From the NCBI RefSeq assembly GCF_900078705.1, contig NZ_FKIF01000001.1, forward strand, positions 248,001-312,000: a stretch of DNA of 64,000 nucleotides. The letters run 5' to 3'. The notes below the pieces were generated by a model that made no database searches, had not been told where the DNA came from, and worked only from the letters and a program-made list of their open reading frames with translations. Shown here piece by piece: positions 1 to 64,000 of the stretch. Both the position numbers and the translations under genes were made by a program. Numbering within the stretch: position 1 is the first letter of the stretch; every line of letters starts with the position of its first letter. This DNA is from Bordetella ansorpii. Its GTDB lineage: Bacteria > Pseudomonadota > Gammaproteobacteria > Burkholderiales > Burkholderiaceae_B.

Positions 1-114
1 GGGCTGGCTGAGCCCGACCTGCAACGCCGCGCGCGTGACATGGCGTTCCGCCAACAAGGCGTCGAGCGCGACCAGGAGATTGAGATCCACTCGGCGAAGA
101 CTCATCGGAGCCAT
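1..114 (-). CDS. LysR-family transcriptional regulator, N-terminal fragment
   Basis: Reading leftward from ATG at 114, 38 codons run off the window edge. The peptide (MAPMSLRRVDLNLLVALDAL, then an AERHVTRAA stretch) is the classic start of a LysR winged-helix domain. ATG at 105 (MSLRRVDLN) is an equally good start. It is divergent from an efflux gene at 220 with an inverted repeat between them, the usual LysR arrangement, so it probably controls that exporter. The effector-binding domain lies outside the window. Confidence 0.85.
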   Translation of the reverse strand, partial: MAPMSLRRVDLNLLVALDALLAERHVTRAALQVGLSQP

Positions 115-132
115 TAATCCATTTCGTGAATG

Positions 133-151
133 TGAATATCATTACTATTCA
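133..151. promoter_or_regulatory. Probable LysR-type operator
   Basis: The sequence TGAATATCATTACTATTCA is a perfect inverted repeat (TGAATA-N7-TATTCA) with the T-N11-A shape of LysR boxes. It lies between the divergent LysR and DHA2 exporter genes. Its position, ending at 151, argues for translation of the exporter from 220 rather than from 160. Confidence 0.6.
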
Positions 152-219
152 TTGTACAGATGATGATGACCCTGGGATCATCGAGCATTCATGAACTGTG
201 TGATGCGGAATGCTTGGCC

Positions 220-1605
220 ATGATGACTTCTGCCCCTCCCCATTCGACAGCGGCCGCGGACCTGCCGGTGCCTGCGCGCAAGCGTCTGCTCTGCATGCTT
301 GCGTTGATGAGCGCCGCGATCCTGGCAGCTCTCGATACCACCATCGCCAACACGGCCCTGCCCCAGATTTCGACGGACCTTCGATCCAGCGATGCCGCCA
401 TCGTCTGGGTCGCCAATGCCTACCAGATCGCGATGATCGCGGCGTTATTGCCGTTTGCCGCACTGGGCGAATCCATCGGCTATCGAAAGGTGTTCATCGG
501 CGGACTGATCGCCTTTGCCTTGGCATCGGCGATATGCGGCGCAGCCTCGGCGCTGCCGATGCTTGTCGTCGGCCGGGCCATCAAGGGGATGGGCGCAGCG
601 GCCATCATGAGCGTCATTATCGCCTTCATTCGCCATATCTATCCCCCCCACAGGCTGGGCCGCGGGGTCGGCATGAACGCGCTGTTCGTCGCGGTCGGCT
701 TCACGCTGGGCCCCGTCATCGCCTCGATGGTGCTGACGGTTGCCAGCTGGCACTGGCTATTCTTCATCAATGTGCCGGTGGCAGCCTTGTCGATTGCGCT
801 GTCCTTGCGCTTCCTGCCGGATGCCGCAGGCGACCGGCATCGGTTCGAGGTCGTGCCCGCCACGCTATGCGCGGCATTCCTCGGCTTGCTCACGCTGGGG
901 GTGTGCTCGGTCGAAAATGGTGGCGGAGCGGGCTTCGCGCTGATCTCGGTGGGGTTGGCCTGCCTCTGTCTTGTGCTGTTGCTGCGCAGGCAGCGCGGCC
1001 ATCCAGCGCCGATGCTCGCCGTGGACCTGTTGAGCATTCGCGTCGTACGGCTCTCGTCGCTGACTTCGATCTGCGCGTTTGCCACGCAGTCGCTCGCACT
1101 GGTTTCCTTGCCGTTCTTCCTTCAACGGTCGTTGGGCGTGTCCGTGGTCGGTACGGGATTTCTCCTGGCCGCGTGGCCGCTTGTAGTCGGGCTGATGGCA
1201 CTCGTGGCAGCCCCCTTGAGCGACCGAGGGCGGTTCTCGCCGGGCGTACTGTGCAGTGCCGGCCTTCTTGCCCTGACGGTGGGCATGCTGGCGCTGGCGA
1301 CGATGCCCCCTGAAACCTCCGAGGCCGGCGTCGCCTTGCGGCTGGCGCTGTGCGGGGCCGGCTTCGGCTTGTTTCAGGCACCCAACATGCGCGAAATCAT
1401 GAGCAAGTCGCCCACCAACCGCAGCGGTGGCGCAAGCGGGCTGGTAGCGATTTCGCGTCTGTTGGGACAAACCTGTGGCGCTGCCGTGGTCGCTCAGTGT
1501 TTTCACTGGTGGCAAGCCACGGGGCCGGTCATGGCGTTATGGCTGGGGGGAGGTTGCGCCCTGCTCGGCAGTTTTTTCAGTGCGATGCGCCTGCACCCGC
1601 GCTGA
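220..1605 (+). CDS. DHA2-family MFS multidrug exporter (SmvA/QacA-like)
   Basis: Inner-membrane proton-driven drug exporter of about 461 residues with many hydrophobic helices, in the size range of 14-helix DHA2 transporters. The first helix carries the DHA2 signature LDTTIANTALP, and the loop 2-3 region has an FAALGESIGYRKV-type motif. An in-frame ATG at 160 would lie only 9 nt from the LysR operator, so the start at 220 (MMTSAPPHST) is preferred. It is divergent from the LysR gene. SmvA-type substrates such as quaternary amines are a family-level inference. It lies outside the genomic island. Confidence 0.8.
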   Translation: MMTSAPPHSTAAADLPVPARKRLLCMLALMSAAILAALDTTIANTALPQISTDLRSSDAAIVWVANAYQIAMIAALLPFAALGESIGYRKVFIGGLIAFALASAICGAASALPMLVVGRAIKGMGAAAIMSVIIAFIRHIYPPHRLGRGVGMNALFVAVGFTLGPVIASMVLTVASWHWLFFINVPVAALSIALSLRFLPDAAGDRHRFEVVPATLCAAFLGLLTLGVCSVENGGGAGFALISVGLACLCLVLLLRRQRGHPAPMLAVDLLSIRVVRLSSLTSICAFATQSLALVSLPFFLQRSLGVSVVGTGFLLAAWPLVVGLMALVAAPLSDRGRFSPGVLCSAGLLALTVGMLALATMPPETSEAGVALRLALCGAGFGLFQAPNMREIMSKSPTNRSGGASGLVAISRLLGQTCGAAVVAQCFHWWQATGPVMALWLGGGCALLGSFFSAMRLHPR

Positions 1606-2045
1606 AGGACCTGTTGGACTGAAAGGGGTGAGCCCGTATGCCAGGGGTGAAGCGGCCCGATGTCGATGCCGAGCGCCATCGACCACATTAGGCTTACTGT
1701 GCTCGGAACCGTCGACGGGTTCGGCCGCCTGTAGATTGGCCCGCCCTACACGATTCGAACCAGCAGGTACATTTTCCAAAAAAAGGCCAATCTGACTCAA
1801 AAACAGACTCAAAAGACATGCCATCGCGGTCCTCTGACAGCGCCATTGAGTACAAGCGGTTGGCCACTGTTCCCAAGCATCGACTGTAGCCCGCCGCGGC
1901 GCTGCTCACGATAGATGATGAACCCTCATCTGCCAATAACGGAAAGTGCTGCGCAGCTGAAATTGTCCAGTGAAGATCGATAGAATCCGGGACATGCTCC
2001 TCGATGTCTTTGACCTCCAGGACGCCGGCTCAAGGGACGACACAT
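1606..2045. other. Island left end, no convincing gene
   Basis: These 440 nt lie between the chromosomal exporter gene and czcD. They contain the left attachment repeat (1735-1760). Short open frames on both strands show no recognisable protein. A TAGAAT hexamer at 1981-1986 resembles the -10 of the metal-regulon promoters, but the 16 nt at the expected box position (1932-1947) do not match the box. Confidence 0.6.
1735..1760. repeat. Left attachment site (attL), copy of tRNA-Arg 3' end
   Basis: This 26-bp stretch, beginning ATTGGCCCGCCCTACACG, is identical to 53477-53502, which is the 3' part of tRNA-Arg(TCT) including the CCA end and part of the T arm. Identity stops at both sides (G versus A before it, C versus G after it). 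With the integrase beside the other copy, this marks the left border of an element of about 51.7 kb. Confidence 0.93.
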
Positions 2046-3035
2046 ATGCCGAACACCGAACCGCTGGACCAACAGAAGGCTGAGCCCACTCACCATCACA
2101 ATGAAGGTGGCGCCCATGACCATAACAGTCACAGCCACGATCATGCCGATGGGCACGACCACAAACAGACCGTCACGGCCTCAAACGAACGCCGGCTGAG
2201 GCTCGTCTTTCTATTCACCGCAGGCTACGCGATCGTGCAAGCCATAGGCGGCTGGATGTCCGGCTCGCTGGCCCTGATCGCGGATTCGGGCCACATGGTG
2301 TCCGATGCCGCCGCGCTCTTGCTGGCGCTGATCGCCTACCGCATCGCGCGCCGCCCGGCGGACGCCACGCGTACCTACGGCTTTCATCGCGTACGCGTCC
2401 TTGCCGCCTTGGCCAATGGCGCCGCACTGCTTGCCCTGGTCGCCTGGATCGCTTGGGAAGCCATCGCCCGCATCAACTCGCCAGCCGAAGTTCTGGCGGG
2501 CCCCATGCTGATCGTGGCCGTAGTTGGCCTGTTGGTAAATCTTGGGGGAGCCTGGGCGCTATGGTCCGGTGACAAGAGCGACGGCAACCTGCGCGGTGCA
2601 TTGCTCCATGTCATGGGCGACCTGCTGGGCTCGGTCGGCGCCATCGCGGCGGCCATCGGCATCATGTTAACGGGATGGACCATACTGGACCCTTTGCTGT
2701 CCGTCCTGGTCGCGCTGTTGGTCGTGCGTTCCGCCTGGGGCCTCGTCAAGGACTCGATACGGGTGCTGCTGCAAGCGGTACCGCAGGGCGTGGACGCCGA
2801 GACGGCCGAGCGCGGCCTGGCCGAATTGCCCGAGATCGCCGAAGCGGGTCACTTCCACGCCTGGACATTGACCGATGACAGTGCAATCGCCACGGTACAC
2901 GTCAGCCCTGCAATGGGCGTGGATCCACTGTCATTGCCGCCGCTGGTCTCCGCATGGCTGAAGAAGCGCTACGCTATCGATCACGTCACTGTGCAGGTCG
3001 ATCCGCCAGGACGACTGAACCGCGAACACGGTTAG
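2046..3035 (+). CDS. czcD: Cation diffusion facilitator, CzcD-like zinc/cobalt/cadmium exporter
   Basis: Inner-membrane proton antiporter of 329 residues that exports divalent cations from cytoplasm to periplasm. The N-terminus is His-rich (HHHNEGGAHDHNSHSHDHAD). Helix II has the metal site in SGHMVSDAAALLLAL and helix V has HVMGDLLGSVGAI, giving the HxxxD pairs of zinc-type CDF proteins. A CDF-type cytoplasmic domain closes the protein. The start at 2046 has an AGGGA ribosome site 8 nt upstream; an upstream in-frame start at 2004 is less likely. It converges on the P1B-4 ATPase gene and is the first cargo gene of the island. Confidence 0.92.
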   Translation: MPNTEPLDQQKAEPTHHHNEGGAHDHNSHSHDHADGHDHKQTVTASNERRLRLVFLFTAGYAIVQAIGGWMSGSLALIADSGHMVSDAAALLLALIAYRIARRPADATRTYGFHRVRVLAALANGAALLALVAWIAWEAIARINSPAEVLAGPMLIVAVVGLLVNLGGAWALWSGDKSDGNLRGALLHVMGDLLGSVGAIAAAIGIMLTGWTILDPLLSVLVALLVVRSAWGLVKDSIRVLLQAVPQGVDAETAERGLAELPEIAEAGHFHAWTLTDDSAIATVHVSPAMGVDPLSLPPLVSAWLKKRYAIDHVTVQVDPPGRLNREHG

Positions 3036-3084
3036 GATCACCTGCGCGACATTCAAACTGCGCTTTGCGTCTTCTACGTTCGCA

Positions 3085-5532
3085 TCATGCTTGTGTCGGC
3101 TCTGTCGCGGGCCGATAAGCCAGCAATCTCAGGGCATTGATCACCACCAGCAGCGTGGAGCCCTCGTGCACCGCCACGGCGGCGCCAATGCTCATTCCCA
3201 TGATGGTGGCCGGCACGAGGATGGCGACGACACCCAGGCTGACGAACACGTTCTGCCGGATGACCGCTCGGGTATGCCGGCTCAGGCCGACCGCGAAAGG
3301 CAGCTTGCGCAGGTCATCCGACATGAGGGCCACGTCAGCGGTCTCCAGCGCCACGTCCGAACCCGCCGCGCCCATGGCGATACCGACGGTGGCACTGGCC
3401 ATGGCCGGTGCGTCGTTCACCCCATCACCGACCATGGCGACCTTCGTCTCGGCCCCCATCTCCTTGATGGCATCGACCTTGTCCTGCGGCATGAGATCTC
3501 CCCATGCTTCGTCCAGGCCCACCTCGTCCGCGACGGCCTGCGCGACCTTCTGGTGATCGCCCGAGATCATGATCATGCGCGAGATACCGACGTCACGCAG
3601 CGCCTGCAAGGCTTCGCGCGCCCCTTCTCGGGGCGTGTCGAGCAGGCCGATCACGCCGAGATCACGACTGCCCATGCGCACCGCCATGGTCGTGCGGCCC
3701 GCGTTGCGCAGCGTGGTGATCGCGCGCTCGGCCTCGTTGCCCAGCGGCGCGCCATCCTGACCGAACCACTCCGCCTTGCCGACCCACACCGTTTCGCCGG
3801 CGACCCGGGCCATCAACCCTCGCCCCGTCAGGCTTTCGACGGCATCCGCGCGTAGGTCAAGCTCGGTCGCGTCCAACAACTCGCGGCCATCACGGGTGAT
3901 CGCTGCCGCCAGGGGATGATCGCTCTGCGATTCGACCGCCACCGCCACACGCAACAGCTCCTGCCTGGTCGTACCGCAGACGGGCATCACATCCGTGATG
4001 CGCGGACGGCCTTGCGTCAATGTCCCTGTCTTGTCGAAGGCCATCGCATCCAGGCCGCCGAGCATCTCCAGTGGCGCCCCGCCCTTGATCAGCACGCCGC
4101 CGCGCGCGGCCCGGGCAATGCCGGACAGCACCGCGCTGGGCGTGGCGATGGCCAGCGCGCACGGGCTGGCGGCCACGAGTACCGCCATGGCGCGATAGAA
4201 GCTGTCGCGGAATGGTTCATCGACCACGACCCACGAGAACAACATCGCCACCGCCAGCAACAGCACCGATGGGACGAAGATGCGTTCGAACCTGTCGGTC
4301 ATGCGTTGAGTGGGTGACTTCCGGACCTCGGCCTGGGCGACCATCTTCACGACACGCGCCAGCGTCGACTCCGAAGACAGCCGGGTGACTTCGATCTCGA
4401 TGGCGCTTGCGCCGTTGATCGTGCCAGCGAAGGTCCGGGACTGCGCATCGATGGCATCGGGACGCTGCCTTGCAACAGCAGGATCCGTCACCGGCCGCTT
4501 GTCCACCGGCATGCTTTCACCGGTGACGGGAGCCTGGTCGATGCTGGTCGTCCCCCGCGTGATGAACCCATCCGCCGGCACCCGCTCGTTGGGCCGCACG
4601 AGGATGACATCGCCCACGACCAGCTCATCCACGGGTATTTCGCGGGTCATGCCGTCGCGGCGCACCGTGGCGGTCTTGGGCGCCAGGGCTGCCAAGGCCT
4701 CGATGGCCCGCTTCGCACGCCCCATGGCGTAGTGCTCCAGCGCATGCCCCAGACTGAACAGGAACAACAGCAACGCGCCCTCGGCCCATGCTCCCAGCGC
4801 GGCCGCACCCGCCGCGGCCACCAGCATCAAGGTATCGATCTCGAAACGGCGCAGCCGCAGATTGTCCAAGGCCTCGCGCAACGTGAAGAAGCCGCCGGCC
4901 ACGTAGGCCGCCATGAAGCACGCCAACGGCAGCCAGGCCGCCAGGGCAGGCCAGAACTTCTCCACGGCGACGCCCAGACCCAGCAAGGCGCCGCATGCCA
5001 GGGAAAACGCCAACTCGCTGCGAGGACCAAGCCAGGCGCCATGATCGTGATTGTCCTCATCGCCACCGCGGGACGCATCCCGCGGGGCTTCAGCGGGCGT
5101 CACATCCAGGGATGCCAATTCGGACAGAATGACGCCCTCATCCACCCGCTGCCGGTCGAACTCCACGCGTACCTCGCCGGTGGCATCGACGTCTGCATCG
5201 ACCACGCCTGTCACCCCGCGCAGATGGGCACTCACGGTGGCGGCCCGCCGCATATGCGTAATGCCGCGCATGCGCCAGGCAGCATGGCCGAACCGTCCCG
5301 ATACCTCGGCGCCGGCGGCGATGACGATCGCCCGAATGCGGGACATCGACAGACGCTGCGGATCGTAGTGAATGCAAAGCTGCGCGGGCTGCCCCGCCGG
5401 ACTCTCTACATGCACACGCTCGACATCGCGACGCGCCTCGAGCGCGCCGATCAGTCGTGCGACGCAGGCATCCGAAGCACCGCTGGCAGCGGGTAGCACA
5501 ATGGGAACATCCAGGCGAAGGGTATCGGTCAT
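3085..5532 (-). CDS. czcP: P1B-4-type heavy-metal ATPase, CzcP-like
   Basis: ATP-driven inner-membrane metal exporter of 815 residues. Residues 1-150 resemble two HMA-like folds without CxxC. Catalytic landmarks are present: TGES (337-340), SPC (456-458) in the transport helix, DKTGT with D500, SDHPLA in the N domain, GDGVND (702-707) and HEGST (789-793) in the last helices. SPC plus HEGST is the P1B-4 signature, the class of CzcP and CoaT, so zinc, cadmium or cobalt is expected. It is the last gene of an operon with two glycosyltransferases, 21 nt after the second one. The colinear paralogue at 22775-25240 has lost these residues. Confidence 0.92.
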   Translation of the reverse strand: MTDTLRLDVPIVLPAASGASDACVARLIGALEARRDVERVHVESPAGQPAQLCIHYDPQRLSMSRIRAIVIAAGAEVSGRFGHAAWRMRGITHMRRAATVSAHLRGVTGVVDADVDATGEVRVEFDRQRVDEGVILSELASLDVTPAEAPRDASRGGDEDNHDHGAWLGPRSELAFSLACGALLGLGVAVEKFWPALAAWLPLACFMAAYVAGGFFTLREALDNLRLRRFEIDTLMLVAAAGAAALGAWAEGALLLFLFSLGHALEHYAMGRAKRAIEALAALAPKTATVRRDGMTREIPVDELVVGDVILVRPNERVPADGFITRGTTSIDQAPVTGESMPVDKRPVTDPAVARQRPDAIDAQSRTFAGTINGASAIEIEVTRLSSESTLARVVKMVAQAEVRKSPTQRMTDRFERIFVPSVLLLAVAMLFSWVVVDEPFRDSFYRAMAVLVAASPCALAIATPSAVLSGIARAARGGVLIKGGAPLEMLGGLDAMAFDKTGTLTQGRPRITDVMPVCGTTRQELLRVAVAVESQSDHPLAAAITRDGRELLDATELDLRADAVESLTGRGLMARVAGETVWVGKAEWFGQDGAPLGNEAERAITTLRNAGRTTMAVRMGSRDLGVIGLLDTPREGAREALQALRDVGISRMIMISGDHQKVAQAVADEVGLDEAWGDLMPQDKVDAIKEMGAETKVAMVGDGVNDAPAMASATVGIAMGAAGSDVALETADVALMSDDLRKLPFAVGLSRHTRAVIRQNVFVSLGVVAILVPATIMGMSIGAAVAVHEGSTLLVVINALRLLAYRPATEPTQA

Positions 5533-5553
5533 ATCATCAGGTTCACTGGAAAG

Positions 5554-7008
5554 TCACTGGGCGCAGCCCTGGATCTCGTACAGGGTGTATCGCTTGCTGG
5601 AGTACACCGCCCGCGCGGTGACGCCAGGCGCCGCCAGCATGGGCCAGGGCCGATCACGGCGAACCGCCGTCAGCATCCCGCCACCGCGACAGAATGGCCG
5701 CAGGTCAGCCGTGTCCCAAGGCAGCAGGACAGCGGTGCCCGCCGAGTAGTAACGGGCCGAAAATGGCCGCTCCCCCACGTAGTACAGCGTCTGGTCTGCA
5801 TTCCTGAGGGCAGCCGCGGCCTGAACGAGCCCCTTCTCGGTCTTGAAATGCAAGGGGTCCCCCAGCGCCTGGATACTGAGCACCGCCGCCGCCGAGGGAA
5901 CCAACAGCATGCCGGCCAGCAATGCCCGGTTGGCCAGGCACACGAAGCGGCCCGGCTGCCATGCCGCCAAGCCACATCCCAGCAATAGCGCCACCGCGGG
6001 AAGACTCGGCAACACGTAGGTCCACAGAATGTTCCCGGACAGCGTGAACAGGGCCGGCGCCGCGATCGCCCACAGCAACAGGTACCGTCGTCCGCCATCC
6101 GCGAGCGACGCGCGCACGGCCTGACGTGCGGCGGGCCGGAACAACGCCAGAACCCCCGCTCCGATGATCAGGATGCTCCAGGGCGCGGCCGCACCGATCC
6201 AATCCAGCCATATCGCGCCCAACGCACGCGCATGGGCCGTCCCGTACAAATCTCCTTCCCAGCCCGAATCGACGAACCGCAGGAAGTGCTCTCCGACAAT
6301 GAAGTACTGCAGAAAGCCCGGCGTCTTGAACTCGGCGGCTACATACCAAGGCAATGCCACCAACATTGCCAGAGGGATGCCCAGCCCCCAAGGCAATGCC
6401 CGCAACGGTCCGCGCCAATCACGTTGCCAGAGCATCCAGCCCGCGCAGACGCCGCCAATCAGCACGACGGCCAACGGGCCCTTGGCCAACATGCCCAGTC
6501 CCAGGCCCAGGAAAAATCCTAACCCCTGATACCAAGGCCCATCCCGTCTTGCCGATATGAACGACAGCATCGACAACGTGACGGCAAAGGCCAGGAACGG
6601 ATCGGTCAGCACAGCGCCCGCGCTGAGCAGGGGCAGGAGCATCGTCGCAAGCACCAGAGCCGACCATCTCGCGGCAGATTGGCCGAACATGCCTCGCGCG
6701 AACGAATACACCATGGCAAGCAATGCCGCCATCGCCAGGAAAGCGGGCAAGCGCACGGCGAACTCGCTCACACCGAACAGCTTGATGCTCAACGCCTGGG
6801 CCCAGAACGCCAGCGGCGGCTTGCCCCAGAACGGCACACCGGGTTCGAACCACGGCGTGATCCAGTCATTGGTCTGCGCCATCAACCGCGCCACTTCGGC
6901 ATACCTCGGTTCGGAGGTATCCGCCAAAGGCAGCACCGCCATCGAGAACAACCTGGCCACGGCGGCGACGCCCATGACCGACCAGAACACCTTACTGCTG
7001 ACGCGCAT
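5554..7008 (-). CDS. ArnT-like polyprenol-phosphate glycosyltransferase (GT39/GT83 type)
   Basis: Integral membrane GT-C glycosyltransferase of 484 residues with many hydrophobic helices. The first periplasmic loop has ADTSEPRYAE and the next loop WGKPPLAFW, as in ArnT and related enzymes that move a sugar from undecaprenyl phosphate to lipid A. The ATG at 7008 has GGAG 7 nt upstream and overlaps the preceding gene by 17 nt, so the two are translationally linked. Its partner makes the lipid-linked sugar. The exact sugar cannot be read from sequence. Placement ahead of a metal ATPase in a metal-regulated operon suggests envelope modification under metal stress. Confidence 0.8.
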   Translation of the reverse strand: MRVSSKVFWSVMGVAAVARLFSMAVLPLADTSEPRYAEVARLMAQTNDWITPWFEPGVPFWGKPPLAFWAQALSIKLFGVSEFAVRLPAFLAMAALLAMVYSFARGMFGQSAARWSALVLATMLLPLLSAGAVLTDPFLAFAVTLSMLSFISARRDGPWYQGLGFFLGLGLGMLAKGPLAVVLIGGVCAGWMLWQRDWRGPLRALPWGLGIPLAMLVALPWYVAAEFKTPGFLQYFIVGEHFLRFVDSGWEGDLYGTAHARALGAIWLDWIGAAAPWSILIIGAGVLALFRPAARQAVRASLADGGRRYLLLWAIAAPALFTLSGNILWTYVLPSLPAVALLLGCGLAAWQPGRFVCLANRALLAGMLLVPSAAAVLSIQALGDPLHFKTEKGLVQAAAALRNADQTLYYVGERPFSARYYSAGTAVLLPWDTADLRPFCRGGGMLTAVRRDRPWPMLAAPGVTARAVYSSKRYTLYEIQGCAQ

Positions 7009-8026
7009 CGACCAACTCCAAATGCGCACCGCGCGTCTCAGCCCGCTCGGCCGTTTCCAGAATCTCGCTCACCAGATAGATCGGACGCTGCTTGGTCTCG
7101 ATGTAGACCTTGCCCAGGTACTCGCCCAGCAGGCCGATGGTCACCAGCTGAATGCCGCTGAACAAGGTGATCACGGCCATCAACGAGGGATAGCCGGGCG
7201 CCTGATGACCCAGTATCAGCGTCTTCAACACGATGGTCAGCCCGAAGATGCCTCCCGACAGCGCGACGAGCACCCCGATCCCCGTGGCCCAACGCAAGGG
7301 ACGTGCGGAGAACGATGTGATGCCTTCCAACGCCAGTCCGAACAACGCGAAGTAACTCCACTTGGTGCTGCCCGCCGCCCGTGGCGCCCGGTCGTAGTCG
7401 ATGACCCGGGTCGGCATGCCGACCCACGCATACAGGCCTTTCATGTAGCGGCATCGTTCGGGCAGGCTCAGCAGCGCATCCACCGCGCGCCGGCTCATCA
7501 GGCGAAAGTCACCGGTATCCGCGGGGATATCGGCGCGGCTCACCCTGCGCAGCACGCGATAGAACAGGTGCGCCGACAGGCGCTTGAGCCAGCCGTCGCC
7601 CTGCCGCGACCGGCGCCGCATGCAGACCACATCGGCCCCGTCCCGCCAGGCCCGCAGCATGTCGGGAATCAGTTCGGGAGGATCCTGCAGATCAGCATCC
7701 AGCACGATGACGGCGTCGCCGCGGGCATGGGCCAGGCCGGCCGTCATGGCCGCCTCCTTGCCGAAATTGCGGCTAAGGCGCACGACGCGGATCGCGGGAT
7801 TGGCGCGCATCGCGCCACGCAACCACGCGACGCTGTCATCCGTGCTGCCGTCGTCGACGAAGACAAGCTCGTAGGACTCTCGCTGTTGCTCCAGCAACGA
7901 AACGAGCCGAAGCACGCACAGCGGCAGGACATCGAGCTCGTTCAGGAAGGGAATGACGATGGACAGGCAGTCCGGCGGCGTATGCCCGGCCCCCGGATGC
8001 CGCGAAAAACGTGCGTGGTCTTGCAT
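6992..8026 (-). CDS. ArnC/DPM1-like GT2 glycosyltransferase
   Basis: Membrane-anchored GT2 enzyme of 344 residues that would load a sugar onto undecaprenyl phosphate. The GT-A fold starts with SIVIPFLNELD, followed by VFVDDGSTDDS, the DADLQDPPE metal/nucleotide motif and a QxxRW-like region; two hydrophobic helices lie near the C-terminus. It is the first gene of a three-gene operon (GT2, ArnT-like, P1B-4 ATPase), whose promoter at 8056-8110 has the island box and -10. ArnC proper transfers 4-formamido-arabinose; no other arabinose-pathway gene is present here, so the donor sugar must come from elsewhere or be different. Confidence 0.82.
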   Translation of the reverse strand: MQDHARFSRHPGAGHTPPDCLSIVIPFLNELDVLPLCVLRLVSLLEQQRESYELVFVDDGSTDDSVAWLRGAMRANPAIRVVRLSRNFGKEAAMTAGLAHARGDAVIVLDADLQDPPELIPDMLRAWRDGADVVCMRRRSRQGDGWLKRLSAHLFYRVLRRVSRADIPADTGDFRLMSRRAVDALLSLPERCRYMKGLYAWVGMPTRVIDYDRAPRAAGSTKWSYFALFGLALEGITSFSARPLRWATGIGVLVALSGGIFGLTIVLKTLILGHQAPGYPSLMAVITLFSGIQLVTIGLLGEYLGKVYIETKQRPIYLVSEILETAERAETRGAHLELVDARQQ

Positions 8027-8055
8027 GGAAGTCGCAGTAAGAATGACGAAGCGCC

Positions 8056-8110
8056 ACTCTATAAGTGGCGCTGCGACAATCCCTGGACTCGTACATTACA
8101 AATTTGAAAG
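8056..8110 (-). promoter_or_regulatory. Metal-regulon promoter of the GT2-ArnT-czcP operon
   Basis: The 16-bp box at 8095-8110 (ATTACAAATTTGAAAG on the plus strand) has one good half-site, ATTACA, and a weak second half. Exactly 33 nt away, reading toward the operon, lies TAGAGT (plus-strand ACTCTA, 8056-8061). The spacing is the same as in nine other promoters of the island. The -10 is 30 nt from the ATG at 8026. Confidence 0.6.
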
Positions 8111-8136
8111 CCTGCGGAAGGGTGCTTCCGCAGGCT
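8109..8136 (-). terminator. Stem-loop after czcCBA
   Basis: A perfect 12-bp stem (AGCCTGCGGAAG with its complement, loop GGTG) follows the czcA stop by 11 nt. The downstream T-run on the minus strand is short (CTTTC). It probably ends czcCBA transcription. It overlaps the box of the next operon by two bases. Confidence 0.65.
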
Positions 8137-8147
8137 CACCGGATGAG

Positions 8148-11321
<3,174 letters not shown>

Positions 11322-12803
11322 TCAATGGCCGTGTTCGGCGCTGGCCTTGCCGAGCTCGGACTTCAGCACGAAGGTGTTCTGCGTGGCGTAGGTTGTTCCC
11401 GGCGCCAGGCCCGAGATAACCTCGACCTCTTTGCCCGACGTCTTGCCCAAGGTGACCGGCTGCGGCAGAAATCCGCCCGGCACGGCGATGAAAACCGTCG
11501 GTTTGTCCTCGACCGTCTGCACGGCATCGGCCGGAACAGCCACCGCCACGTCGGCGCTGTCGACCACCACATTGACCGACACGAACAGGCCCGGACGCCA
11601 GGCCGACTCGGGATTGTCCAGCGTGACGCGGGCCGTGGCGGTGCGGGTCTGTTGGCCCAGCAACGAACCGATGTACGACACCTTGCCATGCGCCGTCTGC
11701 TCGAACGCGGTGGAGCTGACCTGCGCCGACTCGCCCACGCGCACCTGCTGCAGGTCCTTGGGCGCGATCAGGAATTCGGCCCAGACCGTGGTCAGGTCGG
11801 AAATCGTGAAGATGTTGGCGGTATCGGGCAGGGCCTCGCCCAGGGCGATGTGCTTCTCCACGACGATGCCGTCGAACGGCGCTCGCACTTCCAGCAGGCT
11901 GCGGTCCTTCGCGCGCGATGCGCCGCCGATGGCGCGCAACTTCTGCTCGGCGTTCTGCACGGCGATCTGCGCCTCCTGCAAGGCGGTTCGCGCCTGCTGG
12001 AAGTCCTGTTCCGCCGAGACCTGTTCCTTCCAGAGCTTCTGCTCACGATCGTACGTGGTGCGCGCCAGTTCGCGGCGACGCGTCGCCGCCTCCAGCTCGC
12101 TGCGCATTTCAGACAGGGTCGGGCTGGAGATGGTCGCCAGCAGGTCGCCCTTCTTCACCGCCTGCCCCAGCTCGGCCGACACCTGCTGGACCACACCCGC
12201 CACGCGCGGCACCACGTGCGCCGTGCGGTCCGCGTTGAACTTCACCTCGCCGGGAAAGCGCGCGCTGGTGGCCACATTCCCCTGACCGGCTTCCGATGTC
12301 TTGATACCCGCATTGGCGATCTGTTCCGCAGTCAGGGCAATCAGCCCCTCATCCTTGTGGAACTCAGCACGCAACGGCGCGGTCCGGCCTGGCCACTTCA
12401 CCTCGACGTCGATATCGAAGAAATGCGGCTCATCGATGCTGCCCGCGCTGGACACTACGCCAGGCTCCACCATCATCTTCAACGGCTCCGGCTTCGAACC
12501 AGGACGGTTCAGCACCGCGCTGACGGTCAGATCCGCCGGCTTCACCGGCTTGCCGCCGGCCGTCACCCACACTTGCAGGCGGCTCTGGCCATTGGCTTCC
12601 GCCACGTTGAGTTCGACGGCATCGCTGCCATCCTGGGTGACCACGCCGCCATTCGGGCCGGAGGCTTTCGCCTCGCTGCCCTCGGCGGCATGCCCGGCCT
12701 CTTCGGCCCAGGCCATCGGCTGACCGAACAAAGCGGCGGCCAGCACCAGGATACGCACTGAAGAAAGTAAAGGGGGACGACGGGTCATGGATTGCTCTTT
12801 CAT
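11322..12803 (-). CDS. czcB: Membrane fusion protein CzcB
   Basis: Periplasmic adaptor of the CzcCBA pump, 493 residues. An N-terminal signal segment (VRILVLAAALFGQPMAWA) is followed by an HAAEGSEAKASGPNGG region, a beta-barrel, lipoyl-like halves around HVVPRVAGVVQQV and APFDGIVVEKHIALGE, and a coiled-coil hairpin between them (ERxxA/AxTALQEAQIAVQNAEQKL). The ATG at 12803 abuts the czcC stop; ATG at 12788 (MTRRPP) is an alternative with GAGC upstream. The C-terminus ends ASAEHGH. Neighbours czcC and czcA support the assignment. Confidence 0.9.
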   Translation of the reverse strand: MKEQSMTRRPPLLSSVRILVLAAALFGQPMAWAEEAGHAAEGSEAKASGPNGGVVTQDGSDAVELNVAEANGQSRLQVWVTAGGKPVKPADLTVSAVLNRPGSKPEPLKMMVEPGVVSSAGSIDEPHFFDIDVEVKWPGRTAPLRAEFHKDEGLIALTAEQIANAGIKTSEAGQGNVATSARFPGEVKFNADRTAHVVPRVAGVVQQVSAELGQAVKKGDLLATISSPTLSEMRSELEAATRRRELARTTYDREQKLWKEQVSAEQDFQQARTALQEAQIAVQNAEQKLRAIGGASRAKDRSLLEVRAPFDGIVVEKHIALGEALPDTANIFTISDLTTVWAEFLIAPKDLQQVRVGESAQVSSTAFEQTAHGKVSYIGSLLGQQTRTATARVTLDNPESAWRPGLFVSVNVVVDSADVAVAVPADAVQTVEDKPTVFIAVPGGFLPQPVTLGKTSGKEVEVISGLAPGTTYATQNTFVLKSELGKASAEHGH

Positions 12804-14063
12804 TTATCGGCCAATGATGCGATCGATCTGCGCCCGGGCCTGATAAGCCTCGGCCAGAACGTTCAGGTAGGAGACGTTGCCCTGCGACAGCGCGCGCTGT
12901 GCGTCCAGGACTTCCAGGTAGCCCATCTTTCCGGCCTCGAAGCCTTTTCGCGCGGCGTCGAATGCCTGGGCCGCGCCAGGGAGCACGGCGTCCCGATACT
13001 CCTGCGCGGACGCCACGGCCAGGTCGTAGCGCGATGCGGCCTGAAGCAGTTCGGAGGTATTGCGGGCCGTCATGTCCCGATAGACGTCCTGCGCCTTGTA
13101 GGCGCGCATGGAGGCGGCATAGACGTTGCCTTGATTCCGATCGAACAAAGGCAACGGAATCGAAACGCCCACTTGTCCGCGATTGCGGCCCATCTCGTTG
13201 TCCCGCGCCACGCCAGCGCTCAGCGTGATGTCGGGAAAGCGCTTGCTGCGTTCGACCTCCAGTTCGGCCTGGCTCAGTTCCACAGTGGTGCGGCTGGACG
13301 CCATGCGCGGCGAAGCGTTCAGGCTGTTGCGCAGCTCGTCGAGCGAGGGCCGGGCCGGAAGACTGTCCAGATCGGCGTCGACTTTCTCGAATCCCGGCGT
13401 GCTCTCGCCCCAGGACAGCACCAGCGTACGGCGGGAGTCTTCCAAGGCGATCCGCGCCGCCCGCTCGGCCAGGCGCGCATTGCTGACCTCGACGTCCGCG
13501 CGAGTGCGCTCGATGGGCGCCGCCTTGCCAGACTCCACGCGTTGGGTCGCGATCCGCTGCGCCTGTCGCGCGACATCCAGCGAAATGCCCGCCACCCGGA
13601 CGTTTTCCTGTGCCACGGCGACGTCGAAGAATGCCGCCATGACCGATGCGCGCACCTCCGCGCGGCTGGCGTCGGCATCCAAACGCGCGACGTCGCGTGC
13701 CAGCCGTGCCGCTTCGGTCCGCGCGCCACGCTTGCCGCCCAACTCGATGGGCACGCTGAGCATGGTCGTGGTCGTGCGCGTCGCCTTCTTCTGGTCCTCG
13801 ACACTGACGTCCAGACTGGGGTTAGGGATCAGGCCCGCCTGCTCGAGCAGGCCATCCGCGGCCTTGGCCTCGTTACGCGCCGCGGACAACAGGGGGCTGT
13901 CTTCCAACGCACGATCCAGGGCTTGTTGCAGCGTCAGTACACCCGTGACCGACGCCGAGGGCTGAAGCACGGCGGACGCGCCGCTATCTCCAGATTGGGC
14001 CCACGCCGGCGGCGCGAGAAGACATAGCGCCGCGACCACGAGCGGCAAGGGCTTGAAACGCAT
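12804..14063 (-). CDS. czcC: Outer-membrane factor CzcC
   Basis: Outer-membrane channel of the CzcCBA efflux complex, 419 residues, TolC-like fold with two internal repeats of long amphipathic helices. The signal peptide is clear (MRFKPLPLVVAALCLLAPPAWA). ATG at 14063 is preferred over an upstream frame start at 14099. It is first in the czcCBA operon, about 88 nt after the -10 of its promoter, and divergent from czcRS. Confidence 0.9.
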   Translation of the reverse strand: MRFKPLPLVVAALCLLAPPAWAQSGDSGASAVLQPSASVTGVLTLQQALDRALEDSPLLSAARNEAKAADGLLEQAGLIPNPSLDVSVEDQKKATRTTTTMLSVPIELGGKRGARTEAARLARDVARLDADASRAEVRASVMAAFFDVAVAQENVRVAGISLDVARQAQRIATQRVESGKAAPIERTRADVEVSNARLAERAARIALEDSRRTLVLSWGESTPGFEKVDADLDSLPARPSLDELRNSLNASPRMASSRTTVELSQAELEVERSKRFPDITLSAGVARDNEMGRNRGQVGVSIPLPLFDRNQGNVYAASMRAYKAQDVYRDMTARNTSELLQAASRYDLAVASAQEYRDAVLPGAAQAFDAARKGFEAGKMGYLEVLDAQRALSQGNVSYLNVLAEAYQARAQIDRIIGR

Positions 14064-14150
14064 GATTCGACCTGACTGGGGGAAAGCGGCGCGACGCACG
14101 CAACGCTTGTAGAGAGAGGCGCCGGCAGAGGGTCGGCGGGAACGGCTGGT

Positions 14151-14205
14151 ACTCTAGCTAACGGCAACAGTCAGATCTTCGACAGAAAAATGACAATTTT
14201 GTAAT
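14151..14205 (-). promoter_or_regulatory. czcCBA promoter with metal-regulon box
   Basis: Box ATGACAATTTTGTAAT at 14190-14205 resembles CusR/CopR-type boxes (ATGACA-N4-TGTAAT). Exactly 33 nt toward czcC lies TAGAGT (plus-strand ACTCTA at 14151-14156). It is back to back with the czcRS promoter. Confidence 0.75.
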
Positions 14206-14226
14206 CTGGCGGCATCCCGCCGGCGC

Positions 14227-14281
14227 ATTACAACTTCGTAATCTGCCGGTAGGCGAATTGGCGAGGCCCCGTCCGTAGAAT
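14227..14281 (+). promoter_or_regulatory. czcRS promoter with metal-regulon box
   Basis: Box ATTACAACTTCGTAAT at 14227-14242 is one of the best copies and is followed 33 nt later by TAGAAT at 14276-14281, 80 nt before the czcR start. This predicts autoregulation of czcRS. Confidence 0.75.
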
Positions 14282-14360
14282 GACCGTCACGGGCCTACCA
14301 GACCCGATCCCAAGTGGCCTTGCGCGAACAAAAGACAGACCACGCATCGAGTGGCGACAC

Positions 14361-15053
14361 ATGAAAGTCCTGATCATCGAAGACGAGCGCAAGCTCGCGG
14401 AATACCTCAAGCGGGCGCTGTCCGAGCACAACTACGTCGTGGACGTGGCGTCGGACGGCATCAGCGGGCTGCACCTGGCCAAGGAGACGCAGTACGACCT
14501 GATCCTGCTGGACGTGATGCTGCCCGGCATGGACGGCTTCTCCGTCCTGGCCGAGATTCGCAAGCACGACCGCGTCCCCGTCCTGATGCTGACCGCCCGC
14601 GACAAGCTGGAGGACCGCGTGCGCGGACTGCAGGATGGCGCGGACGACTACCTCGTCAAGCCCTTTGCCCTGTCGGAACTTCTGGCCCGCGTCCTGGCGC
14701 TGGGACGCCGCCGGGGCAACGCCATCATCGAGCCCAGCCGCCAGAACGTCTTGAAGGTAGGTGACCTTGAACTGGACCTGTTGCGCCGCCGTGCCAACCG
14801 CGCCGGCGCGCGCCTGGACCTGACCGCCAAGGAATTCACGCTGCTGGCGCTGCTGATGCGACGCCAGGGCGAAGTGCTGTCCCGGCTGGATCTGGCCGAA
14901 CAGGTCTGGGACATCAATTTCAACAGCAACACCAACGTCGTCGAGGTGGCCGTGCGCCGCTTGCGCGGCAAGGTCGACGATCCCTTCCCGGTCAAGCTGC
15001 TGCATACGGTGCGCGGCATGGGCTATGTGCTGGAACTGCGAGACAACGAGTAA
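14361..15053 (+). CDS. czcR: OmpR-family response regulator CzcR
   Basis: Cytoplasmic two-domain regulator of 230 residues. The receiver has IIEDE, phospho-acceptor D51 (LLDVMLPG), switch threonine in MLTAR and the conserved lysine in DDYLVKPF. The C-terminal winged helix includes the recognition helix NSNTNVVEVAVRRLR. ATG at 14361 begins MKVLIIEDE; the frame is open upstream from 14280 but has no homology there. The stop overlaps the sensor kinase start by 1 nt. It should activate czcCBA through the box at 14190. Confidence 0.92.
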   Translation: MKVLIIEDERKLAEYLKRALSEHNYVVDVASDGISGLHLAKETQYDLILLDVMLPGMDGFSVLAEIRKHDRVPVLMLTARDKLEDRVRGLQDGADDYLVKPFALSELLARVLALGRRRGNAIIEPSRQNVLKVGDLELDLLRRRANRAGARLDLTAKEFTLLALLMRRQGEVLSRLDLAEQVWDINFNSNTNVVEVAVRRLRGKVDDPFPVKLLHTVRGMGYVLELRDNE

Positions 15054-16387
15054 TGCTGCGTTCGCCCAAGTCCCTGCGCCGCTGGCTGTCGCGCTGGCTG
15101 GCCTTGCTGACATTCGCGGCATTGGGGCTCGTCTGCCTGGTGGTGTACGTCTCCCTGAACATGAACCTGCAATCCCGGCAACGGGCCCTGCTGGAACAGA
15201 AAAAGGAAGTCATCGAACATCTGGTCGAGGAATACGCCCGTCAAGGCGACCTATCCCAGATGGACCACAAGCTGCGGGATTTCTTCTACGGACGTTCCGA
15301 GTTCAGCCTGAGCCTGACGATCGACAAGGCCACCTCGCTTTACGGCGAGAACAACCTGTATGAAAACGAGGGGCACTTCCGTCAGGTCATCTTCAGCATG
15401 TCCATCCCCGAACAGCCCAATCTCAGCATGCATGGAGAGCTGCTGCTGGACACCTCGGCCGATCATCACCTGAGGGCGGTGCTGGCCTGGACGCTGTTCG
15501 CTTGCGCCGTGGTCGGCGCCATGGTCGTCAGCCTGATCGGCGACATCATGGTTCGCCGCGCCTTATCCCCGCTGCACGATGTGGGGAAGCAGGCCGAAAT
15601 GCTGTCTCCGGACCGCATCGGCGACAGGCTGGATGAAAGCGGCCTGTCCGTTGAACTGAAGCCGCTGGTACGGCAGTTCAATGCCGGCCTGCAACGCCTG
15701 GAACGCGCCTACGTCCAGATGGAAGGCTTCAACGCGGACGTCGCGCACGAGCTGCGCACGCCCCTTGCCACCCTGATCGGCGAGACCGAACTGGCGCTGT
15801 CTTCACGCCGGCACCCCCTGGACCTGCGCGAAGTGCTGGGCTCGAATCTGGAGGAGCTGCAACGCATGTCGGCCATCATCAACGACATGTTGTTCCTGTC
15901 ACAGGCCGACCGCGGCGCCCAGGCCCGGGTCAGCCAGCCCACCCAACTGCGTGCGCTGGTCGAAGAAGTCCTGGAGTATCACGAGGCCGAAGCCCTGGAT
16001 GCCGGCGTGCGGCTCAGCGTCATGGGAGACCACCTTGCGCAGGTGGATGCGCCGCTGTTCCAGCGCGCCATCTCCAATCTCCTCTCCAACGCCGTGCGCT
16101 ACGCGCGGCCGGACTCCGAGGTCAAGGTGCTCATCGACAGCCCGCAGCCAGGACAAGTTCTGGTGCGCGTGCAGAACCTGGGCGACCCCATCGGCGCCGA
16201 GCATCTGCCGCGCCTGTTTCATCGTTTCTATCGCCAGGACTCCTCGCGCACCAGCGAGGCCAATCATCACGGGTTGGGATTGGCGATCGTTGCGGCCATC
16301 GCGCGCATGCATGGCGGCAAGCCCCATGCGATGTCGGAAGGCGGGGTCACCAGCATAGGCTTCTGCATGGCGGTCGCGCAGGCATAA
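15053..16387 (+). CDS. czcS: Metal-sensing histidine kinase CzcS
   Basis: Inner-membrane sensor of 444 residues, partner of CzcR. Helix 1 (about 14-36) and helix 2 (about 140-165) flank a periplasmic sensor domain of roughly 105 residues of the CusS/CzcS kind. HAMP follows, then the H box FNADVAHELRTPLATLIGE, an N box NLLSNAVRYA and G boxes including HHGLGLAIVAAIA. It is translationally coupled to czcR through TAATG. It is the only kinase in the left half of the island, which also has three regulators without kinases. Confidence 0.9.
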   Translation: MLRSPKSLRRWLSRWLALLTFAALGLVCLVVYVSLNMNLQSRQRALLEQKKEVIEHLVEEYARQGDLSQMDHKLRDFFYGRSEFSLSLTIDKATSLYGENNLYENEGHFRQVIFSMSIPEQPNLSMHGELLLDTSADHHLRAVLAWTLFACAVVGAMVVSLIGDIMVRRALSPLHDVGKQAEMLSPDRIGDRLDESGLSVELKPLVRQFNAGLQRLERAYVQMEGFNADVAHELRTPLATLIGETELALSSRRHPLDLREVLGSNLEELQRMSAIINDMLFLSQADRGAQARVSQPTQLRALVEEVLEYHEAEALDAGVRLSVMGDHLAQVDAPLFQRAISNLLSNAVRYARPDSEVKVLIDSPQPGQVLVRVQNLGDPIGAEHLPRLFHRFYRQDSSRTSEANHHGLGLAIVAAIARMHGGKPHAMSEGGVTSIGFCMAVAQA

Positions 16388-16425
16388 CGCGAAGCCCGTG
16401 CCGCGGCGCCGATTCCGTCAGCGAG

Positions 16426-16441
16426 ATTACAAACGCCCTAT
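16426..16441 (+). promoter_or_regulatory. Second, half-conserved metal-regulon box
   Basis: ATTACAAACGCCCTAT carries one perfect half-site and lies 22 nt (two helical turns) upstream of the better box at 16448. Two boxes in phase upstream of one promoter would suit cooperative binding of an OmpR-type dimer pair. Confidence 0.4.
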
Positions 16442-16447
16442 CCAGCG

Positions 16448-16502
16448 ATTGCATATTCGTAATTCGCACGTTCGGGTTCTGACGCGGCCTGATCGCTAAA
16501 GT
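16448..16502 (+). promoter_or_regulatory. Metal-regulon promoter of orphan regulator 2
   Basis: Box ATTGCATATTCGTAAT at 16448-16463 is followed after 33 nt by TAAAGT at 16497-16502. The leader to the ATG at 16661 is long (about 159 nt) with no obvious gene in it. Confidence 0.65.
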
Positions 16503-16660
16503 GAGTGTCTACGATCGCAGGCGCTGGCGTGCAGTTGCACCGCGCTGCGAAGGCGTTCGTCTTCACCGCACGAATCGCCGAGACAGCGGCAGCAGCTCCA
16601 CGTTGGCACATGCGACATCACCCTCATGCCGCAGCCGTGGCAGGCAGCACCAACGATCAG

Positions 16661-17347
16661 ATGAAAATACTTGTTATCGATGACGAGAAAAAACTTGCAG
16701 AGACACTCAGGCGCAGCCTGACCGAGAATGGCTACTTCGTCGACATTGCCCTGGATGGAGCCAGCGGACTGCACCTTGCCTACGAATCCCAGTACGACCT
16801 GATCATCCTGGACGTGAACCTTCCGGATATGGAAGGCTTTGAAGTACTGCACCGGATCCGGCAGAACGACGCGGTTCCGATCATGATGCTGACCGCGCGG
16901 GCCAGCCTGGAAGACAGGGTCCGCGGACTGGAGCAAGGCGCCGATGACTACCTCATCAAGCCGTTCGCATTGTCCGAACTGCATGCACGCGTGCTGGCGA
17001 TCAAACGGCGCGGTGCCGGCGCCGACACCGCCCAGGGCCAAAATGTACTGCGGGTCGCCGACCTGGAGCTCGACCTACTGCGCCGCCGCGTCATGCGCGG
17101 ACGCGCCCGCATCGACCTGACGGCCAAGGAGTTCGGCTTGTTGACGTTCCTGATGCGCAGACAAGGCGAGGTTCTTTCTCGCCTGGTGCTCGCCGAGCAG
17201 GTCTGGGACATGAACTTCAACAGCAACACCAATGTGGTCGAGGTCGCCATCAGACGCTTGCGCGCCAAGGTGGATGATCCCTTCGACATCAAGCTGCTGC
17301 ACACCGTGCGCGGCATGGGGTATATGTTGGAGCATCAGGCCGATTGA
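16661..17347 (+). CDS. Orphan OmpR-family response regulator, CzcR-like
   Basis: Regulator of 228 residues with no adjacent kinase. The receiver is intact: IDDE, D51 (ILDVNLPD), T78 (MLTAR) and K100 (DDYLIKPF). The winged helix ends in NSNTNVVEVAIRRLR, nearly the same as CzcR. ATG at 16661 (MKILVIDDE) is chosen because homology begins there. It lies 273 nt after czcS and converges on a porin gene. Either CzcS phosphorylates it as well, or its kinase lies elsewhere. Its DNA-recognition helix predicts binding to the same box as CzcR. Confidence 0.85.
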   Translation: MKILVIDDEKKLAETLRRSLTENGYFVDIALDGASGLHLAYESQYDLIILDVNLPDMEGFEVLHRIRQNDAVPIMMLTARASLEDRVRGLEQGADDYLIKPFALSELHARVLAIKRRGAGADTAQGQNVLRVADLELDLLRRRVMRGRARIDLTAKEFGLLTFLMRRQGEVLSRLVLAEQVWDMNFNSNTNVVEVAIRRLRAKVDDPFDIKLLHTVRGMGYMLEHQAD

Positions 17348-17385
17348 ACTGCTGTCTTCGACGGCATGAGCCAGACCACGAAAAA

Positions 17386-17415
17386 GGCCGGAAGAGACTG
17401 TCATTTCTTCCGGCC
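17386..17415 (-). terminator. Rho-independent terminator of the first porin gene
   Basis: A 10-bp perfect stem (GGCCGGAAGA with its complement) is followed, reading the minus strand, by TTTTT. It lies just after the porin stop and before the orphan regulator stop of the opposite strand. Confidence 0.8.
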
Positions 17416-17438
17416 CTCCCACGAACTACGCCCGCGTC

Positions 17439-18593
17439 TTAAAACGCGTGGCGGACGCCGATCGTGGCCTCGGTGGCCTTGGCGTCATCCAGGAACGCAT
17501 AGTTCTTGGTGTACTGACCCACCGCATACACATTGGTGCGCTTCGACAGCGCATAGCTGTAGCCCAGCGAGAACGTGTTGGTGGTCGAGTCACCGCCGGT
17601 CAGCGAATCGTTGTTGGGGTCAACACGCTGCCAGGAACCGAACATCGTGCCGGCCTTGCCCATCGGTGCGGACAGCGCAAGCAGGTACGAATTGGTGCTG
17701 AACCCATCGACGAACGACGTGGACGGCGTGCCGCGGAACGAACCGATGGCGGCCCCGTTGGGCAGGCTCTTGCCGGCGAACCAGCCATCATTCATGCGCT
17801 CGTATGCCAGCGCCAGCTTCACCACCTCGAAATCGTACGAACCGCCGACGGTGAACGAGCGCGGCGTCGTCGCACGCTGCGCGTTCGACAGCTTGCCCGA
17901 CGGATTGAGCTGGTCGTAGGAGACGAACGCCATCACGGGACCGTTGGCATAGCTGACGCCGCCGGTGATCGCGCGGGTGTTGTCCGCCGTGGCGAAGCCC
18001 GTCTGCGCGGTGTTGCGGTCATCGGCGTTGAACGAGTAGCCCGCCGAGAACTGGAACCCCGAGAAGCGCGCGCTTTCGAACAGCGCCAGGTTGTCGTAGC
18101 GCACGAAGTTCGCGGCGCTGAAACCCAGGCCGGCGCCGGTGTTCAGCTGGCTGAAGCCGCCGTACTGGGCGCCGAACATGGCGGAGTACAGGCGGCTGGC
18201 CACGTTGTACTGGCGGCCGATGGTGAAGTCGCCCCAAGCCTTGTTGCCCAGGCCCACGGTAGCTTCACGGCCGAACAGGCGGCCATTCTGCAGCGAGTTG
18301 CCGTTGTTGCTGTCGAAGCCCGACTCCATGCGGAAGCTGGCGTACAGGCCATCGCCCAGATCTTCCTTGCCACGCAGGCCCCAACGCGAACCGGCGGTGG
18401 TGCCGGTCGTGGAGCCGATGCGGCTGGCGTCGAACGAAGTACGTGCGCCCGTCGCGGGGTTCCTGACCGAGCCATCGACATTCGCATAGCCAATGCCGGT
18501 GTCGATCAGACCATACAAGGTGACCGACGTTTCCGCTTGCGCGGTGGTGGAGAAGGCGGCCACGGATGCGGCCAGCAGGATCGTCTTTTTCAA
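17439..18593 (-). CDS. Betaproteobacterial general porin (OmpC/Omp32 type)
   Basis: Trimeric 16-strand outer-membrane porin of 384 residues. A signal peptide (MKKTILLAASVAAFSTTAQA) precedes SSVTLYGLIDTG-type strand 1, and the protein ends in aromatic Phe (VGVRHAF class), as needed for BAM recognition. It begins with TTG at 18593; the strong AAAGGAG 6 nt upstream fixes this start. It lies among metal-resistance genes and may be cargo that changes outer-membrane permeability. It is a paralogue of the porin at 21547. Confidence 0.92.
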   Translation of the reverse strand: MKKTILLAASVAAFSTTAQAETSVTLYGLIDTGIGYANVDGSVRNPATGARTSFDASRIGSTTGTTAGSRWGLRGKEDLGDGLYASFRMESGFDSNNGNSLQNGRLFGREATVGLGNKAWGDFTIGRQYNVASRLYSAMFGAQYGGFSQLNTGAGLGFSAANFVRYDNLALFESARFSGFQFSAGYSFNADDRNTAQTGFATADNTRAITGGVSYANGPVMAFVSYDQLNPSGKLSNAQRATTPRSFTVGGSYDFEVVKLALAYERMNDGWFAGKSLPNGAAIGSFRGTPSTSFVDGFSTNSYLLALSAPMGKAGTMFGSWQRVDPNNDSLTGGDSTTNTFSLGYSYALSKRTNVYAVGQYTKNYAFLDDAKATEATIGVRHAF

Positions 18594-18976
18594 GAAGTGC
18601 TCCTTTGCACAGAGTCAGACTGAGGTGCCAGGCCGGTGTCCGAATCGGGTGCAGGGGTCGCTGCGTCGTCAGAAAAATGACAACCCTCTCGTCCATCGGC
18701 ATTAGCCAAGGCAAGTGTGTGCAGGGGCAATCGACAGGAATCGAACGCGAGAATTACAAATATGTTTGCCTGCTGTCATCGAGCCATTTCGCACTGACCG
18801 GAAACTCTCTCCAAGTCCATGTTTTTCCATTGATTGAGGACAGGAAGCCGCATTGCAAAGGCCATTCAAATGCAGCGCCTTCAATGTTCATGAAGATGCT
18901 CTTCTGTAGCAATCCCGCCACATTCATAGCGTGTTTTTCTGTAGCGATATCGCACGCCACGCACGATGTCGAATTG
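18594..18976. other. Intergenic region upstream of the first porin, no gene seen
   Basis: About 380 nt without a convincing reading frame. ATTACAAATATGTTTG at 18753-18768 matches one half of the island box, but there is no -10 at the 33-nt position in either direction. The promoter of the TTG-started porin must lie here but is not obvious. Confidence 0.5.
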
Positions 18977-19031
18977 CTGACGAAAACGTAATCTCGCAGT
19001 GCGCATTTGGTCGAAGGTGCATCGCTAGAAT
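18977..19031 (+). promoter_or_regulatory. Metal-regulon promoter of DUF4148 gene 1
   Basis: Box CTGACGAAAACGTAAT at 18977-18992, then 33 nt, then TAGAAT at 19026-19031. The box, spacer length and -10 are almost copied at 25496-25550 in front of the paralogous gene. Confidence 0.7.
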
Positions 19032-19118
19032 TTCTCTACGTTCTGATGAATCAACGATCAACGTAGCCAACGATCCGCAACGCTTGTGATGTGTGGATCA
19101 GTACAGAAGGAGCGACTT

Positions 19119-19418
19119 ATGAAGGCACCCGTGAAATTCCTCTGCGCCGCGCTGGCGCTGGCCGCAACCTCGGCCGCATACGCCACATCCGCGTCGCAAC
19201 AGCCCGCCAACAACCAGGCCTACCAGCCGCGCGAATTGACTCGCGCGGAAGTGCGCGCCGATCTGGCCGTATGGAAGCGCGCCGGCATGGATGAATTCTG
19301 GCGCACCGACACCACGCCCGACATCTACAGCCGCGAGTACCGCACCGCCGAGGCTGAATATCGCCGCATGCGCAACGGCCCCGAGTACCAACAGGAACTG
19401 CAACGCCTGACGAAGTAA
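19119..19418 (+). CDS. DUF4148-family small secreted protein, copy 1
   Basis: Exported protein of 99 residues. A signal peptide (MKAPVKFLCAALALAATSAAYA) leads to LTRAEVRADLAVWKRAGMD, the DUF4148 motif common in Burkholderiales, and a C-terminal EYRRMRNGPEYQQELQRL segment. ATG at 19119 has AGAAGGAG upstream. Its function is unknown. It has its own metal-regulon promoter and a strong terminator, so it is an independent unit. Copy 2 is at 25635, and a divergent lipoprotein relative is at 19624. Confidence 0.85.
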   Translation: MKAPVKFLCAALALAATSAAYATSASQQPANNQAYQPRELTRAEVRADLAVWKRAGMDEFWRTDTTPDIYSREYRTAEAEYRRMRNGPEYQQELQRLTK

Positions 19419-19471
19419 CTCGACGATCCTGAGTGACCTCCTCCACCGCGAAGGGAAGAGGTCCTTTTTTA

Positions 19472-19503
19472 CGCATACCACTTCGGTGGTATGCGTTTTT
19501 TTT
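19472..19503 (+). terminator. Terminator of DUF4148 gene 1
   Basis: A perfect 10-bp stem (CGCATACCAC, loop TTCG) is followed by eight T. The same hairpin, with one mismatched pair, recurs after the paralogue at 25986-26017. Confidence 0.92.
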
Positions 19504-19567
19504 GCCTGTGCTCATGACTGTCGGAAAGCGGATCTGCATCCCCTGCCGATTGCCGATTGCCGCGCCC

Positions 19568-19593
19568 AAAAAAAAGCCCGCATGAAAGCGGGC
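19568..19593 (-). terminator. Terminator of the DUF4148 lipoprotein gene
   Basis: Stem GCCCGC/GCGGGC with a six-base loop and eight T on the minus strand, 31 nt after the stop at 19624. Confidence 0.88.
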
Positions 19594-19623
19594 GGGTGAT
19601 ACGCGTGGACGACGCCGGCACAC

Positions 19624-19905
19624 TCAATCGCTCTGCCGACCACGCAAACGCTCCAGCTCCTGTTGATAAGCAGGACCGTTGCGCAGGCTTTCGTACTGCG
19701 CATAGCGACGGCGATACTCGGGCGAAAAAAACGCCTGGGTGTTGTGCCCACGGTAGTACTTGTCCATCCCCGCGCGCTTCCACATGGCCAGATCGGCTTG
19801 CACTTCAGCGCGCGACCGTCCTCCTTCGGACACTGGATCCTGAGAGGCGCCTGCGCATCCTGCGAGCGCCAAGAGAACGACGGGGGCGAGAATCAGGGAT
19901 TTCAT
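19624..19905 (-). CDS. DUF4148-like small lipoprotein
   Basis: Protein of 93 residues with a lipobox (LLALAGC, Cys near residue 17), so probably membrane-anchored after export. The body repeats the family motif SRAEVQADLAMWKRAGMD and ends NGPAYQQELERLRG, clearly related to the DUF4148 proteins at 19119 and 25635. ATG at 19905 has GGAG 6 nt upstream. It follows the small exported gene at 20318-19989 on the same strand by 83 nt and is probably in the same transcript. Its function is unknown. Confidence 0.8.
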   Translation of the reverse strand: MKSLILAPVVLLALAGCAGASQDPVSEGGRSRAEVQADLAMWKRAGMDKYYRGHNTQAFFSPEYRRRYAQYESLRNGPAYQQELERLRGRQSD

Positions 19906-19988
19906 GGTCGACTCCATTCCTGTGGAAAACGCTCCGCCATGCGTGCGGCCGGCATAGACCGGCCGAGCACGTCAGACGGCATGGTCTG

Positions 19989-20318
19989 TCAAGCGCCGGC
20001 GCCGTAGATCTCGGCAAGGCGGGCCCGCTGTTGCGGCGTGACGGCGTCACGCTCGGCCCGCACCTGCTCGCGGGTCTTCTCGGATTCCGTCAACCAGAAA
20101 GGCTTGGGCTGGGCGCGATACGAGTAGTACCAGGCCTGCTTGTCGGCCTTGGCGGCCAACAGTTCCTGGCGCACCGTCTCGGCGCTCTTTCCTGCGTTGT
20201 TCTCGATGTGGATTTCGTAGCCAGCCTCGGTATTCGTCTGGTGCCAGGTATCCGCCTGTGCGGCGGAAGCGGCGCCGAGGGAAACGGCCAGTGCAATGGC
20301 GGTGGGAAGGTATTTCAT
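19989..20318 (-). CDS. Small exported protein of unknown function
   Basis: Protein of 109 residues with a signal peptide (MKYLPTAIALAVSLGAASAAQA). The mature part is charged, with ETVRQELLAAKADK and EKTREQVRAERDAVTP segments that recall the helical repeats of DUF4148 proteins, but I cannot assign it to a family. It is preceded by a metal-regulon promoter (20369-20423) and followed by a DUF4148 lipoprotein gene, so a role in the metal response of the periplasm is a reasonable guess. Confidence 0.7.
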   Translation of the reverse strand: MKYLPTAIALAVSLGAASAAQADTWHQTNTEAGYEIHIENNAGKSAETVRQELLAAKADKQAWYYSYRAQPKPFWLTESEKTREQVRAERDAVTPQQRARLAEIYGAGA

Positions 20319-20368
20319 CTTGCAGTCCTTGATCGTTAAGAGTTCCGCGCACGAAGGCGCATGAACGT

Positions 20369-20423
20369 ACTTTAAGGACAGGCCGTCGACAGTTCCCGGT
20401 CTGTCGGATTACGTTTCGGTAAT
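20369..20423 (-). promoter_or_regulatory. Metal-regulon promoter of the small exported gene
   Basis: Box ATTACGTTTCGGTAAT at 20408-20423, then 33 nt toward the gene, then TAAAGT (plus-strand ACTTTA at 20369-20374). It lies 51 nt from the ATG at 20318. Confidence 0.7.
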
Positions 20424-20464
20424 GGGTGTTGGCGGCGCCAGGCCAGGCATCTGAAAATGGAAAT

Positions 20465-21181
20465 TCAGCAAGCGTGCAGTCGCATGCCGGGAACCGGACC
20501 ACGGTCTTCCAGCACATATCCCATGCCGCGCACCGTGTGCAGCAACCGCCGCGAGAACGGGTCATCCATCTTGCTGCGCAGACGCCGGATCGCCACCTCG
20601 ACCACGTTGGTGTTGCTCTTGAATTTCATATCCCAGACCTGCTCCGCCAGGACCAGACGGGACAGCACTTCACCGCGCTTGCGCATCATCAGCGCCAGCA
20701 GGCTGTACTCCTTCGCGGTCAGATCGAGTCGCTTTCGATTCCTGAACACACGCCTGCGAAAAAGATCGAGTTCGAGGTCCGCCACCTTGATCAATCCGCT
20801 TCCCGCGCTATCCGCACGATGCCGCAGACTGCGGCGCCCCAATGCAAACACCCGGGCAAGAAGCTCCGACAGCGAGACCGGCTTGGTCAGGTAGTCATCC
20901 GCGCCCTCACGCAGGCTGCGCACCCGCACGTCGATACGCGAGTCTCTGCCCAGCATCATGATGAACAGATGATCGTTTCGGCGCAGTTGGGACAACAGCT
21001 CGAACGCATTCATGCCGGGCAAAGCCACATCGATGATGGCCAGATCGTAGGGCGCCTCCCGTATCCGCTGCAGGCCGCTGACGCCATCACCGACGGCATC
21101 AATCACATGGCCGTCGTCCTGCAAGGCTTGGCCGATGTAGGCCGAGAAATCGTCTTCGTCATCAATGATCAGAATCTTCAC
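20465..21181 (-). CDS. Orphan OmpR-family regulator lacking the switch threonine
   Basis: Regulator of 238 residues without a kinase neighbour. The receiver keeps IDDED, D51 (IIDVALPG) and K100 (DDYLTKPV), but position 78, the switch threonine in the usual MLTAR, is glycine (MLGRD). Phosphorylation signalling should be weakened or lost. The winged helix is intact, with the recognition segment KSNTNVVEVAIRRLR. Translation begins with GTG at 21181 (MKILIIDDE) without a clear ribosome site. The promoter at 21221-21275 has the island box, so it sits in the regulon it may modulate. Confidence 0.85.
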   Translation of the reverse strand: MKILIIDDEDDFSAYIGQALQDDGHVIDAVGDGVSGLQRIREAPYDLAIIDVALPGMNAFELLSQLRRNDHLFIMMLGRDSRIDVRVRSLREGADDYLTKPVSLSELLARVFALGRRSLRHRADSAGSGLIKVADLELDLFRRRVFRNRKRLDLTAKEYSLLALMMRKRGEVLSRLVLAEQVWDMKFKSNTNVVEVAIRRLRSKMDDPFSRRLLHTVRGMGYVLEDRGPVPGMRLHAC

Positions 21182-21220
21182 TGCGGATCGTGCCTAGTCA
21201 AGCCAGAAGTCTTGCGCGCA

Positions 21221-21275
21221 ACTGTACTGGCGCTACTACGACAATCCGCGAACACGCCGATTACACAACCGTAAG
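21221..21275 (-). promoter_or_regulatory. Metal-regulon promoter of orphan regulator 3
   Basis: Box ATTACACAACCGTAAG at 21260-21275, then 33 nt, then TACAGT (plus-strand ACTGTA at 21221-21226), 40 nt from the GTG at 21181. Confidence 0.62.
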
Positions 21276-21393
21276 GTTGCCAAGAACCTGCATGCAGACG
21301 CCCGGTGCATCTCTACGTGTGGCCCTGTTGCGACAGAAAGCACGTGAAAGTACGGCATCGACGAGACCTTTCTAACGCGGCCATTTCCCATTC

Positions 21394-21409
21394 ATTACAT
21401 CTGCGTCAT
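21394..21409 (+). promoter_or_regulatory. Metal-regulon box upstream of the second porin
   Basis: ATTACATCTGCGTCAT matches the box well and is close to the copy in front of the dead ATPase (ATTACAAGTGCGTCAT). Unlike the other ten, no TANANT hexamer lies 33 nt away on either side, so it may act as a repressor site or with a different promoter geometry for the porin at 21547. Confidence 0.45.
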
Positions 21410-21546
21410 GAAACACGGATCGCGGCTCTCTTTCACAAGCAACGCAACACCAGCTTGATGAAATGCCGCCACTTCCTCAAACGAAGTCCCCCCGATGGCC
21501 CTTATCCGGCCAACGGATTGGGAAGATCAAAAATTCTGGAGTTTTC

Positions 21547-22650
21547 ATGAAGAAGAGTATTCTGGCCGCCGCCGTCATCAGCGCTGTCTCGGGCACGGCC
21601 TACGCCCAGTCGTCCGTCACGATGTATGGACTGACCGATGGCGGCGTGGGTTATACCCAGTTCAAGAGCGACGATGCCAAGAGTTCGCGCTTCGGCGCAT
21701 GGGACGGCGGCCAGTCCAGCAATCGCTGGGGCCTGCGCGGCAGCGAAGACCTGGGCGATGGTCTGAAAGCGATCTTCACCCTGGAGGGCGGCTTCAGCCT
21801 GATGAACGGCACGCAAAGCCAGAGCGGCCGCCTGTTCGGACGTGAAGCCGTCGTTGGCCTGAAGTCGGCCTCCTGGGGCGAGTTCACGATGGGCCGTCAA
21901 GGCAACATAGCCTACCGCTGGCTGGCGGGCGTGGCCACCCCTTTCGGCAACAACTACGACCAGTCGCGCACGGCCGGCACGTTCAGCCCCGCCGAAGTCC
22001 GCTATGACAACCAGATCCAATACCTGAGCCCCACCTTCTCGGGCTTCCAGGTCGGCGTAGGCTACTCCTTCAACGCCGACGGAGAGCAGCGGTTCAAGCA
22101 GGATGGCGGACAGGATCCCAACACGCGCGCCCTGACCACCGGCCTGCGCTACGTGAACGGCCCGCTGAAAGCCGTCCTGACCTACGACCAGAACAAGGAC
22201 GCCGAGACCGCCACGGGCGTGACCGCGAAGTCGTGGAATCTGGCTGGCAGCTATGACTTCGAAGTGCTCGAAGTGCACCTGGGCTTCGGCATCACCGACG
22301 ACGGCTGGTTCGGCACGCCGTCGCAACTGCGCAACTCCGACATGGGCTTCGGCAGCATTCGCCCCTTCAACGACGGCTTCCGCGCCTATTCGTACGGCGT
22401 GGGCATGAGTGTCGACGCGGGTTCGCGCGGCAAGGTGCTGGCGGGCTGGGGCATGGTCGATCCGCGTGACGGCGGCACCGCGTACGCTGGCCGTGACCTG
22501 AAGTCGCAGCACATCTTCAGTCTGGCCTACACCTACAAGCTGTCGGCGCGCACCAATCTGTACGCGCAAGGCGCTTATGGCCGCAACGTCGCTTTCGTGT
22601 CGGGCAACACGACGCAATCCATCGGCGTCGGCATGCGTCACAGCTTCTAA
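21547..22650 (+). CDS. Betaproteobacterial general porin, second copy
   Basis: Outer-membrane porin of 367 residues with signal peptide MKKSILAAAVISAVSGTAYA, strand 1 SSVTMYGLTDGGVGY and C-terminal GVGMRHSF. ATG at 21547 has GGAG 6 nt upstream; the open frame upstream from 21463 has no porin similarity. It is a paralogue of the porin at 17439. It lies between an orphan regulator and the inactive ATPase gene, with which it converges. A box at 21394 suggests control by the same regulators. Confidence 0.92.
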   Translation: MKKSILAAAVISAVSGTAYAQSSVTMYGLTDGGVGYTQFKSDDAKSSRFGAWDGGQSSNRWGLRGSEDLGDGLKAIFTLEGGFSLMNGTQSQSGRLFGREAVVGLKSASWGEFTMGRQGNIAYRWLAGVATPFGNNYDQSRTAGTFSPAEVRYDNQIQYLSPTFSGFQVGVGYSFNADGEQRFKQDGGQDPNTRALTTGLRYVNGPLKAVLTYDQNKDAETATGVTAKSWNLAGSYDFEVLEVHLGFGITDDGWFGTPSQLRNSDMGFGSIRPFNDGFRAYSYGVGMSVDAGSRGKVLAGWGMVDPRDGGTAYAGRDLKSQHIFSLAYTYKLSARTNLYAQGAYGRNVAFVSGNTTQSIGVGMRHSF

Positions 22651-22659
22651 TGTCGGCAG

Positions 22660-22692
22660 CAGCCGACGCGCACGGGGCGTGTGCGTCGGCTG
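22660..22692 (+). terminator. Stem-loop after the second porin
   Basis: Ten-bp stem CAGCCGACGC with its complement at 22683-22692, ten nt after the porin stop. The T-run is weak (TTCTGC), so the terminator call is tentative. Confidence 0.6.
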
Positions 22693-22774
22693 TTCTGCGC
22701 ATATACCGACATTCCCACTAGGCACTCCACGCGATATGGCAAAGACGTTTTTCCTGAACGGGGCAAACCCATAC

Positions 22775-25240
22775 TCAAAGCGTCTTTGAACCAGCCACGG
22801 ATTGCATGGGCAAGAGCCGGGAAGGCAGGATCCGCACGGCATTGATTCCGATCAGCACCGTGCATCCGAACTGAAACGCCATCGCCGCTCCCATGCTCAT
22901 GCCCATCATGGTCGCCACGACTAGCGCGGCAGCAAGTCCAAAGCTGAGCAGGAGATTCAGTCTGATTACCGCATCCGCTCGCCGGGCGACGCCGACGACA
23001 AAAGGCAGCTTGTTCAGATCGCCGCTCATCATCACAACATCCCCTGTTTCCAAAGCCGTCCCGGAGTGCGCCCCCTCCATGATCACACTAACGGAGGCGG
23101 CAGCCATTGCCCGCTCGTCGTGAGCGCCAACGGATACCAAGGCGACGTTCCCGGCTCTCTCCAGCTCTTGAATGACGGCGAATTTAGACCGAGGCTTCAG
23201 GTCCCCCCACGCGTCATCCAGACCCACCTGTCGTGCGAGACGCTCTACCACAGGAGAATAGTCGCCGGAGACCACCACCAAACGTGCAATGCCCGCGTCA
23301 CGTAGAGTCAGCAGAGCATCCCTAGCGTCGTCCTTGGGCAAGTCCAATAGTCCGATTACACCCAGGTCCCTGCTTCCCAGCCGGACGGCCACGACCGTGC
23401 GCCCAGCGCTGCGCAGCATCCTGGTCGCATCCTCAACATCTTGACCCAGGGGAATGATGCCATCGCAGCCGAATATCTCTGGCTTGCCTATCAAAACCAT
23501 CTCGCCTGCAATCCATGCGCTCAGACCTTGATCCGCCAAGTTCTCCACCGCGTTTGCATGAAATGCCGGATCCGCCTCGTCAAGCAACGCGGCACCGTCG
23601 CGGGCAATCGCAATCGCGAGCGGATGTCCGCTTTGCGACTCGACGGCCACCGCCACATTCAGCAGTTCCCGCTGCGTGACGCCAAGAGCGGGCATGATGT
23701 CGGTAATATGCGGAAAGCCACGCGTCAAAGTACCGGTTTTTTCGAACGCCACGACATCCAGTCTGCCCAGCGTTTCCAACGGTGCTCCACCCTTGATCAA
23801 GACGCCATTGCGGACCCCGCACGCGATGCTGGCAAGCACCGCGCCGCGCGTGGCGATTGCCAACGCGAACGGACTTGCAGCCACGAGAAAGGCAATAGCC
23901 CTATAGAGGCTGTCGCGCAGTGGTACGTCAGCCACGACCAGCGACAACACAATCGTCGACGCCAGGATAAGAATCGTCGGAACGAGGATCTGTTCCAAGC
24001 GGTTGGCCATCCGCTGGATCGACGACGGCCTGGACTCAACCCTGCTGATCGACTCAACCATCCGCGCCAGAGTGGATTCGGAAGGCAGCCGCGTGATTTC
24101 GACCTCTATCGCGTGTGCCACATTCACGGTTCCTGCCAACACGCGAGATCCTGCCTCAATGGATTCAGGATTGCGTCTTGCCCAGGCAGCGTCGAGAGCG
24201 GCATATTTCTCGATCGGCGTGCTCTCCCCCGTCACCAACGACTCATCAAGGCCAGAGATACCCCGAACGACGAAACCGTCAGCTGGCACACGTTCGTTGG
24301 GCGAGACCATGACGACGTCACCAATCACCAACTCCCTCACCGGAACCTTCAGTAGTGCCTCTCCATCTCGCCGCACCACGGCCGTCGCCGGCCTCACCGC
24401 CGCCAAGGTATTGATCTCGCGCCTTGCCCAACCGATAGCCTTGCGCTCGACGGCATGGCACAAGCGAAACAGCAGCAGAACCAAGGCACCTTCTGACCAG
24501 GCCTCCAGCACGGCCGCTCCTGTGGCAGCCACCAACACCAGGCTGTCGATCGCAAATCGACGTAGCCGAAAATTGTCGAGCGCCTCCGTCAACGTATAAA
24601 GCCCGCCCGCCATATAGGCCCCGATGAAACACATCAGGGGCAGCCATCCGCCTGTTGCCGGCCAGAGCCATTCCGTTGCAACTCCCACGCACAACAGCAC
24701 CGCGCTTGCCAACATAGATGCGATCTCGCGGCGCTGTGCCAACCAGGCATTGCGCGCGTCCTTCTGATCGGGACGCAGGACATGCGTGTCACGAATCTCG
24801 AGCGGCAATACATCGATGGAAGCCAATTCGGACAGGATGGTCTCCTCATCGACTCGTCGTCGATCGAAGTCCACGCACACGATTCCGTTGGTCTCGACGG
24901 TTGCCTCAATCACTCCATCGATGTTCCGCAAATAGGAAGTAACCATTTCCGCGCGCCGCAGATGCGATATGCCTTTCATCTGCCAAGCGGTACGCCCAAG
25001 CTGGGCGGAGACCTCTGCGCCCGCGTCGGCAACGATGGCCCGGACTCTCGCCAGTGACAAACTTTGATAGGCGTAGTAGAGGGTGAGCCGTAAAGTGCCC
25101 GGACCACTGCAGTCCATATGTACGCGCTCGACGCCTGGACATGCGCTAAAGGCTGCAATCAACTTCTTGATACGGGTTTCCGGCGAACTGCAGACCGGAG
25201 GCAAGACAATGGGAACATCCAGGCGGCACGAAGCAATCAT
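22775..25240 (-). CDS. Catalytically dead P1B-4 ATPase paralogue
   Basis: Full-length 821-residue relative of the CzcP-like ATPase at 3085, colinear to the residue over the first 510 positions. Nearly every catalytic landmark is altered: SPC to SPF (456-458), DKTGT to EKTGT (E500 replaces the phosphorylated Asp), ATP to ATR in the transport helix, GDGVND to SVGAHD (703-708), HEGST to QFGCT (790-794). TGES (337-340) and the SGHPLA nucleotide motif remain. There is no stop or frameshift, and the gene has its own regulon promoter. A transport ATPase cannot work without the Asp; a sensor, chaperone or decoy role is inference. A recent pseudogene is less likely because the frame is open throughout. 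Confidence 0.9.
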   Translation of the reverse strand: MIASCRLDVPIVLPPVCSSPETRIKKLIAAFSACPGVERVHMDCSGPGTLRLTLYYAYQSLSLARVRAIVADAGAEVSAQLGRTAWQMKGISHLRRAEMVTSYLRNIDGVIEATVETNGIVCVDFDRRRVDEETILSELASIDVLPLEIRDTHVLRPDQKDARNAWLAQRREIASMLASAVLLCVGVATEWLWPATGGWLPLMCFIGAYMAGGLYTLTEALDNFRLRRFAIDSLVLVAATGAAVLEAWSEGALVLLLFRLCHAVERKAIGWARREINTLAAVRPATAVVRRDGEALLKVPVRELVIGDVVMVSPNERVPADGFVVRGISGLDESLVTGESTPIEKYAALDAAWARRNPESIEAGSRVLAGTVNVAHAIEVEITRLPSESTLARMVESISRVESRPSSIQRMANRLEQILVPTILILASTIVLSLVVADVPLRDSLYRAIAFLVAASPFALAIATRGAVLASIACGVRNGVLIKGGAPLETLGRLDVVAFEKTGTLTRGFPHITDIMPALGVTQRELLNVAVAVESQSGHPLAIAIARDGAALLDEADPAFHANAVENLADQGLSAWIAGEMVLIGKPEIFGCDGIIPLGQDVEDATRMLRSAGRTVVAVRLGSRDLGVIGLLDLPKDDARDALLTLRDAGIARLVVVSGDYSPVVERLARQVGLDDAWGDLKPRSKFAVIQELERAGNVALVSVGAHDERAMAAASVSVIMEGAHSGTALETGDVVMMSGDLNKLPFVVGVARRADAVIRLNLLLSFGLAAALVVATMMGMSMGAAMAFQFGCTVLIGINAVRILPSRLLPMQSVAGSKTL

Positions 25241-25299
25241 GTCAGCGCGTTATTTGAAATTTTAGAAATATCGGCATGCGTAATGGCGCGATGAAGACG

Positions 25300-25354
25300 A
25301 ATCTAGCCAAACGAGCCTGACGGAATCCGAACAGACCAATTACAAGTGCGTCAT
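25300..25354 (-). promoter_or_regulatory. Metal-regulon promoter of the dead ATPase gene
   Basis: Box ATTACAAGTGCGTCAT at 25339-25354, 33 nt, then TAGATT (plus-strand AATCTA at 25300-25305), 60 nt from the ATG at 25240. The presence of a canonical regulon promoter suggests that the gene is expressed. Confidence 0.7.
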
Positions 25355-25495
25355 TCTGGACGGGCTGATCCGCCCCCTCGGGTAAGCGAAACAGACTGCG
25401 CAAGAAACAGGAGAGGACAACGCCGCGTCTGATTGATTTCATCGTTTCTTCTTCATTCGGGCGGGCCTTTTTCTGTATCGGCAAATACCGGGATG

Positions 25496-25550
25496 CTGAC
25501 TAAAACGTAATGTCGGCGTGGGGTTCAGGTCGAGAACGCATAGATAGAAT
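25496..25550 (+). promoter_or_regulatory. Metal-regulon promoter of DUF4148 gene 2
   Basis: Box CTGACTAAAACGTAAT at 25496-25511, 33 nt, then TAGAAT at 25545-25550. The bases after the -10 (TTCTCTACGTTCTGATG) are identical to those at the first copy (19032 on). Confidence 0.7.
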
Positions 25551-25634
25551 TTCTCTACGTTCTGATGCACCAACGATCAACGTACCCAACGATCCGCCAC
25601 GTCTGTGTTGCGCGGACCTGTCAAGGAGCGATAG

Positions 25635-25934
25635 ATGAAAGCCCCCCTGAAATTCCTTTTTTCCGCGCTGGCACTCTGCGCAGCATCAGCCTCCTATGCG
25701 AGCACCTCGGCGCCGCGAACCGCGGACGCACAGGCGTATCAACCCCATGAACTGACGCGCGCAGAAGTCAAGGCCGATCTGGCCGTCTGGCGGCGCGCAG
25801 GGATGGACAAGTTCTGGCGCATGGAAAGCACCCCCGACATATACAGCCGCGAGTACCGCACGGCCGAAGCCGAGTACCGGCGCATGCGCAACGGCCCCGA
25901 ATACCAGCAGGAACTGCAACGCCTGACGCAATAG
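25635..25934 (+). CDS. DUF4148-family small secreted protein, copy 2
   Basis: Exported protein of 99 residues, a close duplicate of the one at 19119: signal peptide MKAPLKFLFSALALCAASASYA, motif LTRAEVKADLAVWRRAGMD and the same C-terminal EYRRMRNGPEYQQELQRL segment. AAGGAGCGATAG precedes the ATG. Promoter, leader and terminator hairpin are duplicated too, so a whole transcription unit was copied. Function is unknown; periplasmic location is predicted. Confidence 0.85.
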   Translation: MKAPLKFLFSALALCAASASYASTSAPRTADAQAYQPHELTRAEVKADLAVWRRAGMDKFWRMESTPDIYSREYRTAEAEYRRMRNGPEYQQELQRLTQ

Positions 25935-25985
25935 CCGACGATCCTGAGTTCCCCGCCCACCGCGAGGGAAAGACGCCTATTTCCA

Positions 25986-26017
25986 CGCATACCACTTCGG
26001 TGATATGCGTTTTTTTT
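25986..26017 (+). terminator. Terminator of DUF4148 gene 2
   Basis: Stem CGCATACCAC/GTGATATGCG, loop TTCG and eight T. It is the same hairpin as at 19472, with one non-Watson-Crick pair. Confidence 0.9.
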
Positions 26018-26179
26018 GCCGCTCACCTGGATGCACAAGAAATCTGCTGTGCGATCCATCGGTGCACCGCACACATAGTCTGTGCAAGCCGGTGGTACTC
26101 AGTAATGCAGCAAGCAGAAGCTGGCTTCCGCCTGCTGCAGGCTGCGGTGCAGAAATCAAGTCTCAACACCGCAGGCGGG

Positions 26180-26923
26180 CTACATGACGCGCTTGAGACC
26201 CTGGTAGTCGCCCTCGGTCTTCAGCGTGATCGTCACGTCACCCTTGGTCCGATTACGCCAGAACCAACCATGGTTGCCGTCGAACGCAGCCTCGATCTGG
26301 CCCTGGTCTTGCTCCACCTGCCGCCCCTTGCCGTAGCCATGGTAGAAATCCTTGGGCGGATTGACCGGATCTCCGTGAGTATCGAAGTTCACGGGTCCGC
26401 CGTTGGTCGTCCAGACGAATGCGACCTTGGCGCCCTGCTTCATCGCCATCTTGACTTCCGCGCCCTGCCCCGGCTTGAGCGTCAACGTCATCTGGTCGCG
26501 CTTGGCTGCCGCCGTTTGCGCCGGCGCGGCAGCCGCAGCGGGCGGCGCCTGTACGGGCGCCTGCGCTTGCACGGATGCGGGAGCCTGTATCGGCGCAGGA
26601 GCGGGCGCGGGACTCGGAGCAGGCGTCGGTGCCGGAGCGACCGCGGCAGGCGCCACGGCAGCGGCCTGCATGACAGGGGCGGTCGCCGGTGCCGCGCCGG
26701 CTTGCGCATCGGCCTCGGCTTCCTGAGCCAGCTGAACCTTGATCTCGCCCATCGACGTCAGCCCCAGAACACGGCCCGCGCCAGTCGGATCAATGCCGTA
26801 CTCACCAGGCAAGACGGTAGTCACCAGCAGCACGACGGCGACGCCGGCAGCAATCGCGGTGGAACGCAGCAACTGCGCGCTGGACGGCAGTTCGGCACGG
26901 GTAGGAATATCGGTGTTGTACAT
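26180..26923 (-). CDS. Transmembrane-anchored protein with Pro/Ala linker, metal-island associated
   Basis: Protein of 247 residues: a cytoplasmic N-terminal stretch, one transmembrane helix (about 22-40, STAIAAGVAVVLLVTTVL), a long Ala/Pro-rich linker (about 80-145) and a C-terminal domain with aromatic and Gly motifs (FVWTTNGGPVNFDTHGD and HGWFWRNR). AAAGGA lies upstream of the ATG. It follows the HupE-like gene by 15 nt in a three-gene operon. Proteins of this layout recur beside hupE in heavy-metal islands of Burkholderiales. The role is unknown; a periplasmic partner of the HupE-like permease is a guess. Confidence 0.75.
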   Translation of the reverse strand: MYNTDIPTRAELPSSAQLLRSTAIAAGVAVVLLVTTVLPGEYGIDPTGAGRVLGLTSMGEIKVQLAQEAEADAQAGAAPATAPVMQAAAVAPAAVAPAPTPAPSPAPAPAPIQAPASVQAQAPVQAPPAAAAAPAQTAAAKRDQMTLTLKPGQGAEVKMAMKQGAKVAFVWTTNGGPVNFDTHGDPVNPPKDFYHGYGKGRQVEQDQGQIEAAFDGNHGWFWRNRTKGDVTITLKTEGDYQGLKRVM

Positions 26924-26938
26924 GAAGCATCCTTTCTC

Positions 26939-27670
26939 TTAAGCGACGAAGTACCCGGTCAGCTGATATCCGATCAGCATGAACCCGGCGCACATCATGG
27001 CGACATTGGCGGTGTAGGCATGGCGCAGGAAGCTCGGCGAGCGGCGCCAGTAACCCATCAGGATCAGGATGGCGCCCAGCGCCAGCAGTTGCCCGATCTC
27101 CACGCCGACGTTGAAAGCCAGCAGGTTGGGAATCAGGCCATCGGAGGCGATCTCGTACTCCTGGATCTTCGTCGCCAAGCCAAACCCGTGGAAGAAACCA
27201 AACACCAGAGTGGCCGCCTTCGTGTTCGGCTGAACGCCGAACCAGCGCTGGAACGCACCGACGTTGTCCAAGGCCTTGTAGACCACCGACAAACCGATGA
27301 TGGCGTCGATCAGGTACGAGCTGACCGACGTTCCGATATACACACCCAGCAGCAAGGTGGTGGAATGGCCAATGGCGAAGAGGCTGACGTAAAGCCCGAT
27401 ATGGCGCAGCTTGTAGAGAAAGAAAATCACGCCGAACAGGAACAGCAGATGGTCATAGCCCGTGACCATGTGCTTGGCGCCCAGATAGATGAAAGGCAGG
27501 ATATGAACCCCGCTGATCTCCTGGATGTAGCCCTTGTCGCCTTCCGCCACGCCATGCGCGAAGGCAGTCGAGACGGACATGAGCAACAAGGCCAGGGCGA
27601 TGCCTAGCGAGGCCCAGCCAGGCAGGCGTAGCCCTGCCCGGCGTGCGCCGGGAAAAGAATGGATATGCAT
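26939..27670 (-). CDS. HupE/UreJ-family nickel/cobalt permease-like protein
   Basis: Polytopic inner-membrane protein of 243 residues. A signal-like first helix ends in AFAHGVAEGDKG, leaving a periplasmic His near the mature N-terminus; HupE/UreJ motifs follow, including GYDHLLFLFGVIFF, FAIGHSTTLLLG and GFFHGFGLA with conserved His residues. Family members move Ni or Co, and direction is uncertain here. It sits between a small CzcI-like gene and the anchored protein gene, with an RcnR-type palindrome upstream of the operon (28239-28259). Confidence 0.85.
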   Translation of the reverse strand: MHIHSFPGARRAGLRLPGWASLGIALALLLMSVSTAFAHGVAEGDKGYIQEISGVHILPFIYLGAKHMVTGYDHLLFLFGVIFFLYKLRHIGLYVSLFAIGHSTTLLLGVYIGTSVSSYLIDAIIGLSVVYKALDNVGAFQRWFGVQPNTKAATLVFGFFHGFGLATKIQEYEIASDGLIPNLLAFNVGVEIGQLLALGAILILMGYWRRSPSFLRHAYTANVAMMCAGFMLIGYQLTGYFVA

Positions 27671-27730
27671 GAATGAACCTGAAAAACGGTTGAGCTGAAG
27701 TGCCCTTTCGGGCAGGGCGAGTCAACGCGG

Positions 27731-28102
27731 TCAGGTCAGGTCTGGCGGACGCTCGTCTTGGCGCACCGGGGCGCCATAGGGCGATTGAAAATAGCCGCTC
27801 AGGTAGCGCTGCGAAGGCGGCTGCCAATAGGCGACTGAACTCGTCAGGTAGAGTTTCTGCTCATGCGAATGGTCTTCGCTGTAGTGATCCAGGAATGCGA
27901 CAGCCGCTGCGGCGCGGACCTCCGTACTCTCGCCCGCCACCTGCGGCGGCGCCTCATCGATGTCGTGGACATGGCCGTGATAGACATGCCCTGCTCCGCC
28001 CGTGTGGGTCGATGGGCCGAACAGAGGCACCACGGCAACCACGAGCGCCAAGACGCTCATGACAACCGCGAACCAGCATCTGATCGGCAACAACGCCTTC
28101 AT
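27731..28102 (-). CDS. Small CzcI-like membrane/periplasmic protein, copy 1
   Basis: About 123 residues from ATG at 28102 (MKALLPIRCW): one hydrophobic N-terminal helix, a His-containing middle (HVYHGHVHDID and HYSEDHSHEQ) and a C-terminus with DERPPDLT. This layout, ending in a Pro-Pro motif, resembles CzcI-type proteins that precede metal efflux genes. The frame is open up to 28183, so ATG at 28132 is possible. It is first in the operon with hupE and the anchored protein. Assignment to CzcI is by layout only. Confidence 0.6.
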   Translation of the reverse strand: MKALLPIRCWFAVVMSVLALVVAVVPLFGPSTHTGGAGHVYHGHVHDIDEAPPQVAGESTEVRAAAAVAFLDHYSEDHSHEQKLYLTSSVAYWQPPSQRYLSGYFQSPYGAPVRQDERPPDLT

Positions 28103-28238
28103 GAATCCACAAAACCTCTTCGCTACCACCATGGCACCGCCGCGATGGTTCGTGGCGGTGCTTACGTCACCGAGATGATCCATGGCTTACGTGGATGGCG
28201 ACTTCAGAGCACATTCACGCGGGCAGATCCTGGCGAAA

Positions 28239-28259
28239 CCATCCTCCCCTAGAGGATAA
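28239..28259. promoter_or_regulatory. RcnR/CsoR-type operator of the HupE operon
   Basis: CCATCC-N9-GGATAA with a C-rich core (TCCCCTAGA). It has the same 21-bp layout as the palindromes at 37973-37993 and 38100-38120. C/G-tract palindromes flanked by AT inverted repeats are the known operator type of RcnR/DmeR proteins, and an RcnR-type gene lies 1 kb away. Confidence 0.65.
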
Positions 28260-28337
28260 CTGCTTCATGCCTCTTGTACAACGTCAGCGTTTTCGGCTTG
28301 GTCTGCAGGTTAACTCCCACCAGGGATAGCGCCCACG

Positions 28338-29027
28338 TCATACGTTGCGAAGCTCCAGGGTATACCCCATGCCACGCACCGTATGAAGCAGCTTGACGCC
28401 GAACGGATCATCGATCTTCGCGCGCAATCGCTTGATTGCAACCTCGACGATGTTCGTATTGCTGTTGAAGTTCTTGTTCCATACCTGCTCCGCCAATACA
28501 AGCCTGGATACGACCTCTCCTTGCCTGCGCATCAGCAATGCCAGCAAGCCGAACTCCTTGGCGCTCAAGTCGATACGCGCACGGCCCCGGGATACCCTTC
28601 GCCTCAACAGATCCATCTCAAGATCGCCAACCCTCAGGAGGTTCTGTGCTCTTACGCCGCAGCCCTCCCCTTTCACTCGCCGCTGGATAGCGACGATCCG
28701 AGCCAGCAACTCTGGAAAGGCAAAGGGCTTGAGCAAGTAATCATCGGCGCCTTGCTCGAGCGCCCGTACACGCAGAGACAGGTCGTCCTGCTCGTTCATG
28801 GCGATGACCGCCACGGCATCGTGAACACATAATCCATCCAGCAATTCGAATCCATCCATATCCGGCAGGAGCAGATCGAGGAGGATCAAATCGTATTGGG
28901 TCTCGCGGGCCATGCACAGGCCACTGACGCCATCCGAGGCGATATCGGTGAAATAGGCATTCTCCGTAAGACCGCGGCGCAAGGCTTCGGCCAGAGGCTG
29001 TTCGTCTTCGATAACGAGTACTTTCAT
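28338..29027 (-). CDS. Orphan OmpR-family regulator with altered receiver
   Basis: Regulator of 229 residues and no adjacent kinase. D51 (LLDLLLPD) and K100 (DDYLLKPF) are present, but the MLTAR motif reads AMNEQ: the switch threonine T78 is Asn. The winged helix carries NSNTNIVEVAIKRLR, close to CzcR. ATG at 29027 (MKVLVIEDE). The promoter at 29058-29112 has the island box. It is the second regulator here with a probably uncoupled receiver. Confidence 0.85.
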   Translation of the reverse strand: MKVLVIEDEQPLAEALRRGLTENAYFTDIASDGVSGLCMARETQYDLILLDLLLPDMDGFELLDGLCVHDAVAVIAMNEQDDLSLRVRALEQGADDYLLKPFAFPELLARIVAIQRRVKGEGCGVRAQNLLRVGDLEMDLLRRRVSRGRARIDLSAKEFGLLALLMRRQGEVVSRLVLAEQVWNKNFNSNTNIVEVAIKRLRAKIDDPFGVKLLHTVRGMGYTLELRNV

Positions 29028-29057
29028 CTATGTACTGACAGAGTGATCTCTGCCCAT

Positions 29058-29112
29058 ACTCTAGCGAGCGGACATAGTCGGGAAACCTACGACCGCATTA
29101 CGAATATGCCAT
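29058..29112 (-). promoter_or_regulatory. Metal-regulon promoter of orphan regulator 4
   Basis: Box ATTACGAATATGCCAT at 29097-29112, 33 nt, then TAGAGT (plus-strand ACTCTA at 29058-29063), 31 nt from the ATG. The second half of the box is weak. Confidence 0.6.
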
Positions 29113-29232
29113 TACCATGCAGTCTTCCCGTAATCCTGGCGACAGAATCCGACAGGCTCCGCCCCCACATGGCCCATAGCCCGCCAAAACGCACCAACGC
29201 CGTCCTTATCCTCTTCTGTGTATGATCCTGCC

Positions 29233-29520
29233 ATGACTGCGCATCCCGACGACCATCTCCACCATCATCACGATGCCGTGGCCAAACGGCTCAAGCGAGC
29301 CGAGGGCCATCTGCGAAGTATCCTGCTGATGATGGAGAACGGCCGCTCCTGCCTGGACCTTGCCCAGCAACTTCATGCGGTGGAAAAGGCCATTTCCCAG
29401 GCAAAGAAAGTCCTGATACAGGACCATATCGACCATTGCCTGGAAGACGCCGTCGGCGAAGTCACGGCGGAGAACCGCCAGACCATAGACGAGTTCAAGG
29501 CGATCACCAAGTACCTCTGA
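29233..29520 (+). CDS. RcnR/DmeR-type (CsoR family, DUF156) nickel/cobalt-sensing repressor
   Basis: All-helical cytoplasmic repressor of 95 residues. The N-terminus is His-rich (HPDDHLHHHHD), followed by AKRLKRAEGHLRSIL (DNA-binding helix), the metal Cys in GRSCLDLAQQL, and His residues in IQDHIDHCLED, which match the His/Cys ligand layout of RcnR/DmeR rather than copper-type CsoR. ATG at 29233 is preferred to 29218. Predicted targets are the three 21-bp palindromes near the HupE operon and the rcnA/RND divergent promoter. Metal release of repression is inferred from the family. Confidence 0.85.
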   Translation: MTAHPDDHLHHHHDAVAKRLKRAEGHLRSILLMMENGRSCLDLAQQLHAVEKAISQAKKVLIQDHIDHCLEDAVGEVTAENRQTIDEFKAITKYL

Positions 29521-29541
29521 TCCGTCGCTGTGAACCCGCTC

Positions 29542-30909
29542 CTAGGCGTCCTGGCTACCATCAGGCACCGGTTCACCAGGCAGTGTCAGCCCGATGGTCG
29601 TCAGCCGGCCTTCCGACCGGCAGAAACCCTTTCCACCGTGCATACGGGCGATCGCGGACACAATGGCAAGTCCGAGCCCCTGGTGCTCGGCGTGATCGCC
29701 ACGGGATTCGTCCGCACGGTAGAACCGATGGAACAGCAAAGGCAGGTGTTCCGGCGGCAGCGGATCACCATGATTGATGACTTGTACCGCCAACTCCGGC
29801 TGTTCAAGCACCTCGATACGAACGACCGTTCCGCGGTCAGCGTAGCGCAACGCATTGGATAGCAAATTCGACGCGGCACGCTGCAGCAGACTGCGGTCCA
29901 GCATGGCGCTCGCCTCACCGGATACCAGCACAGACACCCCTGCTTCCTCGGCTAGCGCCTCGTAATACTCGACCACCTCTTCCAGCGCGCCAGCGACGCT
30001 ATCCACCCGGCTTCGGCGGGCCTTCGCACCTCGGTCCGCTCCTGATAGGAACAGCATGTCGTTGACGATCTCGGCAATGTGCTGGGCATCTTCCAGACTG
30101 GACGCCAGCACGTCGCGCAGTGCCTTCGCATCTTGACGCGTGCTCAACGCCAACTCGATGTTTCCCACCAGCGTGGCCAGCGGCGTACGCAACTCGTGCG
30201 CGACGTCCATATTGAAAGACTCCAACTGGATATAGGCGAGCTCCAATCTCTGCAATACAGAGTTGAACTCATCAACCAGAGGTTGAACTTCAGTGGCCTG
30301 TCCCGTTCCATCCAGCCGCTGCCCCATTGTGTCGGCTGCGATGCCCTTCGCCTGCCTGCCCAGAGTATCCAGGGGTCTCAACCCACGGCCCACGACGAAG
30401 GCGGCGCTGGCCGAGACCGCTATGGCTCCTCCCAATGCGCAAGCAAACAACGTCCACGCCAATGCCGTGCTGAGCTTGGCATCGGCCGACACATCCATGG
30501 ACAGCTTGGCCGTCATGAACTGGCCCGGCCTGCTCAGGTCCGGCAGCAGCATGCCCAGCGAACGCTGATGGTGAACCAAGGGCTCCGCGACGACGAACGG
30601 ATTGCCGAAACCGGGCGGCCCGCCAGGCAAAGCAATCTCGAGGTAGAAATCGGAGCTTCTGGCAAACAGATCGGTGAGGCTGTGCTGCAGGATTCGAGCA
30701 TCTTTCCCGCTAGCCTCGTGCTCGCTCACGAGATGGGCGACAACTTCGCCTTTCTGCTCGAGCAGGCCATCCTGACGCAGCGCCAGATTGAGATTGGCAA
30801 AGATGTACACGGCAATGCAGACAATGCCGAGCACGATGAACGTCTGGGCGGCCAGCCAGGATGATAGTTGCGCCCCCAGAGACCGTGGTGTCGTGTCTGG
30901 CGCCCTCAT
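29542..30909 (-). CDS. Metal-sensing histidine kinase of the second RND cluster
   Basis: CusS/CzcS-type inner-membrane kinase of 455 residues. Helix 1 (about 17-37) and helix 2 (about 158-180) flank a periplasmic domain; HAMP is followed by FNMDVAHELRTPLATLVGN (H box), NLLSNALRYA (N box) and HQGLGLAIVSAIA (G box). Its ATG at 30909 overlaps the regulator stop as ATGA. It forms a pair with the regulator at 30906-31604 and is the last gene in a long minus-strand operon with RND2. Confidence 0.88.
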   Translation of the reverse strand: MRAPDTTPRSLGAQLSSWLAAQTFIVLGIVCIAVYIFANLNLALRQDGLLEQKGEVVAHLVSEHEASGKDARILQHSLTDLFARSSDFYLEIALPGGPPGFGNPFVVAEPLVHHQRSLGMLLPDLSRPGQFMTAKLSMDVSADAKLSTALAWTLFACALGGAIAVSASAAFVVGRGLRPLDTLGRQAKGIAADTMGQRLDGTGQATEVQPLVDEFNSVLQRLELAYIQLESFNMDVAHELRTPLATLVGNIELALSTRQDAKALRDVLASSLEDAQHIAEIVNDMLFLSGADRGAKARRSRVDSVAGALEEVVEYYEALAEEAGVSVLVSGEASAMLDRSLLQRAASNLLSNALRYADRGTVVRIEVLEQPELAVQVINHGDPLPPEHLPLLFHRFYRADESRGDHAEHQGLGLAIVSAIARMHGGKGFCRSEGRLTTIGLTLPGEPVPDGSQDA

Positions 30910-31604
30910 TCCGGGGCCCGGAGCTCGCATACATAGCCCATTCCCCTGACGGTATGGAGCAACTTCAACGGGAACGGGTCGTCGACCTTGGAGCGCAGAC
31001 GCCGCATCGCCACCTCGACGACATTGGTGTTGCTGTTGAAATTGATGTCCCAGACCTGCTCGGCCAAGGTCATGCGAGACAACACGTCGCCCTGGCGTCG
31101 CATCATCAAGGCCAGAAGCGCGAACTCTTTTGAGGTCAGGTCCAGCCTGCGCCCTCCCCGGGTGGCCTTGCGCGCGAGCAGATCCATCTGCAGATCCGCA
31201 ACCTCCAGCTTCCCAGACGGCACGGTGGCATCGGTAGCGCGCGACCCACCGCGCCTACCCAGTGCGAACACGCGCGCCAGCAGTTCCGACAGGGCGAACG
31301 GCTTGGACAGATAGTCGTCAGCGCCCTCATGCAGCCCGGTCACCCGGTCTTCGATCCCGCCTCTCGCAGTCAAGATCAACACTGGCGTCTGCTTGCTCGT
31401 GCGAAGCCTGCGCAACACCTCGATTCCATTCATGCCAGGGAGCATCCAGTCCAGCAAAATGACGTCGAACTCCGATTGCTCGGCACAGTGCAGTCCGCTG
31501 ATCCCGTCATGCACGCATTCGACGACATGGCCGTGCTCTTGCAAGGCACGCTGCAGGTAGTCGGCCAATTTCTCTTCGTTCTCTACGACCAGAACTTTCA
31601 TCAA
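30906..31604 (-). CDS. OmpR-family response regulator of the second RND cluster
   Basis: Regulator of 232 residues, coupled to the kinase at 30909. The phospho-acceptor Asp (LLDWMLPG), switch Thr (ILTAR) and Lys (DDYLSKPF) are present. The acidic pocket reads ENEE where VEDE is usual, so one magnesium-binding Asp is replaced by Asn. The recognition helix is NSNTNVVEVAMRRLR, matching CzcR. A double Met start leaves 31604 or 31601. It should control the RND2 operon it belongs to. Confidence 0.87.
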   Translation of the reverse strand: MMKVLVVENEEKLADYLQRALQEHGHVVECVHDGISGLHCAEQSEFDVILLDWMLPGMNGIEVLRRLRTSKQTPVLILTARGGIEDRVTGLHEGADDYLSKPFALSELLARVFALGRRGGSRATDATVPSGKLEVADLQMDLLARKATRGGRRLDLTSKEFALLALMMRRQGDVLSRMTLAEQVWDINFNSNTNVVEVAMRRLRSKVDDPFPLKLLHTVRGMGYVCELRAPE

Positions 31605-31706
31605 TCACTATCCTGACTGTTAAGTCTCCCGGACGCACGAGACAGGCGAGTCCAGCCAAGGGCCGAACCGCCAGCTCAGTGCAGGATCCGCACGCAGACC
31701 GCCCGG

Positions 31707-32939
31707 TCAATCCCTTTCCAGATCCCAGATCAGATGACCATCCACCAGCAGCTTGTAGCTCGCCTTGAGCGCGTCGGTGCGCGCCGCCAGCGCACTGCTG
31801 GCCGCCGTCAGGTCCTGGCGCCTTGCCATCAAGAGTCCTTGCAAGTCGACTTCACCCAGCGTGTATGCACGCTGCATCAGCGCGGCGTTCTTCGCCAGCA
31901 TTTCCGCGTTCTGCCTCGCGACATCGGCGGTCAGCATGGCGCCACGGGCGGCGGCGATATCACTTGCCACGTTGGCATCCAACTGACGCCGCTTCAACTC
32001 CAGCCCCTGATACGACACATCGGCGCTGGCCGCGGCTTGATCCGCACGCTTGAATCTTGCACCACCAGGAATCGGGATACTGACCCGAACGCCCCAGTAC
32101 CGCTCAGCTCCGCCGCGCTCCGACGCCCTGAACAAGCCCACGGTAGGATCGGGAAATCGCTCCGCACGGGCACGGGCAGCGGCGGCCTGAGACTGCACCA
32201 GTTGTGCCCGCGTCATGTCCAGCTCCTCGCTGTAATCGATGACACGCCTGCGCAGTTCCCCGTCGTCCAGAGGCAGTTCAAGCGGTTGGGGCAACTCGAT
32301 AGCCTCTCGCAATACGCCAGGAAAGCGCAACGACAGACGAGACCAGGCGATATCGCTCAACGTAGCGGCCTGCAATCTCTGGCGGTTCTGGTCGGCCAAC
32401 TCGGCTTGCGCCAACCCAAGATCCAAGCGCGAGGCATCGCCCGCCTTGACCCGCTTCTCGACCGCTTGCACGCCGCGCTCCACGGCCTGCAGATTGTCTT
32501 GCGCCAGCTTTCTCGCGGCCTCGGCATGAAGCCAATCGATCCAGAGCGTGGCAAGCTCCGACGCGGAGTTGTGGATCGCCGCTCGATAACTTGCCCGAGC
32601 CTCGGCAAGTACACCTCCCGCCATGTCGCTGTCGGCCGCCGCCTTGCCCGGCAAGCGGATGGTGCGATCGACGCCCACGTTCCATTCGTTGAAGCGCTCG
32701 CCCCCCTCGGCATTGCGGCGCTGGGCACTGACAGAGGGCGTCCATTCGTAGGGCGAGTCCTCCAGAATGCCGGCGGCGTTACGCGCCACACGCAAATTGG
32801 CCGTGGCGGCCGCCACCGCGGGATCCTTGGACAACAAATCTCGGACCGCAGCGGTATCCGGCATTCCGGCAGATTGTCCGTACACCGGGGCAGCCGCGCA
32901 CACAAGCAGCAGCGCGGTAATCAAATATGCTCGTTTCAT
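31707..32939 (-). CDS. Outer-membrane factor of the second HME-RND pump (CzcC-like)
   Basis: TolC-fold outer-membrane channel of 410 residues with a signal peptide (MKRAYLITALLLVCAAAPVYG) and long Ala/Arg/Gln-rich helices in two repeats. Its ATG overlaps the stop of the DUF3240 gene (ATGA), showing tight coupling. The order MFP, RND, DUF3240, OMF, regulator, kinase defines one operon. It pairs with the RND at 33228. Confidence 0.86.
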   Translation of the reverse strand: MKRAYLITALLLVCAAAPVYGQSAGMPDTAAVRDLLSKDPAVAAATANLRVARNAAGILEDSPYEWTPSVSAQRRNAEGGERFNEWNVGVDRTIRLPGKAAADSDMAGGVLAEARASYRAAIHNSASELATLWIDWLHAEAARKLAQDNLQAVERGVQAVEKRVKAGDASRLDLGLAQAELADQNRQRLQAATLSDIAWSRLSLRFPGVLREAIELPQPLELPLDDGELRRRVIDYSEELDMTRAQLVQSQAAAARARAERFPDPTVGLFRASERGGAERYWGVRVSIPIPGGARFKRADQAAASADVSYQGLELKRRQLDANVASDIAAARGAMLTADVARQNAEMLAKNAALMQRAYTLGEVDLQGLLMARRQDLTAASSALAARTDALKASYKLLVDGHLIWDLERD

Positions 32940-33235
32940 CGCTGAGCTCCTTGCGTGACCGCGAAGCGCCAGCTCAGCAGTCCGGATTTTCCGAAGCCGC
33001 TTGCGATCAGTTGTTCGATCGTGTCAGCTTGAACGGCAGTGCACAGCACACGAATCTCGACCGCCATGGCGCGGCCGAGGACTTGCTCGGCCTGGCTCAG
33101 TGGGCCAAAGGCTACGCCATGCGCGGCCGTGGCCTGCCGTATCACGACCGGAGACGGCTCCATGACCAACAGCATGTCCTGAATGTTTTCTTCGACGGCT
33201 GGAGAGCAAAGTACAGTGAGGCAGGTGTCAAACAT
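32936..33235 (-). CDS. DUF3240-family small protein
   Basis: Soluble protein of 99 residues (MFDTCLTVLCSPAVEENIQD), ferredoxin-like or PII-like in size, matching the DUF3240 family found between the A and C genes of many HME-RND operons. It overlaps the RND gene by 8 nt and the OMF gene by 4 nt, so it is translated with the pump. Family function is not established; a cytoplasmic accessory role for the RND trimer is a guess. Confidence 0.75.
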   Translation of the reverse strand: MFDTCLTVLCSPAVEENIQDMLLVMEPSPVVIRQATAAHGVAFGPLSQAEQVLGRAMAVEIRVLCTAVQADTIEQLIASGFGKSGLLSWRFAVTQGAQR

Positions 33236-36200
33236 TGTTTTCTCCTCGCTTGCCAACGGCAAAGCGCAGGTAGAGGATGGGAAGCAAGAGCAGCGTCAAT
33301 GCCGTGGCGGTAATCAGGCCGCCGATGACGACAATCGCCAGGGGTCGTTGAATCTCCGATCCCGGACCGGTTGCGAAAAGCAGGGGAATCAGACCGAATG
33401 CGGTGATCGAGGCTGTCATGAGCACGGGACGCAAACGGCGCTTGGCGCCTTGCACCACGGCCTCTCGTAGATCGAGCCCTTCCTGCCGAAGCTGGTTGAA
33501 ATAACTCACCAGAACGACACCGTTCAGCACCGTGATCCCCAGCAGGGCGATGAAGCCGACCGATGCAGGCACGGACAGGTACTCACCCGTCAACCACAGC
33601 GCGACAACGCCGCCGACCAGCGCAAAGGGGATGTTGCTGAGGATCAGCACCGACTGCCGCACCGAACGGAAGGTTGAGAAGAGCAACAGGAAGATCATGC
33701 CCAACGCCACGGGCACCACCACCGTCAACCGCGCCGCGGCGCGCTGCTGGTTCTCGAACTGCCCGCCCCACGTGATGCGGTAACCAGTGGGCAAGGACAC
33801 TTTCTGCGTCACCAGCGAGCGAGCCTCTTCGACGAAGCTGACCAGGTCCCGGCCACCGACGTTGGCAATCACCACGCTATACCGGCTGCCCATCTCCCGG
33901 TCGATCTTGACGGGACCGGCTTCCCGCTCGAGCGTTGCCAGCGTTGATAGAGGCACCGTCCGCCCATCGCTGGTAGTGATGCGCATCGCGGCGAACTCCG
34001 TCGGCGACAGGCGGGTGCGTTCCGGACCACGGATGACGATAGGCGTGCGGCGATTTCCTTCGATGGCCTCGCCGGCACGCTGCCCTTCGATCTGGGCACG
34101 CAGCGCGTCCTGGATTTCTTCGACAGACAGTCCGAATTGGCCGGCACGCAAACGATCCACCTTGACCTGCAGGTACTGAACGCCATCGTTCTGCACGGTG
34201 TATACGTCCTGATTGCCAGGCACGGTCTTGAGCAGCGCCTCGACCTCTTGTGCATACCGGTTGAGCTCATCGAGGTCCGGGCCGTAGATCTTGACGGCCA
34301 GGTCGCCGCGCACCCCGATGATCATCTCGGAGACCCGCATCTCGATAGGCTGGGTGAAGCTGTACTCGATGCCCGGCATGGGATCGAGCACCTTTCTCAC
34401 CTCATCCATCAGCGCCTCTTTGCTGCCCATGCGCCATTCGTCACGCGGCTTCAGCAACAGATAGGTGTCGGTCTGGTTCAGCCCCATGGGATCGAGGCCG
34501 ATCTCGTCCGAACCTGCGCGGGCCACGATGCCCGTCACTTCCGGGATGGCCGCCATGATGGCCTTGTGAATGCGCAAATCCAACTGCGCGCTTTCCTCGA
34601 GGCTGACCGACGGCAACTTCTCGATGCCCACGATCAGATCCCCCTCGTCCATCGTCGGCATGAACGTCTTGCCCACCTGGGTGTACAACACGCCCGCCAC
34701 GACAAGCATCGCAACCGCACATACCGCCACGACTTTCTGCCGCTTGAGCGCCCAGGCCAGCGCGGGCTCGTACAAGCCCAACAGCTTGCGTGGCAGCCAA
34801 GGCTCGTCGTGCTGCACTTTCTTCAGCAGATACGAGGACAGCACCGGAATGACCGTCAGCGACAGCAGCAGCGAACTGGCCAGCGCGAACACGATGGAGA
34901 CCGCGACCGGCACGAAGAACTTGCCTTCAAGATCCTGCAACGTCAGCAGCGGCAGGAACACCGTGATGATGATGAGAATGCCGGCAGTGACGGGCACGGA
35001 CACCTCGCGAACCGCGCGATAGATGATGTGCAGCCGGGGCACCTTGCCCGAAGTCGGATCGCTGGCGATGCGCTGCACGATGTTCTCCACCACCACCACC
35101 GCCGCATCGACCAGCATGCCGATCGCGATGGCCAGGCCGCCGAGGCTCATGAGGTTGGCGGACATGCCGAACAGACGCATCAGAATGAATGTGCTCAACG
35201 CGGCGAAGGGAAGCACCAGCGCGACAGTCAGCGCGGCACGCAGGTTGCCCAGGAACGCGCCAAGCAGCACGATGACCAGCAGCGTGGCCTCCAGCAGCGC
35301 TTTGGACACCGCCCCCACAGCCCGTTCGACCAGGGAAGCTCGGTTGTAGAACGGCTTGATGGTGATGCCTTCCGGCAAGGTCGGCTGCAACTCGGCCAGC
35401 TTCGCCTCGACGCCGCTGACGACACGCTGTGCATTCGCACCAGCCAGGCCCAACACCAGCCCCTGCACCGCCTCACCCTCGCCGCTCTGCGTCACCACCC
35501 CATATCGGGTCACCGTCCCGATCTTCACGTCCGCCAGGTCGCCGACCCGCACCACCTTTCCGTCGGCCGCCGCGATCGTGATCGCGCGCAAGTCTTCCAG
35601 GCGCTGGATGTTGCCCTCGCTACGCACCAGCAGCACCTCACCGCCTTCGCCCAGCCTTCCTGCACCGTCGTTCCGGTTGTTGGCGGAGATCGCTTCCCGA
35701 AGCTTCAGGGTCGTGACCCCGGCGGCGGCCATCTTCAAGGCGTCCGGGACAACCTCGAATGCCCGCACCACGCCCCCCAGCGAGTTGATGTCGGCCACGC
35801 CGGGCACGGTACGCAAGGCGGGCCGGATCACCCAGTCGAGCAGGCTGCGCCGTTCGGACAGCGACATCGAATCGCCTTCCACGGTGAACATGAACATCTC
35901 ACCCAACGGCGTGGTCGTCGGGGCCATCCCTCCTTCGATACCCGGCGGCAGGGATTCCATGATGCCGCTCAACCGTTCGCTGACCTGCTGGCGGGCCCAA
36001 TAGATGTCGGTGCCGTCCTGGAAGTCGATGGTCACGTCGACCAGGCCGTATTTGGTAACCGAACGCAGGATGCGGGTATCGGGGATACCCAGCATCTCGA
36101 CTTCGATGGGCACGGCGATTCGGTTTTCCACTTCTTCAGGGGTCATCCCGGGCGCCTTCATGATGACCTTCACCTGCGTGCTGGACACGTCCGGGAAAGC

Positions 36201-36311
36201 ATCGATCGGCAGGCCCCGATAGGCGTACCACCCCGCGCCGCCCAACACAGCGGCCATGATCAGGATGAAGAGGCGCTGAGATAGGGCGAACTGGACCAGG
36301 CGTTGCAGCAT
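33228..36311 (-). CDS. HME-RND metal efflux pump, non-CzcA type
   Basis: Inner-membrane pump of 1027 residues, start ATG 36311 (MLQRLVQFALSQRL). Helix IV reads AIAIGMLVDAAVVVVEN. This differs from the HME1 motif of the first CzcA and is closer to the CusA/SilA and ZneA-type groups (HME3/HME4). The two large periplasmic loops are complete. Substrate cannot be fixed from sequence: a nearby RcnR-type operator suggests Ni/Co, while the motif is also compatible with zinc or monovalent Cu/Ag. The ATG overlaps the MFP stop by 1 nt. Confidence 0.88.
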   Translation of the reverse strand: MLQRLVQFALSQRLFILIMAAVLGGAGWYAYRGLPIDAFPDVSSTQVKVIMKAPGMTPEEVENRIAVPIEVEMLGIPDTRILRSVTKYGLVDVTIDFQDGTDIYWARQQVSERLSGIMESLPPGIEGGMAPTTTPLGEMFMFTVEGDSMSLSERRSLLDWVIRPALRTVPGVADINSLGGVVRAFEVVPDALKMAAAGVTTLKLREAISANNRNDGAGRLGEGGEVLLVRSEGNIQRLEDLRAITIAAADGKVVRVGDLADVKIGTVTRYGVVTQSGEGEAVQGLVLGLAGANAQRVVSGVEAKLAELQPTLPEGITIKPFYNRASLVERAVGAVSKALLEATLLVIVLLGAFLGNLRAALTVALVLPFAALSTFILMRLFGMSANLMSLGGLAIAIGMLVDAAVVVVENIVQRIASDPTSGKVPRLHIIYRAVREVSVPVTAGILIIITVFLPLLTLQDLEGKFFVPVAVSIVFALASSLLLSLTVIPVLSSYLLKKVQHDEPWLPRKLLGLYEPALAWALKRQKVVAVCAVAMLVVAGVLYTQVGKTFMPTMDEGDLIVGIEKLPSVSLEESAQLDLRIHKAIMAAIPEVTGIVARAGSDEIGLDPMGLNQTDTYLLLKPRDEWRMGSKEALMDEVRKVLDPMPGIEYSFTQPIEMRVSEMIIGVRGDLAVKIYGPDLDELNRYAQEVEALLKTVPGNQDVYTVQNDGVQYLQVKVDRLRAGQFGLSVEEIQDALRAQIEGQRAGEAIEGNRRTPIVIRGPERTRLSPTEFAAMRITTSDGRTVPLSTLATLEREAGPVKIDREMGSRYSVVIANVGGRDLVSFVEEARSLVTQKVSLPTGYRITWGGQFENQQRAAARLTVVVPVALGMIFLLLFSTFRSVRQSVLILSNIPFALVGGVVALWLTGEYLSVPASVGFIALLGITVLNGVVLVSYFNQLRQEGLDLREAVVQGAKRRLRPVLMTASITAFGLIPLLFATGPGSEIQRPLAIVVIGGLITATALTLLLLPILYLRFAVGKRGENNV

Positions 36312-37438
36312 CACTCCTCCTCCCCGCTCTTGAGCCATGCACCCTTCAGGGCGACGACGCTGCTGGTGGCGATCTGCTCACCTTCCGCCAATTCACCTGC
36401 CACGCGAGCGACCGCGCCAGCACTGGCCAGCAGCCGCACGGGCCGGGCATCGAAGCCCTGGCCGGTGCGGACAAAGACGTAGGCCTGCTTGCCATCGTGG
36501 GCGATGGCCGATAGCGGCACGCTCCAACCCTGAGGGCCCTGGCCCGCGGCCAGCTCCGCGCTCAACACCTCGCCCGGCCGCAACGGCGTGGCGCTGCGTT
36601 CGATGGCGGCGCGGATGGTGACTGTCTGGGACGCGGCGTCCACAGTGGTCGCGCTGGTGATCAGGCGGGCAGCGACTTCGCGCCCCTGTACGGATACCTG
36701 CGCGCCTTCGGCCCAATCGACCAGCGCACCAGCAGGCACCTGGATTTCCAGCCAGAGCGTGTCGGTGCTTGAGATCTCGGCCAATGCGGTGGCTGCATCG
36801 ACGCGCTGCCCGTTGCGGGCAAGCAGCGCATTCACGACTCCTTTGCGGCCTGCACGCACCGTGACCGAGGACTCCGGTACGCCCGACTTCAGCAGTCGAT
36901 CCACGTCCGCATCACTCATTCCCGCCAGACGCAAGGCGGCTCTCGCTTGCCGAATGGCTGCATCGGCCTCGCGCAAGGTGGCCTGGGCCTCTTGCACGCG
37001 GCGCTCCGGAATGATGCCTTCACTGAAAAGGCTGCGTTCGCGCTGCGCATTCTGACGCGCCAGCGATGCACGCGCGGCGGCCTGGATCATGTCCAGTTGC
37101 AATTGCCCATATTCGCTGCTGGCAATGACCAGCAGCGCCGTTCCCGCCTCGACCGCCTGGCCAGGCTGCACGGCAATCTGCGTAAGCAGGCCCGGCACCG
37201 GAGAACTGATCACTTGCTCCGCATTCGGCGGCATGACCACCTTGGCGGGATAGGTGGTCCTGACTTCCGGCGCCTTGGCAGAAAGAGTCAGAAGAGAGAT
37301 GCCGAGAGCCGTCATTTGCTGCGGCGGCACATCGAAACTGGCGGAGCGTTCAGCAGCCTGCACAGCAGGCGCAAGCAGCAGGGACGCGGCAAGGCAAAGG
37401 CCAACCTGGCGCCGAAGCGCGGCCGATACGTTTTTCAT
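36311..37438 (-). CDS. Membrane fusion protein of the second HME-RND pump
   Basis: Periplasmic adaptor of 375 residues with signal peptide (VGLCLAASLLLAPAVQA), a lipoyl-like half at ISSPVPGLLTQIAVQPGQAV, a helical hairpin (ASLARQNAQRERSLF onward) and a beta-barrel. It lacks the long N-terminal His-containing extension of CzcB. It is the first pump gene of the second operon, 100 nt after the small CzcI-like gene. Confidence 0.86.
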   Translation of the reverse strand: MKNVSAALRRQVGLCLAASLLLAPAVQAAERSASFDVPPQQMTALGISLLTLSAKAPEVRTTYPAKVVMPPNAEQVISSPVPGLLTQIAVQPGQAVEAGTALLVIASSEYGQLQLDMIQAAARASLARQNAQRERSLFSEGIIPERRVQEAQATLREADAAIRQARAALRLAGMSDADVDRLLKSGVPESSVTVRAGRKGVVNALLARNGQRVDAATALAEISSTDTLWLEIQVPAGALVDWAEGAQVSVQGREVAARLITSATTVDAASQTVTIRAAIERSATPLRPGEVLSAELAAGQGPQGWSVPLSAIAHDGKQAYVFVRTGQGFDARPVRLLASAGAVARVAGELAEGEQIATSSVVALKGAWLKSGEEE

Positions 37439-37538
37439 GGAAATCTCTGATGCGCCAGGCAGGCGCGCAAGCTCTCGCGCGCGAGTCGCGAGCGGGTTGG
37501 TAGATCAGCCCTTTAGATGGGCGAGGGCGTCAGGGGGA

Positions 37539-37895
37539 TCAGACGGCGCGCGGAGGGCGCAGCGGCGGCGCGAACGCCATGGTGGGCACGCCAAGGTATG
37601 CCGGAAGGGAAAAGGCAAGATCGCTGCAGGCGACGTCGGGCTGGGTTCCGGCTGCCGTCAGCGCCACGGGGTGATGAGACGCGTCGTGCAGCAATTGATG
37701 TTGCGCGTCGGTCAACTTGCCTTTGATCGCCAACATCCCATCGTGATCGGAAGTGTCGGCTGACGAAACGATCAGTTCCGTGCCATGCACATCGTCGTGA
37801 GAAATCCATCCCGTGTTCCAGCCAAACAAGCCCGCTGCCGCCAACAAAGTGGTCAGCAGCAGCAAGGAAACGGCTTGGTTGAGCGTACGAGGCAT
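37539..37895 (-). CDS. Small CzcI-like protein, copy 2
   Basis: About 118 residues: one N-terminal helix (NQAVSLLLLTTLLAAAGLF), a His/Asp-containing middle (WISHDDVHGTE, DASHHPVAL) and a C-terminus ending PPLRPPRAV, the Pro-rich tail seen in CzcI-type proteins. ATG 37895 or 37916 fits best; the frame start at 37955 would be only 18 nt from the RcnR-type operator. It leads the MFP-RND-OMF genes. A regulatory periplasmic role as proposed for CzcI is inference. Confidence 0.62.
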   Translation of the reverse strand: MPRTLNQAVSLLLLTTLLAAAGLFGWNTGWISHDDVHGTELIVSSADTSDHDGMLAIKGKLTDAQHQLLHDASHHPVALTAAGTQPDVACSDLAFSLPAYLGVPTMAFAPPLRPPRAV

Positions 37896-37972
37896 GTGGC
37901 TTGCAATGGAGTCCATGGAGTAGGGAGAGCACCTGCGGATCGGTCGTTCGTCCATCCCATGTCTGGCGGATC

Positions 37973-37993
37973 GTATCCTGCCCGGGGGGATAC
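37973..37993. promoter_or_regulatory. RcnR/CsoR-type operator upstream of the second RND operon
   Basis: Perfect palindromic arms GTATCC-N9-GGATAC around a G/C core (TGCCCGGGG). It lies about 80 nt upstream of the CzcI-like gene, facing the rcnA side as well. It is one of three such 21-bp sites in the island. Confidence 0.75.
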
Positions 37994-37999
37994 GGTCAA

Positions 38000-38015
38000 A
38001 TTACTATTTTGTCAT
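38000..38015. promoter_or_regulatory. Possible metal-regulon box in the RND2/rcnA divergent region
   Basis: ATTACTATTTTGTCAT resembles the ATGACA-N4-TGTAAT box of czcCBA. No TANANT element lies 33 nt from it in either direction, so geometry differs from the ten regulon promoters. If real, the RND2 operon would be under both a response regulator and the RcnR-type repressor. Confidence 0.4.
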
Positions 38016-38099
38016 CGCATCGGCATGCCAGGGTGCCCATGGAGGGGTGTGACGACTGCGCAACGGCAATTCCTGGGAGGCATCATGGTTTAGTGGAAA

Positions 38100-38120
38100 A
38101 TATCCCCCCCTGGAGGATAT
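38100..38120. promoter_or_regulatory. RcnR/CsoR-type operator upstream of rcnA
   Basis: Arms ATATCC-N9-GGATAT around CCCCCTGGA, a perfect 6-bp inverted repeat with a C-tract core. It lies about 100 nt upstream of the rcnA-like ATG, overlapping where a -10 would be expected. It matches known RcnR/DmeR operator style. Confidence 0.78.
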
Positions 38121-38218
38121 GATGACTGCACGGTGGACCAACCACCCATCTCGGACCCGTGAATGGCGGCCCAACCCGCACCCTTACGGGCACCTGGACA
38201 TACCGAAGCAGGTCACGC

Positions 38219-39349
38219 ATGTTGTCATTCTCCGAACTGATTGCGCAGGGCACGTCCCACGCATGGCTATTCATCCCCAGCGCCATCCTGTTGGGCGCGC
38301 TTCACGGCCTGGAACCCGGCCACTCCAAGACCATGATGGCGGCGTTCATCGTGGCCATCCGGGGCACCGTGGGCCAGGCCGTGTTGCTGGGCCTCACGGC
38401 CACGCTGTCGCATACGCTGATCGTCTGGGCCATCGGCCTGGGCGGCATGTATCTGTGGCAAGGCGTGAACGCCGAGGAACTGGAACCCTATTTCCAGTTC
38501 GCGTCGGGCATCGTGATCGTCGCCATCGCGGCATGGATGTTCTGGCGGACCTGGCGCGAGCAGCATGCGCGCCGGGTCCCTGGCCATGATCATGCCCATC
38601 ACCACGGCCATGACGCCGAGACGCGCCAGGTGGATACGGGTCATGGCTTCGTCGAACTGTCCATCTACGAAGAAGGCGTCCCGCCTCGCTGGCGCCTGCG
38701 CACCGTGCGCGGACAGGCATGGCATGCAGCGGAAATCAGTGTGGCGACCGAGCGGCCTGACGGCGCCCGCCAGGTGTTTTCTTTCGTGGATCGCGGCGGC
38801 TTCCTGGAATCGGCGGACGAGATACCGGAACCGCATGAATTCATGGCTCGCCTGACGTTGACGCATGGCCATCATGGCCACGACTATGACCTGTCGTTCG
38901 TCGAAGGCCATGGCCATGATCACATGCACGAAGAGCTGCGTGGGCTCGAGGCCGCTGGCGAGGACTACCAGGATGCCCATCAACTCGCGCACGCCAATGA
39001 CATCCGGAAGCGTTTTGCAGACCGCCCCGTCACCAATTGGCAGATTGCCTTGTTCGGGCTGACGGGAGGACTGATCCCCTGCCCCGCGGCCATCACGGTG
39101 CTGCTCTTGTGCCTGCAACTCAAGGAATTCACGCTTGGCGCCGTGCTTGTGCTGTGCTTCTCGATCGGTCTGGCGCTGACGCTGGTCACCGTGGGCGCGG
39201 TAGCGGCAATCAGCGTACGCCAGGTCTCGAAACGGACCTCCTGGTTATCGACTGTCGCCAGGCGAGCGCCCTATTTTTCCAGCGCACTGATCATCCTGGT
39301 GGGCCTGTACGTCGGCGCGACCGGATGGATCGGCATGCAAACCCTGTAG
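38219..39349 (+). CDS. rcnA: RcnA-like (NicO family) nickel/cobalt exporter
   Basis: Inner-membrane exporter of 376 residues. Helix 1 has the NicO motif HGLEPGHSKTMM, and a second LTATLSHT motif follows. Between helices 3 and 4 is a long His-rich cytoplasmic loop (about 136-280) with GHDHAHHHGHDAE and HGHDHMHEE. The C-terminal part has GGLIPCPAAITVLLL. ATG 38219 (MLSFSEL) has AGCAGG upstream; the frame extends upstream to 38159 without homology. An RcnR-type operator precedes it and an NreB-like exporter follows by 38 nt. Confidence 0.9.
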   Translation: MLSFSELIAQGTSHAWLFIPSAILLGALHGLEPGHSKTMMAAFIVAIRGTVGQAVLLGLTATLSHTLIVWAIGLGGMYLWQGVNAEELEPYFQFASGIVIVAIAAWMFWRTWREQHARRVPGHDHAHHHGHDAETRQVDTGHGFVELSIYEEGVPPRWRLRTVRGQAWHAAEISVATERPDGARQVFSFVDRGGFLESADEIPEPHEFMARLTLTHGHHGHDYDLSFVEGHGHDHMHEELRGLEAAGEDYQDAHQLAHANDIRKRFADRPVTNWQIALFGLTGGLIPCPAAITVLLLCLQLKEFTLGAVLVLCFSIGLALTLVTVGAVAAISVRQVSKRTSWLSTVARRAPYFSSALIILVGLYVGATGWIGMQTL

Positions 39350-39387
39350 ATGGGCTGAATCTGGATGACACACATTGGGAGAAACCG

Positions 39388-40710
39388 ATGCTAGAGGTAC
39401 TACGGAATCGCACTTACCGGCATCTGTTCATCGCGCAAGTGGTCGCGTTGGTGGGCACAGGCCTGGCTACCGTCGCCCTGGGGCTGCTGGCCTTCGACCT
39501 TGCCGGCGCCAATGCCGGTGAAGTGCTGGGCACGGCCCTGGCCATCAAGATGGCGGCCTATATCGGCGTGGCTCCTGTAGCGGCTGCCTTCGCGGACCGC
39601 GTGCCCAGAAGGCAGTTGCTGGTGGCGCTGGACCTGGTGCGCGCCGGCGTTGCGCTGGTACTGCCGTTCGTCAACGAGATCTGGCAGATCTATATCCTGA
39701 TCTTCGTCCTCCAATCTGCATCGGCGGCCTTCACGCCGACGTTCCAGGCGACGATTCCCGACGTACTGCCCAAGGAAGCCGACTATACGCGGGCCTTGTC
39801 GCTATCTCGGCTGGCCTACGACCTGGAAAGCGTGGCCAGTCCGATGCTGGCTGCGCTGCTGCTGAGCGTCGTCAGCTTCCACAGCTTGTTCTGGGGGACG
39901 TCCGTAGGCTTTGTCGCGTCGTCGCTGCTGGTCGTCTCTGTCGTGCTGCCCAGGGGCCAGGCAGCGGTACGGCGGGGGATCTATGACCGGACGACACGCG
40001 GAATGAGGATCTATCTGTCCACGCCTCGGCTCAGAGGCCTGCTGGCGTTGAACCTCGCAGTCGCATCCGCCAGCGCCATGGTCATCGTCAATACCGTGGT
40101 GTTGGTGCAGAGCAAGTTCGCGCTAAGCCAGAATGCCACGGCCATCGCGCTGGCGGCGTTTGGCGGAGGCTCGATGATCGCGGCGCTTACCCTGCCGAGT
40201 CTGTTGGACAGAATCTCCGACCGCCGCGCCATGCTTGCTGGATCGGCAGTGCTCGTGATCGGACTGCTTGCGGGCGTCGCGGTTGACGACTACCTGCTGC
40301 TGATTCCGTTGTGGTTCGTGCTGGGGATCGGCTATGCGCTGGCTCAGACGCCATCCGGCAGGCTGCTGCGTCGGTCTGCCCACGCGGACGACCGGCCGGC
40401 GTTGTTTGCTGCGCAGTTCGCTCTGTCGCATGCATGCTGGCTGGTGGCGTATCCCTTGGCAGGCTGGATGAGTGCAAACGCCAGTTCGCAAGCGACGTTC
40501 GGAACGATGGCAGCCTTGGCCGCCTTCGCGGTGGTGCTTGCCACCAGACTATGGCCAAGACACGAAGATGGCCCTGTTCGTCACTCACACGAGGATCTGT
40601 CGGGAAATCATCCGCACATTCTGGAACATGCCGCGGCAGACGCGCCCCATGCCCATGAGTATGTGATCGACGACCTTCATCGGCACTGGCCGGATAAGCC
40701 TGATCATTGA
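39388..40710 (+). CDS. nreB: NreB-like MFS nickel exporter with His-rich tail
   Basis: MFS protein of 440 residues with about twelve helices, starting MLEVLRNRTYRHLF at ATG 39388 (GGGAG upstream). The C-terminal cytoplasmic tail is His-rich (RHSHEDLSGNHPHILEH, then DAPHAHEY), a hallmark of NreB-type nickel exporters. It is co-directional with rcnA and probably in its operon; paired NreB-like and RcnA-like genes under an RcnR-type repressor are known from ncr-type nickel determinants. Its 3' end converges on the low-GC defence-like block. Confidence 0.83.
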   Translation: MLEVLRNRTYRHLFIAQVVALVGTGLATVALGLLAFDLAGANAGEVLGTALAIKMAAYIGVAPVAAAFADRVPRRQLLVALDLVRAGVALVLPFVNEIWQIYILIFVLQSASAAFTPTFQATIPDVLPKEADYTRALSLSRLAYDLESVASPMLAALLLSVVSFHSLFWGTSVGFVASSLLVVSVVLPRGQAAVRRGIYDRTTRGMRIYLSTPRLRGLLALNLAVASASAMVIVNTVVLVQSKFALSQNATAIALAAFGGGSMIAALTLPSLLDRISDRRAMLAGSAVLVIGLLAGVAVDDYLLLIPLWFVLGIGYALAQTPSGRLLRRSAHADDRPALFAAQFALSHACWLVAYPLAGWMSANASSQATFGTMAALAAFAVVLATRLWPRHEDGPVRHSHEDLSGNHPHILEHAAADAPHAHEYVIDDLHRHWPDKPDH

Positions 40711-40849
40711 CATAGGCGCCACGAACTTACACCGCCGATAGACTCCGAAGCGCGCACATGATTCTCCTGGAACAGAATTTGTCCCGCATGGCGTCACGCA
40801 GCCTCATAGCGTTAAAGAGCATGCAGAAAATTGGGTTGTGATCCTAACG

Positions 40850-42841
40850 TCACGCGGCCGTTTTCTGCATGTCTGCCACCAACCCCTGGCGCGAAAAGTC
40901 ATCGAAGGAATCACGCTTGAGTTTCAGTGCGTCGATCATTGTCTGATTAGTCAGTAGGAAGTTGTCCAACAACGTATACCAGTTGAGTACGAAACGCTGC
41001 ATGCGATCATCATCACTGACCAGGCCAGGCAACCCTTTCGCGACCTGACCTTGCATACGACTGCGAATTTCTGTGTCCGCCTCGGAGATCTTGCGCCCAA
41101 TCAGAATGAGCTCGAAGTGCATCGCGCTACTGCCAAACTCCGCATGCTTTTTTATGAGCTGCGCGTAACCATCAAGCTGCTGAAGGTGCTTGTAGTTGAG
41201 AGCAATGCTTGGCCGCTTGATTTCGATCACGATGCAGCGATAAATTCTACGACCCATGGAGTCATGATGCGGCACCTTACGCGCTAGGAACAAATCGGTC
41301 TGTTTACTCGCTCCGTCAATGGCTTTAGCGTCTGTCGAGTCCAGGTCATCCAAGGCAAGATCGTCGATTCCCCTGACCGCGTCGCGAAGCGATTTTGCAA
41401 TTTTTGTGAATGTATCCTCCTCGGCCCCAAGCGTTTCATAGGAGCTGCCGAACAACCACGTATTGGCTTCGATGATGCTCTGCAAGTCAGGTGTCTCGAG
41501 CGTCTCCGTATAGTGATCGTTCATCAACGTCCGTAGCTTGTCAGCCACCTCGTGCCTGTGACGCAGCACCTCAATCGCCGATACGATACTTTGCAGCGAC
41601 ACACTCTTGAGCTGCTTGGCGAGCAGCTTAGCTGACGGGTCGTCGAGCTCCAGAACGCTGTTGAGTATTTCGAAGATCGCATCGTTCTCATTGGACACCG
41701 CGAGCTTGTCCAGGAGCCGTACAATAATTTTCTTCTGACTCTTCTTGAGCGACTTCAACGAACTCGGATCGGCAGTGTAAATAGCGCGCAGGATGCCCTT
41801 CGTGTTCTCGAACCGCCAGCTCTTGTAGTCCTCAGTTAACCCCGCATAAGTTGGGAAGATGCCGTCGGCGACGTAACTATCAATCTCCCTTTCAAACTGC
41901 TGACGCAGGAACTCATCATAGACAGAATTGGTAATCTTATTGAGCTCGCGCGCAACTTTTCGCCATGTCTCCGATTCGAAGCCTGTCGCGTCGGGACTAA
42001 CCAAGTCACCACCACTTGGCGCGAAGGCGTCAATCCAGGTTGAGGTCAAGTAGATGCTGGTGTGAAAGTCGCCCTTGTGATTGAAGGTGCTCAGCTTCTT
42101 ATCTACTGTCTTACCTGAAGAGTTCAAGAGGTACACATAGGACTTCTCGGAACTTGGCTTAAGGTCCCATCGTAGGACCGACACATCGAATTCGTAACCG
42201 TCTATCGAAAGCTGGCGCTGGACTCGATCGTGCGACGGCACCACCACCTCACCTCCATTCAAGGAGATACTTTTCGTGGGGTTGAGTGCGAGGAACCAAC
42301 CGAACTCGATGGAAAGCAGCCTGCGAAGCTGGTCTTCTATAGGAAGCTCAGCATGTAAGTTGAGCAGCTCCACAATCGTCCCGGTCTTGCCCGCAGCCAT
42401 CTTTACAGGAAGCGCCGCCAGTTCTACTGAGCGCCCCTCATAGTTCGTAAGCGCCGCACCACTCACATCAATTCTTGCCGGCCCAGCCGCTGTGGAGTTT
42501 GTCCACCAAATCGCACGCTGAGCCAGCCGATGGAACGACAGTCGGCCTCGACCATGTGAGCCATGAGTCGACACGTCTTCCTTCTTACTCGAGTCATTGA
42601 AACGCCCAAACGTCTCGGCGTGCGCCTCGAGGTCAATGCCCTCGCCGTCATCAGACACCAGCACTCTCGTGGCGCCACCCATGGTCCCCTCGTCAACGAT
42701 CACGTCGACACGGAGCGCCTTGGCATCGAAGCCATTCCAAGCCAGTTCGGCGATCGTGCGCCACGGGTCGGTGGTCCGAAAATGCTTCTTGATCCCTTCC
42801 CCATTGATCTCAGTTTTTCCAGAAATTTGTCGCATCGCCAT
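40850..42841 (-). CDS. GHKL (HSP90-like) ATPase fused to a Shedu-like nuclease domain
   Basis: Protein of 663 residues. The N-terminal GHKL ATPase has AELAWNGFDA (31-40, E and N of the N box), DDGEGI (64-69) and GSHGRGR (94-100). A helical middle region leads to a C-terminal PD-(D/E)XK domain of Shedu/DUF4263 type: SIIEANTWLFG (E458), D516 in QTDLF, then IEIK with E540 and K542 followed by a QLDGYAQL segment. ATG 42841 is chosen because the frame start upstream is TTG (42895). Predicted role: ATP-gated nuclease in anti-phage defence. The domain calls are by motif; the fusion partner order is read directly. Confidence 0.8.
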   Translation of the reverse strand: MAMRQISGKTEINGEGIKKHFRTTDPWRTIAELAWNGFDAKALRVDVIVDEGTMGGATRVLVSDDGEGIDLEAHAETFGRFNDSSKKEDVSTHGSHGRGRLSFHRLAQRAIWWTNSTAAGPARIDVSGAALTNYEGRSVELAALPVKMAAGKTGTIVELLNLHAELPIEDQLRRLLSIEFGWFLALNPTKSISLNGGEVVVPSHDRVQRQLSIDGYEFDVSVLRWDLKPSSEKSYVYLLNSSGKTVDKKLSTFNHKGDFHTSIYLTSTWIDAFAPSGGDLVSPDATGFESETWRKVARELNKITNSVYDEFLRQQFEREIDSYVADGIFPTYAGLTEDYKSWRFENTKGILRAIYTADPSSLKSLKKSQKKIIVRLLDKLAVSNENDAIFEILNSVLELDDPSAKLLAKQLKSVSLQSIVSAIEVLRHRHEVADKLRTLMNDHYTETLETPDLQSIIEANTWLFGSSYETLGAEEDTFTKIAKSLRDAVRGIDDLALDDLDSTDAKAIDGASKQTDLFLARKVPHHDSMGRRIYRCIVIEIKRPSIALNYKHLQQLDGYAQLIKKHAEFGSSAMHFELILIGRKISEADTEIRSRMQGQVAKGLPGLVSDDDRMQRFVLNWYTLLDNFLLTNQTMIDALKLKRDSFDDFSRQGLVADMQKTAA

Positions 42842-43143
42842 CTTAAGTCTCTGAGTTGAAGGTATGGCCGCAGGCGCCGCTTTCAAGTTATGCAACGTAG
42901 GTCAGTAGCATCGGACACGAGGGCAACCATTGCCACTCATCATCCAGCAGCGCTTCGCGTCAAATAGCCTCACTGCTGTACTGCTCAGCCACTACCGAGA
43001 AGAACCGGAAAATAGCAATTCTATCCAAGGCATCGCAAGACATGCTAGCTGGCATCATCGTCTTGGTGCGATCTCATATGCTTTAGCTCGAGCTCTACTT
43101 TTCCACCCCGAATGGACTGATCCAGCGCAGTCTAAGATCCGAG
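42842..43143. other. Intergenic region between the two defence-like genes
   Basis: About 300 nt with no supported gene, box or terminator. Short frames exist on both strands. The 663-residue protein's promoter must lie here. Confidence 0.5.
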
Positions 43144-46100
43144 TCAAGACAAGCTGGGAGGCCATTGGTTGCCTGATGCAAAGTCGGGGTGACGAGGCTC
43201 ATCGACCGGCCTGCCGTGTTCCAATCGCCATTCCTCAAGACGCCCAAGGAGCATGCAAGCAGATTGGCGCCTTTTGTTGTCGTCATGGGCCATTCTGAAT
43301 AGTCGGATCCGCAACTCATTTGATGCGCTAGCGCTCATTGTGAAGGCATCGGAAATGTGTTCGTCGGGCCGATGCAGCACAAATGCAGATTTGAACTGAT
43401 CCCAGACGCCCTGCGGAACTGGTGAAGGCTTGGTATCGTCAATCAAACTCAAATTTAGAGTAAGGGCTTCACACGTCCCAAGCCGAGCAATCACCCGCGA
43501 AAGCAACTGCCGGTTTCTTTCAGGCAGGTCTCGTTCGCATAGCTCCCGTACCCGAAAACGCACATCAGGTTTTCGCTGAGCTAGTCCAGCGAGCTGCTCG
43601 ATTACAACGTGCTCACGAAAATGCCGGCGCGTCACCCTGATCCCTTGAACATCCGGATCAATCGAGCCGAGCAATAGCTCATGTGCCCGTGGTGTATCAA
43701 GTGCAGCGAAGGCATTGATGAAGTTCTCCTCGCATTGCCCCAGAACCGACTCATCGGAAGCAAGCTCGCAAAGCAGATCTACAGCGACACTTGATCGGCT
43801 CTCGCCGAGAGCCGTAACGAGCTCGCGCAACTCGTGCCCCCTCAATCGGCACTTGCCAAGCGCATCGCGTGCTATCGCAATTCCTGCCTCAGGGGGTTCG
43901 ACAAAGGGGCAAAGCGCAAGGATGCTAGCTAGCAAATGCCTATCTGAATCCTGCAACCAATTCCCAGTACGTCCGACCACCGACTCAACTAAGGCCGACA
44001 CCACAGTTGCTGGCAACGAAACACCAGCCATCAGCAAGAACTCAGCGGCTTCAAGGCTCGCGTACTGGCTCCACTGGCTTGGCGTCCCAATCAGATCCAG
44101 CACTGTAGCTGCAGACTCGCGGCCATCAATTGCAGCGAGTGCTCTCGCCAACAATGTCAGATCCCCAGAGCGTTGCCCGCCCGCGCTCTGTTCAAGCAGA
44201 TGGGCAATTAGCCCCTTGAGCGCAGCGGAAAACGCCGAACGCCGTTGGGAATCAACAAGAGGAGGAATAGAACCTTCGCGCGCGGCACGAACGATGTCAT
44301 AGCGGAGCGCACGCCCCAAAGAGCCTGCCCGCTTCGGCAAGAAGTCTCGTGCCATCGCTGCAGCAACACTCGAAAGGTACTCCGGCTCGGCAAGCAGATC
44401 GACGAGAACTTGATCAGCCGCATCAGCGTCAAGTTGCATGACGGCAACAATATGCCAGTTTGCATAGGTCATTGAGCCTCCGTTAGCAAGAGGTCCATGA
44501 TCACCTGCCAAGCGTGCAGCTCTACCACGACGAACTCTACTGATGTCGGAATGAATCAGCTTCAGCAAGTCCGCTATGTCTTCAGCCTGGCCCACTTGCG
44601 CTAATGATGAGGCTAGGTCTGCCTTAGCTTCGCCATTAAAGTCATCGAGGCAAAGGACAATATCTACGCCACTTTTCAGGTAAGCACGCAGTCCATCACG
44701 TAGGTCACTGTCGGTGATATGTAGCGGCTCGACGTCAGCTCTGGCGACGCTACTCAAAAGACCAGTTACCACTTCGAGATCGAGAACATCGCCTTGCTTA
44801 GCAAATGAGAGAATGCCTGCAGCAGCAACTTCGACGGGAAAGGAGCGGAACGCAGCTTCCAATTGACGATTTACCTGCCAATCTAACTTTTGGAGCGTGT
44901 CCGACTTCGCATGGATGCTCTCCTGCAGGATCCGCAGATTCTCGAGCACTCGCACAGCGATACTAGTATCTGCACCCTCAGCTAAGACTGCAACTAGCCC
45001 ACTAAAATCTACGCTACTGAGGTCTTCCGTTTCGATCCTTTGCAAGCATCTCTCGATGAGGCCTTGCGGGATAGTTGTGACATACGAAATCCAACCCTCT
45101 GGATCGTAGCAATTGCCTTCGGCAACTTGGCTGGCCATCCACCCACTCGTCCAGGCAGGGTCTATTGGGCGCATAAAGTCCAGCGCTGAAGGGAGAATGT
45201 TGGAACTAAGGTTGCGCACCTCGTCACCAGAAAGACTCTCTACCGTATCTCTAATTACGACCGCTACGTTTGCTTCGCCTAATTCTACCAAGGCGATCGC
45301 AGCTCTTAAGCGCGCTGCAGGATCAATGACATGTTCTAGAGAGCTCCATATCGCAGCAGTGACTTTCGGCCGAAGCCCCGCGGGTAACTCACTAGCGTTC
45401 TTGAGCGCAATCTCTTCAAATAACGCAGCATCTATCGATTCCAGAACACTAACCAGCGCATGATCTGATCCGCTCCACATCAGACCCGAAACCGCCGCTT
45501 TTTTTACGAGCCCACTCTGGTCTTGCGCCGCAAACGCAGCGATCTCAACATCTGCACGGTTATGAAGGAGCTCCCCAACGAAATCTACGCGAGCATCCTC
45601 ACTCCAACCACGCACTTCCTCGCGCCAATTAGGCCCAAGCGAGGTGACCTGAAAATCTGGCCAAATCCGGTACGTTTGAAGCCGAATTTGAGGATCTGGA
45701 TCAGACAACAATGGCACGATGATGTCGCCGAAATCGGCCGCACCAGTGGCGAGCATAGCCGCGAGAGCATACTCACGAAAGCTGCCGTCAGGGGTGGCAT
45801 AGACTGCCCGGATACGGTCTCCGACTACTTCACGAACCACGCCCCATACGTGCGCGCCACAAAGCTGCGCGAGCTCGCCAGCGAACACTAGATCAACGGC
45901 GAGCGCCATCTTCACTAGATGTGCGCCTGCTCCGGTGCTTTTTCTATCGAGCCCGCCGTCTCCGCTCTTACCGGCGAGCGTCTCTGCAATCATCCGCAGA
46001 GGCTCAGCCCATGCTGGATTGTTTACGTACTCTGCCAAGAAGCGATCGCTCGCCTGCTGGTCAGCATCGTCTAGGTCGAGAAGGCATGAGCGCACATCGA

Positions 46101-47652
46101 ACGCTGCGTAGTACTCCTGAAGCTGTTGATGCTCAAAAAGAAACGCTGCTTTTGGATAGTCGACCCGTTCCAGAACGTGATGCGCCGTCAACGCGACGAG
46201 GACAGTTGGCGCCCCCACCGGCTCTGTCTGCCCCTGCTCAAGCAGACCGCGCAAGACGACGGTGGAAACGGCTCGAGCGTCAGGCTCAGGCAACGCTACA
46301 CCTCCGTTGCGGATCATCTCGGCAGCGAGAGCCTTCAGATATTCAGTCTGCAAGCCGAAAATCGGAGCTGACTGCAGCGCGTTCCTATGTTCGTCTCTCT
46401 GCTCTTGAAGATGAAGGACCTGCTCTAGCACTCCCATTTTCGTAGATGGGATTGCAGCGCCCGCTTCAAATAGCGAAGCGACCTCCGCGAGGATAAACGG
46501 CGTGCGAGTCAATTCGTCGAGCGCGGGGTCGGCATCGATCTTTGCGCAAAGCTCGGCGCTCTTCGAACCAAGACGGGCATCAAGGTAGGCTGCCCGCTGC
46601 TTGCGGCGAAGGCGCATCAGTCGCAGTCGTAAGGCGCCCGGCAGCGGCGGAGTCAAATGGTGCGTTCGAGTCGCGACGATGATGCCCGCAGTCGGGAATT
46701 CCCGTTCAACTTTTCGGAGCATGTCGGTGGCTCGCCCCGAACTCGAAATCGCAATCTCATTCCAGCCGTTCAATAAGAGTCGGAAAGGCTCGGTAGACTG
46801 AACCCGCGCAAGATCGGCCGCCGTAACTCCTTCAGCTTGAAAAGCAGGCATTCCTGCTATGTGCTCGAGCAACCCTTGGTTCGAAGACGTCCACGCAGGA
46901 AGATCTACGATGAATGATGTGCCAGGGGCTCGCTCACATTGAGCAAGTTGTATCAACGTCGTCGTTTTTCCGCGCCCAGCAGGTCCTTCAAGAACAACGC
47001 GACCGCTCTCCGTGAGCGCTTGATAAATCTGCTCAAGCGAAAGAACGTCGGTGGACTCCGCGCCATCAGGACCAAGCCGTTTCGCAGTGAGATCGATGAG
47101 CGGATGTCCCTTCGTCCTGCTGATCCAAGTCTGGACGACCACCTCGGCAGCTCGTCTTATTCTGGCGACAAGGTCTGCGACTTGCGGCTCGATGCCGACA
47201 TCGAGGTGGAGAAAACTCGCTCGAAGCGAGGCGTTCTCCGGGATCATCATCAGCGTGAGAATTTCCTCTCGCTCGATGATATGGAGTTCTATCTCGTATT
47301 TCGTCCGGATTGTCTCCTCCCACCGTCGTCGATCGGCATTGCCAACCTTGGCGGAAGTCACGAACAACAGCCTCCCTAAGTCAGGAAAATTCTCTTTGGC
47401 TGCCTCGGCATCACCAGAGATCTTCTTGAGCGATGGCGTGATCGATGCTGCAAGTCCCGTTCCGATCCCTCCCGGCGCCAGGCTAGCTGGCGCATAAGCA
47501 TCAAGACCGAAATCCTTCTTGCGCTGCCGGGCGATAAGCTCGGGCCAGCGCAACTTGCCGATCACGACCGCCAGCCCCTGAAAACGCATTCCCTCTTCTT
47601 GAGAGGCCAGCTCATCAAGAGCTCTTTCGATGTCAGTTCTAAGAGTGACCAT
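43144..47652 (-). CDS. Giant NACHT-like STAND NTPase with N-terminal nuclease-like domain and HEAT-like repeats
   Basis: Cytoplasmic protein of 1502 residues from ATG 47652 (MVTLRTDIERAL). Residues 1-140 look like a divergent restriction-endonuclease fold (FQGLAVVIGKLRW, KDFGLDAYA, LLFVTSAKVG). The NTPase has Walker A GPAGRGKTT (223-231) and a NACHT-style Walker B LLLNGWNEI (292-300) in which the usual Asp of LLDGxDE is Asn. From about 650 to the end are alpha-helical HEAT-like repeats (such as DPDPQIRLQTYRIW). The layout effector-NTPase-repeat sensor is that of Avs/bNACHT immune proteins. The nuclease call is weak; the STAND call is firm. Confidence 0.75.
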   Translation of the reverse strand: MVTLRTDIERALDELASQEEGMRFQGLAVVIGKLRWPELIARQRKKDFGLDAYAPASLAPGGIGTGLAASITPSLKKISGDAEAAKENFPDLGRLLFVTSAKVGNADRRRWEETIRTKYEIELHIIEREEILTLMMIPENASLRASFLHLDVGIEPQVADLVARIRRAAEVVVQTWISRTKGHPLIDLTAKRLGPDGAESTDVLSLEQIYQALTESGRVVLEGPAGRGKTTTLIQLAQCERAPGTSFIVDLPAWTSSNQGLLEHIAGMPAFQAEGVTAADLARVQSTEPFRLLLNGWNEIAISSSGRATDMLRKVEREFPTAGIIVATRTHHLTPPLPGALRLRLMRLRRKQRAAYLDARLGSKSAELCAKIDADPALDELTRTPFILAEVASLFEAGAAIPSTKMGVLEQVLHLQEQRDEHRNALQSAPIFGLQTEYLKALAAEMIRNGGVALPEPDARAVSTVVLRGLLEQGQTEPVGAPTVLVALTAHHVLERVDYPKAAFLFEHQQLQEYYAAFDVRSCLLDLDDADQQASDRFLAEYVNNPAWAEPLRMIAETLAGKSGDGGLDRKSTGAGAHLVKMALAVDLVFAGELAQLCGAHVWGVVREVVGDRIRAVYATPDGSFREYALAAMLATGAADFGDIIVPLLSDPDPQIRLQTYRIWPDFQVTSLGPNWREEVRGWSEDARVDFVGELLHNRADVEIAAFAAQDQSGLVKKAAVSGLMWSGSDHALVSVLESIDAALFEEIALKNASELPAGLRPKVTAAIWSSLEHVIDPAARLRAAIALVELGEANVAVVIRDTVESLSGDEVRNLSSNILPSALDFMRPIDPAWTSGWMASQVAEGNCYDPEGWISYVTTIPQGLIERCLQRIETEDLSSVDFSGLVAVLAEGADTSIAVRVLENLRILQESIHAKSDTLQKLDWQVNRQLEAAFRSFPVEVAAAGILSFAKQGDVLDLEVVTGLLSSVARADVEPLHITDSDLRDGLRAYLKSGVDIVLCLDDFNGEAKADLASSLAQVGQAEDIADLLKLIHSDISRVRRGRAARLAGDHGPLANGGSMTYANWHIVAVMQLDADAADQVLVDLLAEPEYLSSVAAAMARDFLPKRAGSLGRALRYDIVRAAREGSIPPLVDSQRRSAFSAALKGLIAHLLEQSAGGQRSGDLTLLARALAAIDGRESAATVLDLIGTPSQWSQYASLEAAEFLLMAGVSLPATVVSALVESVVGRTGNWLQDSDRHLLASILALCPFVEPPEAGIAIARDALGKCRLRGHELRELVTALGESRSSVAVDLLCELASDESVLGQCEENFINAFAALDTPRAHELLLGSIDPDVQGIRVTRRHFREHVVIEQLAGLAQRKPDVRFRVRELCERDLPERNRQLLSRVIARLGTCEALTLNLSLIDDTKPSPVPQGVWDQFKSAFVLHRPDEHISDAFTMSASASNELRIRLFRMAHDDNKRRQSACMLLGRLEEWRLEHGRPVDEPRHPDFASGNQWPPSLS

Positions 47653-47911
47653 TTGGTGAAATGAGCAAGAAGCGCAGCGGCATGATGAAGATCCAATCCG
47701 AGCAGAGCTGGCAAGACGGAGCTCGCCTTTTTTCCAGAATCTGACTCGGATAGAACACCGCTGCCAATGGTTGAAAACTCTATGCCAAAAACCGATTCCT
47801 ATCTTTTTTTGACTAACAGCCCTGCATGCCCGAGGCTGCTCAGTATGGACGCTCGTTCGAAGGCGGCTCGGCACCAGACACGCGTTGATGCCACACTACT
47901 TCTCTAGCAAC

Positions 47912-49033
47912 CTACGGTTCCTGTCCCGCTCGACGGCGTCCTCGCTGAGAGACTTTCCGCGCAGTGTTTCCTTTGCCGAATCTCCTCTCTCCATCCATCA
48001 CCAGAGGTAGATACATATCAGGCTTAGTGAGATAGGAAACGACAAATTTAGAAAGTATTTCTCTCTTCTTCTCGTCATTCCAGTCGATCACCCCAAGCGC
48101 TGCGTATGCGTATCTTTTTGCGTTGCAGTTGAAGTAAAGACCTTGGCCATCTGGAACAATTTTCTTCCACCACTCACCCACTCTTCTAGCAATCGAAACA
48201 CCTTTCCTAACTTTCGAGCCATCAAGCAACAACATGGCATGAATGTGGAATTTTTTTTCAGGGCCATACTCAATCTTGTATGCGAATCCCTCGAGCTCGA
48301 TTTCAGAGAGATCAGTTTGTAGAGCTCTATACATCTTTGACCAGTCGCTTTTCACAAGAGACATCTGCAAACGTCGCTCCGCTGCGCCCGGGCCATCAAC
48401 TCGTTTCCGATACGTTAGATCCACACGAACAACCAATAGCCGAGCTCTTTTTTCAAAAAGCATGTCGATATAACTATCTAACTCCCTCCTATTCTTGTCA
48501 GATGATCTAGTGAACTTTTTCAGCTTTCGCCGGAATACTGCACCTGTTGATTCGGTTCGCATCTCGCGAATAGCACGGTTCAGTCTTTTGGCTAGGGTAT
48601 CGGATGTACTTCTCGATGGGATGTCTTTTTTCGATAGCCACCTATGCGCAGCTCGCTCAGCGCGCCCCCCTTCCGCAAAAGCGTCATCTACGAGAGCAAT
48701 GTATGGATTGTCTCTGTACCGCGGGAGAGCATTTCGAAGACGAGGCAAATAGGTTTGAACGGCCTGCGCGATTTCTTCACTCTCGCCACGTTCAGAAGAT
48801 ACAGAAAGGACTGCATCATCTAGCGAGAAGAATTGGCATTTCGAGCTGAGCGCCAGCTTCGCTACTTCGACAACTCTATCCACCGCAGTAGCCAGATCCT
48901 CGTTTGATCCGAAGAACTTGAGAGTGTCATCAACTTCGGACACAGACGCCCCATCCACAGGCGAGCTGCCATGTGCACTCTCAAAGTCCGGATGCGCCCC
49001 ACGACTTACTTTCAATTCATATTCAAATAACAT
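47912..49033 (-). CDS. Inovirus-type Gp2 / YagK-YfjJ-like replication initiator
   Basis: Protein of 373 residues. The C-terminal half has an HxH pair in KFHIHAMLLL (H263, H265), then AKRYAYAALGVIDW and FVVSYLTKPDMYL with Tyr334, the order found in Gp2/YagK (DUF3296) proteins that are related to rolling-circle HUH initiators. The N-terminal 190 residues are not recognised. Codon use is AT-richer than in the metal genes. With the AlpA-like gene upstream and the integrase it forms a satellite-type element core. It would nick and replicate the excised circle; that role is inference. Confidence 0.72.
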   Translation of the reverse strand: MLFEYELKVSRGAHPDFESAHGSSPVDGASVSEVDDTLKFFGSNEDLATAVDRVVEVAKLALSSKCQFFSLDDAVLSVSSERGESEEIAQAVQTYLPRLRNALPRYRDNPYIALVDDAFAEGGRAERAAHRWLSKKDIPSRSTSDTLAKRLNRAIREMRTESTGAVFRRKLKKFTRSSDKNRRELDSYIDMLFEKRARLLVVRVDLTYRKRVDGPGAAERRLQMSLVKSDWSKMYRALQTDLSEIELEGFAYKIEYGPEKKFHIHAMLLLDGSKVRKGVSIARRVGEWWKKIVPDGQGLYFNCNAKRYAYAALGVIDWNDEKKREILSKFVVSYLTKPDMYLPLVMDGERRFGKGNTARKVSQRGRRRAGQEP

Positions 49034-49153
49034 AAGAACCCGAATTCTTCAGATCAAATTGGCGCAATCTTCTTGCTCCAGCATAGAAAAATGCACCTTT
49101 TTCATCCGACCGTGTTGAGTAAGTTAGTGTTTTATTCGCTCCTCTCCTTGAAG

Positions 49154-49372
49154 CTACAGTTCAATCAAAGCGCGGATTTCTTTTACATTCCACACGGTGA
49201 TCCTAGGACCAAATATCCTTACGGGTTTCGGAAACCTTCCTGACTTAACGCCCGCCCACCAAGTGGATTTGCTAACAGGAATTGGCCCATTCGGAGCGAT
49301 GATCTGCTTGATGCGCACAAAGCCTTCAAGGGGAAGTTGCGACTGTGCGGTGTTGGGTACAGTGGAGTGCAT
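49154..49372 (-). CDS. AlpA-like DNA-binding regulator (excision/activation)
   Basis: Small winged-helix protein of 72 residues: LEGFVRIKQIIAPNGPIPVSK, STWWAGVKSGRFPKPVRI and VWNVKEIRALIEL match AlpA/MerR-like excision factors. AAGG is 5 nt before the ATG at 49372; the open frame extends to 49501 but without AlpA similarity. It lies just upstream of the Gp2-type gene. AlpA proteins raise integrase expression or act in excision in P4-like elements. Confidence 0.82.
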   Translation of the reverse strand: MHSTVPNTAQSQLPLEGFVRIKQIIAPNGPIPVSKSTWWAGVKSGRFPKPVRIFGPRITVWNVKEIRALIEL

Positions 49373-50220
49373 CGAAACCTTCAGACGTGACGCAATGAGC
49401 CGGCCAGACAACATGCCCATCCATTGCGTGTAGATTCTTGTTGAGCGGCGCACTCGATCGAAGTGCGCAAGCCCGAATAGCGAGCTCACGACGATTAACA
49501 AGAGTCGCCGAAAGTGCTAAAAAACCGCGATAAAACGCCGTTTTTTGGCGTTAAAGGGTCGATGACTCAACAATGCAGGCGCGAACCGCGAGGTCGTTCC
49601 ACGTCACTGCAACTACAAAGACGAAGTCGAGCAACGACCCACTGGTGAGCAGACCAGTTGACAAGCTTGACTGGCTAGCTGACGTCTCGTGTGATTCCAA
49701 TATGGGAAGCGACGAAGAAGCGGAAGCGCCACGCCCGATCAATGAGCGCAGCGCTCTCGGCAAGACCTGCCATTCAGCTTGCACAATGTAGAGGGGCGGG
49801 TCTGCAATCCTGATAGGCATCGCGATACCGCCCAACCGCATATCTAGCAGAATGAGAGAGCGCAGTTTGTGTACGGTTGGCGGGGACCGTCACTAAATCT
49901 TTTCTCGCACTACGGCATGCCCAGCCCGACTGCGTTAACGGGCAGGAGATCTGTTGCTCTTACGGAAATGCGAGTTCGCAGCAAGAGCTCGCGAAGGAAT
50001 CAAGCAAAAATTTAGTGCTGAGGGGTCACAGCGCGAGAACTCTGGGGCTTGAAAATTTCGCATTGCCTCCGTAGCTGGTGTGCGTTGGCCAGCACTGCTC
50101 TCTCACTACGAATAGGTTTGCGAGCAGGTATCAGCCTGGGCTTCCGCGCAGAACTGATCACGTCCAAGCGGCGCATCAAGAGATTTTTCAACCAGGTTCT
50201 GTATGCCAAGAACCGATTCT
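49373..50220. other. Noncoding-looking region of the element core, with hairpin and A-tract repeat
   Basis: About 850 nt without a convincing gene; a 96-codon frame at 49551-49841 (minus) has no recognisable features. It contains repeat copy 1 (ATTAACAAGA at 49494-49503) followed by phased A-runs, and a hairpin at 49534-49552 (AACGCC, T-rich loop, GGCGTT). It is a candidate for replication origin or regulatory DNA for the Gp2/AlpA module. Confidence 0.45.
49494..49552. repeat. ATTAACAAGA repeat with A-tracts and hairpin, copy 1
   Basis: ATTAACAAGA at 49494-49503 is followed by A-runs at roughly ten-base spacing and a hairpin (49534-49552). The same ten bases with similar phased A-runs recur at 51596 and 51804 near the integrase gene end. 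Confidence 0.5.
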
Positions 50221-50583
50221 CTATACGTCAAAGTCATCCGCAGCTTTGCTGAGCCTCTTCGAGAGACGCTCGATGATTGCAAGGATGAGAGTTCGGTCTG
50301 ATTCGCTAAGCCCCTCCAGCATCCTGGCGACGCGCTCGCCCACATCACTAGGCCTTCGACTACCCTCGACAAAAAAGCTTTCGATTCCGCAGCCGAACAA
50401 ATCGGCGAGTTGGAAGAGCCTCGGAAATCCTGGGCTGACAAGACCGCGTTCGATTCTCGAAACAGCCTCGCTGCCAATTTCCAATTTTTCTGCCACTTTT
50501 TCTTGCGTGTAGCCAGCTGCCTTCCTTTTCTTGGCGATCGCTTGCCCAAGCCTTTTCAGGAACTGCTGTTCGTCTTGTGTCAT
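50221..50583 (-). CDS. XRE/Cro-CI-type repressor
   Basis: Protein of 120 residues with an N-terminal helix-turn-helix (FLKRLGQAIAKKRKAAGYTQ, KVAEKLEIGSEAVSRIERG) of the lambda-repressor class and a helical C-terminus (LSESDRTLILAIIERLSKRL), likely for dimer formation. ATG 50583 has GGAG upstream. It is divergent from the exported-protein gene at 50746, and three palindromic operators lie between. A repressor of element functions is the likely role. Confidence 0.86.
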   Translation of the reverse strand: MTQDEQQFLKRLGQAIAKKRKAAGYTQEKVAEKLEIGSEAVSRIERGLVSPGFPRLFQLADLFGCGIESFFVEGSRRPSDVGERVARMLEGLSESDRTLILAIIERLSKRLSKAADDFDV

Positions 50584-50658
50584 TGCCAACTCCAACTTTG
50601 CAGGTGGAGATGGTTAGGCCTCAGCCCAAATGGCGTAACACACCAAAAGGTTGATAGT

Positions 50659-50737
50659 CAACTTATTTAGTTGAATTAAGCATCTGGATAATTTGGGACT
50701 CAACCTTTAAAGTTGCATAAATCGACCTTCTAAGTTG
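50659..50737. promoter_or_regulatory. Three XRE-type operators in the divergent promoter
   Basis: Three 15-bp sites share the frame CAACYT-N3-AAGTTG or close: CAACTTATTTAGTTG (50659-50673), CAACCTTTAAAGTTG (50701-50715) and CGACCTTCTAAGTTG (50723-50737). Spacing is 42 and 22 nt, four and two helical turns. They lie between the XRE gene and the exported-protein gene, so both are probably controlled by the XRE repressor. Confidence 0.72.
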
Positions 50738-50745
50738 GATGAAAC

Positions 50746-51444
50746 ATGAATTTGGCACCAAACCTACGCTTTGCCGTTGCGCGCGGGCTGTTGGCATTTC
50801 ATCTATCCATAGCTTGCTGGGCTGCACATGCAGCGCAGTCGACAGAACCGCAGCGGCACGTACAGGCGTACTACGATGCACTCAATCAGTGCGCAGGCAG
50901 CTCGGATCCAACGGTGCAGCAGAAGTACTGCGCCGCTCGAGATCAGGAGAGCAAATGGCTTCGCCAGCATGGCTGGTGCTATGGCCCCAAGGACGCCCCT
51001 TCCTACCAGCAACGCTGGGCGCCATGCGCGCCAAAAGGCGTCGAAAAAAAAGCGCCTCAGCCAGAAGTAAAACTGGCCGCCCCCATGCGCAGCGCTTCGA
51101 ACCAAGATTGGGTCGGCAGCACCTTCGTCGGTGACTCGCCTGGGTGGTACCGCTACGTAGCGCAGCAATGCATGAACGGTGATCGCATTTCTTGCGAGCA
51201 AGCCAACAATACGGCACAAAGTCTACGATCAGCCGGATGGTGCACCTCCGGCACCGAATCCGCCCCCTGCCCGGGCTACGTGCTTGCTACGCCTGACCAG
51301 TGGAAGGCTCACTTAGCCGCTCTTGAACGGAAGAAGCCCCGGCCCAAGTTGGATCCGAACAATCCGTACGCACGAGAGCTGGCGCGACGCTTGAAGGATA
51401 TGAATGATTGGGCCGCCGTTCAGGAAGCCATCAATCCGTACTGA
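50746..51444 (+). CDS. Exported Cys-containing protein of unknown function
   Basis: Protein of 232 residues with a signal peptide (LLAFHLSIACWAAHA, cleavage near AQS). The mature part has Cys residues in two related blocks (LNQCAGSSDPTVQQKYCAA ... HGWCYGPKDAP and QQCMNGDRISCEQANNTAQ ... AGWCTSGTESAPCPG), suggesting an internal duplication held by disulphides. No family is recognised. It is the only cargo between the XRE repressor and the integrase, under the three operators, so it may be a superinfection or surface factor; that is a guess. Confidence 0.72.
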   Translation: MNLAPNLRFAVARGLLAFHLSIACWAAHAAQSTEPQRHVQAYYDALNQCAGSSDPTVQQKYCAARDQESKWLRQHGWCYGPKDAPSYQQRWAPCAPKGVEKKAPQPEVKLAAPMRSASNQDWVGSTFVGDSPGWYRYVAQQCMNGDRISCEQANNTAQSLRSAGWCTSGTESAPCPGYVLATPDQWKAHLAALERKKPRPKLDPNNPYARELARRLKDMNDWAAVQEAINPY

Positions 51445-51934
51445 CTCCCAGCGGTAACGCAAGATCACTCAAGAACGGATCCCCTAGCTGAACTCTCACG
51501 TCATTGCGCTCGCCAAAACCTGCTAGACCGACGATGGCGGTCTTCTGAGAGCTAGCGCACTGCTGCCCCTTTCTTGGCATATGGCGAGGCCATCCATTAA
51601 CAAGAACTCGGAAAACGCTGAAAAACGGCAAAAAAAGGCGGAAAACAGCGCTGCTGCACACAGCGGACAGCGCCAACTTGCACGCAGCCACGCACAAAAT
51701 CGGTACCTCAGCACAATGCGCGGGGCGAAGACTCCCCTAGCTAGAGCACAGCGACACACTCCAGGAAATCACAGGCGGCATCCAAGGCAAAGGCCGGAGG
51801 ACCATTAACAAGATCGCAAAAACCGCTGGAAACGGCAAGAAACGAGCACTTTCAGCGCATCAACACCGTTCGCGAGCGATCTCAGTGAATTGAACGACGA
51901 CGGCTAGCTGATGGCAGACGCAAGTCTTCAGAAT
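51445..51934. other. Intergenic region with two A-tract repeat copies
   Basis: About 490 nt between the exported-protein gene and the integrase 3' end. No gene is supported. It contains ATTAACAAGA copies at 51596-51605 and 51804-51813, each followed by alternating GAAAA and CGC/CGGC blocks. Confidence 0.5.
51596..51850. repeat. ATTAACAAGA repeats with phased A-tracts, copies 2 and 3
   Basis: Copies start at 51596 and 51804. After the ten-base core, A-runs alternate with CG-rich triplets every ten or so bases, a pattern of intrinsically bent DNA. Together with copy 1 at 49494 they are restricted to the element core. Confidence 0.5.
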
Positions 51935-53269
51935 TTAGGCCGCCGTTCGGTCATCAGCCGCGCCATAGAAAGCTTCCGCGAACGCATCATCCCACTCAGT
52001 ACTGCTGACCGCAGCCTCCTGCATCTTTTCATCCAAATAGTCCGCCCACATTTGCATCACTGTCCTGCGCTCGTCCAAGAACTGCGTTCGATCATAAGCA
52101 GCCTGCACGTCGTCCTTCTTGGCATGCGCCAATTGAGCTTCCAAGATATCGACATCGATTTTCAGGCGCTCTCGCGCCAGTGTGCGCAAAGACGCTCGAA
52201 ATCCGTGCGGTGTGTGCTGTCCTTGGAATCCCATTTCGCGCAGCGCTTTCGATAGCGCATCTCTGTGCACATGCTTTTCCTGCCCCCAGCCTCCCATGGC
52301 GGGAAAAACGTACTTTTCCCTTCCTGTGAGCTTCGCCATTTCCTTGAGCATGCCCACTGCTTGGCGCGGCAACGGGACAATATGATCGACGCCCGTCTTC
52401 ATGCGATTCGTGCCATCTTCGTTCTTACCTCGGATGTGCCATTCTGCCCGGCGCAGGTCAATTTCGTCCCAGCGCGCACTCGCGACCACGCCCGGCCGCA
52501 AGGTAGTCCAGGAACAAAGCAGCAATGCGTCGCGCACGACATAGCCGCCGTATCCGTGAATCGCTTTCATCAACCCGCCGATGAATCGTTCATCCGTAAC
52601 GCCCGGGATATGCTTCTTTTGATGCCTTTTTGGCAGCACCCCTCGAAACCGGAAGGTTTCATCATCTTCTCGGATATTTTCGGCAATGCAGTAGTCGATC
52701 ATTCCGTAGATGCACCGGATCGCAACCTGTGCCTGAGCAGGCGTGTTTTTTGCCAGCTCACGCAGTACCGGAGTCAGTTGCCCGCTTCGAAGTGTTCGCA
52801 TATCCAAGTTGCCAGCCTTCGGCTGGAAATGCTCATCGATGATGTACCGCACCTGATAGTTGGTCTGTTTGGCGTGGCTCTGCGAGTAAATTTCGAACCA
52901 CTTTTCGGAAATCGCCGTCAAGGAATAAGACTGCCAATCCGCATTCTGATCTTCCCATTTGGTTGCATTCAATTCATCACGGCGTGCTTGACGCTCCGCA
53001 CGAGCACCCGTAACGGCTCCACCAGTCTTCGCGGAGATTCGCAGGTCGGCCGCCTTCGTCCTGGCCTGAGCCAGAGACATGGCTGGATACTCGCCAATGA
53101 CCGCAGCATTCTGCTTGCCATCTACGCGATACCGGAACGACCAGGACTTCCTGCCTGCCGGCGACACGATCAAGGACAGCCCCTCTCCGTCGGCCAAGGA
53201 ATAAGCCTTTTCTTTGGGTCTAGCGTTCTTGACCGAACGATCGTTCAGTCCGCTGGCAAGCCTTGGCAT
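51935..53269 (-). CDS. int: P4-type tyrosine integrase
   Basis: Site-specific recombinase of 444 residues that catalyses integration at tRNA-Arg. The N-terminal DUF4102-type arm-binding domain (LADGEGLSLIVSPAGRKSW) is followed by a core-binding domain and the catalytic domain: R in TTLRPGVV, HTPHGFR (H-x-x-R), QLAH and the nucleophile Tyr in AAYDRTQF. The ATG at 53269 (MPRLASGLND) has AAGGAAGAGG upstream; 53311 is an alternative. It is transcribed away from the tRNA, 210 nt from the attachment site. All catalytic residues are present, so it should be active. Confidence 0.93.
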   Translation of the reverse strand: MPRLASGLNDRSVKNARPKEKAYSLADGEGLSLIVSPAGRKSWSFRYRVDGKQNAAVIGEYPAMSLAQARTKAADLRISAKTGGAVTGARAERQARRDELNATKWEDQNADWQSYSLTAISEKWFEIYSQSHAKQTNYQVRYIIDEHFQPKAGNLDMRTLRSGQLTPVLRELAKNTPAQAQVAIRCIYGMIDYCIAENIREDDETFRFRGVLPKRHQKKHIPGVTDERFIGGLMKAIHGYGGYVVRDALLLCSWTTLRPGVVASARWDEIDLRRAEWHIRGKNEDGTNRMKTGVDHIVPLPRQAVGMLKEMAKLTGREKYVFPAMGGWGQEKHVHRDALSKALREMGFQGQHTPHGFRASLRTLARERLKIDVDILEAQLAHAKKDDVQAAYDRTQFLDERRTVMQMWADYLDEKMQEAAVSSTEWDDAFAEAFYGAADDRTAA

Positions 53270-53410
53270 AAGCCTCTTCCTTCCAAAACCTTTTGATAAG
53301 TTTGAATCCATAACAACGATCCAATCTTACCAAATTTTTACTCAAAAGCCGACTTACCCGCTTTGGACTCAATGGAACCCCGTTGGACAGCAACGGACCA
53401 GAAAATGAAA

Positions 53411-53445
53411 AATCCCCATCAAGATCAATATCTTAGATGGGGATT
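53411..53445 (-). terminator. Stem-loop downstream of tRNA-Arg
   Basis: A 10-bp perfect stem (AATCCCCATC/GATGGGGATT) with a short T-run on the minus strand. It lies on the island side of the attachment site and would end tRNA transcription, protecting the integrase promoter from read-through. Confidence 0.65.
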
Positions 53446-53476
53446 CTGGAATTTACCGGACTGCTTCGGACCATCA

Positions 53477-53502
53477 ATTGGCCCGCCCTACACGATTCGA
53501 AC
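53477..53502. repeat. Right attachment site (attR) within tRNA-Arg
   Basis: Exact 26-bp match to 1735-1760. It covers the CCA end, discriminator, acceptor 3' strand, T stem and T loop of tRNA-Arg, so insertion keeps the tRNA intact. Confidence 0.93.
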
Positions 53503-53555
53503 GTGTGACCGCTCGCTTAGAAGGCGAGTGCTCTATCCACCTGAGCTAAGGGCGG
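53479..53555 (-). tRNA. tRNA-Arg (anticodon TCT)
   Basis: A full 77-nt cloverleaf on the minus strand: acceptor CCGCCCT with AGGGCGG, discriminator G, encoded CCA, T arm CGTGT/ACACG with TTCGAAT loop and anticodon TCT at 53519-53521. It is the island target. Confidence 0.95.
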
Positions 53556-53707
53556 CCGGGGCCGAAATGCGGTGCATATTATAGAGGCCGAAACCGCCGA
53601 CATGCACCGACACGCGCTTTGCAGCCACTCTTACACGGCGTAGCACCGCGCTTACAGGCGGGTGATACAGTTCAGCGACCCTTTTTCGGCCTCGATACTG
53701 GACCGTC

Positions 53708-55012
53708 ATGCAAGCTTCGGCCCCTTCCGCTTTCCCCTCCCGCCACGCCTGGCGCACCATTTTCGCAGCCGCCGCATTGGCCGCCGCGTGCACGCCCGCC
53801 CTGGCCGGCGTCACCTACAAACTGGACCGCCCCGCGGCCTCGCCCGGCGACACGGTGCGGCTGGAGGCGGTGTATTTCAACGACGGCGGCACCAGCGTGC
53901 GCTGGAATGCCCCCCGCCAACTCGTGCTGCAATGGCGCAGCGCCGCCGGCGTCATGCGCACCGTGGCCACCCTGCCCGGCGAGCCGGCCATCCTGACCAT
54001 CCCCGTCAACAACTTCGCGCGCGTGGCCTGGGACGTGGTCGTCCCGACGCAGGCGCGCGGCGTGCAGGCCGTGTCCATCGAAGGCGAACCCGCGCTGCTG
54101 GCGCTGGAAGCCACGGGCCGCGACGACGGCCGCAGCATCACCGCCGCGCCGGCCAACGTACCCGTGGTGGATGCGCGTACCGGCCAACCGCTGTCCGATG
54201 CGCAGGTCACGCAAGCCGGCGCCTCGCCGACCTCCGGCCCCGCCCCCGAGGCCGCCGTGGCCGGACGCGCCCCCGTCGACCACAACTCGGGCTTCGACAC
54301 CTTCCGCAGCGCGCTGTCGGCCTATCAACCCTCGTATTTCGTAGTGGGCACGCGCGAGCGCACCAGCGCGCGCTTCCAGCTCAGCGCCAAGTACCGGCTG
54401 TTCACGCCGCCCAGCGACCGGCCGGCCACCTTCGCCGAGAACCTTTACCTGGGCTATACGCAGACGTCGCTGTGGGACTTGGAAGGCGATTCCAAGCCCT
54501 TCGTCGACACCACGTTCAATCCCAGCTTCTTCTGGTTGAAGGATGACGTGTGGCAGTCCGCCAACCAGAACTGGCGCCTCGGCATGAACGTGGGCGTGGA
54601 ACATATGTCCAATGGCAAGGACGGCGCGGATTCGCGTTCGATCAACGACGGCTACATTCAACCCTCGCTGCACTACCGCTTCGACAGCGGCAGCACGCTG
54701 AGCTTCGGCCCCAAGATCAAGGGCTATTTCGGCAAGGCGTCCGAGAACAAGGACTACAGCGACTATGCCGGCCATGTCGACTGGAACGTGCGCTGGGCGC
54801 TGGACAACGGCCCCGTGCTGTCGGCCATGTACCGCCAGGGCGACCAGCGCCGCCGCACCACGCAGGTGGACTTCGCCTGGCCGCTGCGCTCGTGGTTCGA
54901 CATGAACGGCTACGTGCACCTGCAGTACTTCAACGGCTACGGCGAAACGCTGCTGGGCTACAACCAGCGCAACGAGTCGCAGTTCCGGATCGGCGTGTCG
55001 ATCGTGCCGTAA
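53708..55012 (+). CDS. pldA: Outer-membrane phospholipase A1
   Basis: Outer-membrane beta-barrel lipase (OMPLA) of 434 residues. A signal peptide (FAAAALAAACTPALA) precedes a long N-terminal beta-domain of about 170 residues that E. coli OMPLA lacks, then the barrel. The catalytic segment reads VEHMSNGKDG with SRSIN downstream, matching His142, Ser144 and Asn156 of OMPLA. It acts as a calcium-dependent dimer when the outer membrane is disturbed. It lies outside the island, after tRNA-Arg. Confidence 0.9.
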   Translation: MQASAPSAFPSRHAWRTIFAAAALAAACTPALAGVTYKLDRPAASPGDTVRLEAVYFNDGGTSVRWNAPRQLVLQWRSAAGVMRTVATLPGEPAILTIPVNNFARVAWDVVVPTQARGVQAVSIEGEPALLALEATGRDDGRSITAAPANVPVVDARTGQPLSDAQVTQAGASPTSGPAPEAAVAGRAPVDHNSGFDTFRSALSAYQPSYFVVGTRERTSARFQLSAKYRLFTPPSDRPATFAENLYLGYTQTSLWDLEGDSKPFVDTTFNPSFFWLKDDVWQSANQNWRLGMNVGVEHMSNGKDGADSRSINDGYIQPSLHYRFDSGSTLSFGPKIKGYFGKASENKDYSDYAGHVDWNVRWALDNGPVLSAMYRQGDQRRRTTQVDFAWPLRSWFDMNGYVHLQYFNGYGETLLGYNQRNESQFRIGVSIVP

Positions 55013-55058
55013 AGGTTCGCGGACGCCCTGGCTGCCTGGCCGCCGAGGCGTCCGGACA

Positions 55059-55793
55059 TCAGGACAAGCCGCGCTGCTTGGCGATCTGTATGCGTTGCAA
55101 CGCGTCCACATACGACTGCACCCGCCACGACGCCATGCGGCCCAGCTCATCGAAGATGCAGCCGATGCGGCGAATGCGTCCGCCCATGGCCAGCCACTCT
55201 TCCTGGTGATGCACCACTTTCAGGTGGAACTCGAAGGCATCGACGTCGGGCAGCTTCAGGCGCGCGCGGTATTCGGTGCCCGGTGTCACGGGCAGCGACC
55301 GCGAGCTGTCGACCAGGGCGATGCCCGTGCCGCTGATATCGCGCACCTTCAGCCGGAACGGCGTCTTGCGGGTGCTGCTGATGGGCCAGAGCTCACAGAC
55401 CAGGCCGTGGCTGGTCGGGATGTCGACGCGGAAGGTATCGCGGCGTTGCGCATACGAGGCGCGCTCGGGTAGATGGCTATGCAGCGCCGGGTGGCCCGAA
55501 TAGTCGATCAACGACAGGCCAGGCGTTTCGAACATCAGGCCAAGCTGGTCCGCCGGCGTCTCGAAGACGACGCGGCCGCCGCGCACCAGCATCCGGTTCA
55601 CCGCGTCTTCGCGGACCGGTTTCATCAGCAGGGTATTCGAGGCGACATCCGCGTGCAGGACCGCGGTCACGCCGGCAACGCTGTCGCTGGACAACGAGAC
55701 CGTCAGCGGAACGCGTTGGGACTGGGCCAGCTCCAGCAATCGGACGATTTCGAGAGGCGAGTTCGCCACGCGAGATGGAAACGTCGAATCCAT
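55059..55793 (-). CDS. YcgR-like flagellar brake protein with PilZ domain, copy 1
   Basis: Protein of 244 residues: an N-terminal YcgR domain (to about 115) and a C-terminal PilZ domain with the c-di-GMP motifs RRDTFRVD (RxxxR) and DISGTGIAL (D/NxSxxG). It should bind c-di-GMP and slow flagellar motors. It is followed by a paralogue on the same strand at 55998-56732, with which it shares the tail QRGLS. The pair probably arose by tandem duplication. Confidence 0.87.
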   Translation of the reverse strand: MDSTFPSRVANSPLEIVRLLELAQSQRVPLTVSLSSDSVAGVTAVLHADVASNTLLMKPVREDAVNRMLVRGGRVVFETPADQLGLMFETPGLSLIDYSGHPALHSHLPERASYAQRRDTFRVDIPTSHGLVCELWPISSTRKTPFRLKVRDISGTGIALVDSSRSLPVTPGTEYRARLKLPDVDAFEFHLKVVHHQEEWLAMGGRIRRIGCIFDELGRMASWRVQSYVDALQRIQIAKQRGLS

Positions 55794-55952
55794 CGACAGG
55801 ACATCCTTGAGACAGGTCGGACGCGCTACGCGTGCGACCGGGGCGCCAAGGCAGTCCCGATCGAGGCCGGTTCAGTGAGATATCTCCGGCAACGTAGCAA
55901 ACAGCGTCAAAAGTCTCCAAATCCTATCAAAGTGTTCCGTCAGTTTTTTGAC

Positions 55953-55977
55953 AAACGCGGTGTGGCACACCGCGTTT
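55953..55977. terminator. Perfect hairpin between the ycgR-like genes
   Basis: An 11-bp stem (AAACGCGGTGT with its complement, loop GGC) follows the stop of the upstream ycgR-like gene. T-tracts are weak, so it may be a terminator or an mRNA-stabilising hairpin. Confidence 0.5.
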
Positions 55978-55997
55978 CTCGATGAGGGTGAGCGAGA

Positions 55998-56732
55998 TCA
56001 GGACAAGCCGCGCTGGCGCGAGATAAGTTCGCGTTGCAGCAGGTTGACGTAAGCCTGAATGCGGATGCCGGTGGAGCCGTCCAGGCCATCGAACTGGCAG
56101 CCGACCCGGCGGGCCAGGCCGCCCTTGGCCAGTTCGTCGTCATGGTGATGCACCACGCGCAACGACAGCTCGAACGAGCCCACGCCGGGCAGTTCGAGGT
56201 TGCAACGGTACTTCGACCCCGGCGCCACGTTGATGGCCATGGCGGTGTCGGCCAGGGCCAGGCCCGTGGAGCTGATGTCGCGCACGACCAGACGGATCGG
56301 CGCGGAATCGTAATCGTGTTCGGCCCACAGTTCGCAGATGGCGGGTTGCTGCATCGGCACGTCCATGCGGAAGTTGTCGCGGCGCTGGGCGTACGAGGCG
56401 GCTTCGGGCAGTTGCGAGTGCAGCGCCGGATGGCCTTCGTACTGCACCATCTTCACGCCCGAGGTTTCGAACGCCAGCGTGATGCTGTCGATGGTGGTCT
56501 CGAACAGCACGCGGCCGCCGCTGATCATGCGGTGGTTCAGTTCGACATCTTGCGCGGCATCGAGGTACAGCGAATCGGCGTGGCCGTCGGCGTGCAGCAC
56601 CGTGGTCAGGCTGGTGACCGGACGGCCAGGAATGCGCATCAACACCAGCGCGTTGCGGGTTTGGGCGAGGTGCAACAGCCGGGCGATCTCGAGCTTCGAA
56701 GTCACCGAATAAAACTGATTGGAGTCGTTCAT
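55998..56732 (-). CDS. YcgR-like flagellar brake protein with PilZ domain, copy 2
   Basis: Protein of 244 residues from ATG 56732 (MNDSNQFYSV), the same length and layout as its downstream paralogue. PilZ motifs are RRDNFRMD and DISSTGLAL, both with the c-di-GMP residues. Two intact copies suggest distinct roles or expression rather than decay. Confidence 0.87.
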   Translation of the reverse strand: MNDSNQFYSVTSKLEIARLLHLAQTRNALVLMRIPGRPVTSLTTVLHADGHADSLYLDAAQDVELNHRMISGGRVLFETTIDSITLAFETSGVKMVQYEGHPALHSQLPEAASYAQRRDNFRMDVPMQQPAICELWAEHDYDSAPIRLVVRDISSTGLALADTAMAINVAPGSKYRCNLELPGVGSFELSLRVVHHHDDELAKGGLARRVGCQFDGLDGSTGIRIQAYVNLLQRELISRQRGLS

Positions 56733-56975
56733 GGCATTGTCTGCGGGGCGACGAAACACGCGTGGATGACAGCCTGCCCCTGAGCGGTCGGCAGGCGCCT
56801 ACTGACGGCAGATACGCGCTCGCCGCCGTATAAAAAAGTAACAACTGTCGGGAAATCTTACCAGAGAGATTTCACCGGCTCTGCGACATTCACGTTTCTT
56901 TTCTGTAACTGTGGAGATGTTCCCACGGTGCGCCGCTCCCGCGGCCATGCGCCGCGGGACGGCAGGGATGGAGGC

Positions 56976-57581
56976 TTACTGCGGCGGCAGCGTTTGCTGC
57001 ATCGACGAACGGGCGTTGAACGAGGCGAACCACTTCGCCGCGCTCGGGTACTGGCCACGCCAGTCCAGGCCGGCGAAGCGGAAATCCAGGTAGCCCAGCG
57101 CGCAACCCAGGGTGATGGTGCCGATGTCGAGCTTGTCGCCGAAGCCGCCAGCCAGTTGTTCCAGGCGCTCGAGGCAACTGGTGATCTTTTCGTTCTGGCC
57201 GCGCTTCCAGTCTTCCCAGCGCAGCGCCTCGGGACGCGGACCGACTTCATAGCGCACCAGCAGCGCCGCATCCAGCAGGCCGTCGCCCAACGCCTGGTTG
57301 GCCAGCGCCACCCAGCGGTCCTGGCCCGCCGGGAACATCTTGCCGCCGCCCAGGGCATCCAGGTACTCGCAGATCACCCGGCTGTCGAACAGCGCCAGGC
57401 CGTCGTCGGTCACCAGCGTGGGCACCTTGCCCAGCGGGTTCACCGGCACGATGCTCTGGTCGCGGTTGATCGGGTTGGCGGCGGCGGGCAGCCGTTCGAT
57501 GCGGCCGTCCAGTCCCAGTTCGAGTGCCAGGACCACGCACTTGCGCACGTACGGGGAGGTGGGCGAGTAGAAGAGCTTCAT
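56976..57581 (-). CDS. Glutathione S-transferase family protein
   Basis: Soluble protein of 201 residues, start ATG 57581 (MKLFYSPTSPYVRK). The N-terminal thioredoxin fold has the catalytic-region SPTSPYVRK and cis-Pro motif GKVPTLV with FDSRVICEYLD, the glutathione-binding SNAIL-type segment; a helical domain follows. Closest in style to bacterial GSTs of the YibF type. Substrate unknown. It lies just upstream of rlmI on the minus strand. Confidence 0.87.
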   Translation of the reverse strand: MKLFYSPTSPYVRKCVVLALELGLDGRIERLPAAANPINRDQSIVPVNPLGKVPTLVTDDGLALFDSRVICEYLDALGGGKMFPAGQDRWVALANQALGDGLLDAALLVRYEVGPRPEALRWEDWKRGQNEKITSCLERLEQLAGGFGDKLDIGTITLGCALGYLDFRFAGLDWRGQYPSAAKWFASFNARSSMQQTLPPQ

Positions 57582-57613
57582 GTCGGTTTGTCTCCGGGGG
57601 GTTGAATCGTCGT

Positions 57614-58813
57614 TCAGATGCGTTGCAGCCAAAGCCCTTTCAGGTACTCGCCTTCGGGGAAGCTGGCCAGCATGGGATGGTCAGCGCCCGCGCCCAGCCG
57701 GTCCAGGATGCGCAAATCCACGCCCGCGTCGGCCGCGGCGTCGGCCACGATCTTCTGGAACAGCGGCGCGCCGATGGCGCCCGAGCACGAGAACGTGGCC
57801 AGCAACCCGCCGGGCCGCAGCAGCTTCAGGCCCGTCAGGTTGATGTCCTTGTAGGCGCGCGCCGCGCGGTCGACGTGCTGCTGCGACGGCGCCAGCTTGG
57901 GCGGGTCGAGCACGATCAGGTCGAACTGCCGGCCGTCCTGGTGCAGCGAACGCAAGGTGCGGAACGCGTCGGCATCCAGCCATTGGGCGCGCCCGGCGTC
58001 GAAGCCATTGGCCAGCACGTTGGCCCGCGCATGCGCCAGGGCCTCGCCCGAAGAGTCGACGGACAGCACGCTGGCCGCCCCGCCCTTGAGCGCCGCCAGC
58101 GAGAAACCGCCGGTGTAGCAGAAGCAGTTCAGCACATCCCGGCCGGCGGCATGGCGGGCGATCAAGGCGCGGCTGTCGCGCTGGTCGATGTAGAAGCCCG
58201 TCTTGTGGCCGTTGCGCACGTCGATCTGATAGCGCACCCCGCCCTCTTCCACCAGCAGCAGTTCGGGCGGTTCATCGCCCGCCAGCACGCCGGTGGTCTG
58301 CTGCAGGCCTTCCTTCTCGCGGACGGACGCATCGGAGCGTTCGTAGACGTGCTCGCAGCCGGTCTCGCGCGTCAGGGCGTCGACGATGGCTTTCTTCCAG
58401 ACGTCGACCCCCACGGCCATGAACTGGCAGACCAGTTGCTGGCGCTGGCCGTCCAGCGAACGATAGTGGTCGACCACCAGGCCGGGCATGCCGTCGGCCT
58501 CGCCGAACACCAGGCGCACCGCGCCGGTGCCGCGGACCTGTCCGGCTCGCAGGGCCAGGGCCCGCTGGATACGGCGCTTGATGAAGGCATGGTCGACGGG
58601 CTCGGCCTCGTCGAAGGTCCAGACGCGCGCCCGGATGGCGGATTCCGGACTGTAGGCCGCCCGCGCCAGGAAACGGCCGTCGCTGGCGTGCAAAGCGACC
58701 GTGGCGCCGGGCGATACCCGGCCCTCGACACGATCGACCGCGCCCGCGAACAACCAGGGGTGCCGGTGCAACAACGAGCGTTCCTTGCCCGGCTTGAGAA
58801 TCAATCTGCCCAT
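57614..58813 (-). CDS. rlmI: 23S rRNA (cytosine-5-)-methyltransferase RlmI-like
   Basis: SAM-dependent methyltransferase of 399 residues. An N-terminal PUA domain (GRLILKPGKERSLLHRHPWLF) is followed by a middle EEHxxx domain and a Rossmann core with LNCFCYTGGFSLAAL and LIVLDPPKLAP. The start at 58813 (MGRLILKPG) is chosen because the PUA domain begins there; the frame extends to 58918. RlmI methylates C1962 of 23S rRNA in E. coli. Confidence 0.9.
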   Translation of the reverse strand: MGRLILKPGKERSLLHRHPWLFAGAVDRVEGRVSPGATVALHASDGRFLARAAYSPESAIRARVWTFDEAEPVDHAFIKRRIQRALALRAGQVRGTGAVRLVFGEADGMPGLVVDHYRSLDGQRQQLVCQFMAVGVDVWKKAIVDALTRETGCEHVYERSDASVREKEGLQQTTGVLAGDEPPELLLVEEGGVRYQIDVRNGHKTGFYIDQRDSRALIARHAAGRDVLNCFCYTGGFSLAALKGGAASVLSVDSSGEALAHARANVLANGFDAGRAQWLDADAFRTLRSLHQDGRQFDLIVLDPPKLAPSQQHVDRAARAYKDINLTGLKLLRPGGLLATFSCSGAIGAPLFQKIVADAAADAGVDLRILDRLGAGADHPMLASFPEGEYLKGLWLQRI

Positions 58814-58870
58814 GCGGCCTGCTATGTGCGGGGCCAGCCGGCGCCGGCCGGCCCGTGGAGAAAAGGAAAC

Positions 58871-58897
58871 GGGGCGCGGTCTTGCCAACCGCGCCCC
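58871..58897 (-). terminator. Stem-loop before rlmI
   Basis: A perfect 10-bp GC stem (GGGGCGCGGT with ACCGCGCCCC) followed by a T-rich run on the minus strand (GTTTCCTTTTC). It probably ends the transcript of the small membrane protein at 58920. Confidence 0.7.
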
Positions 58898-58919
58898 GCG
58901 AAGATCGTAGCACGCCACA

Positions 58920-59153
58920 CTAGTCCGTCAGCACGATGAACACCCCCACCAGCACCGCGAACAGCACGAGGATCGCCAGGGCGGAATAGGCGGGGGGGAT
59001 GGCGTCACGGTCGGGCTCGATGGCCTCGCCCTCGACGTGCCGCACCTCCCGAGGCGCCTTCTTCACCCAATGCCAATAGACCAGCCGGCCCACCATCAGG
59101 GCAATGAGCGCCAGCAATAGGCAGAACACCCCGATGGCGATCTGTTGGTGCAT
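58920..59153 (-). CDS. Small two-helix membrane protein
   Basis: Protein of 77 residues with helices at about 5-27 (IAIGVFCLLLALIALMVGRLV) and 55-75 and a charged loop between. No family is recognised. It is followed by a strong stem-loop. Confidence 0.6.
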   Translation of the reverse strand: MHQQIAIGVFCLLLALIALMVGRLVYWHWVKKAPREVRHVEGEAIEPDRDAIPPAYSALAILVLFAVLVGVFIVLTD

Positions 59154-59204
59154 GTCTCCGGCGCCCGTATTGATGTGGTTATCGCTATAGGCGGCAGGAT
59201 ACCG

Positions 59205-60140
59205 CTACGCGAGCATGATGTCGCGTACGTCGCGCAACGCCGCCGCAAAATCGACACCCGCGCCCGCCAGCACGTCGCGCCCCGCCAGGTCCGGGAAGCT
59301 CAGGCCCGCCAGTTCCTCGATGGCCGCCAGCGGACGCTGTTGATGCTCGATGTCGCCGAAGACGAAGGCGGGCCGCAGGTCCGAAATGGCCTTGGCCTGC
59401 GAGGCCAGGTAGCCGGACGCCGCCAGTTGGCCGGTCTCGTCGTGAACGAAGGCCACGACCTTCCAGAATCGCACGGGAATCCGCACGCCGTGCACCACCG
59501 GATCGTCCTGGGCGAAGACCGGGCCGGTGAACACGCTGACGCGCATGTTGTCGGTGTCGGCGTTCTCCAGGATGTAGTCCTCGATGCGCCCCCACAATCC
59601 ACCATTGAAGAACTGCACCTGCGGCGCGGCGTTGGTGGCGTGGAAGGTGTCGGCGTCGGCCAGGGTGGCCACTTTCTTGCTGCCCCAGTTCGGATCCTGG
59701 CGGCGGGTCATGTGGCCGCGGCTGAAATAGCCCTTCTGCTCGGCGCCGTAGGCCTCGCGCAGGATCTGGTATTTCTCGGGAATGCGCGGATCGTACTTCC
59801 ACACATTACTGCGCGGCACCGGACGCAGATTGGCGCCGTCGATGTTGCAGGCGCTGAAGATCGGCAGGCGGCGCGACTTGGAGACCGCCGTGGAGAAATG
59901 GGTGTAGGGCAGCAGGTGGGTCCTGGCGCCGCGCCAGGTATGGGTGACGGCGTCCCGCTGCAACGCCTTGCCCAGCACCGGCAGGCCGACGGGCCGGTCA
60001 GGATCGATGAACGCGGGGTCGTAGCCCTCGCGGTCGTCGTAGCTTTCCAGCGGCTCGGGAGCCGTCTTGACGCGTTCGATTTCGAATTGGGTTTCCGGGG
60101 CGAACCGGAACCGGGGAGCGGTCTTGCCTGACTTCGCCAT
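59205..60140 (-). CDS. DNA/RNA non-specific endonuclease (NucA/EndoG-like)
   Basis: Protein of 311 residues. The active-site motif RGHMTRRQDPNWG matches the DRGH motif of beta-beta-alpha-metal nucleases (here SRGHM), and the family Asn lies in AAPQVQFFNGGLW. No signal peptide is visible, so it acts in the cytoplasm or needs another route. It lies downstream of a subtilase gene and a small ORF, separated from them by a terminator-like hairpin. Confidence 0.85.
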   Translation of the reverse strand: MAKSGKTAPRFRFAPETQFEIERVKTAPEPLESYDDREGYDPAFIDPDRPVGLPVLGKALQRDAVTHTWRGARTHLLPYTHFSTAVSKSRRLPIFSACNIDGANLRPVPRSNVWKYDPRIPEKYQILREAYGAEQKGYFSRGHMTRRQDPNWGSKKVATLADADTFHATNAAPQVQFFNGGLWGRIEDYILENADTDNMRVSVFTGPVFAQDDPVVHGVRIPVRFWKVVAFVHDETGQLAASGYLASQAKAISDLRPAFVFGDIEHQQRPLAAIEELAGLSFPDLAGRDVLAGAGVDFAAALRDVRDIMLA

Positions 60141-60220
60141 TGCTGTGCTGCCTCAGGGTGGAAACGCAGGTTGAAGAAATCGGAGGTCTGCGCCGGACGC
60201 GGCTATCCGGCGGCAAAACA

Positions 60221-60242
60221 AAAGCCCGGGCGGCCGGGCTTT
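60221..60242 (-). terminator. Terminator between the small ORF and the nuclease gene
   Basis: A 9-bp stem (AAAGCCCGG/CCGGGCTTT) with a T-rich minus-strand tail (TTTTGTTTTG). It separates the protease/small-protein transcript from the nuclease gene. Confidence 0.75.
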
Positions 60243-60261
60243 GGATGTCGACACCTGCCGC

Positions 60262-60507
60262 TCAGGCAGGCTGCTTGATGTGCTTGCGCGGCGGCCGGAT
60301 GCGGACGCTGCGTTCGGGGGTGTATGTCCAGTGTTCGAGCCGGTCCAGGGCGGCGGCGATGTCGGCCTCGATGCCGTCCACCAACAGGGACCCTGGCATT
60401 TGCTCGATGACCGTGGCGGCATGCTTGTTCAGGGACGACATGACCTGGCGTTCCTCTTTGCGGGGAGGATCGCAATCGCCCTGATAGCAGATGACGTAGC
60501 GGCTCAT
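60262..60507 (-). CDS. Small protein downstream of the S8 protease
   Basis: Protein of 81 residues (MSRYVICYQGDCDPPRKEER) with a Cys pair at the N-terminus and no hydrophobic helix. It begins 12 nt after the protease stop, so it is co-transcribed. The family is unknown. It could be an inhibitor or adaptor of the protease; no motif shows it. Confidence 0.6.
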   Translation of the reverse strand: MSRYVICYQGDCDPPRKEERQVMSSLNKHAATVIEQMPGSLLVDGIEADIAAALDRLEHWTYTPERSVRIRPPRKHIKQPA

Positions 60508-60519
60508 GATGAATTCATC

Positions 60520-62019
60520 CTACACCAAAATTCCGGCCCCCTCAAAGCCCGCGCCCAGCCCCAGTGGCCGGGCCGCGTCGAGTGCCATTTTTACGACAGC
60601 GTCGGAACGGTTTTGGTTCCGATCCATCCCCAATATCCTGGGCGAACGCGCCAGCAGCCGGGCCGCCGCGCCGACGATGGCCGGGCATGCCATCGAGGTG
60701 CCGTCCATCACGGCGTAACCGCCTGGATAAGCGGAAACGATACCCACGCCAGGGCCGATCAGGCTGATCTCGCTGCCCACGTTGCTGAAGTCCGCCACGT
60801 AGTCTTTCGGATCGGTGCCGAAGGGCTTGGCGGCGCTGAGCACCTGGGCGGCGTGCGCGGGATAGACCCCCTTGCGGCCGCTGGCGCTGACGGCGAGCAC
60901 CTGGCTGTAGCGGCCCGGGTAATCCACCTCGGAACGGTAGTCGTTGCCGGCGGCGGCAATGCAGACCACGCCCATGGCGCGGGCGCGCTGGATCTCGCGC
61001 AGCACGTCGGGCACCTCGCTGTCGCCGCCCAGCGACAGGTTGACCAGGTCGCAGCCGTCGTCCACCGCCATGCGGATGGCCTTGGCGATGTGGAAGGAAG
61101 AGGCCGTTTCCTCTTCCTTGCCGAAGACCTTGTAGACGTGCAGGTCGGCGCCGGGCGCCACGCCGCGCACGCCCTGCCCCGGCCTGCCGCGTCCGGCGAT
61201 GATGCCCGCGACGTGCGTGCCGTGGCCGATGTGGTCGGTGACGTCGGCGGGCGGCTCGCCCTTGACCACGTTGCGGCCGCGCCGCACGTGCAGGTCGGCA
61301 TGCCGGGACGCGCCCGTGTCGATCACGCCCACCTTCACGCCGTGGCCGTCGGCATCCTCGCCGATCAGTTTGAAATGGCTGCGGATGTCCGGCGCGGCCA
61401 GGTCGATGGGCGGCGCCTGCAGGCGCGCGCGGCCATCGGCCAGGGAAACGCGCCGCACATAGGCCGGCCAGTAGCCGGATTCGGGAATGGCCTCGACCGA
61501 TTCCAGCGACGTCACGCTGGCCGGAAAGGCCAGGCGGGCGATGCCGCGGGCGTTGGTGCGGCCGGTGTTGCCGACGCGCTCGGCGCGATCGGTGAAGCCG
61601 ACCACGTCCACGCCGGCCAGCGGCTTGCCGGTGGCGGCATCCACCACCTCGACGTCCAGCGTCTGCTTGCGGCCGGACGACGCGCCCATCACGGGCGAGA
61701 CGTCGATACGGCGCAGCCACAACGGCGCGAGCCGCGTGACGGGCACGATGCGCAGGCCGGGATACTCGCGTTGCAGGGCCAGGCGCTGTGCCTGGTCCAG
61801 GGACAGCAGCACCGTGTCATTGGGCGCCACGCGGTCCAGCGCCGCGGCGGCATGGATCATCGCGGGCCGCGCCGGGGCCTTGGCCTCGGGACCGCGCACC
61901 GCCATGCGGCTGGCCGAACGCATGAAGGACTGGCTGCTGCCGGGATCGTCGGTGTTCCACACGTTGACGTTGGGAAGCACCACGAACAGCAGGGAACGCT
62001 TGGGATCGGCCTGGACCAC
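60520..62019 (-). CDS. S8 (subtilisin-like) serine protease with N-terminal extension
   Basis: Protease of about 499 residues. The catalytic triad is visible: KVGVIDTG (Asp234), GHGTHVAG (His266) and DGTSMACP (Ser442). About 225 residues precede the catalytic domain, including a carboxypeptidase-regulatory-like segment (LDVEVVDAATGKPLAGVDVV). No signal peptide is visible. The start is taken as GTG 62019, with AGGAG 10 nt upstream; the frame is open to a TTG at 62151 that overlaps the GntR gene. Confidence 0.85.
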   Translation of the reverse strand: MVQADPKRSLLFVVLPNVNVWNTDDPGSSQSFMRSASRMAVRGPEAKAPARPAMIHAAAALDRVAPNDTVLLSLDQAQRLALQREYPGLRIVPVTRLAPLWLRRIDVSPVMGASSGRKQTLDVEVVDAATGKPLAGVDVVGFTDRAERVGNTGRTNARGIARLAFPASVTSLESVEAIPESGYWPAYVRRVSLADGRARLQAPPIDLAAPDIRSHFKLIGEDADGHGVKVGVIDTGASRHADLHVRRGRNVVKGEPPADVTDHIGHGTHVAGIIAGRGRPGQGVRGVAPGADLHVYKVFGKEEETASSFHIAKAIRMAVDDGCDLVNLSLGGDSEVPDVLREIQRARAMGVVCIAAAGNDYRSEVDYPGRYSQVLAVSASGRKGVYPAHAAQVLSAAKPFGTDPKDYVADFSNVGSEISLIGPGVGIVSAYPGGYAVMDGTSMACPAIVGAAARLLARSPRILGMDRNQNRSDAVVKMALDAARPLGLGAGFEGAGILV

Positions 62020-62147
62020 TGGGTTGCTACTCCTGTTGGTGACGGGATCGCTGAAGGCGATGCCTCGTGGCAGCAGGCAATTATGCAAAGGACCGTGGGC
62101 GGCGTCCGTATCCGTCGGTAAGGATGACGGTCGTGTGACAGTACCGT

Positions 62148-62834
62148 TCAACCACGCAGGCGAGCGAGGTGTATCTCGTGCAGCGTGATCTTGCGCACCT
62201 CGGCCTGGCTGGCGGCGATGTGCTCGCCAAGCAGGCCGCAGGCCTCATCGGCCTGGCGTGCCAGGATGGCCCGCAGGATGGCGCCGTGCTCGTCGTAGGT
62301 CGCCGACACCCGTGACTGCTTGGTGAAATCCAGGCGACGGATGATCCGGATACGCTCCGTCAGCTCGCGGTGCACGCGCGCCATCTCGTCATTGCCGGCC
62401 GCCGCTACCAGGGTGCAATGAAAAGCCTCGTCCCACACGCTGACTTGCGCCATGTCCGCGCAGCGCTCGGCCACGCCGCACAGCCAGATCGCCTGCAATC
62501 CATCGAGCGCGGCAGGGTCGATGTCCGGGCCTGCCGAGCAAAGGCGGCGAACTGCTTCCGATTCCAGCACGCGACGCAGATCGTACATGGCATCGAACCG
62601 GGCAAAGTCGAACGGCAGCACCCGCCAGCCGCTGCGGAACATCACTTCGACAAACCCCTCCTGCTGCAGGCGGAACAAGGCCTGGCGCACGGGCGTTCGC
62701 GACACGCCGAGCCGCTGGGCCATATCGCCCTCCGTGAACCTGTCGCCAGGCAGCAAACGGAAATCCGCGATGGCGCGCTTGACCAGCGCGTACACGTCAT
62801 CGGCGCGCGTGCGATGCGTGGACGGCGACCGCAT
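62148..62834 (-). CDS. GntR-family regulator, FCD subfamily
   Basis: Regulator of about 228 residues. The winged helix (DVYALVKRAIADFRLLPGDRFTE, RLGVSRTPVRQALFRLQQEGFV) is followed by the all-helical FCD ligand domain with metal-type Asp/His residues. ATG at 62834 (MRSPSTHR) or 62897 are both possible. It is next to ABC importer genes of the sulphonate/nitrate/taurine type on the same strand and may control them. Confidence 0.85.
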   Translation of the reverse strand: MRSPSTHRTRADDVYALVKRAIADFRLLPGDRFTEGDMAQRLGVSRTPVRQALFRLQQEGFVEVMFRSGWRVLPFDFARFDAMYDLRRVLESEAVRRLCSAGPDIDPAALDGLQAIWLCGVAERCADMAQVSVWDEAFHCTLVAAAGNDEMARVHRELTERIRIIRRLDFTKQSRVSATYDEHGAILRAILARQADEACGLLGEHIAASQAEVRKITLHEIHLARLRG

Positions 62835-62940
62835 GACGCCGCCGGGCATCTGCCGAGTCCCGGTCGGCGGCCGTTCGGCAGCCCACCCCTGCGTCATGCC
62901 CGGTATCCCGGCGCAGGCATCCGGCCCGATGCGTCCTGGC

Positions 62941-63762
62941 TCATCGCCGCACCTCGCGCTGGAATATCTCCAGGCTCAGTTTCTTGGCCGCCACGAAACT
63001 GGGCTGCGACAGCGTCTCCACCGTGCGCGGGCGAGCATCGTCGTAGGCCAGTATCTCCGCGACCTTGGTCGGCCGCTTGGTCAGCAGCAGTATCTGGTCC
63101 GCCAGATACACCGCCTCTTCCAGGTCGTGCGAGACCAGCAGCATGGTCGTGCCCGTCTGCATGAAGACTTCCTGCAGCTTCTCCCGGATGAACAGCGTCA
63201 TCTCGAAGTCCAGCGCGGAGAACGGCTCGTCGAGGAACAGCACCTCCGGCCGAGGCGCCAATGCGCGCATGATGGACGCGGTCTGCTGCTGGCCGCCGGA
63301 CAATTCGTAGGGATAGCGGTTCAGGTCGAACTTGACGTCGAACGAAGCGACCAGCTCTTCCATGCGGCGATCGACCTCTGCCTTGCCACGGCCTTCCAGC
63401 AGCAGGGGATAGGCGATATTGTCGATGGTGCGCATCCAGGGAAACAGCGCTTCCCGGTAGTTCTGGAAGACGTAGCCGATGCGGGTGTCCTTCAGCGATT
63501 TGCCATCGAACAGGATCTCGCCGCGATCGATCGGGACAAGCCCCGCGATCATGTTGATCAGCGTGCTCTTGCCGCAGCCGTTCGGGCCGAACACCGAGAC
63601 GATCTTTCCCTTCGGGATGTCCAGGTCGAAGTTCTCGTACAGCGGCCAGCCGGCGAAGTACTTGGTCAGGCCGCGGATGGTGATGTGCGTGCCTGCCGGG
63701 CCGGGCGTGAAGCGCGGCGCCGGCACGTCGGCGTAAGCCGGAGGATTGATGACGATACTCAT
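62941..63762 (-). CDS. ABC transporter ATP-binding protein, SsuB/TauB/NrtD type
   Basis: ATPase of 273 residues. Walker A GPNGCGKST, ABC signature ELSGGQQQT, Walker B VLFLDEPFSALD and the H-loop VSHDLEEA are complete. It energises an importer of the nitrate/sulphonate/taurine family with the permease upstream. The gap to the permease stop is 5 nt. Confidence 0.92.
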   Translation of the reverse strand: MSIVINPPAYADVPAPRFTPGPAGTHITIRGLTKYFAGWPLYENFDLDIPKGKIVSVFGPNGCGKSTLINMIAGLVPIDRGEILFDGKSLKDTRIGYVFQNYREALFPWMRTIDNIAYPLLLEGRGKAEVDRRMEELVASFDVKFDLNRYPYELSGGQQQTASIMRALAPRPEVLFLDEPFSALDFEMTLFIREKLQEVFMQTGTTMLLVSHDLEEAVYLADQILLLTKRPTKVAEILAYDDARPRTVETLSQPSFVAAKKLSLEIFQREVRR

Positions 63763-63767
63763 TGAAT

Positions 63768-64000
63768 CTACCTTCCGCTCCAGTGGACCACGCGCCGCTC
63801 CAGCACGAGGAACAGGATGTTCAGCACGTAGCCCAGCGCGCCGGCCGCCAGGATCGCGGCGTACATGGTCTTGACGTTGAGGATCTGCTGGGCATCGATG
63901 ATGGCGTGGCCCAGGCCGTTCTCGGACCCGATGAACATCTCGGCGACGATGACGATCACCAGCGACATGGACACCGCCGAGCGCAGGCCCACGAAACTGG
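63768..64000 (-). CDS. ABC transporter permease, C-terminal fragment (SsuC/TauC type)
   Basis: The frame runs off the window end, with the last 76 or so residues present (RSAVSMSLVIVIVAEMFIGS, then two helices ending ERRVVHWSGR). The EMFIGSENGLGHAI segment is the EAA-loop neighbourhood of SsuC-like permeases. The GTG at 63992 is internal, so it is not a start. Confidence 0.85.
   Translation of the reverse strand, partial: SFVGLRSAVSMSLVIVIVAEMFIGSENGLGHAIIDAQQILNVKTMYAAILAAGALGYVLNILFLVLERRVVHWSGR

Follow-up and report, generated by a model that had tools for sequence, protein, structure and literature searches.

A gene for a full-length P1B-4 ATPase that has lost motifs of the pump cycle was found in Bordetella ansorpii, within the 64,000-nucleotide stretch of DNA analysed here (the window, to which all coordinates refer). 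The gene, designated DEAD (22775..25240, minus strand, 821 aa), was assigned from its open reading frame, translation, Pfam and TIGR01525 matches and alignment as a putatively catalytically dead, CzcP-type P1B-4 ATPase paralogue. Its counterpart, designated ACT (3085..5532, minus strand, 815 aa), is a CzcP-type P1B-4 paralogue that is presumably active, as its motifs are intact. The most likely reading, held with about even confidence, is that DEAD is an expressed, non-catalytic paralogue. The gene would represent a pump that has, unusually, become a protein without pump activity, or else a fading pump gene, and the finding is interesting but unproven.

Both frames had been called in the original prediction and were confirmed by the open reading frame list and translation; that of DEAD runs from an ATG start over 821 codons with no internal stop. 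BLAST gave 55.1% identity between the two proteins over 809 columns (366 of the 813 aligned residues differ), and 17 kb separate their genes, which share a strand. A search of the same genome returned no third close copy; the match ranked next reached 32% identity. DEAD contains the Pfam domains E1-E2_ATPase and Hydrolase, aligns with the solved P1B-4 ATPase sCoaT (PDB 7qbz) over residues 180-806 (E 8.5e-150) and is homologous to the P1B-4 (CzcP/CoaT) family across the A, P, N and M domains. It belongs to the same length class as CzcP of Cupriavidus metallidurans CH34, a P1B-4 ATPase encoded on pMOL30 (46% identity over 98%), and its residues 5-150 match the CzcP N-terminal metal-binding domain (PDB 4u9r). 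As the TIGR01525 score of DEAD (400.7 bits) exceeds the cut-off of 346.25, annotation pipelines are likely to call it a working pump under the name heavy metal translocating ATPase. The structure predicted from a three-row alignment was of insufficient quality to tell whether the fold is preserved (mean pLDDT 42.3, pTM 0.33).

A working pump of this family carries the phosphorylated Asp in DKTGT, SPC in M4 together with HEGxT in M6, and GDGxND, which we take to have a role in the working P1B-4 pump. At these places DEAD reads EKTGT, SPF, QFGCT and SVGAHD, and the alignment with ACT reproduced all four changes of the original prediction. Codon 500 (23741..23743, minus strand) is GAA and places Glu at the position of the phosphorylated Asp (D500E), which aligns with the catalytic D369 of sCoaT. 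Codon 458 (23867..23869, minus strand) places Phe at the Cys of SPC in M4 (C458F; the sCoaT motif starts at S325). The GDGVND motif (residues 703-708; 23117..23134, minus strand) has undergone the substitutions G703S, D704V, V706A and N707H, with G705 and D708 unchanged, and the HEGST motif of M6 (residues 790-794; 22859..22873, minus strand) the substitutions H790Q, E791F and S793C. TGES is kept, as had been claimed (residues 337-340; 24221..24232, minus strand). The further claim that an SGHPLA motif is retained was correct for its His and Pro but not for the motif as a whole: ACT has SDHPLA and its Asp is invariant in relatives, so D538G counts as a further loss. G570D alters GRG, a motif of the nucleotide domain.

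The losses extend to metal ligands. Sixteen Cys/His sites are conserved in at least 80% of relatives; ACT has 13 of them and DEAD four (H41, H93, H262 and H539), nine of the 13 having been replaced (C23R, C53T, H55Y, H83R, H161D, C179S, H266R, C458F and H790Q). An earlier suggestion that the protein senses or buffers metal was weakened by these data, with C458, H790, E791 and most conserved Cys/His gone; since the transport-site ligands are lost, such a function at the transport site is unlikely. Alterations in both metal-site motifs (M4 and M6) as well as in the phosphorylated Asp, GDGVND and GRG make transport and phospho-enzyme formation by DEAD very unlikely on sequence grounds. The same alterations speak against a transporter of a changed kind, which would move some substrate by other chemistry or use Glu500 in the role of Asp. 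This alternative draws on the unchanged TGES, K686, D633, D708, S456-P457 and M2 Glu (E250), and on the 11 Cys of DEAD against six in ACT, and we regard it as improbable.

Pma1 is the yeast proton pump, and its D378 is taken here to be the phosphorylated Asp. According to the part of the Pma1 report available (PMC3692421), D378E is a dominant lethal allele, a further argument against a functional Glu500, and proteins from the dominant lethal alleles, such as D378T, hetero-oligomerise with the wild type. The D378E, D378N and D378T proteins described in that part resemble DEAD in being full-length P-type ATPases without the phosphorylated Asp but differ from it in being laboratory-made, misfolded and lethal. 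By analogy with these Pma1 D378 proteins, which do so via misfolding, a dead P-type ATPase may act on a live one. In the comparison with sCoaT (PDB 7qbz, 7qc0), the M2 Glu120 is kept in DEAD as E250, whereas other residues stand at the positions of D369, the SPC Cys, H657 and E658; the accessible part of the sCoaT study describes H657 as crucial to function and E120A as lowering activity (PMC8880997). A scan for EKTGT[L/F]T, the Glu form only, in 398 genomes of the order yielded 22 occurrences in 20 genomes. By motif content DEAD was the only one in a P-type ATPase context, most of the other 21 stretches belonging to one unrelated protein family. The Asp form of the same stretch occurred 229 times in a 60-genome sample of the order.

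The extent of loss was then assessed over the whole protein. Of 28 loci fetched for comparison (L010, L038-L055, L059-L067), L043, L051 and L052, identical to kept rows, and L041, 14 residues from L040, were left out of the tree and the counts; the remaining 24 with DEAD and ACT made 26 rows, and later matches (L091-L105) lie outside this set. A position was scored as invariant when it showed no variation, gaps aside, with at least 18 rows filled, and domain borders were assigned by us. Of 249 positions that ACT and 23 relatives share without variation, DEAD has lost 82, more than chance would give. When each protein was left out in turn, the losses were 81 of 247 for DEAD and 0-12 (0-4.6%) for each of the 25 active proteins. 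The invariant sites kept were 5/10 and 5/5 in the first and second N-terminal parts, 1/2 in the linker, 26/36, 23/40 and 19/33 in MA-M2, M3-M4 and M5-M6, and 22/30, 20/21, 15/17 and 31/55 in A, P1, N and P2. The losses were uneven across the nine domains with at least five sites (chi-square P 0.006). They were concentrated in M3-M4, P2 and M5-M6 (55/128 versus 27/121 elsewhere; Fisher P 0.0007), a grouping chosen after the counts had been seen. Residues 476-615, likewise a block picked post hoc, lost three of 38 invariants versus 79 of 211 elsewhere (Fisher 1.5e-4); a permutation in which the block was free to move gave P 0.007, and a variance test 0.035. The three losses within this block, D500E, D538G and G570D, all fall in catalytic or nucleotide motifs. 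Gene conversion was considered as a source of the well-kept block and was not clearly indicated, four-fold sites differing between DEAD and ACT at 30/55 (0.55) in the block versus 0.616 overall.

When sites were grouped by degree of conservation, beginning with the highest class, DEAD kept the ACT residue at 168/252, 109/180, 99/166, 41/104, 20/83 and 7/20 (67, 61, 60, 39, 24 and 35%), and the active L059 at 249/253, 150/179, 113/160, 43/112, 21/83 and 3/18 (98, 84, 71, 38, 25 and 17%). Such nearly flat loss across the conserved classes is what broad relaxed selection would give. It is close to our hand estimate for decay (67, 62, 57, 42, 34 and 28%), obtained from half the L059 divergence plus a uniform loss of 32%. 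These data bear on the alternative that DEAD is a decaying gene: a second working CzcP would have lost its use and, with selection relaxed, would be drifting with its promoter as a leftover, stops and frameshifts having been avoided by luck or purged, as broken membrane proteins are harmful. We place this alternative close behind the preferred reading, as a real possibility that falls short of probable. The loss of a third of the invariant sites, in nearly every domain, and the lower GC at third positions (0.68 in DEAD, 0.81 in ACT) fit it; the near-flat losses, the lower GC3, the nine lost Cys/His and the lack of a clear Shine-Dalgarno site upstream of the ATG, as judged by eye, count against a non-catalytic role.

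What decay accounts for less well is the state of the frame. DEAD and ACT align throughout with no frameshift, only five one-codon gaps and a longer C-terminus in DEAD separating them. Neutral drift was simulated from ACT to 82 losses under five mutation settings of 200 runs each; the mean number of stops was 8.8, 8.9, 10.1, 13.0 and 7.1, and no run ended with zero stops, the number found in DEAD. Replacements at the lost invariant positions were also mild, with a mean BLOSUM62 score of −0.10 versus neutral means of −0.52 to −0.72 (sd 0.15-0.17); the highest mean in any run was −0.11, so no run matched the mildness observed, with a small margin in one setting. Under these tests, which rest on simple mutation models with ACT as the starting point, simple neutral decay fits DEAD poorly. 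The absence of stops and frameshifts, the mild replacements, the well-kept block 476-615 and an intact promoter all weigh against decay. A pseudoenzyme would combine lost catalysis with a selected frame; DEAD shows no stops and mild, uneven losses, yet its invariant sites are widely lost.

The proportion of four-fold sites that differ is 0.616 for DEAD and ACT (a distance of about 1.5) and 0.074 for ACT and L010, the ACT copy of the sister species, so the separation of DEAD from ACT long predates that of the two species. NG86 gave dN 0.356, dS 1.51 and dN/dS 0.235 for DEAD-ACT, and dN 0.0107 and dS 0.0887 for ACT-L010. With L059 as outgroup, arithmetic on the NG86 values assigned a dN of about 0.29 to the DEAD branch and about 0.065 to that of ACT; with dS split evenly, dN/dS would be near 0.39 and near 0.09, respectively, rough figures since synonymous sites are near saturation. 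The pairwise value is below 1, but it comes from a near-saturated pair and mixes any period of activity with the time since catalysis was lost, over the whole split. A pseudogene would show a disrupted frame or dN/dS near 1; the frame of DEAD is open and the pair average is 0.235, figures compatible with a recent start of decay.

The phylogenetic distribution of DEAD was narrow. No close relative was found among 15 genomes of the genus, nor, among strong matches, in 268 genomes of the family, 399 of the order, 369 of the class, 60 of the genus of genome G572 and 398 of the phylum (overlapping sets). The best matches over these sets were ACT and L010 at 55%, followed by matches of at most 51%. 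Among the best 5000 plasmid records listed the top match was 48% identical, and a viral collection gave nothing usable. A pattern scan of 84,980 species, in which genomes very near that of the window may be absent, returned one relative at 30% identity; as the scan needed an exact stretch of eight residues, an orthologue of about 75% identity could escape it. Genomes of the order with a CzcP identical to that of CH34 were present. Conserved dead copies in several genomes, the support proposed for selection on DEAD, were therefore missing: no orthologue with the same losses occurred in the collections searched. The idea of selection on a dead copy retains the frame that outlasts simulated drift, the uneven losses and the gene's own promoter, but not shared losses in orthologues. 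Confinement to one species in these collections, together with absence from the sister species, favours decay. It would also suit a sequencing or assembly artefact, which we consider very improbable, as 366 residue differences from ACT in an unbroken frame are unlike read errors and the assembly (6.2 Mb, 10 contigs) is rated 100% complete.

The identity of DEAD to 27 relatives other than ACT and L010 was 39.6-50.4%, and that of ACT to the same 27 was 51.1-70.9%. In the tree of 26 rows DEAD grouped with ACT and L010, its end branch measuring 3.0 versus a median of 0.27, at a weakly supported fork that carries a long-branch warning. The placement agrees with shared residues: ACT differs from the residue most common among the relatives at 105 sites, and of these DEAD matches ACT at 44, the relatives at 18 and neither of them at 43. 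In the sister species (G001), DNA comparison showed that a 2.7 kb segment with DEAD and its promoter (22692..25425) is absent from an otherwise colinear region (97-98% identity across 1-22691 and 85-93% across 25426-26899), with some 57 bases in its place. No second copy was found elsewhere in that genome and no convincing remnant of DEAD in the gap, where, besides flank matches, a 17-base match (E 0.006) lay in the right flank. The segment was either lost by the sister species or gained by the present host.

DEAD has its own copy of a putative metal-regulon promoter, which supports, at the level of sequence, the regulon promoter claimed in the original prediction. A pattern scan located the box ATGACGCACTTGTAAT (25339..25354, minus strand), one mismatch from ATTACNNNNTNGTAAT, and the coordinates place a −10-like TAGATT exactly 33 bases past it (25300..25305, minus strand). 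A box at 8095..8110 (minus strand), with a −10-like TAGAGT 33 bases on, precedes a gene run of two glycosyltransferase-type genes followed by ACT, which probably form one operon. With up to two mismatches, ATTACNNNNTNGTAAT matched 22 times in the window versus 2.8 expected, both strands being searched and a palindromic site counted twice. The fixed form of this inverted-repeat box, 33 bases and a TAGAAT-like −10 occurred at five strict sites: 25354 (minus) before DEAD, 8110 (minus) before the run that ends in ACT, 14205 (minus) before czcCBA-like genes (8148-14099; Pfam OEP, HlyD_D23 and ACR_tran), 14227 (plus) before a response-regulator gene (14280-15053) and 29112 (minus) before another (28338-29027). 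No site occurred at gaps of 20-32 or 34-45, nor in 30 shuffles; because some of these sites had already served to define box, gap and −10 by eye, the fit is not independent and the shuffles are the guard against chance. A sigma-70 scan found no promoter for DEAD, the regulon promoter being of another form. In the parts available of two reports, promoters of the LciR/CusR/CopR/CzcR type resemble the present box and −10 (PMC6989116, PMC11195947), and the Legionella lciE promoter likewise has an inverted repeat, ATTACAAnnTTGTAAT, before its −10, with short conserved stretches between (PMC6989116). The 33-base gap, by contrast, was measured in the window and a few comparison loci only, and the regulator here is putative. 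The accessible part of PMC10127602 describes CH34 CzcP as a zinc exporter whose gene is under the metal two-component regulator CzcR. DEAD may share such two-component regulation, as far as its promoter sequence tells, and differs from CH34 CzcP in lacking the phosphorylated Asp, the metal-site residues and GDGVND.

Open frame, kept N/P1 block and promoter favour a protein that is made and partly constrained; missing orthologues and the loss of so many invariant sites speak for a gene that is disappearing. Under the preferred reading of an expressed, non-catalytic protein, DEAD would have arisen as a paralogue of the nearby CzcP-type ATPase and lost residues for each main step of the pump cycle (the M4/M6 metal site, the phosphorylated Asp, GDGVND and part of a nucleotide motif). 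Its frame and part of its sequence would have been held by selection and its copy of the metal-regulon promoter kept. Upon a rise in metal, DEAD would most likely be made in the membrane alongside the working pumps and act without catalysis; our best guess is that residues 86-150 and 476-615, which are better kept, mediate contact with CzcP or with another membrane protein of the czc system. The sequence itself shows the losses and their non-random distribution, the open frame and the promoter match; expression, metal induction and stability of the protein, any partner and any effect on metal resistance are inferences from these. The narrower proposal that DEAD is a natural pseudo-pump, induced with the CzcP regulon, binding no metal at the transport site, forming no phospho-enzyme and tuning CzcP or czc by contact alone, is tentative and rather doubtful. 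Kinases and phosphatases without catalytic activity have known regulatory roles. A natural pseudo-ATPase of the P-type was not found in the literature searched, a coverage that excluded most subscription journals. If made and of effect, DEAD would represent a new kind of metal-efflux control.

Several further features of the window were recorded. Two small related DUF4148 genes (19119-19418 and 25635-25934, plus strand) share 76% identical DNA over 300 bases and each has a looser promoter copy upstream (18977 and 25496, plus strand); other looser sites occur elsewhere in the window. A region of about 14 kb (26900-40843) that holds response regulators and another RND efflux set lacks a colinear counterpart in the sister species, where colinearity resumes at 40844. 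The region 40850-53311 encodes, close to a phage-type integrase, a HATPase_c_3 protein (681 aa) and a protein of 1576 aa with a NACHT C-terminal domain, with GC3 of 0.46-0.65; PADLOC gave no match for three genes of the 40-49 kb stretch, and the region may be an undescribed defence island. At 3085-8026 (minus strand), czcP (ACT) lies behind the two glycosyltransferase-type genes (Glycos_transf_2, PMT), an arrangement that resembles CH34, where glycosyltransferase genes also adjoin czcP.
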